Assembly (NCBI GenBank): GCA_029009115.1
Contig: JAQXJU010000078.1
Location: 1 to 46,069, forward strand
Direction: 5' to 3'
DNA: 46,069 nt
From: Bacteroidales bacterium
GTDB lineage: Bacteria > Bacteroidota > Bacteroidia > Bacteroidales > UBA932
The position numbers and the translations under genes were made by a program. This document shows, one piece after another, positions 1 through 46,069 of this stretch. Under the pieces are notes generated by a model that searched no databases, was not told the origin of the DNA, and saw only the letters and a program-made list of their open reading frames with translations. Positions within the stretch are counted from its first letter, which is position 1. Each line of letters opens with the position of its first letter.

Positions 1-153
1 TTGTGACAAATTGACAGTGCGGTATGACGCAGCCACTTCGGACTGGTTCTCCGCGGAGTTCTTCCCCGAATTGGGGACAGACATAGCAATACCGAGCGCT
101 GCAATGCTGCTCAGAGCAATTGAAGAAATGATTGTAAGCACGTTTTTGTTCAT
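1..153 (-). CDS. Secreted protein, 5' end only (runs off left edge)
   Basis: An open frame of 51 codons starts at an ATG on the minus strand (position 153) and leaves the window. The first residues (MNKNVLTIISSIALSSIAAL) form a classic Sec signal peptide: a short basic N-region, then a hydrophobic core. A polar, Ser/Asn-rich stretch follows, ending in YRTVNLSQ at the edge. Divergent orientation to dnaN and a -7-like box at 192-200 support a real gene start. The N-terminus resembles the region before the protease domain of Bacteroidales HtrA/DegP-type serine proteases. That is a guess from a few residues, because no catalytic part is in the window. Confidence 0.6.
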   Translation of the reverse strand, partial: MNKNVLTIISSIALSSIAALGIAMSVPNSGKNSAENQSEVAASYRTVNLSQ

Positions 154-191
154 TATGGTTGTGTCATTAATTTCCAGGAGCATTAAAAAAT

Positions 192-200
192 CAAAAGGTA
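192..200 (-). promoter_or_regulatory. Possible -7 box of the left-edge gene
   Basis: Read on the minus strand this is TACCTTTTG, a Bacteroidota -7 element (TAnnTTTG) with one extra base. It lies about 40 nt upstream of the ATG at 153. No clear -33 element is seen, so this is tentative. Confidence 0.3.
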
Positions 201-225
201 TGCCATATAATCCGGGATTAATTTG

Positions 226-233
226 TAAATTTG
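226..233 (+). promoter_or_regulatory. Probable -7 box of the dnaN operon
   Basis: TAAATTTG matches the Bacteroidota -7 consensus TAnnTTTG exactly and lies 24 nt before the dnaN ATG. No good TTTG is found 19-20 nt upstream, so the -33 part is weak or absent. Confidence 0.45.
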
Positions 234-257
234 CAGATGTACTTATAATATTATAAT

Positions 258-1382
258 ATGGATTTCAACGTATCAAGCGCAGAACTGCTGAAGGGACTGA
301 TGGATGTCATAAAGGCAATACCCTCAAAGCCCGGTGGCTACCCTATTCTCGAAAACTTCCTGTTTGTTCTGAAGGACGATTCCCTCTCTGTCACTGCATC
401 TGACAGGGAATTGACCCTCTGCACGACCATCCCCGTCAGTTCGATGGCCGAGGAAGGCGAGATAGCCGTTCCTGCCAAACATTTCACCGATATACTCAAG
501 GAACTCCCCGACCAGCCGGTCCGGATCAAGACTACCAGCGAGATTTCCTTCGAGCTGATATGGAACAGCGGTAGTTCCACGCTCCCCTACTTCCCTGCCG
601 AGGATTATCCTCAGATTGAGATGGCGGGCAACGATGCCATCGAGGTCAAATTCCCTTCGCATACCCTGCTGGAAGGAATCAACAAGACCATCTATGCCAC
701 TGCCGATGACGAGATGCGTCCGGCAATGAACGGCATATACTTCGACATCGAGCCCGGACAGGTCACCTTCGTAGCTTCGGACTCTCACAAACTGATATGC
801 TACACCTCGGCCGAGGTAGAGACCGAACTCAAGGCCTCGTTCATCCTGCACAAGAAACACGCCTCCGTCCTCAAGTCGATACTGGACTCCGGGGACGAGT
901 CCGTAAGCGTGAACTTTGACGCCAAGACAGCTGTATTCCACTCTGCTTCAACCATTATGGTGAGCCATCTGATTACCGCCAAGTATCCCAAATACCGCGA
1001 TGTAATCCCCCAGAACAACTCCAACATTCTCAAGATAGACAGGCAGTTGATGCTGAACACGACCCGTCGCGTTGCAGTATGCTCAAGCAAGTCGACCAAC
1101 TTCATCAAGCTGCATATGAGCGAGGGGCAAATTGAGATTACCGCGCAGGATCTCGGATTCTCGCTGTCAGCATACGAGAAGGTTCTATGCGACTACAACG
1201 GAGAGGATCTTTCCATCGGATTCAAGAGCCCCTTCCTTATTGAGATTCTGGCCAACATCAACTGCGACACCATCGTGATGAAGTTCTCGGATTCGCGCCG
1301 TGCGGCTATCATCGTACCCTCGGAGGAAGAAAGCGACAACGAGAAGGTGTGTTGTATCCTGATGCCTATTATGGTATCATAA
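258..1382 (+). CDS. dnaN: DNA polymerase III beta subunit (sliding clamp)
   Basis: The protein of 374 residues has the usual length for a bacterial beta clamp, and its full length aligns with the three-fold repeated clamp fold. Recognisable features are the N-terminal FNVSSAELLKGL, the KPGGYPILENFLF segment, and the C-terminal ILMPIM close to the end, equivalent to the MPMRL tail of other clamps. As a homodimeric ring around DNA it tethers the replicative polymerase and other clamp-binding proteins. It is followed after 12 nt by a DnaQ-like exonuclease gene, a common Bacteroidota arrangement that suggests co-transcription. The ATG at 258 is the only sensible start. Confidence 0.97.
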   Translation: MDFNVSSAELLKGLMDVIKAIPSKPGGYPILENFLFVLKDDSLSVTASDRELTLCTTIPVSSMAEEGEIAVPAKHFTDILKELPDQPVRIKTTSEISFELIWNSGSSTLPYFPAEDYPQIEMAGNDAIEVKFPSHTLLEGINKTIYATADDEMRPAMNGIYFDIEPGQVTFVASDSHKLICYTSAEVETELKASFILHKKHASVLKSILDSGDESVSVNFDAKTAVFHSASTIMVSHLITAKYPKYRDVIPQNNSNILKIDRQLMLNTTRRVAVCSSKSTNFIKLHMSEGQIEITAQDLGFSLSAYEKVLCDYNGEDLSIGFKSPFLIEILANINCDTIVMKFSDSRRAAIIVPSEEESDNEKVCCILMPIMVS

Positions 1383-1394
1383 ATACCGTTCAAT

Positions 1395-2240
1395 ATGGAA
1401 CTCAACCTCAAGAGGCCTCTACTCTTTTTCGATATCGAGAGCACGGGGCTTAATATTCCTGCGGATTCGATAATAGAACTCAGCTTCGTCAAGGTGTTCC
1501 CCGGTGGCGAACAGCGAATCAAGACCTGGAAGATTCTGCCCTGGGACTACGAGCTGAATAAGCAGAGGCCCATCAATCCCGAGGCCTCCAAGGTGAACGG
1601 TGTCACAGATGACATGCTCGTGGGATGCCCCCGATTCTTTGAGGTTCTGCCAGAGATTGCCCAGTGGCTTGAGGACAGCGACCTTGCCGGATTCAACTCA
1701 GCCAAATTCGATCTTCCTATGCTTGCCGAGGAGATTGAGCGTGCCAGAGTCTATGCCGGAGTGGATTGCGGGATAGACCTTCACTCTCCCAAGATGGTTG
1801 ATGTCCAGAACATCTATCACGCTATGGAGCCCCGCAACCTAAGGGCTGCATACCGCTTCTACTGCGGGGGCAAGGACTTCGACAATGCCCATACTGCCGA
1901 GGCCGACACAATTGCCACATACGAGGTTCTCAAGGGTGAGCTGGACCGATATCCCGACCTACTGAAGAATGACGTGGATGCCCTTTCGGCATTCGTAGGC
2001 CGCAGATATGTGGATTTTTCGGGTCATCTGATTTTCAATGACAGCGGGGATCCTGTAATCAACTTCGGAAAGCACAAGGGAAAGACGGCACGGCAGGTTT
2101 TCGAAACCGAGCCTTCGTACTTTTCCTGGATTGCCCAGGGTTCTTTTTCTCTTGACACCAAGCGACAGTTCGCAAAGCTCGAAGAGCAGTTCAAGAGAGA
2201 AAAACTTGCTGCCAAGTTCAACAGTGGACGTTTATTTTAG
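1395..2240 (+). CDS. DnaQ-like 3'-5' exonuclease with C-terminal DUF3820-type domain
   Basis: The protein has 281 residues. The DEDDh exonuclease domain fills about residues 8-180: FDIEST gives the first Asp and Glu, GFNSAKFDLPML the second Asp, and NAHTAEADT the catalytic His and last Asp. After it, about residues 215-260 carry INFGKHKGKTARQVF, the signature of the small DUF3820 (quorum-sensing-regulated virulence factor-like) domain that often follows Bacteroidota exonucleases of this type. It probably trims 3' ends in replication or repair, being encoded 12 nt after dnaN. It is not the replicative epsilon subunit by itself, which cannot be judged without a genome search. The next gene, nhaA, starts 12 nt later. 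Confidence 0.9.
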   Translation: MELNLKRPLLFFDIESTGLNIPADSIIELSFVKVFPGGEQRIKTWKILPWDYELNKQRPINPEASKVNGVTDDMLVGCPRFFEVLPEIAQWLEDSDLAGFNSAKFDLPMLAEEIERARVYAGVDCGIDLHSPKMVDVQNIYHAMEPRNLRAAYRFYCGGKDFDNAHTAEADTIATYEVLKGELDRYPDLLKNDVDALSAFVGRRYVDFSGHLIFNDSGDPVINFGKHKGKTARQVFETEPSYFSWIAQGSFSLDTKRQFAKLEEQFKREKLAAKFNSGRLF

Positions 2241-2252
2241 GATTATCGGATA

Positions 2253-3674
2253 ATGAAACTGGCTTCGGTTTACAGCTGGAACAAAGGCTTGCTTTCTTTC
2301 AATCAGAAAAGCCGTTTTCTCTCACAAAAGGTTTGGTTTCAGGGAGTTCTGTTGATGGGATGCGTCGTCATTGCGATGCTTCTTGCCAATCTTCCTTTCA
2401 CCCGGGACCTCTACAAGGGCCTGCTTGAGACGAATCTGCAGATTCATTTCTTCAACGAAAGCGGGACAGTTGATCTGCTGTTCCCCGAAGGGATGACTGT
2501 CGAGAAGTTCATCAACGACATCCTGATGGTGGTGTTCTTCTTCACGGTCGGTCTTGAAATCAAGAGGGAAGTAGCACACGGTGAACTTTCCAGCCCCAAG
2601 AAAGCGATTCTACCCATTATCGCAGCTTTCGGAGGAGTGATTTTTCCGGCGCTCATCTATACCATTGTCAACCACGGCACCCCGGCTGCATCGGGTTGGG
2701 GAATTCCTACAGCCACCGACATTGCCTTTGCCGTGTGCATACTGTCTATGCTGGGTGACAGGGTTCCCGTATCGCTTAAAGTCTTCCTCACTGCTCTTGC
2801 CATTGCCGACGACCTGATTGCGATAATAGTGGTAGCACTGTTCTACGGAGGCGAAATAAATTTCGGCCTGCTTGGAATTGCAGTGCTTGTCATTCTTGCG
2901 ACCCTCGCACTCTCCAGGCTCGGAGAGAAGAGGATAGCACCGTACCTGATTCTTGCTGTGATTGTATGGATACTCTTCTACTATTCAGGCATTCACGCAA
3001 CTATGTCAGGAGTGGTGATGGCCTTTCTGATTCCTTCAAAAGCCCGCTACAACAAGTCGCAGTACCTGCATAAACGCAATCACTACATAGCCCTGCTCGA
3101 CCGCTACGACAGGACAGCCGAAGGAGAAGCCTTCCCCAACTCGGAACAGAAATTCTGCCTGCGCAGGCTCGAGAAGGTTGCCAACAATACTATGGATATG
3201 AGTTCCCGGGTGGAACACGCTCTTGGCCCGTGGGTCAACTTCTTGATTATGCCTGTATTCGCCCTTGCCAACGCAGGAGTTGAGATAAGCGACCCGAGTT
3301 TCTTCAACGTCTTCAGCTACGACGCGGCTCTGGGAAGCGCATCTATGGGTGTATTCCTCGGTCTGCTCATTGGCAAGCCTTTGGGAATCACTCTATTCAG
3401 CTGGATTGCCATTAAAACTAAGATAGGGGCTATGCCCCAGAAGGCAAACTGGGCGATGTTCTTTGCCGTGGCTTGTCTGGGTGGTATTGGCTTCACGATG
3501 TCGATATTCGTGGATACTCTCTCGTTCGGCGACCAGGCTCCCGAAGTGATGGAACATCTGCGCAACGCAGGCAAGATAGCGGTACTTATGGGGTCTATTT
3601 GTTCCGGGGTGCTGGGCACACTGCTCATAAGCATAGTATCCAAGGCTCAGGGGCATCACAAACAGACAGCGTAA
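2253..3674 (+). CDS. nhaA: Na+/H+ antiporter NhaA
   Basis: This is an inner-membrane protein of 473 residues with about 12 hydrophobic segments. It has the NhaA hallmarks: TATDIAFA with Asp156 (E. coli Asp133) and ALAIADDLIAI with Asp186-Asp187 (E. coli Asp163-Asp164, the ion-binding pair), plus FFFTVGLEIKRE. It exports Na+ in exchange for protons and so serves pH and sodium homeostasis. A hydrophilic loop of about 60 residues (near 265-325) before the last membrane segments makes it longer than the E. coli protein (388 residues), as is usual in Bacteroidota. It is probably the last gene of the dnaN-exonuclease-nhaA unit, although no terminator is obvious before the tRNA promoter. Confidence 0.96.
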   Translation: MKLASVYSWNKGLLSFNQKSRFLSQKVWFQGVLLMGCVVIAMLLANLPFTRDLYKGLLETNLQIHFFNESGTVDLLFPEGMTVEKFINDILMVVFFFTVGLEIKREVAHGELSSPKKAILPIIAAFGGVIFPALIYTIVNHGTPAASGWGIPTATDIAFAVCILSMLGDRVPVSLKVFLTALAIADDLIAIIVVALFYGGEINFGLLGIAVLVILATLALSRLGEKRIAPYLILAVIVWILFYYSGIHATMSGVVMAFLIPSKARYNKSQYLHKRNHYIALLDRYDRTAEGEAFPNSEQKFCLRRLEKVANNTMDMSSRVEHALGPWVNFLIMPVFALANAGVEISDPSFFNVFSYDAALGSASMGVFLGLLIGKPLGITLFSWIAIKTKIGAMPQKANWAMFFAVACLGGIGFTMSIFVDTLSFGDQAPEVMEHLRNAGKIAVLMGSICSGVLGTLLISIVSKAQGHHKQTA

Positions 3675-3706
3675 GACCCGCTGAGACAGTTCATTCTCTT
3701 GTCGGA

Positions 3707-3738
3707 GTTGGAGAAGACAGAAAATTGTCATATATTTG
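3707..3738 (+). promoter_or_regulatory. Promoter of tRNA-Thr
   Basis: GTTG (3707-3710) and TATATTTG (3731-3738) are separated by 20 nt. This is a near-perfect Bacteroidota sigma-ABfr promoter (TTTG, N19-20, TAnnTTTG). The predicted transcription start lies a few bases before the tRNA 5' end. Confidence 0.8.
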
Positions 3739-3748
3739 CATCTCCGAT

Positions 3749-3821
3749 GCCACTTTAGCTCAGTCGGTAGAGCAGCGCATTCGTAACGCGCAGGTCAACA
3801 GTCCGAGTCTGTTAAGTGGCT
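3749..3821 (+). tRNA. tRNA-Thr (anticodon CGT)
   Basis: A complete cloverleaf can be drawn. The acceptor stem GCCACTT/AAGTGGC has 7 perfect pairs. The D-arm is GCTC/GAGC. The anticodon stem is GCGCA/CGCGC with loop TTCGTAA, placing CGT at 34-36 and decoding ACG. The T-arm is AACAG/CTGTT. The discriminator base is T and no CCA is encoded. Two oddities: pair 31-39 is A-C, and T-loop position 55, almost always U (pseudouridine), is C. A dedicated promoter and strong terminator flank the gene. Confidence 0.93.
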
Positions 3822-3830
3822 CATTACGGG

Positions 3831-3861
3831 GTCGGCCAAATTTGGCCGACTTCTTTTTTTT
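3831..3861 (+). terminator. Rho-independent terminator after tRNA-Thr
   Basis: The 20-base perfect palindrome at 3831-3850 (arms GTCGGCCAAA and TTTGGCCGAC) is followed directly by a T-rich run, TTCTTTTTTTT. It ends the tRNA transcript 16 nt before the next ATG at 3878, so the thioesterase needs read-through or its own start. Confidence 0.92.
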
Positions 3862-3877
3862 GAAAAGTGTCGAAATC

Positions 3878-4267
3878 ATGGTAGCAACAGGTATCAAGGG
3901 TCGTCAGGAGACCACGGTAACACAGGCAAACGTAGCATCCAACGTAGGATCAGGGACAGTAAGGGTCTTTGCAACCCCCTCTATGATAGCCCTGATCGAG
4001 AAGGCGGCAGTTCTGTCCATCGAGGCTTATCTCGAACCCGGTCAGAGTTCAGTGGGGACGAGGATTGATGTCAGCCATCTTGCCGCCACTCCCGAGGGGA
4101 TGAAGGTCTGGGCCGAAACCGAGGTTACAGAAGTTGACCGCAGAAAGGTGACATTCAAGGTTGCCGCTTATGACGAACGCGGGCTTATCGGTGAAGGCAC
4201 CCACGAACGTTTCATCATCGACATCGACAAGTTCGTCGCAAAGGCCGAAGCCAAGAAACAGTTCTAA
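3878..4267 (+). CDS. Hot-dog thioesterase, FlK (fluoroacetyl-CoA thioesterase)-like
   Basis: The protein has 129 residues, the size of a single hot-dog domain. Thr33, Glu41 and His67 fall at the same spacing (8 and 26 residues) as the catalytic Thr42, Glu50 and His76 known for Streptomyces FlK, and the stretch SVGTRIDVSHLAATPEGM is typical of that family. It should hydrolyse a small acyl-CoA. The true substrate is unknown, and fluoroacetate resistance is not implied. The ATG at 3878 was chosen because the longer frame upstream runs backwards through the terminator, the tRNA and nhaA. Its stop codon overlaps the convergent flavoprotein gene by 4 nt. Confidence 0.85.
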   Translation: MVATGIKGRQETTVTQANVASNVGSGTVRVFATPSMIALIEKAAVLSIEAYLEPGQSSVGTRIDVSHLAATPEGMKVWAETEVTEVDRRKVTFKVAAYDERGLIGEGTHERFIIDIDKFVAKAEAKKQF

Positions 4268-5664
4268 GACTGCTCCTTTAAAGACAGGGCGGCACTCTTT
4301 CCGGCCAGGAATCCGGTACAGAAGGCTATCTGAAGATTGTATCCTCCGGTATCTGCATCAAGGTCAAGCACTTCGCCACAGAGATACAAACCGGGAACAA
4401 TCCTTGATTCGAGGGTCTTGGGATAAACTTCGTCGGTGCTCACCCCTCCGGCAGTCACCACTGCCCTCTCGTACCCCACATATCCCGCAATATCGAAAGT
4501 CCAGCACTGGAGTGCTGGGGCTATCTTTTCGGGCAGAATCTCGTAGCGGACCTGCCCGCGGCCAAGCTTCTTCTGACGTATTATCTCGGAATGGGTCTGG
4601 ACAAAACCGGGAATAAGGGGCCAGGGCATCAGTTTGCCAAGAAGTATGCGGAGTTTTTCTTTCTCGCGTATATTCCGGCTTCGGGGGTCTCTGCAGACCT
4701 CGTTCCAAAGAGTGGCAACCCTCTGCTGCAGTTCTTCGGGTGGAACACCAGGCTTGAGGTCGAGTTCGAGCGAAACTCTCGAGCCGTTGTTCATTGCCTT
4801 GACTGCCTTGCGACTGAGGCTGAATCCGAGAGGACCTTCGATTCCTCCGTCGGTAAAGTCAAGGTCTCCGAAACCGTCATCCGCCAGATGTCCCTCTACG
4901 AGCAGTCTTGCAGAGATGTTCTTGAGCGAGACTCCGCAGAGCGACTCCCCCAGCTGGGAGAGTGGCAGCGAGCGGTTCAGATGACGGGGGCCGCTGCTCT
5001 GCTCCTGAGTGGCATTCTGGTCTGGAGTCGCATCTGACTTATATCCTCTGGGGACAAGGGCGGTAAGCGAGGGGAAGGTGGGTACTATGCTGTGCCCTAG
5101 GGAAGAGGCCCATCTCAGCCCGTCGCCGCTTGAGCCTGTCGAGGGGTAGCTCAATCCTCCGGTCGCCACGATAATACGACTTGAGGACAAGAGGGAGCCG
5201 TCGGATAGAACGGCAGCAAATGAATTGTCTTCGCAGCACAAGTCAAGGACCTCTGCCCCCGTTTGGATGCGTACACCAACGCTTTTGCAGGCAGCCACAA
5301 GAGTATCCACCACATCAGAAGCCCTGTGTGACTGGGGAAAGACCCTGTCGCCCCTTTCTACCACCGATTGCAGGCCGAAGCTTTCGAACAGTTCGGTAAG
5401 AGCCTCTGGGTTGAGGTTGAAAAACGCAGGCTTCAGGGCATTGGGCTTGGAACGCACGTGACCTACAAAAGAGTTCCAGTCTTTGAGGTTGGTGAAATTG
5501 CAGCGTCCCTTGCCGGTAATCATTATCTTTCTGGCAGGGCGGGGCATCTTTTCAAGCAGGGTGACTGTGGCAGGAGATCCTCCCTCGGAGAGGCAGGATG
5601 CTGCCGAATAAGCGGCCATAAGACCCGATGCACCGCCTCCTATGACGAGTATATCTGATTTCAT
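4264..5664 (-). CDS. BaiN/HI0933-family FAD-dependent oxidoreductase
   Basis: The protein has 466 residues. An N-terminal FAD-binding Rossmann motif (VIGGGASGLMAAYSA, about residues 6-20) is followed by the family's GKGRCNFTN and FPQSHRASDV stretches. The C-terminal end GLYLCGEVLDLDADTGGYNL is the typical second FAD contact of HI0933-like flavoproteins. Members reduce or oxidise diverse small molecules; BaiN acts on bile acids in some clostridia, but substrate cannot be inferred here. The start at ATG 5664 was chosen over a GTG 27 nt upstream because that GTG lies inside the SRP RNA. The ATG is only about 6 nt after the SRP RNA terminator T-run, so expression may depend on read-through. The 3' end overlaps the thioesterase gene by 4 nt. 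Confidence 0.9.
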   Translation of the reverse strand: MKSDILVIGGGASGLMAAYSAASCLSEGGSPATVTLLEKMPRPARKIMITGKGRCNFTNLKDWNSFVGHVRSKPNALKPAFFNLNPEALTELFESFGLQSVVERGDRVFPQSHRASDVVDTLVAACKSVGVRIQTGAEVLDLCCEDNSFAAVLSDGSLLSSSRIIVATGGLSYPSTGSSGDGLRWASSLGHSIVPTFPSLTALVPRGYKSDATPDQNATQEQSSGPRHLNRSLPLSQLGESLCGVSLKNISARLLVEGHLADDGFGDLDFTDGGIEGPLGFSLSRKAVKAMNNGSRVSLELDLKPGVPPEELQQRVATLWNEVCRDPRSRNIREKEKLRILLGKLMPWPLIPGFVQTHSEIIRQKKLGRGQVRYEILPEKIAPALQCWTFDIAGYVGYERAVVTAGGVSTDEVYPKTLESRIVPGLYLCGEVLDLDADTGGYNLQIAFCTGFLAGKSAALSLKEQS

Positions 5665-5670
5665 TGCACG

Positions 5671-5676
5671 AAAAAA
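5671..5676 (-). terminator. T-run terminating SRP RNA
   Basis: Six Ts on the minus strand directly follow the closing GGGAAAG/CTTTCCC stem of the SRP RNA, so the RNA's own end stem with this run acts as an intrinsic terminator. Confidence 0.75.
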
Positions 5677-5773
5677 GGGAAAGCTTAGCACATCGCACCG
5701 CTACGACCTCCTACCCTTGCTACATTCCTGTCCTGGGGGGATTCAGAGGGAGCTGGTCGTGTACGACTTTCCC
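5677..5773 (-). ncRNA. ffs: Signal recognition particle RNA (small, 4.5S type)
   Basis: The 97-nt minus-strand gene carries the conserved SRP domain IV signature: CCCCAGGACAGGAATGTAGC followed by AAGGGTAG. This includes the GGAA tetraloop and the asymmetric AGCA side that binds Ffh. Distal pairing ACGACC/GGTCGT and a terminal stem GGGAAAG (5' end, 5767-5773) with CTTTCCC (3' end, 5677-5683) close the hairpin. A consensus promoter lies directly upstream and a T-run directly downstream, so both ends are well fixed. The RNA pairs with Ffh to target nascent membrane proteins to FtsY and the Sec translocon. Confidence 0.93.
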
Positions 5774-5778
5774 GGAGG

Positions 5779-5811
5779 CAAAAGTACGCAATTATTTTGA
5801 AATGCCCAAAA
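5779..5811 (-). promoter_or_regulatory. Promoter of SRP RNA
   Basis: On the minus strand TTTTG (5811-5807), 20 nt and TACTTTTG (5786-5779) match the Bacteroidota promoter consensus. The start is expected 5-6 nt downstream, at the RNA's GGGAAAG end. Confidence 0.85.
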
Positions 5812-5826
5812 GCAGGCTTCCAAAAC

Positions 5827-6306
5827 TTATATGCTGTCGAATATCAACGGGAGAATGTCGTCAACCTTCTCGAATTTCCAAATCACCTTGGCTCCGACCA
5901 TTATTACAGACATCTTGTGTTTATGGCCGGCCTTGGTCTGATACTGGGCCATTACCTGGCGACAGGCTCCGCAAGGAGTTGCAGGAGAATCGGTTATGCG
6001 GCCATAGACTCCTCCGGCAATTGCTATGCTCATCATATCTTTGTCGGGATAGCGGGCTCCTGCGGCATACATAGCGGTACGCTCAGCGCACAGACTCGAA
6101 GGGAAAGCAGCATTCTCCTGATTTGCTCCTTTGACAATCTGGCCGTTCGACATTCTGACGGCGGCTCCGACATTAAAATGCGAATAAGGAGCGTATGAGC
6201 CCTTCATAGCATCAATTGCCTCGGCGACAAGCTCGCGGTCTTCAGGAAGCATCTCTTCGACAGAGGCAAACTCCTGGAAGTTTATGTTCAGATTCTTTTC
6301 TGTCAT
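5827..6306 (-). CDS. cdd: Cytidine deaminase
   Basis: The protein has 159 residues, the size of the homotetrameric zinc cytidine deaminases. The zinc and catalytic motifs are intact: CAERTAMYAAGAR supplies the Cys ligand and proton-shuttling Glu, and PCGACRQV supplies the two remaining Cys ligands. The N-terminal YAPYSHFNVGAAV binds the nucleoside. It deaminates cytidine and deoxycytidine to uridine and deoxyuridine for pyrimidine salvage. The ATG at 6306 was chosen because a canonical promoter lies only about 24-55 nt upstream; the longer open frame further upstream crosses that promoter and has no family similarity. Confidence 0.95.
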   Translation of the reverse strand: MTEKNLNINFQEFASVEEMLPEDRELVAEAIDAMKGSYAPYSHFNVGAAVRMSNGQIVKGANQENAAFPSSLCAERTAMYAAGARYPDKDMMSIAIAGGVYGRITDSPATPCGACRQVMAQYQTKAGHKHKMSVIMVGAKVIWKFEKVDDILPLIFDSI

Positions 6307-6329
6307 AGACTTGAGGTCTAACAAACTCT

Positions 6330-6361
6330 CAAACTTAGTAATTTTTAGCGGTATTAGCAAA
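6330..6361 (-). promoter_or_regulatory. Promoter of cdd
   Basis: On the minus strand TTTG (6361-6358), 20 nt and TAAGTTTG (6337-6330) give a full Bacteroidota promoter, leaving a leader of about 20 nt. Confidence 0.8.
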
Positions 6362-6465
6362 TTGATGAGCTGCACGTCAGAAAAGTCGGCATTTTGGAAG
6401 GTGAATTTCACGAGCTTGCACAGACATTCCCCGAACCCTTTCAAAGTCGTTGGGGATTGCTGGTA

Positions 6466-6496
6466 TTGATAATTGGCGGGGAAAACATTATTTTTG
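6466..6496 (+). promoter_or_regulatory. Promoter of mnmA, near-leaderless
   Basis: TTG (6466-6468), 20 nt and TATTTTTG (6489-6496) match the consensus. The mnmA ATG begins only 8 nt after the -7 box, so the mRNA would have almost no 5' leader. Confidence 0.7.
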
Positions 6497-6504
6497 CCTC
6501 TTGT

Positions 6505-7932
6505 ATGAAGATATGTGTAGGACTGTCCGGTGGGGTCGATTCGAGTGTCGCCGCTTTGCTTCTGAAGCGTCAGGGTTATGATGTCTTTGCGATGTTTATG
6601 CAGAACTGGCACGATGCAGACGCGACTCTTCACGGCGATTGCGAATGGGAGGAGGACAGGTTCGTGGCGGAACTTGTCGCCAGAAAGATCGGCATCCCTT
6701 TTTATTTTGTGGACCTGAGCAAGGAATACAGGGCCAAGGTCGTTGATTATATGTTCAACGAGTATTCCAGGGGACGCACTCCCAATCCCGACGTGCTTTG
6801 CAACCGCGAAATCAAATTTGACGCATTTCTTCAGGCTGCCCGGAAGTTGGGCGCCGATGCCGTAGCCACAGGTCATTATTGCCGCAAGGCCCCCCTTGTG
6901 AATGCCCGTGGAGAAGTCCTCACCGATGCCGCCGGAAAGCCTCTTTGGAGACTTCTCGAGGGGGTAGATCCCGGAAAAGACCAGAGCTATTTCCTTTGTC
7001 AGCTTAATCAGGAGCAGCTTTCAAGCGCTCTCTTCCCCATAGGAGATTTGTGCAAGAGCGAAGTACGCAGACTTGCAGCGGAAGCCGACCTGCCATCCGC
7101 CGACAAAAAGGACTCTCAGGGTATATGCTTCGTAGGCAAGGTGGATCTTCCGACCTTCCTGAAGCAGAAGCTTTCGCCCGAGCCCGGGGATATAGTTGAA
7201 GTTTACAGGAACTATTTCGATTCCTGTCCGGAGTATATCTTCCAGCAGGAAGTTCTTTCGGGCCTGTGCGAGAATGGGGAAAGGGCTGAACTTATCAGCC
7301 GATACATCTCTGAAGACAAGTCAGCAGGCGAAGTGAGAAACCGCTATGACCCTTCGAGGTTGGCGCAGCTTGACGATTCCACTCTCAATGCCCTGTCTAA
7401 GAGCATCCCTATCAGGATTGAATTCGAATCCGAGACTTACCGCAGCGGGAAGCATCATATCAAAAAGACTCGCTGGAAGGACAATCCCTTCGGGAAAATC
7501 ATTGGTACCCACGAGGGGGCGCAGTTCTACACCGTAGGGCAGCGCAAGGGACTTTCCGTGGGAGGACACAAGGACTCAGTTTTCGTAATTGGGACAGACC
7601 CGGCAAGAAGACGCATCTATGTGGGCGAAGGGCACTCGCATCCCGGATTGAGCCGGAGCGTGCTGAAGATTGCCGCGGAAGAGATACACTGGATAATCCC
7701 CGGCAGCGAGATGGGAATTGGGGAACAGAGGCGCTGCCGCGTTCGAATACGCTACCGCCAGCCTCTGCAGGATGCGACTCTGCTGCGGCGCGAAAGCGGC
7801 TTGTATATTATTTTCGATTCTCCGCAAAGAGGGATTACGCCCGGCCAGTTCGCAGCCTGGCACGCAATGCCGGAGGAGGACTCTGAAAACGCGGAGTACC
7901 CCGAACTTCTTGGAAGCGGAGTGATAGCCTGA
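6505..7932 (+). CDS. mnmA: tRNA-specific 2-thiouridylase MnmA with large internal insertion
   Basis: The protein has 475 residues; typical members have about 350-390. The ATP pyrophosphatase P-loop GLSGGVDSS (residues 7-15) and catalytic cysteines Cys99 (PDVLCNREIKF) and Cys208 (DSQGICFVGK) are all present, as is FYTVGQRKGL. It thiolates C2 of the wobble uridine 34 in Lys, Glu and Gln tRNAs. Between GDIVEV and GKIIGTHEGAQ (about residues 234-328) sits an insertion of about 95 residues with many charged and aromatic residues, where other MnmA proteins have a short turn. The ATG at 6505 follows the promoter directly; the longer frame starting at 6394 crosses the promoter and is not used. Confidence 0.94.
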   Translation: MKICVGLSGGVDSSVAALLLKRQGYDVFAMFMQNWHDADATLHGDCEWEEDRFVAELVARKIGIPFYFVDLSKEYRAKVVDYMFNEYSRGRTPNPDVLCNREIKFDAFLQAARKLGADAVATGHYCRKAPLVNARGEVLTDAAGKPLWRLLEGVDPGKDQSYFLCQLNQEQLSSALFPIGDLCKSEVRRLAAEADLPSADKKDSQGICFVGKVDLPTFLKQKLSPEPGDIVEVYRNYFDSCPEYIFQQEVLSGLCENGERAELISRYISEDKSAGEVRNRYDPSRLAQLDDSTLNALSKSIPIRIEFESETYRSGKHHIKKTRWKDNPFGKIIGTHEGAQFYTVGQRKGLSVGGHKDSVFVIGTDPARRRIYVGEGHSHPGLSRSVLKIAAEEIHWIIPGSEMGIGEQRRCRVRIRYRQPLQDATLLRRESGLYIIFDSPQRGITPGQFAAWHAMPEEDSENAEYPELLGSGVIA

Positions 7933-7938
7933 GCCTCA

Positions 7939-7969
7939 AGCGACCGGATGCCCAGAGCGACCGGATGCC
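7939..7969. repeat. Short tandem direct repeat between mnmA and the radical SAM gene
   Basis: AGCGACCGGATGCC occurs at 7939-7952 and again at 7956-7969, a 17-nt period, in the 46-nt gap between two convergent genes. No terminator hairpin is visible there. Confidence 0.75.
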
Positions 7970-7978
7970 TCAACCCAC

Positions 7979-8887
7979 CTACATCCTGAGCTTGAATCCC
8001 GCAAGAAGGGTGTCGGGGCAGAAATTGAAGACCGAAGCCATTTCACCTGCCATACAGAATCCGCACTCGCGGCAAAGAGGAGTGCCGTATCCGCTGCACA
8101 GGCCCCTTGAACCATCGGGATAGCAGAAGTCTGTAACGAAGCAGCGGCTGCCCAGATCTTTCTTTCCCAAAGCATTGAGTTTCATCTTCTTGAGACCTGA
8201 CACCGAATTCATTATAGGATACCCCTTGCGCTTGCAGGCTATTACTTTGTCTATCAGTTCGGCCTTCTTGTCGGCAGGGAGACTCAGGTACTCAGTCCCG
8301 GGATAAGGGGTATGGAAGTTGACTGATATCTGCTCGATTGCCGGGTTGCTTCGGGCATAATCGAGGGCATCCTCCAGAGACTCCCAATTCAGGGAGTTGA
8401 CTACCATATTGACGCAGACGTGTTTCTTTCCGCATTTTGAGATATTCTCCTCAAGGCGCTTGAAACTACCTTCGCCGCGGATTGAATCGTGGTAGCTGCC
8501 TACCCCGTCCATCGACACCCATATGGAATGGGGGTGTATCCAGGAGAAGTCCTGCTGGGCATTGGTCGTTACGGTAACTGAGAAGAAACCCATCGACACG
8601 GCAGCATCGATGAGGTCATTGATGGTTCTGCCCTCTTCTTTCCAGAGGGTGGGCTCGCCGCCTTCGAGGTCTATGAAACGGGAACCGGCCTTGTAGGAGA
8701 GGCGCATATCCTCAAGTATGTCAGCGTAGCTGCGCTGGACATATCCGGCGCTTCCGTAAACCGAGCAGTGCTTGCAGCGCAGATTGCATTTGTCTGTTAT
8801 GAAAAGAACAGTCTGCAGAGGGGCCCTGCGTCCAAGAAAACGGGCTCTGAGGAACCACTGAGCAAGGTAGAAATATTGCTTGATCAT
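7979..8887 (-). CDS. Radical SAM protein (Bacteroidales family, function unknown)
   Basis: The protein has 302 residues. The radical SAM cluster motif CX3CX2C is Cys34, Cys38 and Cys41 (DKCNLRCKHC), followed by the SAM-contacting EGGEPTLW (glycine-rich GGEP motif). The C-terminal part has further clustered cysteines (RCFVTDFC, LCSGYG, LCRECGFC), consistent with an auxiliary iron-sulfur cluster of SPASM/twitch type. The final FCPDTLLAGFKLRM is typical of a conserved Bacteroidales family. It overlaps the UbiA gene by 4 nt (ATGA) and is the last of four tightly packed genes, so it probably works in the same process as the prenyltransferase. The substrate is unknown. Confidence 0.85.
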   Translation of the reverse strand: MIKQYFYLAQWFLRARFLGRRAPLQTVLFITDKCNLRCKHCSVYGSAGYVQRSYADILEDMRLSYKAGSRFIDLEGGEPTLWKEEGRTINDLIDAAVSMGFFSVTVTTNAQQDFSWIHPHSIWVSMDGVGSYHDSIRGEGSFKRLEENISKCGKKHVCVNMVVNSLNWESLEDALDYARSNPAIEQISVNFHTPYPGTEYLSLPADKKAELIDKVIACKRKGYPIMNSVSGLKKMKLNALGKKDLGSRCFVTDFCYPDGSRGLCSGYGTPLCRECGFCMAGEMASVFNFCPDTLLAGFKLRM

Positions 8888-9915
8888 ATCACGAGACAGA
8901 TGTGTACGATAATAACTGTAAGGCAGAAGAACGTATCGATGTTGCGGGCAAGCAGCCAGCGGAAGAGGAACCAGTCAAGGCCGGCATCAACTGCTGCCTT
9001 CCAGTCTCCCATAGGCCCCATCCACCAGCGGGGGATGTCTTTGCGGGGCTTTCCGTTTACGAACTTCCAGGTAGAAAGCACAAGACTGAGCGACATAGGC
9101 ACGGTGGCAAGGGTCAGAAGGAACCAGGGGCTCCAGTCGAAGAAAAGGATATCAGCAGCAAGGAACACAAAGGGCAGAAGGGCTAAAAGGGCAACGGCTG
9201 CCGTTCTGGAGGTGTTGCTGCGGAGAAGATGGGCGAAGGTAAACTTGCCGAGGCGTCTGTCGGCGCCGGTCTCCATCACGGAATGAACATAGACAATGTT
9301 GGTTACCAGGCAACCAACTCCAAGACTAAACAGAAGAAGGTCTGCCCTGAAGGCTGTTCCCGTCATAGCAGCGGCAGTGCCGAGTATGTTAAGAGGGCCG
9401 AAGATAAGGCCTATGACTACTTCTCCGAGTCCGTGATATCCGAGTCGCAGAGGTGCACCAGAGTACTCGATACCCAGAATGAGTCCTCCGAGTGCGTAGG
9501 CTGCGACAGCGGTTGCGGCACCTGGCCCGTTCATAAAGAACTGCCCTGCGACTACGCCAAGGCCCATAAGACCTGCGAATCCCAGAAAGAGTATGACGGC
9601 ACGGCGAAGGTCCTTCTCGGTGGCTTCGCCGGACAGGATATAGGCACATTTCTCCATCCTTGCCCTGACCGAGCCTTCGGCAACGAGAGTTGAGCGTATC
9701 TCTCCGGAAGGCAGGCCCTTGCGGTAGTCGAAAAGGTCGTCGGCAAGGTTCATCCCCAGATGCGCGGCGCATACTCCGAGGAATACCGGAATGGCGAAGA
9801 GCCAGCAGAAGCCATCCTGACCTATGGAAAGAACGATGGCAGTAAGGCAGGGAAGGGCACTTTGAGGAAGAGCTATCTTCCTGGCATTGTTCAACCAGAA
9901 TTTAAGTCCTTTCAT
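8884..9915 (-). CDS. UbiA-family prenyltransferase
   Basis: This is an integral membrane protein of 343 residues with about 8-9 hydrophobic segments. The first aspartate-rich motif is NLADDLFDYRKG (about residues 55-67), like NDYFDYKKG of MenA and UbiA. The second is around METGADRRLGKFTFA, matching the D-x-D/K-x-GK-T region that binds prenyl diphosphate through Mg2+. Such enzymes attach an isoprenoid chain to an aromatic or other acceptor (quinones, haem, lipids). It is not clearly MenA, which is why no symbol is given. It starts 3 nt after the preceding COG2509 flavoprotein stop and overlaps the radical SAM gene, arguing for a shared operon. Confidence 0.88.
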   Translation of the reverse strand: MKGLKFWLNNARKIALPQSALPCLTAIVLSIGQDGFCWLFAIPVFLGVCAAHLGMNLADDLFDYRKGLPSGEIRSTLVAEGSVRARMEKCAYILSGEATEKDLRRAVILFLGFAGLMGLGVVAGQFFMNGPGAATAVAAYALGGLILGIEYSGAPLRLGYHGLGEVVIGLIFGPLNILGTAAAMTGTAFRADLLLFSLGVGCLVTNIVYVHSVMETGADRRLGKFTFAHLLRSNTSRTAAVALLALLPFVFLAADILFFDWSPWFLLTLATVPMSLSLVLSTWKFVNGKPRKDIPRWWMGPMGDWKAAVDAGLDWFLFRWLLARNIDTFFCLTVIIVHICLVI

Positions 9916-9918
9916 CTT

Positions 9919-11493
9919 TTAGAGGAGTTTATCGGCAAGCAGTGCGGCACAGCGTATCCCGTCCACTGCCGAGGACACTATCCCGCCAGAGTATCCGGCT
10001 CCTTCACCGCAGGGGTAGATTCCGGGGATTGAGACGTATTCCAGGGTCTCTTCGTCACGGGGTATCCTTACGGGCGAGGACGTTCTGGATTCGACTCCGA
10101 GCAGGAGGGCTGAGTTGGTATAGTATCCTTTCATCGGAATGGAGGGGAAGGCCTTTCGCAGACGATCCGCCACGATGGAAGGAAGAAGTTCGTGAAGAGG
10201 TACGGATACTATCCCCGGATGGTATGAACTCTCGGGAAGACGGCGGGTCAGGCGCCCGACGCAGAAGTCTTCCATCCTCTGGGCGGGGGCTGCCATAGCA
10301 TTCGAAGAGGCCGCAGGAGAGTGCTCGGCTCCATTGGCAAGTGCCTCTCTGACAGCAGTGTACATACGCCTTTCGACATCTCTTTGAAAGTCCATCAAAC
10401 GGAAGGGGCTCTGCCCGGGAACATCTTCGGGCTCGATTTGAACTACAACTCCGGCATTGGCCAGTTTTCCGCTGCGGGAGGAGTTGGACATCCCGTTGAG
10501 GACGACGCTTCCCTCTTCGGTAGAGGAAGGGACAAGAATTCCTCCGGGGCACATACAGAATGAGAAGACTCCCCTGCCGTCAACCTGACGGACGAACGAG
10601 TACTCTGCCGCAGGGAGCGAAGGGAGACGGCGGTCGCCGTAGCGTATCCAGTTTATCTTGTCCTGGGGATGTTCCACGCGGACTCCCAGGGCAAAGCCCT
10701 TGGCTTCGAGAGAGCCTCCCATAGCCGAGAGCATCTCATATACGTCACGGGCGGAATGACCTGTAGCAAGAATAATCTTGGGGGCACGATAGACTTCGCC
10801 ATCGGCACAGCGCACCGAAAAATCGCCGTCGGAGCCTTCAATGGCGCAGACTCTGGAATTGAAATGATATTCTCCTGAGTGCCTGAGGACCTCGTTGCGG
10901 AGTTTCTCGACTATTGACGGAAGTTTGTCCGAGCCTATGTGGGGATGGGCATCGATGAGTATGTCGGGCGATGCTCCCGCCTCTACGAGACGGTACAGGA
11001 CCTCACGGTTGTCGCCCCTCTTTGAGGAACGGGTATAGAGTTTGCCGTCGGAGAAGGCCCCGGCTCCGCCTTCACCGTAGCAATAGTTTGAATCGGGATT
11101 CACTATGCCCTTGCGGGACAGCAGTGCCATATCTGCCTTGCGTGCGTGGACGTCCCTGCCCCTTTCGAGGACTATGGGCCTGACCCCGCAGCTCAGCAGC
11201 TTCAGCGCGGCGAAAAGACCGGCAGGACCGGCTCCGACCACTATTGCGCAAGGGGCGGAAGAGGCATCTTTCAGCGGGGGGAGGATGTAGGGCTGATATT
11301 CGTCAGGAGAATCATATACCTCGGCCTTCCAGCGGCAGACTATCTCGCCCCGGGCATCTATCGAACGGCGGGTAATCACGCAGAAGGGATTGGACTTGGA
11401 TGGAAGCCCGAGACGACGGCGGGCTTGGGCGGCGAGCTGCTCCTTGGTAGGGCGCACTCCGACCGGCAGTGAGAATTCGATTTCAGCTTTCAT
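9919..11493 (-). CDS. FAD-dependent dehydrogenase, COG2509 family
   Basis: The protein has 524 residues. After an N-terminal domain of about 85 residues comes the FAD dinucleotide fold IVVGAGPAGLFAALKLL, then the family signatures GEGGAGAFSDGKLYTRS, the FCMCPGG stretch and the C-terminal CGEGAGYSGGIVSSAVDGIR. These mark COG2509, an uncharacterised NAD(P)/FAD-dependent oxidoreductase family common in Bacteroidota and Firmicutes. Its ATG overlaps the tsaD stop by 1 nt (TGATG), and UbiA follows 3 nt after its stop. Translation is thus probably coupled across the operon. The substrate cannot be inferred. Confidence 0.88.
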   Translation of the reverse strand: MKAEIEFSLPVGVRPTKEQLAAQARRRLGLPSKSNPFCVITRRSIDARGEIVCRWKAEVYDSPDEYQPYILPPLKDASSAPCAIVVGAGPAGLFAALKLLSCGVRPIVLERGRDVHARKADMALLSRKGIVNPDSNYCYGEGGAGAFSDGKLYTRSSKRGDNREVLYRLVEAGASPDILIDAHPHIGSDKLPSIVEKLRNEVLRHSGEYHFNSRVCAIEGSDGDFSVRCADGEVYRAPKIILATGHSARDVYEMLSAMGGSLEAKGFALGVRVEHPQDKINWIRYGDRRLPSLPAAEYSFVRQVDGRGVFSFCMCPGGILVPSSTEEGSVVLNGMSNSSRSGKLANAGVVVQIEPEDVPGQSPFRLMDFQRDVERRMYTAVREALANGAEHSPAASSNAMAAPAQRMEDFCVGRLTRRLPESSYHPGIVSVPLHELLPSIVADRLRKAFPSIPMKGYYTNSALLLGVESRTSSPVRIPRDEETLEYVSIPGIYPCGEGAGYSGGIVSSAVDGIRCAALLADKLL

Positions 11494-12515
11494 CAGAAGT
11501 CGGCAATCCGTGATACGGGGGCTATGTCGAGGGGTGCCCTCTCCCCTGCCAGATAATGGAAGTATCCGGCTACGGCAATCATTGCCGCGTTATCGGTAGT
11601 GAACTTTAACTCAGGCAGATAGGTATTCCACCCACGCTTGCGGCCTTCCGCTTCGACGCGCGCCCTGAGCCCGCTGTTGGCAGCAACGCCACCGCCAATG
11701 GCGATTTCCTTGATTCCGGTCTGTCGCACTGCCTTGATAAGCTTATCCATCAGAATGTCTATCAGGCACTTCTGGAACGAGGCGCAGATATCCTCCTTGT
11801 TCTTGTCCATAAAAAGAGGGTCTTTGGCCATCTCGTCGCGGACGAAGTACAGAAGGGAGGTCTTGACCCCGCTGAAAGAGTAGTCTAATCCATCGATATG
11901 AGGCTTGGCGAAGTGGAATCTGTCGGGATTGCCTTCCTTTGCGAGCCTGTCGATTATCGGACCTCCCGGGTAACCGAGGCCCAGCATCTTGGAGCACTTG
12001 TCGAAGGCCTCGCCGACGGCATCGTCTATGGTCTGACCGAGGATTTCGAAATCCAGAGGAGAATTCACCTTGACTATCTGGGAGTTGCCTCCCGAAACCA
12101 GCAGGCACAGATACGGGAAGGAGGGTTCGCGGACAGGCTGCCCCTGCTGGCGTATGAATCCGGCCAGAACGTGCCCCTGAAGGTGGTTGACCATAACCAT
12201 AGGCACTTCCAGCGACAGGCTGAGAGCTTTGGCGAAGGAAGTTCCCACAAGTAGCGAGCCAAGCAGCCCTGGCCCCCTTGTGAAGGCTATGGCGCTCAGC
12301 TCCGAAGGGGCTACGCCGGCTCGTGAAAGAGCCTCGCTCACCACCGGAATTATGTTTTGCTCGTGGGCTCTCGAGGCGAGCTCGGGGACTACCCCGCCGT
12401 ATGCCCTGTGGACATCCTGACTTGCGATTACATTGGAGAGCAGCACCCTGTCGGAAATGACTGCCGCTGAAGTGTCGTCGCAGGAGGATTCGATTCCAAG
12501 TATGATATCTGCCAT
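11493..12515 (-). CDS. tsaD: tRNA N6-adenosine threonylcarbamoyltransferase TsaD
   Basis: The protein has 340 residues, the family's normal length. It has the ASKHA-fold signature ILGIESSCDDTSAAV at the start, the metal-binding His pair in VNHLQGHVLAG, SGGNSQIV, and IGGGVAANSGLR. With TsaB and TsaE it transfers threonylcarbamoyl from TC-AMP to A37 of ANN-decoding tRNAs. The ATG at 12515 is fixed by the MADIILGIESS start; the open frame continuing upstream is an antisense shadow of tamB. A -7 box at 12536-12543 fits this start. It heads the operon tsaD-COG2509-UbiA-radical SAM and is divergent from tamB, a common Bacteroidota pairing. Confidence 0.97.
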   Translation of the reverse strand: MADIILGIESSCDDTSAAVISDRVLLSNVIASQDVHRAYGGVVPELASRAHEQNIIPVVSEALSRAGVAPSELSAIAFTRGPGLLGSLLVGTSFAKALSLSLEVPMVMVNHLQGHVLAGFIRQQGQPVREPSFPYLCLLVSGGNSQIVKVNSPLDFEILGQTIDDAVGEAFDKCSKMLGLGYPGGPIIDRLAKEGNPDRFHFAKPHIDGLDYSFSGVKTSLLYFVRDEMAKDPLFMDKNKEDICASFQKCLIDILMDKLIKAVRQTGIKEIAIGGGVAANSGLRARVEAEGRKRGWNTYLPELKFTTDNAAMIAVAGYFHYLAGERAPLDIAPVSRIADF

Positions 12516-12535
12516 AAACTGTCCTGTTGGAGCTG

Positions 12536-12543
12536 CAAAATTA
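12536..12543 (-). promoter_or_regulatory. Probable -7 box of the tsaD operon
   Basis: On the minus strand this is TAATTTTG, an exact TAnnTTTG match about 20 nt upstream of the tsaD ATG. A -33 TTTG at the right distance is not evident. Confidence 0.5.
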
Positions 12544-12565
12544 CAAAATAATGAGGGATTTGTAT

Positions 12566-12573
12566 TATTTTTG
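12566..12573 (+). promoter_or_regulatory. Probable -7 box of the tamB operon
   Basis: TATTTTTG matches TAnnTTTG. It is only 22 bp from the divergent tsaD -7 box, so the two promoters overlap and may compete. No clear -33 element is seen. Confidence 0.45.
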
Positions 12574-12666
12574 TAGGTTAAGTCAGAAAACTGAAACGTA
12601 ATCGAAAAGACTCTGTCCATACTGGCACGCATTGCGGCATTCCTGCTGGTCCTGACACTGGGACTG

Positions 12667-15600
12667 GTGCTTGCCGTGCAGTTGCCCCGCATCCAGCAGG
12701 AACTGGCCTCAAAGGCTCTGGCCCGTCTGGAATCGGCCATCGACGGCAGGCTCGAGGTGGGAGAAATCCTTATCCAGCCATTCAATGCCGTAATGCTCAA
12801 GGACGTAAACATCATTGACAATAATCCTCTGAAGGAGACTCCCCTCCCCGGCTGGGAGCCTGTTGACACTCTCTTCCACGCAGACATCATCACTGCGACC
12901 CTGAAACTCAGCAATCTCATAAAGACCGAGGGCCTGCATCTCGGCAGGGTGACCCTTGACGGAGGGTCGATGCATCTGGTTATCGAAGACGGGGAATATC
13001 CCACCAACCTGGCCAGGATATTCAGAATAGTCGAAAAGGAGCACGAGAGAATAGAGAAAGGCAACATCTTCGACGCCTCAAAGATACGGGTGAAGGACTT
13101 CCGCTACAGGATGAGCGATGCGGCCAAGCCCCACCGCCCCAATGACGGCAGTTTCATAAACTGGCAGGACCTCGACCTGCGTGCACAACTCCGCGGACAT
13201 TCCCTGAGGCTGTCTAAGAGCAGGGTCAGCGGAGTGGTTGACAATCTTACGGCAGTAGAGAAATGCGGCTACCGCATAAGCAGGGCAAGCGGACGTGCCA
13301 GGGTCGGAATGGGAAAGACCGAAATTACAAACCTGCATCTGACCGACCTGTGGTCTGACCTGAGGATCGAAAGCTATACGATGAACTACGATTATTCCAA
13401 GGCCTTTTCAAAGTACATTTCTGATGTAAAGATGGGGCTGAAGATAAGGAAGGGTTCTATACTTTCATTCAAGTCGATGCACGCCTACATGGGGGTATTC
13501 CCCGGCAACGAGGCCGTCCTGCTTCTGGACAAAGGCTCCGCAAGCGGCTATGTCAATGACCTCAAGGTCGAGGATCTGAAGTTCATCGACCCCGACAGCG
13601 GCATCAGAGGAAGTCTTTCCTGCTCACTTCTCGGGCTTCCTGATATTCAGAATCTGGCCTTTGAGGCAACACTCAAAGACTTCAACGCCACCACAGCCGG
13701 TTTCGACCGAGCTTTCAGAATCTGGACCTCGGGGCAGGCCCCGGGAGTATCGTCTTATGCACCGGGACGCAGCATGACCCTCAACGCCAGCGCCAGGGGG
13801 AACCTCCGGAAGATGGACATCTCTCTTTCTTTGGGTTCGAGGATAGGCTCCCTCAAGGCACGGGCTGATATCCGCAACCTTCTGAACCCCTCACAGGGGC
13901 TGGATATCAGGGGTAATGTCAGCACCCGCGACCTCAACCTTGGTGTAATCCTTGATGCTTCTGCACTGGGGGCGGTAAGTCTTGAGAGCGGTCTGAAGGC
14001 CCATCTGAAGAAGGGTGAGAACTCGGTGACGATAGACTCGCTGAAGGTAAGCAGACTCGGAGCCCTGGGCTATGACTATACCAATATCGCCGCCACGGGG
14101 CGCTTCAGCGGAACTTCTTTCGACGGAAAGGTCATTTGCGACGACCCCAACCTCAACTTCCTCTTCCAGGGAATCTTCAACCTCTCGGGAAAGACATCGA
14201 ACGCCCTGTACAAGTTCTATGCAAATCTCGGATATGCCGACCTTGCCGCACTGAACATCTACAAACTCGGCGAGGCCAAGCTCTCGGGACAGGCCTATGC
14301 CAATTTTATGCGCATTTCAAGAGGAGACGTGATTGGGGACGTGGACATCCGCGACCTGGTATTGTCGGGAGAGGACGGGCACAAGAACATCGGAGACATA
14401 AGCATAGCCTCGCATTCCAACGACAATCTGCACCGGATTCAGTTCAAGTCCTCATTCGCAGATGGCGGATATGTGGGTGAACGGTCGTTTGCCGAACTCT
14501 TCGACGCTATACAGAATGTCACCACAAGACGCGATGTCCCGTCGCTGTATCCGGGCAGGCAGAAGGCAAATCCCGACAACGGGGCATCGGAACTGGAGTT
14601 CAATTTCCACGACAACTGGAACCTTCTTTCCTATTTTGTTCCGGATCTTTACATTGCCGACAGCACCTCTGTCCGGCTCCGCATAGACAAACGCGGGGTC
14701 CTGAACGGCAGCGTGGTGTCGCCAAGGGTGGCTTACGGTGCCAATTATGTGAAAGGCCTCGAACTGAAGCTGGACAATCTCGACAGTAGCATCAACTGCA
14801 TACTGTCGGGCAAGGAGATACGCCTGGGACCTCTCGGCTTCAAGGAAAGCACTCTCACTGCATTTGCCGAGAATGACAGTTTTGCCCTCGGATTCCATTA
14901 CGACAACATTGCCGGCCAGGGCAATTACGGCGAGATTTACATGACCGGAGAACTTGCGCGCGACTCCAGGGACTCGCTGGTCGTATCGGCCCACCCCCTG
15001 TACTCGTACATCAGGTTCAACGGAGAAAAGTGGGACATTGCCGAAAGTGACATCATAGTCAAGGGCGGAGAAGTTGAGGTTGACGGATTCAGAATCAGCA
15101 ACCTGAGCCAGAGCCTTACCGTTGACGGCAAGTATTCGCCCCACAGCACCGATACCCTCAGGCTGCAGCTGGAGAACTTCGACCTCTCGACCATTGACTA
15201 CTTCCTGACCAACCCTCTGGACTTGTCGGGAAGCGCATCGGCAACAGGAGAGCTGATTTCGCCTGCGGGCAGCGGATTCGGGATAAGCCTGAAGATGAAC
15301 TGCGACGATGTCAGGATTGCAGGCAACCCTGTGGGTAAGCTGGAACTCGAAGCAGACTGGGATCAGGTAATGGAGCAGTATGTTCTGAATCTGGAAGATA
15401 TTCTTGACGGAATGACCGTGCTTGCAGCAAATGGTTCTTATTCGCCTTCTGACAGGAGCCTTGAGGCAAACGCTACCCTGAACGCCTTCAGCCTCTCGCC
15501 GGTCCAGCCTTTCATTTCATCGGTGGCGGGGAGCCTGAGCGGAAGCCTCGATGGCCGTTTCTCAGTCGAGGGCACGCTCGACAGCCTAAGTTTCAGCGGA

Positions 15601-17124
15601 GAGAACTGCCGCCTCAGGGATGTCACCGTGGAGCTGGCTCCCACCGGAGCCACTTACGGTATAGACGGGCCATTCTATCTTAACGAGACCGGAATAGTAT
15701 TCGAGAACATAGCCATCAGCGACAAGGGTTCGGGTACCGGGTCTCTGAACGGAAGCGTGGAGTTCAGCGGCAACAACCCTAATATTGACGTGATTCTCGA
15801 ATTCGACGAGATGGAACTCATAAATACCCCTGAGTCAGGGTCTCTGCCCATCTACGGCAAACTCTACGCATCGGGCAGTCTGCACGCCCTTGGAGACGCC
15901 GCATCGCTGCTTCTCGATGTGGACGTGGCTTCTGCGGGCGAGGGACAGGTGCACGTCCCGCTGAGCGGATTTGCCACGAGCGGAGAGAACAGGCTTCTCA
16001 CCTTCAAGAAGAGGGAGGTCGAGACTTATGTCGATCCCTACGAGGCCCGTATGAGCAAGCTCGCCAAGGGCAAGGGCGGTGCGATGGACTTCCGCATCAG
16101 GGCCCAGATTAACGCATCAGAAGATCTCGAGGCCTTTATGGAGATTGACAAGAGCACGGGCAATGTGATGAATATCAGGGGCAACGGACTGGTCAACGTG
16201 GAGGTGGTTCCTTCAAGGGACATCTTTACCATCAACGGAGACTACAGCATAAGCAACGGCCGTTATCACCTTGCTGCACTTGGTATAGCAAACAGGGATT
16301 TCTCGATTCTCGAAGGAAGTTCCATAAAGTTCAACGGCGACATCCTCGACAGCGACCTCGACGTAAATGCCGTATATAACCTGAAGACCAGCCTTACGGC
16401 CCTTTTGAATGACACCACCGCTGTTTCGACCCGAAGGCTCGTGGAATGCGGAATCCAGATAACTGACAAGATTGTCAACCCAAGAATAGGTTTCTCCATC
16501 AACGTCCCCGACCTCGACCCTACTACCAAGACACAGGTAGAGAGCGCCCTGAATACCGAGGACAAGATTCAGAAGCAGTTCGTTTCGCTGCTACTTACCG
16601 GTTCATTCCTGCCCAGCGACCCTTCGGGAATTGTCAACAACACCAACATCCTGTATTCGAACGTCACTGAGATTATGTCCGGGCAGCTGAACAACATACT
16701 CCAGAAGCTGAACATTCCTGTGGACCTTGGTCTCGGGTATCATCCTAACGCGAACGGAACGGATATGTTCGACGTGGCTGTATCTACCCAGTTGTTCAAT
16801 AACCGTGTACTTGTGAACGGAACCATTGGCAACAGGCAGTACAGCACATCCACAAACCCCAACGGGGATGTGGTGGGCGACGTGGATATCGAAGTCAAGC
16901 TTGACAAACCGGGCAAGTTCAGGCTCAACCTGTTCTCACACTCAGCCGACGAATATACCTCTTACCTCGACTATTCACAGAGGAGCGGTGTGGGTCTGAC
17001 CTACCAGAAGGAATACAACAAATTCGGCACCTTTATACGCGAACTCTTCTCCGGAAAGAAAAAGAAAAGCGGGGCTGCCGAAAAGAAGAATGAAGAATTA
17101 GTGATTATTGACATTGATGAATAA
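12667..17124 (+). CDS. tamB: Translocation/assembly module protein TamB-like
   Basis: This very long protein (1485 residues from the first ordinary start, GTG 12667) is made of repeated short beta-strands, as in the hydrophobic-groove beta-taco fold of TamB/AsmA-like proteins. Its last 350 or so residues (ending in SADEYTSYLDYSQRSGVGLTYQKEYNKFG) fit the TamB C-terminal domain (DUF490). It is thought to span the periplasm and help move lipids or outer-membrane proteins. The in-frame codons upstream (12601-12666) encode a clear membrane anchor (ILARIAAFLLVLTLGLVLA), so the true start lies before 12667, but no ATG, GTG or TTG exists there. See findings. It is divergent from tsaD and overlaps the next gene by 8 nt. 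Confidence 0.9.
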   Translation: MLAVQLPRIQQELASKALARLESAIDGRLEVGEILIQPFNAVMLKDVNIIDNNPLKETPLPGWEPVDTLFHADIITATLKLSNLIKTEGLHLGRVTLDGGSMHLVIEDGEYPTNLARIFRIVEKEHERIEKGNIFDASKIRVKDFRYRMSDAAKPHRPNDGSFINWQDLDLRAQLRGHSLRLSKSRVSGVVDNLTAVEKCGYRISRASGRARVGMGKTEITNLHLTDLWSDLRIESYTMNYDYSKAFSKYISDVKMGLKIRKGSILSFKSMHAYMGVFPGNEAVLLLDKGSASGYVNDLKVEDLKFIDPDSGIRGSLSCSLLGLPDIQNLAFEATLKDFNATTAGFDRAFRIWTSGQAPGVSSYAPGRSMTLNASARGNLRKMDISLSLGSRIGSLKARADIRNLLNPSQGLDIRGNVSTRDLNLGVILDASALGAVSLESGLKAHLKKGENSVTIDSLKVSRLGALGYDYTNIAATGRFSGTSFDGKVICDDPNLNFLFQGIFNLSGKTSNALYKFYANLGYADLAALNIYKLGEAKLSGQAYANFMRISRGDVIGDVDIRDLVLSGEDGHKNIGDISIASHSNDNLHRIQFKSSFADGGYVGERSFAELFDAIQNVTTRRDVPSLYPGRQKANPDNGASELEFNFHDNWNLLSYFVPDLYIADSTSVRLRIDKRGVLNGSVVSPRVAYGANYVKGLELKLDNLDSSINCILSGKEIRLGPLGFKESTLTAFAENDSFALGFHYDNIAGQGNYGEIYMTGELARDSRDSLVVSAHPLYSYIRFNGEKWDIAESDIIVKGGEVEVDGFRISNLSQSLTVDGKYSPHSTDTLRLQLENFDLSTIDYFLTNPLDLSGSASATGELISPAGSGFGISLKMNCDDVRIAGNPVGKLELEADWDQVMEQYVLNLEDILDGMTVLAANGSYSPSDRSLEANATLNAFSLSPVQPFISSVAGSLSGSLDGRFSVEGTLDSLSFSGENCRLRDVTVELAPTGATYGIDGPFYLNETGIVFENIAISDKGSGTGSLNGSVEFSGNNPNIDVILEFDEMELINTPESGSLPIYGKLYASGSLHALGDAASLLLDVDVASAGEGQVHVPLSGFATSGENRLLTFKKREVETYVDPYEARMSKLAKGKGGAMDFRIRAQINASEDLEAFMEIDKSTGNVMNIRGNGLVNVEVVPSRDIFTINGDYSISNGRYHLAALGIANRDFSILEGSSIKFNGDILDSDLDVNAVYNLKTSLTALLNDTTAVSTRRLVECGIQITDKIVNPRIGFSINVPDLDPTTKTQVESALNTEDKIQKQFVSLLLTGSFLPSDPSGIVNNTNILYSNVTEIMSGQLNNILQKLNIPVDLGLGYHPNANGTDMFDVAVSTQLFNNRVLVNGTIGNRQYSTSTNPNGDVVGDVDIEVKLDKPGKFRLNLFSHSADEYTSYLDYSQRSGVGLTYQKEYNKFGTFIRELFSGKKKKSGAAEKKNEELVIIDIDE

Positions 17125-17824
17125 AGGGAGACTCTTTCTCATACCCACTCCTCTTGGCGAGGGAGATCCGTCGGAAGTGCTTCCGGCAAGCGTACTTAGT
17201 CGTGTCTGCTCGCTGAAGGTCTTCGTGGTCGAAGAACTCCGCACTGCAAGGCGCTTCCTCTCGAAAGCAGGACTGAAAGGACATATGGACGAGCTCGAAT
17301 TCCACGTTCTGAACGAGCACACGCCGGAATCGGAACTCGCGCTGCTGGGAAGGCTATTCGATGACGGGCAGGACGCAGGTCTGATGTCGGAAGCGGGACT
17401 CCCCGCAGTTGCCGATCCGGGCGCTGCACTCGTCGCCCTCTGCCACAGGGAGGGGGTCGAAGTGGTTCCTCTGACCGGACCGTCTTCGCTGATGCTCGCC
17501 CTGATGGGCTCGGGGCTTGACGGTCAGTCATTCGCATTCCGGGGTTATCTCCCGGCTAAGACCGAAGACAGGAAGAAGGCCATAAGGGCTGCCGAGAAGT
17601 TGTCGGCGTCTTTGCACCAGACCCAGATTTTCATTGAAACGCCATACCGCAACGATACTCTGATGGCGGACCTCCTCAGGGAACTCTCTCCCTCGGTGAG
17701 GCTCTGCATTGCGGCTGACCTGACCCTGGAAGACAGCCTTCTGAAGACCAGGACTGTCTCGCAGTGGCGCAAAGACGGCATAACCATAGGGAAGAGGCCC
17801 TGTGTATTTCTATTTCTTGCATGA
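17117..17824 (+). CDS. RsmI-like SAM-dependent methyltransferase (tetrapyrrole methylase fold)
   Basis: The protein has 235 residues. It shows the tetrapyrrole-methylase fold as used by RsmI: RLFLIPTPLGEGDP at the start (cf. the LYLVPTPIGN of RsmI), VFVVEELRTARRFL, the SEAGLPAVADPGAALV stretch (GxPxxxDPG motif), VVPLTGPSSLMLALMGSG and FIETPYRN. RsmI 2'-O-methylates C1402 of 16S rRNA. This shorter form is common in Bacteroidota beside or instead of the full RsmI, so rRNA methylation is probable but not certain. The ATG at 17117 gives an 8-nt overlap with tamB; a TTG 9 nt upstream is less likely. Its stop overlaps mtaB (ATGA). Confidence 0.82.
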   Translation: MNKGRLFLIPTPLGEGDPSEVLPASVLSRVCSLKVFVVEELRTARRFLSKAGLKGHMDELEFHVLNEHTPESELALLGRLFDDGQDAGLMSEAGLPAVADPGAALVALCHREGVEVVPLTGPSSLMLALMGSGLDGQSFAFRGYLPAKTEDRKKAIRAAEKLSASLHQTQIFIETPYRNDTLMADLLRELSPSVRLCIAADLTLEDSLLKTRTVSQWRKDGITIGKRPCVFLFLA

Positions 17825-19083
17825 AGATTGCGTTCGTGACACTCGGCTGCAAACTCAATTATGCCGAGACCTCAACCTATGAGAGACAATTCGTGAAGGC
17901 CGGACTGGAGGTTGTTCCCTGGAAGGAGGCTGCAGACCTTTACCTGGTCAACACCTGCACAGTGACCGAAACTTCGAATGCCAAATCACGCAACGAGATA
18001 CGCAAGCTGCACAGAATCAATCCCGAGGCAAGGATAATCGTAACCGGTTGCTACGCGCAGATGAAGCCTGAGGAAGTTCGCGGCATCGAAGGGGTGTGGA
18101 AGGTATTCGGTTCTGCCGGCAAGGCCACTCTGGTAGAGGACTGCCTGTCGGAACTGGGACTGCCTGTTGAGGGAGAAGTGCCCAAAGTTGCTGATTCAGG
18201 CTCGGTATTCGGGGCATACAGCAGCGGCGAAAGGACCAGGTCTTTTCTTAAGGTTCAGGACGGGTGCGACAACTTCTGCGCATACTGCACCGTTCCTTAT
18301 GCCCGCGGGAGGAGCCGGAGTGTTCCCCTTTGCGAAGCTGTCAGGATGGCCCAGGAGATTGCCTCCCAGGGGGTCAGGGAAATAGTCATTACCGGAGTGA
18401 ACACCGGCGATTACGGACGCGGTTCTCTCGCCGGGGAGAGCTTTCTTGACCTTCTGAAGGCTCTAAACGGGGTGGAAGGCATAGAAAGATACCGCATCTC
18501 GTCAATAGAACCCAACCTTCTGACCGAAGAGACAATTGACTGGATAGCATCGGGGACCAAATTCCAGCCTCATTTCCATATACCCCTGCAGACCGGAAGC
18601 GACGCTCTTCTCTCCCGTATGGGACGCAAGTACAGCTGCGCCGAATTCGCCTCGAAGCTGGAGTATATCCGAAAGCGTTTCGAGCATCCGGGGGCTCCGA
18701 AGGTCTTTTTCGGGCTTGACGTGATGGTAGGGCTACCAGGAGAAACAGAAGAGCTCTTCGAAACCACGCGCTCATTCCTGGAGAAGATTCGTCCGGCATT
18801 CATTCATATCTTCCCTTACTCGAAGAGGCCGGGCACGCCCGCGGCAGAAATGGAGGGGCAGGTCAGCGCCGAAGAGAAGGCCCGGAGGGTAAAGGTCCTG
18901 GAGGAGCTGTGCGCGAGGCTGCATTCGGAGTTCGAGCAGGCTCACAAGGGGATGAAACTCAAGGTTCTCTTCGAGTCCTCGGTCAAGGGCGGGATGATGT
19001 CGGGATACAGCCAGAATTATATCAGGGTCTCGAGGCCTGCGGATTCGGATTTGTTTGGAAAGATAGTGGAGATTGAATATTGA
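17821..19083 (+). CDS. mtaB: tRNA t6A37 methylthiotransferase MtaB
   Basis: The protein has 420 residues. The N-terminal UPF0004 domain starts with FVTLGCKLNYAE and has NTCTVTE and TGCYAQ, supplying the cysteines of the auxiliary 4Fe-4S cluster. The radical SAM motif CX3CX2C is in QDGCDNFCAYCTVPYARG, and a TRAM-like C-terminal part follows. CKLN with TVPYARG is characteristic of MtaB rather than MiaB or RimO. It converts t6A37 to ms2t6A37 in tRNA. Since tsaD, encoded close by, makes t6A, the two act in sequence. The ATG at 17821 overlaps the preceding stop by 4 nt; the longer frame from 17764 is inside the previous gene. Confidence 0.95.
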   Translation: MKIAFVTLGCKLNYAETSTYERQFVKAGLEVVPWKEAADLYLVNTCTVTETSNAKSRNEIRKLHRINPEARIIVTGCYAQMKPEEVRGIEGVWKVFGSAGKATLVEDCLSELGLPVEGEVPKVADSGSVFGAYSSGERTRSFLKVQDGCDNFCAYCTVPYARGRSRSVPLCEAVRMAQEIASQGVREIVITGVNTGDYGRGSLAGESFLDLLKALNGVEGIERYRISSIEPNLLTEETIDWIASGTKFQPHFHIPLQTGSDALLSRMGRKYSCAEFASKLEYIRKRFEHPGAPKVFFGLDVMVGLPGETEELFETTRSFLEKIRPAFIHIFPYSKRPGTPAAEMEGQVSAEEKARRVKVLEELCARLHSEFEQAHKGMKLKVLFESSVKGGMMSGYSQNYIRVSRPADSDLFGKIVEIEY

Positions 19084-19949
19084 TGAAAGCAAAATTGACT
19101 TTTCTCGGAACCGGGACATCGTCGGGAGTCCCTATGATAGGTTGCAATTGCCCGACCTGCAGCAGCGGCGACCCGCGTGACAAACGTCTTCGGGCATCGG
19201 TTCTGGTCGAATACGGAGGACTCAGCATTCTTGTCGATTGCGGACCCGATTTCAGGCAGCAGATGCTCAGGGCCGATGTCAGGCATCTGGATGCCGTCCT
19301 TCTAACCCACAACCACAAGGACCACACCGGGGGGCTGGATGACATAAGGGCATTCAATCTGCTTGAAGCCAAGCCTATGAACATCTACTGCGAAGAATAC
19401 GTCGAAACGTCTCTGCGCAGGGAGTATTCCTATGCCTTTGACGAGCACAAGTATCCTGGCTCGCCGGAATGGAGGGTGCACAGGATTAATGGCAGGGAAC
19501 CTTTCCTGGTTCATTCGAATGCCAATGAAGACAGGCTCGTTTGGGAGTCCGGCTTCGGCTACAGGCACGAGGCCCCCTCGCAGATTCCCGCAAGGGAGAT
19601 TCCCGCGGTGGAAGTGATTCCTATTCAGGGCTGGCACCACAAGCAGAAAGTGCTTTCGGTTCTGGGCTACCGTTTTGGGAACATAGCCTATCTGACGGAT
19701 ATGAATCTCATTGAAGACGAAGAACTTGAGAAGCTCAGAGGTGTGGAGTATGTTACTCTGAACTGCGTAAAACGCACACAGCATCATTCGCACTTCTCTT
19801 TGCCCGAAGTTCTGGAACTGTTCGACAGGATTGGTGCAGCTCATTCATATATCACGCATCTCTCGCACGGGTTGCCCCGGCACGAACTGTTCGACAGCGA
19901 GCTTCCGGAAGGCATCTCGCCCGCTTATGACGGGCTGGTCATAGGCTGA
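19083..19949 (+). CDS. MBL-fold metallo-hydrolase (PhnP/RNase Z-like)
   Basis: The protein has 288 residues. The metallo-beta-lactamase motif HxHxDH is present as LLTHNHKDHTGG (about residues 77-88). The N-terminal FLGTGTSSGVPMIGCNCPTC places it with PhnP-like cyclic phosphodiesterases, which carry this Cys pair as an extra zinc site; LTDMN and ITHLSHGLPRHE supply later metal ligands. Bacteroidota members have no established substrate; a phosphodiester is likely. It starts 1 nt inside the mtaB stop (TGATG), and its stop directly abuts the convergent recQ stop with no spacer. Confidence 0.85.
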   Translation: MKAKLTFLGTGTSSGVPMIGCNCPTCSSGDPRDKRLRASVLVEYGGLSILVDCGPDFRQQMLRADVRHLDAVLLTHNHKDHTGGLDDIRAFNLLEAKPMNIYCEEYVETSLRREYSYAFDEHKYPGSPEWRVHRINGREPFLVHSNANEDRLVWESGFGYRHEAPSQIPAREIPAVEVIPIQGWHHKQKVLSVLGYRFGNIAYLTDMNLIEDEELEKLRGVEYVTLNCVKRTQHHSHFSLPEVLELFDRIGAAHSYITHLSHGLPRHELFDSELPEGISPAYDGLVIG

Positions 19950-21815
19950 CTACAGTTCACCGAGGTCCTTGAGGCGACGGTAGATTTCAAGAGTGTTGTC
20001 GGGAAGGCCTTCGGAAGGATCTGCTGCAAGAGCCGCAATCTGCTCCCCGTCCGCACCGGGATGCCCGTTAACATAGGAGCGGAGTCTTACGGCAGTGGCT
20101 TTCCCGGATTCGGACCTTTTCCTGCGGCACACGTCGCAGCTGCCACAGTCGTTGCTCTCCTCCTGACCGAAGTATGAAAGAAGTTGCCGGCTCCGGCATA
20201 CATCTGAAGATGAGGCATAGCTTATCATTGCCTCGCTGCGGCGCTCTGCCGTGCCCTTCAGCTTCTTGTACAGTTCGGGCTTGAGGTCGAGGTCGCCCGG
20301 ACGCAGGCGAGCGTGATGCAGGCTGACCACATCGCCGTGCGAACAGGGCACATATCTGATTACATGTTCGAGGGACAGCCGGTACAGGAGTTCCCTGAGC
20401 CGCGGAACCCCAATCCCGAGCGAGGAAGCAAGCCAGTCCTCCTCGACAGGGACGGTGTAGGTAAAGATTCCGGTATAGCGCCTCATCATCAGTTCAAGAA
20501 GGCTTACCAGCTGTGAATCAGGAAGTTCGACGTCATAAAGAGCCCTGCGGTCTGTAAGGATGCGAACGAGGGTCGAGGTATCGACGTCTTCGTTCCAGCT
20601 GATATGTCCCGAACGCTCGAGATACCTGAGGGCGCTGGAAACCAGCGAGGCCGAAAGCCTGTAGTGCGACACAAAGGCATTGAAATCGAACTTGAAACTC
20701 AGGCCTTCGCCTCCTTCGTAGGGAATGGACTGAAATACGTGAAGCTTGTAGTAGATGTCCTCTATGTACTCCAGACTGGGGAAAGAAGCGCTGACCGTAC
20801 GGCGAAGTCTTGTGATGTCTTGATTATTCCACAACAAGGCGGCATATGAACGCTTTCCGTCTCTTCCGGCACGTCCGGCTTCCTGAAAGTAGGACTCGAG
20901 GCCGTCAGGCAGGTCCATATGGACGACAAAACGGACATCGCTCTTGTCTATGCCCATCCCGAAGGCATTTGTACATACCATTACTCTTATAGTGCCGTCT
21001 TTCCAGGCTTGCTGGCGCTCGGAGCGCAGCGTCTGCGACAAGCCCGCGTGATAGAAAGATGCGCTGATACCCTGGCTGCAGAGGAATGCCGCCATTTCCT
21101 CGCAGCGGCGGCGGTGTCTCTGATAGACTATTCCGGTTCCTGGGACAGAGTTGCAGATTTTGAGCAGCTGCCCCTGCTTGTCCTCGCAGTTGCGGACTAT
21201 GTACGACAGGTTGGGACGTTCGAAACCGCTGCGGAGCAGTATCCTTTCCTTGAAAAGGAGCTTGTCCATAATATCCTCGGCGACTTCGGGGGTTGCCGTG
21301 GCCGTGAGGGCTATCACAGGAGAGTCTATCCGCTGGCGTATCTGGCCTATTGCAAGGTAATCGGGACGGAAGTCGTAGCCCCACTGTGAAATGCAATGGG
21401 CCTCGTCCACCACCAGAAAGTTGAGTTTAAGTTCGTCGAGCCAGCCGAGGAAAAGGCGGCTCGAAAGGCGTTCGGGCGAGACGTAAAGGAACTTCACATC
21501 ACCGTATGCGGCATTGCTTAGGACGGTGATCATCTCGCGGTAACTCATTCCGGCGTGCAGGGCGAGGGCCCGTATGCCCCTCGAGGCAAGATTCTCGACC
21601 TGGTCCTTCATAAGAGCTATCAGGGGGGTTACCACGAGGGCGAGTCCGTCGCGCATCATTGCGGGGACCTGGAAACAGATTGACTTGCCTCCGCCGGTGG
21701 GGAGTATGGCAAGAGTGTCCTTCCCCTCCAGAGCAGAGGTGATGATTTCTTTCTGCATCGCCCTGAATGAGCTGTAGCCCCAATGGCGCTCGAGTATTTC
21801 TTCGGCCGTAAGCAT
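19950..21815 (-). CDS. recQ: ATP-dependent DNA helicase RecQ
   Basis: The protein has 621 residues. It has helicase motif I ([14 protein letters not shown]), the DEAH box with aromatic-rich loop ([17 protein letters not shown]), TATATPEV, and motif VI ([12 protein letters not shown]). The RecQ zinc-binding region has four cysteines ([12 protein letters not shown]...CGSCDVC, near residues 548-577), preceded by a winged-helix-like part. The C-terminus is short and no clear HRDC domain is seen. It unwinds DNA 3'-5' in recombination and fork repair. It is divergent from pckA and convergent with the MBL hydrolase gene. A TATATTTA at about 21826-21833 on the minus strand may be its -7 box. Confidence 0.95.
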
Positions 21816-21857
21816 AGCGAAATGTAAATATAGGCATAAAAATTGTAAACTATCCTA

Positions 21858-21888
21858 TTTGATTTGGAATGGAAAGTTCGTAACTTTG
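21858..21888 (+). promoter_or_regulatory. Promoter of pckA
   Basis: TTTG (21858-21861), exactly 19 nt and TAACTTTG (21881-21888) form a perfect Bacteroidota promoter. The predicted start is near 21893, giving a leader of about 30 nt and excluding the in-frame TTG at 21896 as a practical start. Confidence 0.88.
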
Positions 21889-21922
21889 CGCCAAATTGGG
21901 TCAAAAAGAAACACCTTATATT

Positions 21923-23539
21923 ATGACTATCTCAGATCTTAAAAAGTACGGAATCGAGGGGGCAACCGAGATTCTCTACAATCCCTCTTACGAGGTTCTT
22001 TTCAACGAGGAGACCAAGAGCGGTCTCGAAGGCTTCGACAAAGGTCAGGTGACCGAACTCGGAGCCGTTAATGTAATGACAGGTATCTATACCGGCCGTT
22101 CGCCCAAAGACAAGTACATCGTTTACGATGATACAACAAAGGAAGGCATGCCCGGCGAAATCTGGTGGGATACCGATGAGTACCACAACGACAACCACAA
22201 GATGTCCGAGCAGACCTGGGCAGCCGTCAAGAAGCTCGCTCAGAAGCAGCTCTCCGGCAAGCGCCTTTTCGTGGTTGACGGTTTCTGCGGAACCCACAAA
22301 GACACCAGAATGAAGGTTCGCTTCATTATGGAAGTTGCCTGGCAGGCTCACTTCGTGACCAATATGTTCATCCGTCCCAAGAGCCAGGAGGAACTCGACC
22401 AGGAGCCTGACTTCGTGGTTTACTGCGCTGCAAAGGCAAAGGTGGAGAACTATGCCGAACTCGGACTCCGCTCCGAGACCTGCGTGGCATTCAATGTCAC
22501 CAGCAAGGAGCAGGTTATCCTCAACACCTGGTACGGCGGCGAGATGAAGAAGGGAATGTTCTCGATGCAGAACTACTTCCTTCCCCTGAAGGGCATTGCC
22601 TCTATGCACTGCTCAGCCAACACCGATATGAACGGCCAGAACACCGCCATCTTCTTCGGTCTGTCAGGAACCGGCAAGACCACCCTTTCGACCGATCCCA
22701 AGAGACTGCTTATCGGTGACGACGAGCACGGCTGGGACGATGAGGGCGTATTCAACCTCGAAGGCGGCTGCTATGCAAAGGTCATCAACCTCGACAAAGA
22801 GTCAGAACCCGACATCTACGGAGCCATCAAGCGCAATGCTCTTCTGGAAAATGTTACCGTAGATGAGAACGGCAAGATTGACTTCGCCGACAAGAAGGTT
22901 ACCGAGAACACCCGCGTCTCGTATCCCATCGAACATATCGAGAAGATTGTCCGTCCCGCCAGCGAGGGTCCTGCGGCAAAGCAGGTCATCTTCCTGAGTG
23001 CAGATGCTTTCGGAGTTCTTCCTCCCGTTTCTATCCTCACTCCCGAGCAGACCAAGTACTACTTCCTCTCCGGATTCACTGCCAAGCTTGCAGGTACAGA
23101 GCGCGGAATCACCGAGCCCACTCCTACCTTCTCCGCCTGCTTCGGGCAGGCCTTCCTTGAGCTGCATCCCACCAAGTACGCCGAGGAACTCGTGAAGAAG
23201 ATGGAGAAGAGCGGTGCCAAGGCTTACCTCGTGAACACCGGCTGGAACGGAACAGGCAAGCGCATCTCTATCCGCGACACCCGCGGAATCATCGATGCCA
23301 TCCTCAACGGCTCCATCGACAGCGCTCCTACCAAGAAGATTCCTTACTTCGACTTCGAAGTTCCTACCAGCCTCGAAGGAGTTGACACCGGAATTCTCGA
23401 TCCCCGCGACACCTATGCAGATGCCTCCCAGTGGGAAGAGAAGGCCAAGGATCTGGCTGCAAGGTTCATCAAGAACTTCCACAAATACGAGTCCAACCCT
23501 GCGGGCAAGGCTCTCGTAGAAGCAGGCCCGAAGCTCTGA
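21923..23539 (+). CDS. pckA: Phosphoenolpyruvate carboxykinase (ATP)
   Basis: The protein has 538 residues, the standard length for the ATP-dependent enzyme. The kinase-1a P-loop [11 protein letters not shown], the kinase-2 region [25 protein letters not shown], and the substrate motif [11 protein letters not shown] near the N-terminus are all intact. It interconverts oxaloacetate and PEP. In anaerobic Bacteroidales it usually runs in the carboxylating direction, fixing CO2 and making ATP on the way to succinate and propionate. A perfect promoter precedes it and a strong terminator follows, so it is probably monocistronic and well expressed. Its codon use is strongly biased to C/G-ending codons, fitting a highly expressed gene. 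Confidence 0.98.
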
Positions 23540-23555
23540 GCCTGATTTTCGACAT

Positions 23556-23607
23556 AGAGAGGGTGACAGGAGGTCAGAAGGCCGACTGTCACCCTCTCTT
23601 CTTTGTT
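23556..23607 (+). terminator. Rho-independent terminator of pckA
   Basis: A perfect 14-bp stem, AGAGAGGGTGACAG (23556-23569) with CTGTCACCCTCTCT (23586-23599), encloses a 16-nt loop and is followed by TCTTTGTTT. The T-rich tail contains the -33 element of the next promoter. Confidence 0.92.
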
Positions 23608-23632
23608 TATATGGGATAAAGGCTTATCTTTG
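23602..23632 (+). promoter_or_regulatory. Promoter of the GH31-xylB-xylA-xylE operon, near-leaderless
   Basis: TTTG (23602-23605), exactly 19 nt and TATCTTTG (23625-23632) match the consensus in both boxes. The GH31 ATG is only 7 nt after the -7 box, so the leader would be 0-3 nt. The -33 box lies in the T-tract of the pckA terminator. Confidence 0.85.
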
Positions 23633-23639
23633 CCATAAT

Positions 23640-26459
23640 ATGAACCACATAATCTCCAATGCCGGAGCAGCTATTCTGGCGACACTGTTTCTGTCGGCGG
23701 CCTGTACTGCAGACAGAGTAGATATTCAAATCAGCGAACCAGTTTCCGGGGCGGCATCCCGCATAAGGATAGAAGCTCCCGCCCAGACCGTAATCCACGT
23801 GACGGCCAGTCCGGATTCACGTATTCCCAAAAAGGAAAGCCTCGTAGTCACAGGTCAAGGCAAGAGAGGCAGAGTAAAACTCAAGACCATAAGGGAAGAG
23901 GGTTGTATCACCGTTTCTACCGATTCACTCAGCGTAAGAATCGACCCCTTGAGCGGGAAGATGAGCTTTTTCGACTGTCAGGGCAAGCCCCTGCTTGAAA
24001 ATGCCCGCAGTTCTTTCAGCCGCTTCAATATCGAAGGCGAACCACTTTACTCTGTGGTTCAGACCTTTGACTCGCCGGAAGATGAGTCTTTCTACGGACT
24101 TGGGCAGCATCAGAGCGATGACTTCAACTACAAGGGCAAGATTGAGGAGCTGTATCAGTTCAATACCAAGATTTCGATTCCATTCATTTACTCAACCAAG
24201 GGATACGGACTGTATTTCGACAACTACTCGTGGAGCCGCTTCGGCCACTACGAGGGCGAACGCCAGCTTGACGAACTCTTCATTCTCCGCGACAGGAACG
24301 GTTCAGAAGGTGGTTTGAGCGGCAGCTATATCTCTGCCGACGGACATAGGGTCGAAAGGACAGAGCCCCGGCTGTGCTGGTCGGATATCTATTCGGCAGC
24401 AGAGGGTCTTCCCAAAGAAATATCCTTGAACGACTCCTGGGCATGCTTCGACGGCAGTATAGAGCCTCTCGAGAGCGGAGAATACACTTTCAATCTCCTG
24501 TATGCCGGATACGTAAGGCTTCTTGCCGACGGGAAGGAAGTAATCCCGGAGATTTGGAGGACGACCATCAATCCAAATGTCAGGAGGTTCACTCTAAAGC
24601 TGGAGAAGGGGAAGAAACTGCCCGTAAGAATAGACTGGATGCCGGACGGGAACAAGTCATTCCTGGCCCTGACGGCCTACCCTCCCCTCTCTGAAGAGCT
24701 GAAGAGCAAGCAGATATGGTATTCCGAGGCTGTCCCCTGCCAGGATTATTACTTCATAAAGGGTGATAGAGCCTCTGAGGTGATACGCGGATACCGCCAG
24801 CTTACCGGCAAGGCTCCCATGATGCCAAAATGGGTGCTCGGGTACTGGCAGAGCCGCGACCGTTACTACACCCAGGAGCAGATTCTCTCGAACCTGACAG
24901 AATTCAGGACCAGAAATCTGCCCATCGACAATATCGTTATGGACTGGAACCACTGGCCACGCAGCAAATGGGGCTGTCACGAATTCGAGCAGAGCCGTTT
25001 CCCGGACCCTAAGGCTATGGTGGACAGCATTCATTCGCTGAATGCCCACATTATGGTATCGGTATGGCCTAAATTCTATCCCGAAAGCGGCCACTACGAT
25101 GAGTTCCTCCAGAAGGGATGGCTCTACGAGCGCAGCATACGCGATAGCCTAATCGACTGGCTGGGCTATCCTTACGCCTTCTACGACGCATATAACCCAG
25201 ATGCACGGAAACTCTTCTGGAAGCAGGTGGAGGACCACTACATCCCTCTGGGCGTGGATGCCTGGTGGATGGATGCCAGCGAGCCAAATGTCCTCGCCAA
25301 CACCCCGATGAACTACCGCAAGCAGCTCTGCGGCCCTACGGCACTCGGTTCTTCGGACGAATACTTCAATGCCTACGCCCTGGTGAATGCAAGGGGAATT
25401 TTTGAAGGCGAGGCCGTAACCCGAAAAGACCACCGTCCTTTCCTCCTGACCCGTTCGGCCTTTGCCGGTCTGCAGAGATACAATACTGCGGCGTGGAGCG
25501 GAGACATCTGTGCAAGATGGGAGGAGATGAAGGCCCAGATTTCGGCCGGGCTTAACTTCAGCTTCTGCGGTATTCCCTGGTGGACAATGGATATCGGAGG
25601 GTACGTCCCTGAAAAACGCTACATTGCAGCCTGCAAGGCATACGAAAAGAACGCTACAGAGAGCGAAGACCTTGATGAATGGAGGGAACTTTATACCCGC
25701 TGGTTCCAGTTCGGGGCATTTACACCCATCTTCCGCTCCCACGGGCAGTATCCTCTGCGTGAGCCCTGGAACATAGCGCCCGAAGGGCATCCCGCATACG
25801 AGTCGATAAGATACTATCTCGGTTTGAGATACCGTCTGATGCCCTACCTGTACTCACTTGCCGGGGCAAGTTATCTTGACGACGAGGTACTGATGAGGGC
25901 TCTTGTGATGGAATTCCCCGACGACAAGGCAAGCCGTAGCATCTCCGACGAGTTTATGCTCGGCCCTTCGCTTCTGGTTGCTCCCGTATGTCAGTACAAG
26001 GCAAGGAGCCGGGAGGTCTATCTGCCCGAGTGCAAAGGCGGATGGTACAACTACTACGACGGCTGCCCCTGCGCCTCGGGGACCATTCTTGCAGATGCCC
26101 CGTATGAGAGGATTCCCCTATTCGTAAGGGCAGGAAGTATAATTGCCGAGGGGCCCGACTGCCAGAGCAGTTCCGAAGGGACACCTGAGGAACTCACGCT
26201 GAAGGTTTATTCCGGTGCCGACGGCCAGATGAAACTCTACGAGGACAGGGGCGAAGGAAAGGAGTACGAGAATGGCTGGTACTCGATTATCCCCGTGAGC
26301 TTCTGCTCTTCCGAAGGAATTCTGAAGATTGGTCAAAGAAACGGTTCTTTCGAAGGAATGCCCTTGGAGAGGACTCTGAAGGTGGTCGTATTCCCTTCGG
26401 GAAGCGAAAGGACTGTTCGCTACGACGGGCACGAGATAGAAATAAAATTATCTGAATAG
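23640..26459 (+). CDS. Lipoprotein GH31 alpha-xylosidase with PA14 insert
   Basis: The protein has 939 residues. A lipoprotein signal ends in FLSAAC (Cys22). The N-terminal GH31 beta-sandwich contains FYGLGQHQSDDFNY; a PA14-like insertion occupies about residues 240-347; the (beta/alpha)8 barrel follows. The catalytic nucleophile is Asp545 in WWMDASEPN and the likely acid/base is Asp622 in WSGDICARW. A PA14 insert in a Bacteroidota GH31 is known from alpha-xylosidases acting on xyloglucan oligosaccharides (Cellvibrio Xyl31A, BACOVA_02646). Co-transcription with xylB (4-nt gap), xylA and xylE strongly supports xylose release. Alpha-glucosidase activity is the alternative. Membrane-anchored, periplasmic or surface location. 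Confidence 0.9.
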   Translation: MNHIISNAGAAILATLFLSAACTADRVDIQISEPVSGAASRIRIEAPAQTVIHVTASPDSRIPKKESLVVTGQGKRGRVKLKTIREEGCITVSTDSLSVRIDPLSGKMSFFDCQGKPLLENARSSFSRFNIEGEPLYSVVQTFDSPEDESFYGLGQHQSDDFNYKGKIEELYQFNTKISIPFIYSTKGYGLYFDNYSWSRFGHYEGERQLDELFILRDRNGSEGGLSGSYISADGHRVERTEPRLCWSDIYSAAEGLPKEISLNDSWACFDGSIEPLESGEYTFNLLYAGYVRLLADGKEVIPEIWRTTINPNVRRFTLKLEKGKKLPVRIDWMPDGNKSFLALTAYPPLSEELKSKQIWYSEAVPCQDYYFIKGDRASEVIRGYRQLTGKAPMMPKWVLGYWQSRDRYYTQEQILSNLTEFRTRNLPIDNIVMDWNHWPRSKWGCHEFEQSRFPDPKAMVDSIHSLNAHIMVSVWPKFYPESGHYDEFLQKGWLYERSIRDSLIDWLGYPYAFYDAYNPDARKLFWKQVEDHYIPLGVDAWWMDASEPNVLANTPMNYRKQLCGPTALGSSDEYFNAYALVNARGIFEGEAVTRKDHRPFLLTRSAFAGLQRYNTAAWSGDICARWEEMKAQISAGLNFSFCGIPWWTMDIGGYVPEKRYIAACKAYEKNATESEDLDEWRELYTRWFQFGAFTPIFRSHGQYPLREPWNIAPEGHPAYESIRYYLGLRYRLMPYLYSLAGASYLDDEVLMRALVMEFPDDKASRSISDEFMLGPSLLVAPVCQYKARSREVYLPECKGGWYNYYDGCPCASGTILADAPYERIPLFVRAGSIIAEGPDCQSSSEGTPEELTLKVYSGADGQMKLYEDRGEGKEYENGWYSIIPVSFCSSEGILKIGQRNGSFEGMPLERTLKVVVFPSGSERTVRYDGHEIEIKLSE

Positions 26460-26463
26460 CAGC

Positions 26464-27927
26464 ATGTTACTTCTTGGTTATGACATTGGCAGCTCCTCTG
26501 TCAAGGCGAGTCTTATAAGGGTTGAGGACTCAAGGACGGTCGCAAGCGCATCTTCGCCCTCCGAGGAGGCTCCCATCCTGTCACTCCGTCCCGGCTGGGC
26601 CGAGCAGAACCCCAACGACTGGTGGGAATATCTAAAGGAAGCCACACTCAAGTTGAAGCCATCGCTCGAATCGGACAAAGTGGCCGCCATAGGCATCTCC
26701 TATCAGATGCACGGGCTGGTTTGCGTAGGAAGAGACCTCAGGCCTCTCAGAAATGCCATCATCTGGTGCGATTCGAGGGCTGTCCCCTACGGACAGAAGG
26801 CTTTTGCAGAAATCGGTGCCGACCGCTGCCTGAAGCACAACCTCAATTCGCCCGGAAACTTTACGGCTGCAAAGCTCGCCTGGGTTAAGGAGAACGAGCC
26901 CGAATTGTACAGGCAGATATACAAGATTCTGCTCCCTGGCGACTATATTGCCACTCGGATGAGCGGCGAGGCAACAAGCACTGTGAGCGGTCTGTCGGAA
27001 GGGATACTTTGGGATTTCAGACAGAACTGTGTATCTACCGAGATATTGGATGCCCTGGGTCTTGACCCCGCGATGATTGCCCGGACCGTCCCCTGTTTTG
27101 GAGAATCGCTGCATCTTGGCAGCGCCGCCGCACAGGAACTCGGGCTCGAGGCCGGCATACCCATCTGCTACCGGGCAGGAGATCAGCCCAACAACGCATT
27201 CAGCCTGAACGTGCTGAGACCAGGAGAAATAGCCGCTACGGCAGGAACCTCGGGAGTGGTTTACGGAGTCAGCGGCAAGATTGCCTGCGACCCGCTGTCG
27301 AGGGTGAATTCCTTCGCGCACGTCAACCATAGCCCCGAAGACCCCCGCATTGGAATACTTCTGTGCATCAACGGAAGCGGAATACTCAATGCCTGGACAC
27401 GAAGGAACGTCGCCCCTGAGGGGCTCACCTACGCCGAGATGAATGCCCAGGCCGCAAAAGTACCCGTAGGCTGCGAGGGGCTTTCGATACTTCCCTTCGG
27501 GAACGGTGCCGAGCGTATGCTGGGCAACCTTGCCCCCGGATGCAGCATCCACGGACTCGATTTCAACAGACACTCCCGCGCGCATATCTACCGCGCCGTT
27601 CAGGAAGGCATAGCATTCTCATTCCGCTACGGGATGGACATTATGTCGGAAATGGGGATGAAGGCATCGGACATTCACGCCGGTGCGGCAAATCTCTTCC
27701 TGTCATCAGTCTTCCGCAAGACCCTGTCTTCAGTCACAGGAACGGTAATCAATCTGTATGACACCGACGGTGCCGCAGGTGCCGCAAGGGGTGCAGGAGT
27801 CGGTTGCGGAATATATCGCAACACCGACGAGGCCTTCGAGGGCCTTGGCATTATCGGCAGCCAGACACCCGAAGACAGGAAACTGTACGAAGCTGCATAT
27901 CAGAACTGGAAAGAACATTTAATGTAA
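26464..27927 (+). CDS. xylB: Xylulokinase
   Basis: The protein of 487 residues belongs to the FGGY carbohydrate kinase family. The first phosphate loop is [13 protein letters not shown]; the substrate region is [27 protein letters not shown]; the catalytic Asp lies in [14 protein letters not shown]; and GTSGVVYGV with the C-terminal [10 protein letters not shown] are the FGGY ATP-binding parts. MHGLV and the WCDSR motif are typical of xylulokinase. It phosphorylates D-xylulose to xylulose 5-phosphate, feeding the pentose phosphate pathway. The gene starts 4 nt after GH31 and ends 7 nt before xylA. Confidence 0.95.
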
Positions 27928-27934
27928 GAACAAT

Positions 27935-29254
27935 ATGGCAAACAAAGTTTATTTCCCCGGCATCGACAAGATTGCCTTTGAAGGAACAGAGAGCAAGAAC
28001 CCTCTGGCATTCCGTTATTATGATCCCGAAAGGCTTGTGATGGGCAAGAAGATGAAGGACTGGCTACGTTTTGCAATGGCCTGGTGGCACACACTCGGCC
28101 AGGCATCCGGCGACCAGTTCGGAGGCCAGACCCGTTCATACGAATGGGACAGCGCCGAATGCCCTATGCAGAGAGCAAAAGACAAGGTTGACGCAGGTTT
28201 CGAGATTATGCAGAAACTCGGCATCGCTTACTACTGCTTCCACGACATTGACCTTATTGAGGACAGCGACGACATAGGCGTATATGAGGCTCGGATGCAG
28301 GAGATTACAGAATATCTCGAGCAGAAGATGAAGGAGACCGGAATCAAGCTGCTCTGGGGTACTGCAAACGTATTCGGACACAAGCGCTATATGAACGGAG
28401 CTGCCACCAACCCCGACTTTGACGTAGTTGCAAGGGCAGCTGTCCAGATTAAGAACGCTATCGATGCCACCATACGTCTGGGAGGTGAGAACTATGTGTT
28501 CTGGGGAGGACGCGAAGGGTATTCGAGTCTTCTGAACACCCAGATGCAGCGCGAAAAGGACCATCTTGCCAAGATGCTCACTGCAGCCCGCGACTACGCC
28601 CGTTCAAAGGGCTTCAAGGGGACATTCCTCATAGAGCCCAAGCCTATGGAGCCCACAAAGCACCAGTATGACGTCGATACCGAGACTGTCATAGGATTCC
28701 TCAGGGCCAATGGTCTTGAGAAGGACTTCAAGGTAAACATCGAGGTCAACCACGCCACCCTTGCCGGACACACCTTCGAGCACGAGCTGGCAGTTGCCGT
28801 TGACAACGGAATGCTCGGAAGCATCGACGCCAACAGGGGCGATGCCCAGAACGGCTGGGACACAGACCAGTTCCCCATCAGCGACTGGGATCTCACCCAG
28901 GCTATGCTGCAGATTGTCCGCAATGGCGGCCTGGGAACGGGAGGCTCTAACTTCGATGCCAAACTCCGCCGCAACTCCACCGACCCCGAGGATATCTTCA
29001 TCGCACACATAAGCGCTATGGATGCAATGGCCAGAGCCCTGCTCAATGCAGCCAACATCATCGAGAACAGTCCCATTCCCGCAATGGTCAAGGAAAGGTA
29101 CGCTTCCTTCGACAGCGGCAAAGGCAAGGAGTTCGAACAGGGAAAGCTCTCTCTTGAGGAACTGGCAGAGTATGCCAGACAGAACGGCGAACCCGCCCAG
29201 AGATCCGGAAAGCAGGAACTCTACGAGGCACTCATCAACATATATTCCGAATGA
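27935..29254 (+). CDS. xylA: Xylose isomerase
   Basis: The protein of 439 residues is a full-length class II xylose isomerase. Metal-ligand motifs are visible: [15 protein letters not shown] (first Glu), [14 protein letters not shown] (His and Glu), and [19 protein letters not shown] (Asp ligands). FWGGREGY supplies further active-site residues. It converts D-xylose to D-xylulose, which XylB then phosphorylates. Gene order xylB-xylA-xylE is common in Bacteroidota. Its stop overlaps the start of the transporter gene by 4 nt (ATGA). Confidence 0.98.
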
Positions 29255-30657
29255 GCGCCAGTTCCAAGAAAGGCAGTCCTGCCTATCTGGCAGGCATTGT
29301 TCTGATTGCAGTCATAGGCGGGCTTCTCTTCGGATATGACACGGCTGTGATTTCGGGGGCAGAGAAAGGACTTCAGCAGTTCTTCTCGTCTGCCACCGGC
29401 TTCACTTACACCGATGCCATCCACGGATTCACCACATCGAGCGCACTGATTGGTTGCATTATCGGAGCCTTCCTTTCAGGTTTCCTCGCATCGTCTTTCG
29501 GACGCAAGAAAACTCTGTTCGTGGCAGGAATTCTTTTCCTGCTGTCGGCACTCGGTTCGTGGAGGCCCGAATTCATCTTCTTCGAGAAGGGGGTACCCAC
29601 GAGCGGGCTTCTGATAGCATTCAACATCTACCGCATTCTCGGAGGAATAGGTGTCGGACTGGCCTCGGCCCTCTGCCCTATGTACATTGCCGAGGTTTCT
29701 CCCGCTGAAAAGAGGGGGACTCTTGTATCCTGGAACCAGTTTGCCATCATCTTCGGCCAGCTGATGGTTTACTTCGTAAACTTTCTGATTGTACGCGCTC
29801 ACGCTAACGACCCTGCGGTGCAGGAGTGGGCTATGCAGGTCGGCTGGAGGACTATGTTCGTCAGCGAGACGGTTCCCGCCGGTCTGTTCGCTCTGCTGAT
29901 TCTGCTTGTGCCCGAGACTCCGAGGTATCTCGTCCTGAGCGGCAGAGAAGACAAAGCTCTCGAGGTCCTCACCCGCATAAACGGCTACGACAAAGCCGGC
30001 GGAATCCTTCAGGATATCAAGGATACTGCCGTAGAGAAGAAGGAAAGGCTGCTGGCATACGGCTTTATGGTGGTGTTTATAGGATGTATGCTGAGCGTAT
30101 TTCAGCAGATAATAGGCATAAACGCCGTACTCTATTTTGCTCCGAGAATATTCGAGTCAATGGGAATGGGCAACCCTATGGCCCAGACCGTGATAATGGG
30201 AATCATCAATATCAGCTTCACCCTGCTGGCAGTGTTCACAGTCGAGAAGCTGGGAAGGAAACCTCTGCTGATCTGCGGCTCGGCGGGAATGGCAGTGGGT
30301 GCATTCGGCGTTGCTCTCAGCAACATCGCTGACCTGCCTGCTTTCATACCTGTGGCCAGTATAATGCTCTACAGCGCCTGCTTTATGTTCAGCTGGGGGC
30401 CTGTATGCTGGGTTTATATCTCCGAAATCTTCCCCAATACAATAAGGTCGCAGGCCACGGCCATAGCGGTGGCTTTCCAGTGGATATTCAACTTCCTGGT
30501 ATCATCGACCTTCGTACCTATGTACAGCTGGAGCCCGTTCTTCGCATATGCCCTTTATGGAGTGATATGCATAGTGGCGGCACTCTTCGTATGGAAGCTG
30601 GTTCCCGAGACCAAGGGCAAGACTCTGGAAGACATGAACAGACTCTGGAGAAAGTAA
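29251..30657 (+). CDS. xylE: MFS sugar porter, XylE-like D-xylose/H+ symporter
   Basis: The protein has 468 residues and 12 hydrophobic segments. It has all major sugar-porter signatures: [25 protein letters not shown], the [20 protein letters not shown] stretch after helix 4, PETPRYL before the central loop, [14 protein letters not shown] (sugar-binding helix 7), and the final [11 protein letters not shown]. With xylose isomerase and xylulokinase in the same operon, D-xylose is the likely cargo, moved across the inner membrane with protons. It is the last gene of the operon; a terminator hairpin follows at 30676-30718, inside the convergent regulator gene. Confidence 0.94.
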
Positions 30658-30661
30658 TACT

Positions 30662-33535
30662 CTATAGTTTTTTCGAGGTTCGGCTGTATTCTGAAGGATT
30701 GCAGCCGAACTTCTTTTTAAACCTGAGAGAGAAATACTTGGGCGAGCTGAAACCCAGGTTGTCGGCAACTTCGGCGACACGGTATGTCCCCTCTGACAGC
30801 ATAGTGGCGGCGTGCTTGAGGCGTATGTCCTCAATGAATACCTGGGGTGTCTGACCACAGGCTGCCTTGAGGCGGGCAGTCAGGGTGGTCTTGCCCATAT
30901 TGAGCTCCGAGCACAGCAGGGGGACATCCAGATTCTGGGCAAAGAGATTGCGTTCGACGGCTCCAATAGCGGCATTCAGGAATTTGGCATTCATGGATGC
31001 TATGGCGGTGGGGCTGGAAGGATCCTCATTTCTGTCAAGGTTGTCGTTCTCCATATCTACGAAGTCCGAAATGAGAGTTCTCATATTCTTTGCCTTGATG
31101 TAGATGTCTTCGATGTTCTCCACGCCCTTGGTTCTGGAACCGAAGTCTCTGAAGAATCGTTCTATCTGTCCTATTATCAGATTAAGAGGAGTCCTGAGCC
31201 TGTATGAGATATCCACGAAGAACTTGCTCTTTTCGATATTCTCCCTTTCCTGACGACGCAGTTTCTCGGCCAGCAGCATTCTTGTCCAAAGAGTGTACAG
31301 GACAAAGGCAATCAGGGTCAGAAGGAATGCAATCACAGAGATTTTGAACAAGGGAGTGGCATACCAATAGGGTTTGAGCACAAGGGAGAGAGAATCTTCG
31401 GCGCAATCCCCTCCCCTTCTGTCGGCCCTTACCCTGAGGGTATATCTGCCGTGATGCATATTCATAAAACGTAAGGGAGAACCTATGTCGAAAATGTGCC
31501 ACTGTTTGTCAAATCCTTCGAGGCAGTAGCTATAGACCGGCGAATTGACTCCGGTATAGTCGAAAGCAGCTGCATCAAGGCTGAAACTCGTCTGGCCGGG
31601 AGCGAGAACTATTTCGTCAAGAAAAGGCAGGTGAACCTTGGCGTCGAGCCTCTTGTCATTGACAAAAATAGCGTCGAGGGTAATGTTCAGAGGAGCCTGG
31701 CGGGGTCTTGCAAAGTCGGAGGGGAGCATCGCCAGACCATTTCCGCCTCCGGCCAGAATGGAACCGTCGGAAAGTAGGAGTGCCGCTCCACCACGGGCGG
31801 ACTTGAAAGTAAGTCCGCTCTGATGACTGTAGTTATGGCAGATATGTTTTTCGGTATCAAGTATCGAGAGCCCGGACACAGTCCCCACAAGCACATATCT
31901 GTCATCAACAGGAACCACATATGCAGTATGGTTGTCGGCGAGTCCGCAGTTTTCTGTTCCGTAGAAAGTCGCCCTCTCCCCTTCCATACAAACGACACCG
32001 TAGGTTCCGCCCACAAGGGCCATCCAGATGCGCCCCTTTCGGTCTATGGAGATGTCTGAGACAATGTTGGCATTCCACGGTACAGGAGCGTCATCGGGCG
32101 CAGGGACACTCTCTATGACTCCTCCAGGCCTGTAGCGGTACAGGCCCTGTGAAGCAATCCAGAGAGTTCCTTCGCCATCTGCCTCTATGTCATAAATGCG
32201 GGATTCAAGACCCGGAATGCGCCTTGTGACTGCACTCTCGGTTCTGGGATTGAAACTGTACAGGCCATAGGTTCCTCCAAGATAAAGAGTGTCAGACAGC
32301 ATTTCTATGGAAACTATCGATTCAGAGGCATTCATCGACTGGGGGATTCTGACCTGGACACGAGTAACAGAACCGCGTGAAAAGTCGTAACAGAGCATTG
32401 GGGAGGAATAGTCTCCTGCCCAGAGACGGTCGGCAGAGGCGTCGTAATAAGACCCCTGATACTTGATGCCTTCGGTCCCGGGCATAAGAGTCCAGGTTCC
32501 GGACGAATATTTCCACATACCGAAATTGTCGGTCAACATCAAAATGTCTCCCCTGTGGTCTTGAACAAGGGAACGCACTATATCAGAACCCGGTGGAGTG
32601 GGCACATTCTCGAAAGGAAAGGAACTTACATTTGCATAATAGACACCGTTGTAATATGTCCCTGTCCAGAGATTGTCATCGCGATCGACAAACACGCCGC
32701 AAACAGGGCTTCCTGTTCGCCCGGACAGGCTTTCTTCGCTTAATTCTCCGGAGGGATTGAGACGGAACAGGCCGTTTACAGCACCTATGTAAAGATTTCC
32801 GGAAGAATCGGATGCAAAAGAACGGACTTGGCGGAATGGGACTCCCTTGTGAGCAGTGTAAGACTCTAGAGTCTGCCAGCTGCTTGTATCAACAGAGAGG
32901 AAACCTCCCGAATATAGCCCTATCCAGAGACGCTTCGACGAATCAAGGTGCAGGTCCATTACTCTTGAAGGAAGAGGCATAACAGCCCTTACGCTGTCGG
33001 ATTCGATAAGAACAAGACCTGAATCGGTTGTTCCTGCTACAAGACTACCGTCGCCGAGACGCTCAAGACAGGTGACACTATAGTTCTCAGGGAGTCTGCG
33101 GCTGAGGGTAAGGGTGTCGCTGCGTCCGACATAGATGCGTGAATCGACTGCGACAAGAATAGAGTCTGCTTCGGCAAGAAGGGCCGAAGATTCGAGAGGA
33201 AGGCTGTCGGAGCGAAGAATCTCTGTGGAGGAAGTAGAAATATCGAAGCGGCAAAGTGATTTCAGGGTAGGTGCATAGATGAGGTTCTCGGCGTTGGTGG
33301 CAAGCGGATGCCAGGGCATGGAGGTGTGCATGGTCTCGAGTTTGTGACCGTTGAAGCGGCAGAGACCTATTGAGGTATTCAACCATATTGCTCCCAATCT
33401 GTCCTGAATGATAGAATATACCGATGTTGTGGACAAAGAACTGAGTTCCAGAGGGATACGGTTATTTATAGAGTAAAGCTGGAACGAGGATGCCAGAGCC
33501 GACAATACTACAATCAGGAATTTGCGCATACGCAT
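30662..33535 (-). CDS. Kinase-less HTCS-like regulator: propeller sensor, TM, DHp remnant, AraC HTH
   Basis: The protein has 957 residues; canonical hybrid two-component regulators have about 1300-1400. After a signal peptide (MRMRKFLIVVLSALASSFQL), repeated Reg_prop blades (for example RLGAIWLNTSIGL, KRLWIGLYSGGF, GTLWIASQGLYR) form a periplasmic sensor, then a Y_Y_Y domain and a TM helix at about 730-750. A DHp-like helical pair follows (about 760-830), but the expected SHELRTPL reads SYRLRTPL: the phosphoacceptor His is Tyr778 and the following acidic residue is Arg. No HATPase boxes and no receiver domain occur before a complete AraC HTH (about 850-957, ending FKKKFGCNPSEY). It should sense an oligosaccharide and bind DNA without phosphorelay. 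Divergent from the GH3-SusCD operon, with direct repeats between them. Confidence 0.92.
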   Translation of the reverse strand: MRMRKFLIVVLSALASSFQLYSINNRIPLELSSLSTTSVYSIIQDRLGAIWLNTSIGLCRFNGHKLETMHTSMPWHPLATNAENLIYAPTLKSLCRFDISTSSTEILRSDSLPLESSALLAEADSILVAVDSRIYVGRSDTLTLSRRLPENYSVTCLERLGDGSLVAGTTDSGLVLIESDSVRAVMPLPSRVMDLHLDSSKRLWIGLYSGGFLSVDTSSWQTLESYTAHKGVPFRQVRSFASDSSGNLYIGAVNGLFRLNPSGELSEESLSGRTGSPVCGVFVDRDDNLWTGTYYNGVYYANVSSFPFENVPTPPGSDIVRSLVQDHRGDILMLTDNFGMWKYSSGTWTLMPGTEGIKYQGSYYDASADRLWAGDYSSPMLCYDFSRGSVTRVQVRIPQSMNASESIVSIEMLSDTLYLGGTYGLYSFNPRTESAVTRRIPGLESRIYDIEADGEGTLWIASQGLYRYRPGGVIESVPAPDDAPVPWNANIVSDISIDRKGRIWMALVGGTYGVVCMEGERATFYGTENCGLADNHTAYVVPVDDRYVLVGTVSGLSILDTEKHICHNYSHQSGLTFKSARGGAALLLSDGSILAGGGNGLAMLPSDFARPRQAPLNITLDAIFVNDKRLDAKVHLPFLDEIVLAPGQTSFSLDAAAFDYTGVNSPVYSYCLEGFDKQWHIFDIGSPLRFMNMHHGRYTLRVRADRRGGDCAEDSLSLVLKPYWYATPLFKISVIAFLLTLIAFVLYTLWTRMLLAEKLRRQERENIEKSKFFVDISYRLRTPLNLIIGQIERFFRDFGSRTKGVENIEDIYIKAKNMRTLISDFVDMENDNLDRNEDPSSPTAIASMNAKFLNAAIGAVERNLFAQNLDVPLLCSELNMGKTTLTARLKAACGQTPQVFIEDIRLKHAATMLSEGTYRVAEVADNLGFSSPKYFSLRFKKKFGCNPSEYSRTSKKL
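30676..30718 (+). terminator. Probable terminator of the xylose operon, inside the regulator gene
   Basis: GTTCGGCTG (30678-30686) pairs perfectly with CAGCCGAAC (30702-30710), extended by AG/TT and followed by TTCTTTTT. It lies 20 nt past the xylE stop and within the last codons of the antisense regulator gene. Orientation of the T-run fits plus-strand termination only. Confidence 0.7.
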
Positions 33536-33543
33536 AAATGCTT

Positions 33544-33579
33544 AAAATCGAACAATATTACGACAAAAATCGAACAATA
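33544..33579. promoter_or_regulatory. Operator candidate: two 14-bp direct repeats, 22-bp period
   Basis: AAAATCGAACAATA occurs exactly at 33544-33557 and again at 33566-33579. The 22-bp period is close to two helical turns, placing both copies on one face, as expected for a dimeric AraC-type activator. The proximal copy ends 26 bp before the -7 box of the GH3 operon. The repeats lie between that operon and the divergent regulator gene. Confidence 0.8.
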
Positions 33580-33605
33580 ACTACCATTTAGAGTAATAAA
33601 AAAAG

Positions 33606-33613
33606 TAAATTTG
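33606..33613 (+). promoter_or_regulatory. -7 box of the GH3-SusCD operon; no -33 box
   Basis: TAAATTTG matches TAnnTTTG and ends 4 nt before the GH3 ATG, so transcription should begin at or near the start codon. No TTTG is found 19-20 nt upstream, which fits dependence on an activator bound at 33544-33579. Confidence 0.7.
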
Positions 33614-33617
33614 AGCC

Positions 33618-36377
33618 ATGATATCATATGCACTTATTATAGCTGCCGCAACAGCTTTCACTTCACCTGTGGACACCCTTCCCGTGATAGGGAAGGGAGA
33701 GATGTACCACAAAGGTTGGATTGACTTCAACAAGAACGGAGTCAAGGACATCTACGAAGATCCTTCGGCCGACATTGAAGCCAGAATCGAGGACCTGCTT
33801 TCTCGTATGACCATCGAAGAAAAGACCTGCCAGATGGTCACCCTTTACGGATACAAGAGAGTGCTCCAGGACGACCTGCCCACGCCAGAATGGAAACAAA
33901 AACTCTGGAAAGACGGAATAGGCGCCATTGACGAGCATCTGAATTCGTTCCGCAACTGGGATCTTCCGCCTGTGGAATCTCCCTACAATTGGCCCGCCTC
34001 CAAGCACGCCTGGGCACTGAACAGGGTGCAGCAGTTCTTTATTGAGGAAACCCGTCTTGGCATCCCCGTCGATTTCACGAACGAGGGAATCAGGGGTGTG
34101 GAATCATACATTGCCACCAACTTCCCGACCCAGCTTGGGCTCGGCCATACCTGGGATCGCGAACTTGTGCGTCAGGTAGGTTATATAACAGGACGCGAAG
34201 GCAGACTCCTGGGATACACTAATGTATATGCACCCATTATGGACGTCGGACGCGACCAGAGGTGGGGCCGTTATGAAGAGGTGTACGGCGAGAGCCCCTG
34301 GCTGGTTGCCGAACTGGGTGTCGAGATGTGCCAGGGTATGCAGACCAACCATCAGGTTGCATCTACAGGAAAGCATTTCATCGCATATTCAAACAACAAG
34401 GGAGGACGTGAGGGAATGTCACGTGTGGATCCTCAGATGGCCCTTCACGAAGTTGAGAACGTTCACTGCTACCCCTGGAGAGAAGTTATCCAGAGAGGCG
34501 GTATGCTTGGCGTGATGAGCTCGTACAACGACTATGACGGCGAGCCCATACAGGGAAGTTCTTACTGGCTGATTGACAGGCTCAGAGGTGATTTCGGGTT
34601 CAAGGGATATGTCGTATCCGACTCCGATGCCGTCGAGTACCTGCACTCCAAGCACCACGTGTCCAAGGATATGAAAGAATCCGTAAGACAGGCAGTCGAG
34701 GCAGGTCTGAATGTGAGATGCACCTTCAGGACACCCGACAGCTATGTACTCCCGCTCAGAGAACTCGTAAAGGAAGGCACAATTTCTATGGAGACCATCG
34801 ACGCTCGCGTAAGGGATGTGCTGCGCGTCAAATTCATAGTAGGTCTCTTTGACAATCCCTATCAGCTTGATTATGAGGCCGCCGACAGAGAGGTCAACAG
34901 CGACGAGAACAACGAATGGGCAAAAAGGGCATCCAGGGAGTGTCTGGTGCTTCTTAAGAACGACGGAACCCTGCCTCTGGATAAGGATAAACTACGCAAG
35001 GTCGCTATAATCGGGCCCAATGCCGACGAAACAAGCTTCGTGCATCAGCACTACGGTCCGGTAGCCACACGCTCGTATTCGGTGCTCGAGGGTATGCAGA
35101 CAGCCCTTCAGGGCAAGGCCGAAGTCCTCTATGCAAAGGGCTGCGATCTCGTGGATGCCAACTGGCCCGATTCAGAGATTCTGCCCGTGGCTCCCACCGC
35201 GGACGAACTCGCCAGGATGCAGGAGGCAGTGAATATTGCTGAGCAGTCCGACGTAGCGATTGTAGTTCTGGGCGGAGGAACAAGGACCTGCGGCGAGAAC
35301 AAGAGCCGTACCAGCCTTGACCTTCCCGGCCACCAGCAGCTTCTTCTCGAAAAAGTATGCGCTACAGGCAAGCCTGTGGTTCTGGTACTCATCAACGGAC
35401 GTCCCCTGTCAGTGAACTGGGCAGCAGCAAACGTAAACTCCATTCTCGAGGCCTGGTATCCCGGGACCCACGGAGGAACTGCCGTTGCAGAGGCCCTGCT
35501 CGGCGATTACAACCCTGGAGGAAAACTGACTGTAACCTTCCCCAGAACCGTAGGACAAATTCCTTTCAACTTCCCTTTCAAGCCTGCATCGCAGGTTGAC
35601 GGAGGCAACAAGACCGGCCCCACGGGCAAGCAGAGCCGTGTACACGGAGCCCTGTGGGACTTCGGCTTCGGCCTGAGTTACACCACTTTCGAATATTCCG
35701 ACCTCAAACTCAGCAAGCACGTCATTTCTCCCGACGAAAACGTGGAAGTATCGTTCAAAGTCACTAATACCGGTTCCCGCAAGGGCGACGAGGTCGTACA
35801 GTTGTACATCCACGACCAGCTGTCGAGCATTACAGTATATGAGCGCCAGCTGAGGGGCTTCGACAGGATCCCGCTGGAGAGCGGCGAAAGCAGGACAGTG
35901 ACATTCACACTCACTCCCAAAGACCTCAGTCTTCTGGACAAGAACTTCAACAGAGTAGTAGAGCCGGGAGTATTTGATATTCTCATCGGAGCATCCTCAA
36001 CCGATATCAGGCTTCAGAAGATGCTCAGGGTCTCCGACGGAACCCCCGAGGGAAGCACCGATCCCAACCTGTCCGCAAGGCCCAAGGCTATTTTCCCTGT
36101 CACCGTTGGCAAGGGCGACGATGTCACTATGCCCCTTCGCGAGGGAAAACTCTCTGATTACCTGAATATTAAATGGGCTGCCGGGACAGACTGCAACTTT
36201 GAGATTCAGTGGACCAAGGGTGGCGGACAGTTCATTCCCTGCTTCAAGGGCAGTGCAAAGGGAAAGGGTACCAAGACTTACAAATTCGAAGAATTCGAGG
36301 GCAGTGAGGTCCGCGTCGCCATTACCCGCGGCAAGGCTGTCATCGAAGGAATTGACAGCATAGCTATCCAGAAATGA
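33618..36377 (+). CDS. GH3 glycoside hydrolase (beta-glucosidase/beta-xylosidase) with C-terminal extension
   Basis: The protein has 919 residues. A short hydrophobic start (MISYALIIAAATAFTSP) without basic residues is an unusual but possible signal peptide. The GH3 N-domain has LLSRMTIEEKTCQM, RDQRWGRYEEVYGE, TGKHF, and the nucleophile Asp335 in GYVVSDSDAVEYL. The GH3 C-domain has LLKNDGTLPL, and a fibronectin III-like domain (about 690-795) contains NTGSRKGDEVVQLY. Residues 800-919 form an extra C-terminal domain, probably a beta-sandwich, that I do not recognise. It cleaves terminal beta-glucose or beta-xylose from oligosaccharides. It is the first gene of the PUL operon and its stop overlaps the next start (ATGA). 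Confidence 0.93.
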   Translation: MISYALIIAAATAFTSPVDTLPVIGKGEMYHKGWIDFNKNGVKDIYEDPSADIEARIEDLLSRMTIEEKTCQMVTLYGYKRVLQDDLPTPEWKQKLWKDGIGAIDEHLNSFRNWDLPPVESPYNWPASKHAWALNRVQQFFIEETRLGIPVDFTNEGIRGVESYIATNFPTQLGLGHTWDRELVRQVGYITGREGRLLGYTNVYAPIMDVGRDQRWGRYEEVYGESPWLVAELGVEMCQGMQTNHQVASTGKHFIAYSNNKGGREGMSRVDPQMALHEVENVHCYPWREVIQRGGMLGVMSSYNDYDGEPIQGSSYWLIDRLRGDFGFKGYVVSDSDAVEYLHSKHHVSKDMKESVRQAVEAGLNVRCTFRTPDSYVLPLRELVKEGTISMETIDARVRDVLRVKFIVGLFDNPYQLDYEAADREVNSDENNEWAKRASRECLVLLKNDGTLPLDKDKLRKVAIIGPNADETSFVHQHYGPVATRSYSVLEGMQTALQGKAEVLYAKGCDLVDANWPDSEILPVAPTADELARMQEAVNIAEQSDVAIVVLGGGTRTCGENKSRTSLDLPGHQQLLLEKVCATGKPVVLVLINGRPLSVNWAAANVNSILEAWYPGTHGGTAVAEALLGDYNPGGKLTVTFPRTVGQIPFNFPFKPASQVDGGNKTGPTGKQSRVHGALWDFGFGLSYTTFEYSDLKLSKHVISPDENVEVSFKVTNTGSRKGDEVVQLYIHDQLSSITVYERQLRGFDRIPLESGESRTVTFTLTPKDLSLLDKNFNRVVEPGVFDILIGASSTDIRLQKMLRVSDGTPEGSTDPNLSARPKAIFPVTVGKGDDVTMPLREGKLSDYLNIKWAAGTDCNFEIQWTKGGGQFIPCFKGSAKGKGTKTYKFEEFEGSEVRVAITRGKAVIEGIDSIAIQK

Positions 36378-37777
36378 GAAGAATAGCTTCAATCTTGATT
36401 CCTCTGGCCCTCGTGCTTTCGTGCGAGAAGGGAACTGGCCGTCCTTCCGATGCCGGAAAAGGCGAAGAAAAGGTCCCCGGAACAGTCCAGACCTATGTTT
36501 ACAGCCGCTCACTCAAGGTTTCGCAACTCTACGATGTCACTGTAAATACCGAGACACAGATGGTTCTGAGGACTGAGGAGCCCCACATCTGCGCTTTCGG
36601 ATGCAGCGACACCGTAAAGGTAACGGTTGACCTCCTGAGCGGCAAGGCCGAATCGGTTGCTGTCCGCCCCCTGAACAAGGGATACAGGTACCGTCAGGAA
36701 GATGACGGACGCCTGACATTGTTCCTTGCACCACTCGACAGGGTCGTGGTAGAATTCAACGGCAGCAGCGAGAATCCTCTGTTCCTTTTTGCCAACCCTT
36801 TGGAAGAGAAGCCGGCCAGGGAAGAGTGCGCGTACTATTTTGAGGCAGGTAAGACCTATGAGAAGACCATAGCCCTTTCTTCAGGAAAGGTTTACCTCGA
36901 AGCAGGGTCATACGTTAGCGGACAAATCCACGTTCTTTCGGGTTCCAACGTACAGATTGCAGGATACGGCATCCTGAACGGAGTGGGCGGTTCCAAGCCT
37001 GTCTTCATCAACAATTCCGACAATGTTTCGGTGGACGGAATCATACTGGTCAACCACGATTTCTGGTCAACTCTGGCGACCCAGTCCACAAACATCTCCT
37101 TCAATAATTATAAAGTAGTGGCTCCCGCGTCAAGCAACGAGCAGGGACACGAAAACGATGCTCTGGACATTCTCGGGTGCAGCCACGTGCGCATCAGCGA
37201 CTGTTTCACCTACTGCCACGACGATGCCTTGTGCATAAAGAGCGAAAAATGGCTCTACAAAGGCAAGGTTGAGGACTATTTGGCTGAGGATTGCATAATA
37301 TGGAACTATAACAACGGAACATCTCTCGAAATCGGGCTAGAACTGAACCAGGACTGCTCCGACGTGCATTTCAAGGATATCTACTGCGTCCATTCCGGAG
37401 GCGGAATGAACTCCGGGCTCCAAAGGGCCGGCATAGGGATGAAGCAGTGCGCGGGAGGCACCCTGAGCAACTTCAGCTTTGAGAACATCTATGTCGAAGA
37501 CGCAAAGGAGTTCGGAATCTATCTTGGAATCTACAAGAGCTACGCCTCTATTGGAGAGGGAGTTGAATGGCAGCCCGGAGCAATCGACGGAGTAAGTTTC
37601 AAGAACATCCACATCGACGGTCCCGCGCCTTACGGAAATGTAATAAAAGGCTACGACAACGACCAGCATTCAATAAAGAATGTGCATTTCGAAGGCCTTT
37701 ACAGGAACGGGGAAAGAATAACTGACGCCAAATCATTTTTCAACACCTGCGTCAATTCATCAGTAACGATTGAATAA
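36374..37777 (+). CDS. Right-handed beta-helix glycoside hydrolase, GH28/GH49-like lipoprotein
   Basis: The protein has 467 residues. The signal peptide ends in LALVLSC (lipobox Cys17). About residues 35-150 look like the Ig-like N-terminal domain of GH49-type enzymes (ending PLFLFANPLEEKP). The beta-helix starts at YYFEAGKTYEKTIALSSGKVYLEAG. Catalytic Asp candidates are Asp262 (HENDALDI) and Asp283-Asp284 (CHDDALCIKSE), a spacing of 21-22 residues, close to the 21 of GH28 polygalacturonases. The GHG and RIK motifs needed by classic polygalacturonases are not visible, so GH49 (dextranase/isopullulanase clan) or a related group is at least as likely. Polymer specificity is therefore open. The gene is fixed between GH3 (4-nt overlap) and SusC (15-nt gap). 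Confidence 0.8.
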   Translation: MRRIASILIPLALVLSCEKGTGRPSDAGKGEEKVPGTVQTYVYSRSLKVSQLYDVTVNTETQMVLRTEEPHICAFGCSDTVKVTVDLLSGKAESVAVRPLNKGYRYRQEDDGRLTLFLAPLDRVVVEFNGSSENPLFLFANPLEEKPAREECAYYFEAGKTYEKTIALSSGKVYLEAGSYVSGQIHVLSGSNVQIAGYGILNGVGGSKPVFINNSDNVSVDGIILVNHDFWSTLATQSTNISFNNYKVVAPASSNEQGHENDALDILGCSHVRISDCFTYCHDDALCIKSEKWLYKGKVEDYLAEDCIIWNYNNGTSLEIGLELNQDCSDVHFKDIYCVHSGGGMNSGLQRAGIGMKQCAGGTLSNFSFENIYVEDAKEFGIYLGIYKSYASIGEGVEWQPGAIDGVSFKNIHIDGPAPYGNVIKGYDNDQHSIKNVHFEGLYRNGERITDAKSFFNTCVNSSVTIE

Positions 37778-37792
37778 CACGGATATAAAACT

Positions 37793-40700
37793 ATGAACCA
37801 ATTTAAAAGAATTGCCTTCAGCCTGCTGCTTTGGGTGGCGAGTCTTACGACGGCCTTAGCACAGGGCGGCACTGTGAACGGCACAGTAAGGGATTCAAAC
37901 GGAGACCCTGTCCCCGGAGCAGCCGTCTTTTACAAGGGAACTACCAATGCGTCTATGACCGATGTTCAAGGGCGCTTCAGCATCCCTTTCCAAAAGGGGA
38001 AAACACTCGTATTCAGCTGTTTCGGACTTAAGGACAAAGAAATTACAGTCACTGACACAAAACCTCTGGCCGTGATTCTCGAAACTGATTCGATGACAAT
38101 CGACGATGCGGTTGTAATAGGATACGGAACCGTTTCGAGAAGGGATCTCACAGGCTCTATTGCCTCTATCAAGGCGGACGAACTGATGAAATCCGGCAGT
38201 TCCAACGCTCTCGGCGCCCTCCAGGGCAAGGTGGCCGGCCTGCAGATTACCTCGCAGTCGGGAGAACCCGGTTCCGGCTTCTCAATCAAGATTAGGGGAA
38301 ACAACTCAATCAATGCGGGAACCACTCCCCTGTTCGTCATCGACGGAATGCAGATGGACATCTCCTCTTCCGAGGTTGCATCTTCGACTGCTACCGGCAG
38401 CGGCGGATATGACCCTATGTCCTTCCTGAATCCCGCTGACGTCGAGTCCATTGAAGTTCTCAAGGACGCTTCGGCCACAGCAATCTACGGAGCCAGGGGT
38501 GCCAACGGAGTTGTCATCATCACAACAAAGAGCGGGGCCACCGGCTACGACAAGACTGTCGTCAACTTCGACGCTTCGATGAGCCTGTCCGAGAATCCGA
38601 AATACATCGAGATGCTCGGTCCCCAGGACTACATCAACTACCGTTTCGAACGTAAAGACTACGGCTACTATGCCTTCGGTATCGACACCAACCAGGACGG
38701 CATAGAGGATACTGCCGAAAGCGCCGAAGGCTACGAATACTATGACTGGCAGAAAGTCATGTACCGCAAGGCCTTGGGGCAGAGCTACAACGTTTCTCTC
38801 AGCTCCATGGTCGGGGGAGGCACCCAGATTGCAGCCAGCCTCGGCTACCTCAACCAGGAAGGTCTTATCCGCAACAACGACCAGAGCCGCTACACGGCCC
38901 GCATCAAGATCGATCACAAAATAGGGAAGAAGGTCAAGGTGGGAGGAGTCGTGAATTTCGGCCGCACAATCTCGACCGGAGCCGTGTCTTCCGGAGGCGG
39001 TTCCCTCGGATACAGCGGACTTGTGCAGTACATCTACCTCGAGCGTCCGATCAAGAAATGGACTTCCGACGAGGCTGACGAATACGAGGGAGTCCCCTTC
39101 GGACTGCTGTCGCTGATAACTGACCAGACCTACAGGAAGACGACCTACGACCGTCTCACCGCCAACGCATATGCCAACTGGGACATCACAAAGCATCTGA
39201 GCTTCCGAGCCAACGCGTCCGGCGGTCTTTCCTCTTCTACACTCATGGAGTACTACTCCTCACTCAGCAAGTGGGGGCGCTCTCGCCACGGAAAGGCAAC
39301 CAACCGCAACGTACAGACCTACAACTACAACCTCACAGCCCAGCTGAATTATAAGAACAGCTGGAACAAGAAGCACAACTTAGACGCTATGGTCGCCGGG
39401 GAAATCACCTACTACAATTCCTCGAACCTGACCCTCAGCGGATACAATTTTACCGACGAGAGCACCGGTGCGTACAACATCGGCAAGGCGGGCATCATCG
39501 AGACCCCTGACCAGTCAGTATCGGACAACGCCAAGATGTCCTTCATTTCGCGCGTAAGCTACAACTACAGGCAGAAATATTATCTGACCGGAACCCTTCG
39601 TGCAGACGGCTCGTCCAAGTTCTATTCCGGCAACAGGGTAGGCTGGTTCCCTTCAGCATCACTCGCCTGGAGGGTAAGTGAGGAACCCTGGGTCAAGAGC
39701 GGAGCTCCCTGGATTGACGAATTCAAGCTCAGGCTCAGCGCCGGTGCCTCAGGTAACGACCGTATAGGCAACTACGCTGCCCTGGCAACGCTCGGGACCA
39801 ACTACTACTCAGCCTCGGGCACCGAGATTATGGGTATGGCACCCACGGCATCGGCCAATCCCAATCTGAAATGGGAAACCACCTACCAGTATGACGCAGG
39901 ATTCGACCTTTCTGTGCTGAACGAGAAGATCAACCTCACCGCCGACGTCTATTACAAAGACACCCGCGACATGCTATATCAGGCTACCCTGTCGGCACAG
40001 TCGGGATACACAACCCAGTGGCAGAACCTCGGAAGGGTTGAGAACAAAGGTATTGAGATTGCCCTCAACACCCACAACATCGACACACGCTCCTTCTCGT
40101 GGTCAAGCAGTTTCACCTTCGATCTTTCGCGCAACAAGGTCCTTGACATAGGAGGAATTGAGTACACTATGGTAAACATAGGCAACGGCCAGCTCTCTTC
40201 CGACATCTCGAGGATAGTGGTCGGCCAGCCGATAGGAATAGGCTGGGGATACCTCTCCGACGGCAACTACCAGGTCGAAGACTTCATCATAACCGACAAG
40301 AACGGACGCGAGATTCCGGCCGAATCCATAAACAACAAGAATTTCAGCTATTACAACTACACCCTTCGCGACGACGTTGTCAGCATTGCCGGAAAGACCG
40401 TTCAGCCCGGTGACCGAAAATACAAGGATATATACGGCAACGACAACGTAATCACAACCGAAGACCGCACCAAGATAAGCGACTCCAACCCCAAATTCAG
40501 CATAGGTCTTGGCAACAGCTTCACCTGGAAGAACTTCGATTTGAACATCTTCCTCGAGGGTGTGTACGGGCGTCAGATTCTCAACGAGTTCAAGCTCAGA
40601 AGCGAATCCGGCGAAAGCGGCGGAACCCAGAGTAACAACCTCACCAAGGCTGCCTGGGACGGGCACTGGACTCCTGAAAACAGGTCTGACACTTACTCGC

Positions 40701-40990
40701 GCCTGCGCAACCAGACCAACACCTACTGCTCCGACTACTACGTAGAAGACGGTTCGTACCTTCGCATCAAGACAGTCTCCCTGGGTTATTCCCTAGGCAG
40801 GAAGGTTCTTGAGAAAATGCACGTGCGTTCCGGAAGGATAGCCCTGAACATCGACAATCTGCACTGTTTCACTTCCTACAGCGGCAACGACCCCGACGTG
40901 AGTTCATCGAACTCGCTGTTCACAGGTTTCGACCGTATGTCCTACCCCAAGGCAAGGACCTACAGCCTGTCGCTGAACATAGGCTTCTAA
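37793..40990 (+). CDS. susC: SusC/RagA-family TonB-dependent outer-membrane transporter
   Basis: The protein has 1065 residues. The signal peptide ends at LTTALA-QGG. About residues 25-105 are the CarboxypepD-regulatory-like domain (VNGTVRDSNGDPVPGAAVFYKGTTNASMTD). A TonB-box-like region follows (DAVVIGYGTVSRRDLTGSI), then the plug (LQGKVAGLQI, IRGNNSINAG, PLFVIDGMQ, VEVLKDASATAIYGARGANGV-like stretch) and the 22-strand barrel, ending in an aromatic residue (LSLNIGF), as outer-membrane proteins do. It imports oligosaccharides into the periplasm together with the SusD lid. It is the third gene of the PUL operon. The symbol denotes family, not starch specificity. Confidence 0.97.
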   Translation: MNQFKRIAFSLLLWVASLTTALAQGGTVNGTVRDSNGDPVPGAAVFYKGTTNASMTDVQGRFSIPFQKGKTLVFSCFGLKDKEITVTDTKPLAVILETDSMTIDDAVVIGYGTVSRRDLTGSIASIKADELMKSGSSNALGALQGKVAGLQITSQSGEPGSGFSIKIRGNNSINAGTTPLFVIDGMQMDISSSEVASSTATGSGGYDPMSFLNPADVESIEVLKDASATAIYGARGANGVVIITTKSGATGYDKTVVNFDASMSLSENPKYIEMLGPQDYINYRFERKDYGYYAFGIDTNQDGIEDTAESAEGYEYYDWQKVMYRKALGQSYNVSLSSMVGGGTQIAASLGYLNQEGLIRNNDQSRYTARIKIDHKIGKKVKVGGVVNFGRTISTGAVSSGGGSLGYSGLVQYIYLERPIKKWTSDEADEYEGVPFGLLSLITDQTYRKTTYDRLTANAYANWDITKHLSFRANASGGLSSSTLMEYYSSLSKWGRSRHGKATNRNVQTYNYNLTAQLNYKNSWNKKHNLDAMVAGEITYYNSSNLTLSGYNFTDESTGAYNIGKAGIIETPDQSVSDNAKMSFISRVSYNYRQKYYLTGTLRADGSSKFYSGNRVGWFPSASLAWRVSEEPWVKSGAPWIDEFKLRLSAGASGNDRIGNYAALATLGTNYYSASGTEIMGMAPTASANPNLKWETTYQYDAGFDLSVLNEKINLTADVYYKDTRDMLYQATLSAQSGYTTQWQNLGRVENKGIEIALNTHNIDTRSFSWSSSFTFDLSRNKVLDIGGIEYTMVNIGNGQLSSDISRIVVGQPIGIGWGYLSDGNYQVEDFIITDKNGREIPAESINNKNFSYYNYTLRDDVVSIAGKTVQPGDRKYKDIYGNDNVITTEDRTKISDSNPKFSIGLGNSFTWKNFDLNIFLEGVYGRQILNEFKLRSESGESGGTQSNNLTKAAWDGHWTPENRSDTYSRLRNQTNTYCSDYYVEDGSYLRIKTVSLGYSLGRKVLEKMHVRSGRIALNIDNLHCFTSYSGNDPDVSSSNSLFTGFDRMSYPKARTYSLSLNIGF

Positions 40991-41004
40991 AGGACTGAAC
41001 TACA

Positions 41005-42852
41005 ATGAGAAACACAGCATTATACATATTTGCGGCAACAGCTCTGCTGCTCACAGTCTCGTGCGAGAAGGCCGAGTTCCTCAACCGCGCTCCGTACTCG
41101 AGCACCGCTCCTGAGAATTTCTACAGTACCGAGAGCCAGATGAATATGGCTCTGGTATCCTGCTACGAGACTATTAACACCCACAAGATTCCCGGTCTGA
41201 CCTACTGCCAGAGAGGCTCCTACGCACAGGGACTTATGTACCTTATGAACGCGCCGAGCGACTGCGTCGTGGGTCAGGCGAGTTCTATGGGCGAAGGCGT
41301 CGAAATGGAACAGTGCACCTTCGACGAGAGTTCGAACTGCATTCGCCATTTCTGGAAAGTGTTCTACACCGGAATCAACCGCTGCAATATCATTCTTGCC
41401 TACATCGACGGAATATCCGGACTCAGCGAAGAGAAGAAGGTCCAGTTCAAGGCCGAGGCCCGTTTCATGAGGGCTTTCTACTACTACCACCTTGCCTGGA
41501 ACTTCGGAGGAATACCCATCGTCACCGACTATGCTTCGGCGGGAGATGAGCCCCGTTCTTCACTTAAAGACGTTTATGAACAGCTGATTATCCCCGACCT
41601 CGAATACGCATCGGCTAACCTGGCCGAAGCAGGCGGACTGATTGCAAACGTATCGGTTGACAAGTACGTTGCCGAAGCCTATATGGGCCGAATCTGCAAC
41701 TATCTCGCAGCCTGCAAGCGCTACGGAACAGGTGCCAATCTGGTAGCCGAGCAGCCCCTCAACGACTTCAGTTGGGTTAACGCCAACGCAATGTCCGCCA
41801 AAGCCAAGGCAGCACTTGAGGACGTATGCCTCAACTCACCCTATATCCTCAATCCCGACTACAGGATGAACTTCCTTGAGGCGGCGAAGAGCGAGCAGAA
41901 AAAGGAGTGCATGCTGCTTGCGGAGCAACCCCTGAGCGGCAGTGAAGGATACTGGCCCAACAGTTACTACATCCCCACCTCGGTCAATCCTCCTGCATAC
42001 CCGACCACATACGGCGGACGGCACATTCCTACCTACCGTGGTTTCTATATGTTCTCTCCCAAAGACAGCAGACGCGACTGGAACTATGTGGGAAGGGCCA
42101 CCGACGGCTACACCGAGATTAAACTTGCCAACTGCAACTATCCCGTACCCGTATTCCAGGATTCCATTACGGTTACGGTAAAAGATGCCGAGGGCAAGCC
42201 CGTCGTGGATCCGGTAAGCGGCGAGACCGTAAAGCAAAAGATTCTGCACCCCCTGTACGACTCCCCCACCCAGACATACCGGGCCAACTCGAACCTTCAG
42301 ATATGTACCGGAAAGTTCAGGCTCGCAAGGATAGAGGAACTCCAGCGCACTTACCAGCAGTCGGCCCTGTCTTATCCTCTGATGAGGCTTGCCGACGTGT
42401 ATCTTATGTATGCCGAAGCCTTGTACTTCACAGGTGACGAGGCCAACGGGCGGGTATGGATGAACAAAGTTCTGCGCAGGGCCTCCACAGACGAAGCCAA
42501 CTACAACGAACTGCTCGCGGCATACCACAGAGACGATTTCGTAGAAGAACTTCTCGAGAGCCGCGAAAGGGAACTCTCTATGGAGTGCTCCCGCCGCTGG
42601 GACCTCATACGCTTCAACCGCATCGACGAAGCCATCTCGAGTCTGGACCAGGAAAGGGTTTCCGAATACAAGGGCGACCCCATCGATGAAGAATATCTGC
42701 TTATTCCGGAAACTTCCGCCCTGCGCATACTTATCGGCACGCTGAAGCAGAACTGGATGCCCTTCAAGATATGGCTCCCAATCTCGGAAGAGCAAAGGGG
42801 TGTCAACAAGGGCCTGAGCCAGAATGCCGGTTGGGGCGCATCGGTTCAATAG
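41005..42852 (+). CDS. susD: SusD/RagB-family surface glycan-binding lipoprotein
   Basis: The protein has 615 residues. The signal peptide with lipobox LLTVSC anchors Cys20. The SusD-typical start (LNRAPYSSTAPENFYSTESQMNMAL), the TPR-like helical part (FKAEARFMRAFYYYHLAWNFGGIPIVTD) and the C-terminal RELSMECSRRWDLIRFNRIDEA segment are all present. It forms the hinged lid over SusC and binds the glycan on the cell surface. It starts 14 nt after susC, as usual. The symbol denotes family only. Confidence 0.96.
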   Translation: MRNTALYIFAATALLLTVSCEKAEFLNRAPYSSTAPENFYSTESQMNMALVSCYETINTHKIPGLTYCQRGSYAQGLMYLMNAPSDCVVGQASSMGEGVEMEQCTFDESSNCIRHFWKVFYTGINRCNIILAYIDGISGLSEEKKVQFKAEARFMRAFYYYHLAWNFGGIPIVTDYASAGDEPRSSLKDVYEQLIIPDLEYASANLAEAGGLIANVSVDKYVAEAYMGRICNYLAACKRYGTGANLVAEQPLNDFSWVNANAMSAKAKAALEDVCLNSPYILNPDYRMNFLEAAKSEQKKECMLLAEQPLSGSEGYWPNSYYIPTSVNPPAYPTTYGGRHIPTYRGFYMFSPKDSRRDWNYVGRATDGYTEIKLANCNYPVPVFQDSITVTVKDAEGKPVVDPVSGETVKQKILHPLYDSPTQTYRANSNLQICTGKFRLARIEELQRTYQQSALSYPLMRLADVYLMYAEALYFTGDEANGRVWMNKVLRRASTDEANYNELLAAYHRDDFVEELLESRERELSMECSRRWDLIRFNRIDEAISSLDQERVSEYKGDPIDEEYLLIPETSALRILIGTLKQNWMPFKIWLPISEEQRGVNKGLSQNAGWGASVQ

Positions 42853-42884
42853 ATTATCATATACATAACCACTTATTAATTACC

Positions 42885-45050
42885 ATGAAGAAATCAACTA
42901 TCCTGATTTGTCTTGCTGCACTCAGCATTGTTGCTTGCAAGCCCGAGAATCCTGCGGAGGAATTCCCTACTCCCGAAGCAGGTGCCAGCTACACCTTCCA
43001 AGGAACCGTTGCAACAGACGGATTCACATGGAATTCAGCTTCCATCATCGGTGTCTATGGACTCACCGAAGGTGTGAAGGTCGCCAATGCGGAATGCCGC
43101 ATTGAAGGCTATGCAATTCCCGTAGTACCTGAAGAAGGAGAAGAAGCTCCCGTGTTTGTGCCTTCCAAGTGGGAAGGTCAGGCAAGCGCTCCCTTCATCT
43201 CTCCCGCTATGGATCTTGTAAAAGGACATAACGAGTTCCTCGTTTACACTCCTTACAACGAAGAGATGACCTACATCCCGAGCCAGAAGAAGATTTACAA
43301 TCTTTCTGTCTCTGACAGCCAGGTCCAGCCTGCCCCTAACGTGGCCGGAGCCTGCTTCGCACTTGGTGTAATCGACGTCATCCCCGGAAAGGACGAGGTA
43401 TTCCCTTTCACCCTGAATCCCGTCACCGCTATGCTGAAGATCAACATATCCACCAGCGAGTTTGCAGGCTACGGAGTGAAGAAGGTAACGATTATTGACG
43501 AGAGCGAAAGCGCCAAGCTCGGAGGTACCTTCGACGTTGTTCTCGACGGAATGGAATTCACCACCTTCGAGAGCACAAGCAAGGTTGCCACCACCATCAC
43601 CGCCTCAAAGCCTATGGCTGCCGGCGAGACCCAGAGCGTATTCGTGAACATCCTTCCCGGTGACTTCTCCTCGACCGAATTCACCATTCTCATCGAGATG
43701 ACTTCGGACAAGGGCAATGTCACTATTCCCCTCAAGAAGAAAGGCGTGAAATGCGAAGCCGGAAAGACCGCCGAGTTGAACATCTCCGACCTCAAGTCTT
43801 CGGACAACATCTACGAGTGGTACTGCCCCGTGGAGAGCCGTATGCTCGCAGGATGCAACTATGCCTATGGCGACGCCAATACCTATCTTATTCAGTGCAA
43901 GTCGGCCGTCTATGCCGGCAGTGTCGTTCCCAACGCCGACATCCCCAGCGAGGTTGTCATCGACTACCGCCTCAGGGGTGACTTCACTCAGGGAGAGGCT
44001 CCCGTGGACGTAACCTTCGAATGGGCAACCCTCAACAACGGAACCGTCTACGTGCCCAGACACGATAATAAGTTCTCGCCCAACGGGCTCGTATTCGAAG
44101 CCAATCCTGCCAACTTCACCGTCAAGGTGACCAACAACTCCGCCACTGCCGGAGCACCTATCCTCATTATGAAAAACAAGGAAGGCAAGATTCTCTGGGG
44201 ATGGGCTTTCTGGAACATCGCGGCTGACGGCACAAAACTCGAGGCCGTCAACGTGGGCGGATACAAGCTCGCCAATATGAGCATAGGCCAGGCAACCACT
44301 GACCTTAAGAACTGGCTTACCGCCTGCGACAACATCAACCGTACCGTTTACTATTACCAGTGGGGACGCTACCTTCCCATCTTCTGGAACTCCTACTGGA
44401 CCTGCAGTTTCATCGGAACAGCCTCTGGCCAGCCTGTCATTGAGCAGACCGGAGGAAACGTTGCTGCCATCCAGGGACCTTTCGCCACTATTCGCGAATC
44501 GCTTGATTATCCTTACGGAGCAATAACCCACTATGACACAAGCAAGGATGTTGCCGGTCAGAAGACTGCCGTAAATATGACCAACTGGACCGACGAGTTC
44601 AAGGGAGACCTCTGGGGCGGCGTTGTCGGAAAATCCGACGAGGCAGGAACCAAGTCCATCTACGACCCCTGTCCGAAGGGCTGGAGGGTAGCGGACCACG
44701 ATGCTCTCAAGGCTATTGAGGCCATAGTCGGCACAAAACCTTCCACTTACGAGGAAACAAATGGTGTAAAGGGTCTGAATGTCGGTGACCTCTATCTGTC
44801 CTATAGCGGATACGTGGACTACAAGAATCTTCCGTCATCCTCATACCGTCCTACCAACTACGGTGGCGCTACGACCTGGAGCAGCGGAATGTCCACCTAC
44901 TGGACCAACTACTGCGCATCCCACAATGCCAACTCTCCTTTTGCGTACCGTTACTACGGCTCCAACTCATCAAACGAAAGTAAATTCGGCCAGATGATCC
45001 GTTCAGCCGCTATGGCAGTCCGCTGTCAGAAAGACGACGACGCAAGATAA
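42885..45050 (+). CDS. Fimbrillin-like surface lipoprotein with C-terminal FSMP-type domain
   Basis: The protein has 721 residues. The start at ATG 42885 gives the lipoprotein signal MKKSTILICLAALSIVAC with Cys18; the longer upstream frame lies in the susD 3' end. About residues 30-320 look like the fimbrillin (Mfa-like) fold: VYGLTEG, then FISPAMDLVKGHNEFLVYTPY, FTLNPVTAMLKINIS and SVFVNILPGDFS. The C-terminal part has IYDPCPKGWRVAD and the end RSAAMAVRCQKD, the hallmarks of the Fibrobacter succinogenes major paralogous domain. Its place after susD is that of SusE/F-type surface glycan-binding proteins. I infer a glycan-binding or adhesive role. Linked to susD by 32 nt. Confidence 0.82.
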   Translation: MKKSTILICLAALSIVACKPENPAEEFPTPEAGASYTFQGTVATDGFTWNSASIIGVYGLTEGVKVANAECRIEGYAIPVVPEEGEEAPVFVPSKWEGQASAPFISPAMDLVKGHNEFLVYTPYNEEMTYIPSQKKIYNLSVSDSQVQPAPNVAGACFALGVIDVIPGKDEVFPFTLNPVTAMLKINISTSEFAGYGVKKVTIIDESESAKLGGTFDVVLDGMEFTTFESTSKVATTITASKPMAAGETQSVFVNILPGDFSSTEFTILIEMTSDKGNVTIPLKKKGVKCEAGKTAELNISDLKSSDNIYEWYCPVESRMLAGCNYAYGDANTYLIQCKSAVYAGSVVPNADIPSEVVIDYRLRGDFTQGEAPVDVTFEWATLNNGTVYVPRHDNKFSPNGLVFEANPANFTVKVTNNSATAGAPILIMKNKEGKILWGWAFWNIAADGTKLEAVNVGGYKLANMSIGQATTDLKNWLTACDNINRTVYYYQWGRYLPIFWNSYWTCSFIGTASGQPVIEQTGGNVAAIQGPFATIRESLDYPYGAITHYDTSKDVAGQKTAVNMTNWTDEFKGDLWGGVVGKSDEAGTKSIYDPCPKGWRVADHDALKAIEAIVGTKPSTYEETNGVKGLNVGDLYLSYSGYVDYKNLPSSSYRPTNYGGATTWSSGMSTYWTNYCASHNANSPFAYRYYGSNSSNESKFGQMIRSAAMAVRCQKDDDAR

Positions 45051-45061
45051 GCCGCGATACT

Positions 45062-46069
45062 ATGAGGAGAAAGATTCTTCCGTTTCTCGCTGTTCTGCTT
45101 CCATTCTTCGGGTTCTGCACAAAGAGCCCGGAGAATGGGGGGCAGAGCGAGGAAGAAAAATACGCTAACAGCTACTATTTCAAGGCCTCCTTCGACCCGG
45201 TGGAAGGCACGGGCATTTCGTCGCTCTGGACAGATGACGATCTGCTTCTTCCCTATGACTGCAGTGACGGGACTCCCGTTGGCAAAACTGAGATAGAAAG
45301 CGGACAGGGTAAGTCCAGCGTTATTGCCAGGATTCTGACTAATCTGCCGGACGGAAGCCGTGTGAGGCTGATGAGCACTCCCGGGCAGAATCTTCTCCAT
45401 AACCTTGACCTCCCCACCATCCAGCATCAGGACCCGTCCTCTCAGAAACCCTGGTGGACGCATTGTTTCGCCTTTTCCGACGAACTGCTCCTCTCCAACT
45501 CCGGGATGGCCGTGTCGGACATCCATTTTCCGATGACCTTGTTGAGGGTGGTCTTGGAGGTTGACAAGAATTCCACCCTGCTCTCCGGACAACTCGAGAA
45601 AGTTACCCTCTCCTGCTCCGGAGAGCCACTGGGAGGAACTTTCAGCATAGACTGGGAAAGCGGGAAGGTCATTCCGGCAAAGTGGGTGGACAGCGTCAGC
45701 GCTGCGCCTTCGCAGACTATGCGCATCCAGGAAGGAGATAACGTCCTGTGGCTATGCGCCCTTCCCCGCAATCTCGAGGGTAAGCAGTGCACCCTGACCT
45801 TTGAATTGAGGGATGCCTCGGGAGTGAAGAGCAGCCAGAAGAGCAGCTTTGAAGGCAGGAATCTTTCCAGCGGCAGCGTCCATACCCTCAGGGTACTCGC
45901 CGCCGACAATCTCGTCAGCAAGGGAGATCCTTCGATGGCCGAATACAGCTACACCCCTATTCCGGTCAAATCCACGATGGCTTCTGCCAGCTATTCGACC
46001 TCGTCCTCGTCGAAGACCGTCACTCTCGACGGAATGAACCGTATGGACAAGTATAACGCCTCTTCCCTC
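45062..46069 (+). CDS. Second surface lipoprotein of the PUL, fimbrillin-like, cut by right edge
   Basis: The frame is open from ATG 45062 to the window end (336 codons, no stop). The start MRRKILPFLAVLLPFFGFC looks like a lipoprotein signal, with Cys19 as the likely lipidated residue, although Phe at -1 is unusual. A linker (TKSPENGGQSEEEKYANS) is followed by a beta-rich region whose elements (FPMTLLRVVLEVD, LEKVTLSCSGEPLGGTFSID, NVLWLCALPRNLEG) resemble fimbrillin-like domains with strands of the form 'P..ALL.v.v'. It starts 11 nt after the previous stop, so it belongs to the same operon. No enzyme motif is seen. It probably binds glycan at the surface; this is inference from position. Confidence 0.8.
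   Translation, partial: MRRKILPFLAVLLPFFGFCTKSPENGGQSEEEKYANSYYFKASFDPVEGTGISSLWTDDDLLLPYDCSDGTPVGKTEIESGQGKSSVIARILTNLPDGSRVRLMSTPGQNLLHNLDLPTIQHQDPSSQKPWWTHCFAFSDELLLSNSGMAVSDIHFPMTLLRVVLEVDKNSTLLSGQLEKVTLSCSGEPLGGTFSIDWESGKVIPAKWVDSVSAAPSQTMRIQEGDNVLWLCALPRNLEGKQCTLTFELRDASGVKSSQKSSFEGRNLSSGSVHTLRVLAADNLVSKGDPSMAEYSYTPIPVKSTMASASYSTSSSSKTVTLDGMNRMDKYNASSL

Follow-up and report, generated by a model that had tools for sequence, protein, structure and literature searches.

Propeller-type hybrid two-component systems (HTCSs) of Bacteroidetes such as BT4663 and BT0366 consist of a propeller and Y_Y_Y sensor, a membrane helix, a DHp and an AraC DNA-binding domain (DBD), with SusC/SusD genes alongside and a direct-repeat operator at 21-22 bp; the regulator described here shares these traits, its operator being a candidate, but differs in being without HATPase, receiver, phosphoacceptor His and the Glu that follows this His (H+1). 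SusR-like regulators are single membrane proteins, and transmembrane transcription regulators (TTRs) of the ToxR/CadC type have, to our knowledge, neither a DHp stalk nor a descent from HTCSs. In a comparative study, SusR-like proteins are likewise PUL regulators with direct-repeat operators and are counted apart from HTCSs, but their DBD shows no significant similarity to any other known regulator and their half-sites lie 67 or 77 bp apart (PMC3878776), whereas the DBD here is an HTH_18 and the repeat of the candidate operator is spaced by 22 bp. ToxR/CadC proteins share with our regulator the union of sensor and DBD in one membrane protein; the TTR census counts HTCSs as hybrid TTRs, and the word AraC is absent from its main text (PMC10269533). 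For HTCSs, the unphosphorylated receiver is thought to hold the DBD via an S/CHIP loop together with one D and one K residue of the DBD itself (PMC11253607). The nearest published precedent that we found is BT4236, an HTCS with Gln in place of His for which the authors suggest a phosphorylation-independent mechanism; the loss of the phosphoacceptor His is common to both, but a receiver contact motif is described for BT4236, so that its receiver is present, whereas the regulator here is without kinase and receiver (PMC11253607). A literature search, mostly without subscription papers, found no description of an HTCS lacking HATPase and receiver, and an earlier note on this DNA, which knew of no described class with exactly such a remnant, agrees with that outcome.

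The window, the whole stretch of 46,069 nucleotides from a Bacteroidales genome that was analysed, encodes this regulator with the following parts:

30662..33535, minus strand: kinase-less and receiver-less propeller/DHp/AraC regulator of 957 aa (open reading frame and Pfam)
31691..33463, minus strand: beta-propeller sensor (Reg_prop), residues about 25-615 (Pfam), presumably periplasmic by analogy with HTCSs
31382..31558, minus strand: Y_Y_Y domain, residues 660-718 (Pfam)
31280..31354, minus strand: predicted membrane-spanning helix, residues about 728-752 (hydrophobic stretch, read by eye)
31040..31231, minus strand: DHp (HisKA) helical hairpin, residues 769-832 (Pfam 769-829, own HMM, conservation)
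31202..31204, minus strand: codon of Tyr778, at the position of the phosphoacceptor His (sequence and alignment)
30992..31039, minus strand: variable tether from DHp to DBD, residues 833-848, the site of the missing HATPase and receiver (alignment, spans)
30680..30991, minus strand: AraC-type DBD with a conserved leading segment, residues 849-952 (Pfam, alignment)

The architecture that the earlier note had read from the letters, propeller, Y_Y_Y domain, DHp and AraC domain with no ATPase or receiver, was borne out by a Pfam search: Reg_prop scored above its cut-off in six stretches, Y_Y_Y (660-718) reached 28.8 bits against a cut-off of 26.6, HisKA (769-829) 27.6 against 26.9 and HTH_18 (874-952) 72 against 33.6, while HATPase_c and Response_reg had no Pfam match in the protein up to E 10, including the gap at residues 830-850 where either domain might have been hidden. 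From HTCSs the protein has the Reg_prop and Y_Y_Y sensor and the C-terminal HTH_18; the phosphoacceptor His is absent from its sequence, and neither Pfam nor our own HMMs found HATPase_c or a receiver. The DBD has the two HTH motifs of the AraC/XylS type (PF12833 at residues 874-952, PF00165 in two stretches), a signal-type N-terminus was recognized by eye, and a profile of 24 clade members matches the HTCS sensor structure 4a2l, which we take to be BT4663, over positions 3-724 (E 2.6e-82). Sensor and DBD on one chain, no working phosphotransfer set and a membrane helix assigned by eye characterize a one-component transmembrane regulator. The H-box reads S-Y778-R-L-R-T-P, with Tyr for His at codon 31204-31202, just as had been noted. 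From V826 at the end of the DHp to E861 at the start of the DBD there are 35 residues. The same interval measures 368-370 in each of the five nearest full HTCSs, which puts the loss at about 334 residues; the absence of domains between DHp and HTH thus stands as claimed, with a size slightly below the 350-400 residues given.

A homologue search with the regulator gave 87 proteins and a second one, with a receiver-bearing relative as query, 999 proteins, 120 of them listed, to which seven further proteins from six relative genomes were added. The alignment comprised 74 chosen sequences, close members of three architectures and some full HTCSs; after removal of four near-copies from the counts (P0002, 98%; G098a, G133 and G388, 97-99.6%) the classes held 27 receiver-less proteins, 22 receiver-bearing but HATPase-less proteins, here called intermediates, and 21 full HTCSs. 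In the intermediates the gap from DHp to receiver is 19-37 residues versus 203-213 in the full proteins, and the receiver Asp, Thr and Lys are present in all 22. Pfam recognition of the DHp is weak across the receiver-less clade, with precomputed HisKA in just 4 of 26 other members and scores under the cut-off in P0022 (26.2 bits) and P0020 (15.2); an HMM derived from the alignment of 21 full HTCSs detects the DHp in G063 and in each of the 27 receiver-less P proteins. A cluster of 13 sequences with 98% identity, named as Candidatus Cryptobacteroides MAG in the homologue search (the genus name is taken from the 98% match P0002), has the same length as the regulator, which is therefore not the product of an assembly deletion; no HATPase domain occurred among the first 30 homologues listed, so that a full-kinase orthologue did not appear there. 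That the gene is a decaying or mis-assembled HTCS, a reading that the domains missing relative to HTCSs could invite, has a probability of practically nil in the light of 27 distinct members, the 13-member near-identical cluster and the high conservation of DHp and DBD, and is already refuted by the clade; assembly deletion and pseudogene were rejected on the same grounds.

Trees were inferred from the sensor, the DHp with the His column removed and the DBD, the careful tree containing 47 of the 74 rows (27 were dropped, including several fragments and the long-branched P0029 and P0031, both with Arg and receiver). In it, all HATPase-less rows form one clade of 39 rows (100/99), inside which the receiver-less rows form one clade of 23 rows (100/100), with two architecture changes in all, a number that none of 200 shuffles reached. 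A quick tree of 70 rows has the same nesting (SH-aLRT 99 and 99), and in both trees the full HTCSs fall outside the HATPase-less clade. The sister of the receiver-less clade in the 47-row tree (98/98) consists of P0098, G352, P0106 and P0107, which have His and an intact receiver; in the 70-row tree this group also includes the Arg-bearing P0031, with P0029 at the same unresolved fork. The nearest full HTCSs among the matches listed, P0093-P0097, have His and a HATPase span of full length, for P0093 also recognized by Pfam. As the receiver-less clade is nested in a receiver-bearing HATPase-less clade, the HATPase was lost first and the receiver later, and with the tree rooted by assumption on the full HTCSs each loss occurred once in the sampled relatives. 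The opposite reading, a gain of HATPase at exactly its canonical place, is far less likely.

Among the 27 receiver-less proteins, mean pairwise identity is 0.68 in DHp helix 1, 0.57 in helix 2 and 0.64 in the DBD (HTH), but 0.32 in the propeller, 0.30 in the membrane helix and 0.20 in the tether; the same regions of full HTCSs have 0.66, 0.46, 0.51, 0.32, 0.33 and 0.30. Between the regulator (P0001) and its 64% relative P0003, 56/68 residues of the DHp, 86/104 of the DBD and 366/591 of the propeller are kept. Spacing is equally constrained: Trp724 to Ser777 measures exactly 53 residues in 27/27 receiver-less proteins, 22/22 intermediates and the 5/5 near HTCSs, the membrane-to-DHp stretch being free of indels among the receiver-less proteins, while the equivalent distance in the 16 other HTCSs is 60 (13 proteins), 49, 53 or 76. 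The hairpin span of 49 and the DBD span of 86 are constant in 27/27 and nearly constant elsewhere, whereas the tether varies, with 25-40 residues from V826 to E861. Within the hairpin, G799, G804 and Y812 are present in 27/27 and partly common to the intermediates, and the position of V826 is Leu in 19/21 full HTCSs. These patterns support the DHp as the part that selection kept, and a conserved DHp followed by a loose tether should be expected of a working mechanical transmission rather than of a relic. The earlier proposal of selected signalling without phosphotransfer, as opposed to a recent accident, gains support from the 27-member clade, the conservation of the DHp at the level of the DBD and the living intermediates.

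The phosphoacceptor column holds Tyr in 20, Leu in 4 and Phe, Arg and His in one each of the receiver-less proteins (the one with His being P0022), whereas 13 intermediates have His there and the other 9 have Arg, with about nine changes over the 70-row quick tree. Tyr, whose conservation the earlier note had put forward as a check, is frequent but not invariant, and with 20/27 it is replaceable and not itself the point; a role for its hydroxyl, for example as phosphotyrosine, was rejected for the same count. The H+1 Glu is present in 21/21 full HTCSs, 6/22 intermediates and 0/27 receiver-less proteins. Of the intermediates, 13 combine His with the first acidic residue of the receiver, none has His without the acid, two have the acid without His and seven have neither; Fisher's test gives 0.0002, but there was one acid-loss event and an independent-pairs test had 2-3 pairs only, which cannot reach significance, so that we do not lean on this link.

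Since kinase domain, receiver and phosphoacceptor His are all missing from the protein, an intramolecular His-Asp phosphate step is ruled out. Phosphate could still be needed if the DHp paired with another histidine kinase or a full HTCS, a heterodimer or phosphorylated partner then driving the response, and the strong conservation of the DHp, other HisKA and HATPase proteins in the own genome and the 13 of 22 receiver-bearing relatives in which both His and the acidic pair are intact, so that they could be phosphorylated in trans, would fit such an arrangement. We nevertheless find it quite unlikely, as the 957-aa protein offers neither receiver nor His, the H+1 Glu is gone throughout the clade, and R801 and R819 are invariant in the receiver-less proteins (27/27) but not in full HTCSs or the intermediates; of the latter 22 proteins, two have R801 and no more than one has R819. 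An adjacent partner kinase was rejected, since none of the 10 HATPase matches in the genome lies on the contig of the regulator; the earlier note had thought of a partner kinase gene elsewhere as a source of the missing functions.

Divergent from the regulator lies a glycan-utilisation locus which also includes two proteins without Pfam match:

33618..36377, plus strand: GH3, which opens the divergent locus and is the likely target (Pfam)
36374..37777, plus strand: GH28 (Pfam)
37793..40990, plus strand: SusC-like TonB-dependent transporter (Pfam)
41005..42852, plus strand: SusD-like protein (Pfam)

On the other side of the regulator are a GH31, an FGGY kinase, a xylose-isomerase-like TIM barrel and a sugar MFS transporter. 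From these neighbours, the target would be a xylose-containing pectin or hemicellulose, perhaps xylogalacturonan. Between regulator gene and GH3, a perfect 14-nt direct repeat with 22-bp spacing was found upstream of a promoter-like element, the consensus of the Bacteroides -7 box being TAnnTTTG:

33544..33557, plus strand: candidate operator half-site 1, AAAATCGAACAATA (repeat search)
33566..33579, plus strand: candidate operator half-site 2, the identical 14-mer, 22 bp from start to start (repeat search)
33606..33613, plus strand: TAAATTTG, which fits the Bacteroides -7 box (read from the sequence)

Predicted HTCS operators are direct repeats on average 21 bp apart (PMC3878776), a geometry that the repeat of the window shares. 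Seven divergent promoters were examined (window, L025, L079, L080, L081, L083, L084), and in four of them the repeats agree in 13/14 positions or better at a spacing of 21-22 bp (0/300 mononucleotide shuffles each), while L025, L079 and L081 have no such repeat (0.16, 0.24 and 0.65). Five of the seven contain a GTTC doublet spaced by 21-22 bp, which is absent from L079 and L081; this core was picked after the repeats had been seen. The rate of the doublet in dinucleotide shuffles is 0.001-0.044 per region, 27 doublets occur across the 129,320 bp taken from these loci, and its strand relative to the regulator is opposite in L080 and L083 to that in the window, L025 and L084. The 9-nt doublet of the window occurs once in the whole genome when as many as 3 mismatches are allowed, as does a reversed control, and a wider regulon was thus not found at this threshold.

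The D/K pair of the DBD, located by its 39-residue spacing, is nearly complete in full HTCSs (D 21/21, K 20/21), reduced in the receiver-less proteins (D 12/27, K 5/27, with Arg in 18) and in the His-type intermediates (D 6/13, K 3/13), and more often kept in the Arg-type intermediates (D 7/9, K 4/9). The receiver-DBD lock appears to have been relaxed, partly before receiver loss; alternatively, K888R, which lies within the recognition helix, could reflect DNA specificity and not loss of the lock.

On the evidence of these comparisons, we consider it probable that the protein is an HTCS-derived, predicted membrane-spanning regulator of the AraC type which acts as a one-component switch, its DHp stalk relaying the signal mechanically. 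As HATPase and then receiver were lost but the stalk was kept in the clade of predicted sugar sensors that includes this protein of a gut bacterium, the signal likely reaches the DNA by shape change and not by phosphate, and we infer, as the earlier note had proposed, its direct conformational passage through the DHp stalk. An oligosaccharide, probably xylose-containing as judged from the GH3/GH28/SusC/SusD genes and the GH31 and xylose-catabolism-like neighbours, would bind the propeller dimer, and the Y_Y_Y domain and membrane helix would carry the change, in fixed register, to a four-helix bundle of the DHp. On this bundle would depend the seating of two AraC domains, each on a flexible tether, on half-sites 22 bp apart, and the seated domains would recruit RNA polymerase to the GH3-GH28-SusC-SusD genes. 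This model would account for the ligand-on state, the off-state of the DBD without ligand lying outside its account. AraC DBDs joined to a dimer are argued to need suppression in PMC11253607, which also states, citing others, that transcription is activated by AraC domains once a dimeriser is fused to them. A DHp which is merely a passive dimeriser, with a constitutive dimer on DNA and a ligand that acts via membrane localisation, stability or proteolysis, would agree with this sufficiency of a fused dimeriser and with there being no receiver lock left; it would, however, require neither the H-box Pro and Arg (27/27 each in the receiver-less proteins) nor the indel-free 53-residue run from Trp724, and three kinase-less paralogues in the same genome manage without a detectable DHp, so that we regard it as unlikely.

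In a wider reading, towards which we lean slightly, an HTCS would have become a one-component receptor by orderly amputation, first of the HATPase and later of the receiver with the His replaced en route and the stages still alive; the DHp would have been re-specialised as a purely mechanical transmission, and the HATPase-less intermediates with His and an intact receiver would constitute another new class, that of relay receptors supplied with phosphate in trans. Two-component systems are usually thought to derive from one-component regulators; the clade would present the opposite path, from two-component to one-component, with intermediates still living. It would also be a natural system that separates DHp signal transmission from phosphotransfer, by which it becomes directly testable how much of the DHp motion of histidine kinases is signal and how much chemistry. 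Annotation of glycan-utilisation loci by complete HTCSs overlooks such a regulator class.

In the genus (151 genomes, up to 20 candidates scored in each) and the family (398 genomes, up to 7 candidates), strong uninterrupted matches to DHp and DBD (E < 1e-60) were the own protein and G063. Nine weak matches among the rows listed (27-32% identity, E 4e-21 to 7e-18) cover most of the query, seven of them in frames of 972-1054 aa. Two that were inspected, L056 and L074, have no HATPase or receiver by HMM and keep DHp-like helices in which S-E-Q-L-E-A-P and S-K-D-L-Q-G-P, respectively, replace the H-box (HisKA 14.5 bits in L074, none in L056). Kinase-less regulators that retain the stalk thus probably have more than one origin. 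Samples of the order (393 genomes) and the phylum (395), with up to 7 candidates scored per genome, gave no other uninterrupted match at E 1e-22; besides the own protein, all matches were in other frames and mostly as long as an HTCS, so that the Tyr clade may not extend beyond the Cryptobacteroides family. A profile search of genome contigs recovered two proteins, the clade member L025, from a Bacteroidales MAG of roe deer rumen, and an unrelated AraC protein.

The earlier view of a kinase-less remnant holds for this clade, with the addition that other kinase-less lineages exist in which the DHp is degenerate in some and absent in others. In a broad FastTree of 264 rows, which has many long branches and splits the clade of the regulator, HATPase presence requires 11 changes, a figure to be read as several. 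The own genome encodes three more propeller-AraC proteins with HTH (C74, C92 and C26), in which our own HMMs found no DHp, HATPase or receiver; the C26 protein is followed by its own cluster and seven kinase-less relatives and then by full HTCSs at 42-44% identity, which indicates a separate kinase loss. As two full HTCSs are also present, four of at least six propeller-AraC regulators of this genome, among the matches listed, are without kinase.

The C26 protein, one of three further propeller-AraC proteins encoded by the same genome (on contigs C74, C92 and C26; L013, L014 and L015, respectively), is part of a kinase-loss lineage separate from that of the regulator. HMM searches detected the HTH in all three, but neither HATPase, receiver nor DHp, and just one short helix lies between the membrane and the DNA-binding domain. 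L056 (genome G147) and L074 (G442), from the same genus as the regulator's genome, are propeller-type AraC proteins devoid of receiver and HATPase, with degenerate DHp-like helices that carry Glu or Lys in the phosphoacceptor His column; as they are placed outside the Tyr clade, the group of reduced relatives that includes the regulator, they have probably reached the same reduction independently. The receiver-less clade member P0022, nested among Tyr/Arg members, possesses His in this column, which looks like a reversion with no receiver left for the residue to serve.

The HTCS relatives P0024, P0030, P0089-P0092, P0098, P0099, P0104, P0106, P0107, L084 and L085 lack the HATPase, retain His and the intact receiver acidic pair, and are candidates for a relay class of their own, phosphorylated in trans. 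A distinct propeller-REC-AraC group of 1251-1257 aa (P0253, P0256, P0259-P0263, P0267 and P0283; one protein labelled Prevotella sp.) has no detected HisKA or HATPase, and the propeller-AraC proteins P0044 and P0046 (1151-1162 aa) contain HATPase-like sequence, lack a receiver and carry Leu where the His would be.

Also in the window are:

23640-30657, GH31, FGGY kinase, xylose-isomerase-like and sugar MFS genes, behind the regulator
42771-46069, two ORFs 3' of SusD, of 759 aa and 336 aa (open-ended)

Neither ORF has a Pfam match at 1e-5; the 759-aa ORF as listed overlaps the susD end, and the 336-aa ORF runs off the contig. In the GH31-to-sugar MFS block, no copy of the operator half-site was found with up to three mismatches; its last gene ends 5 bp from the regulator stop.
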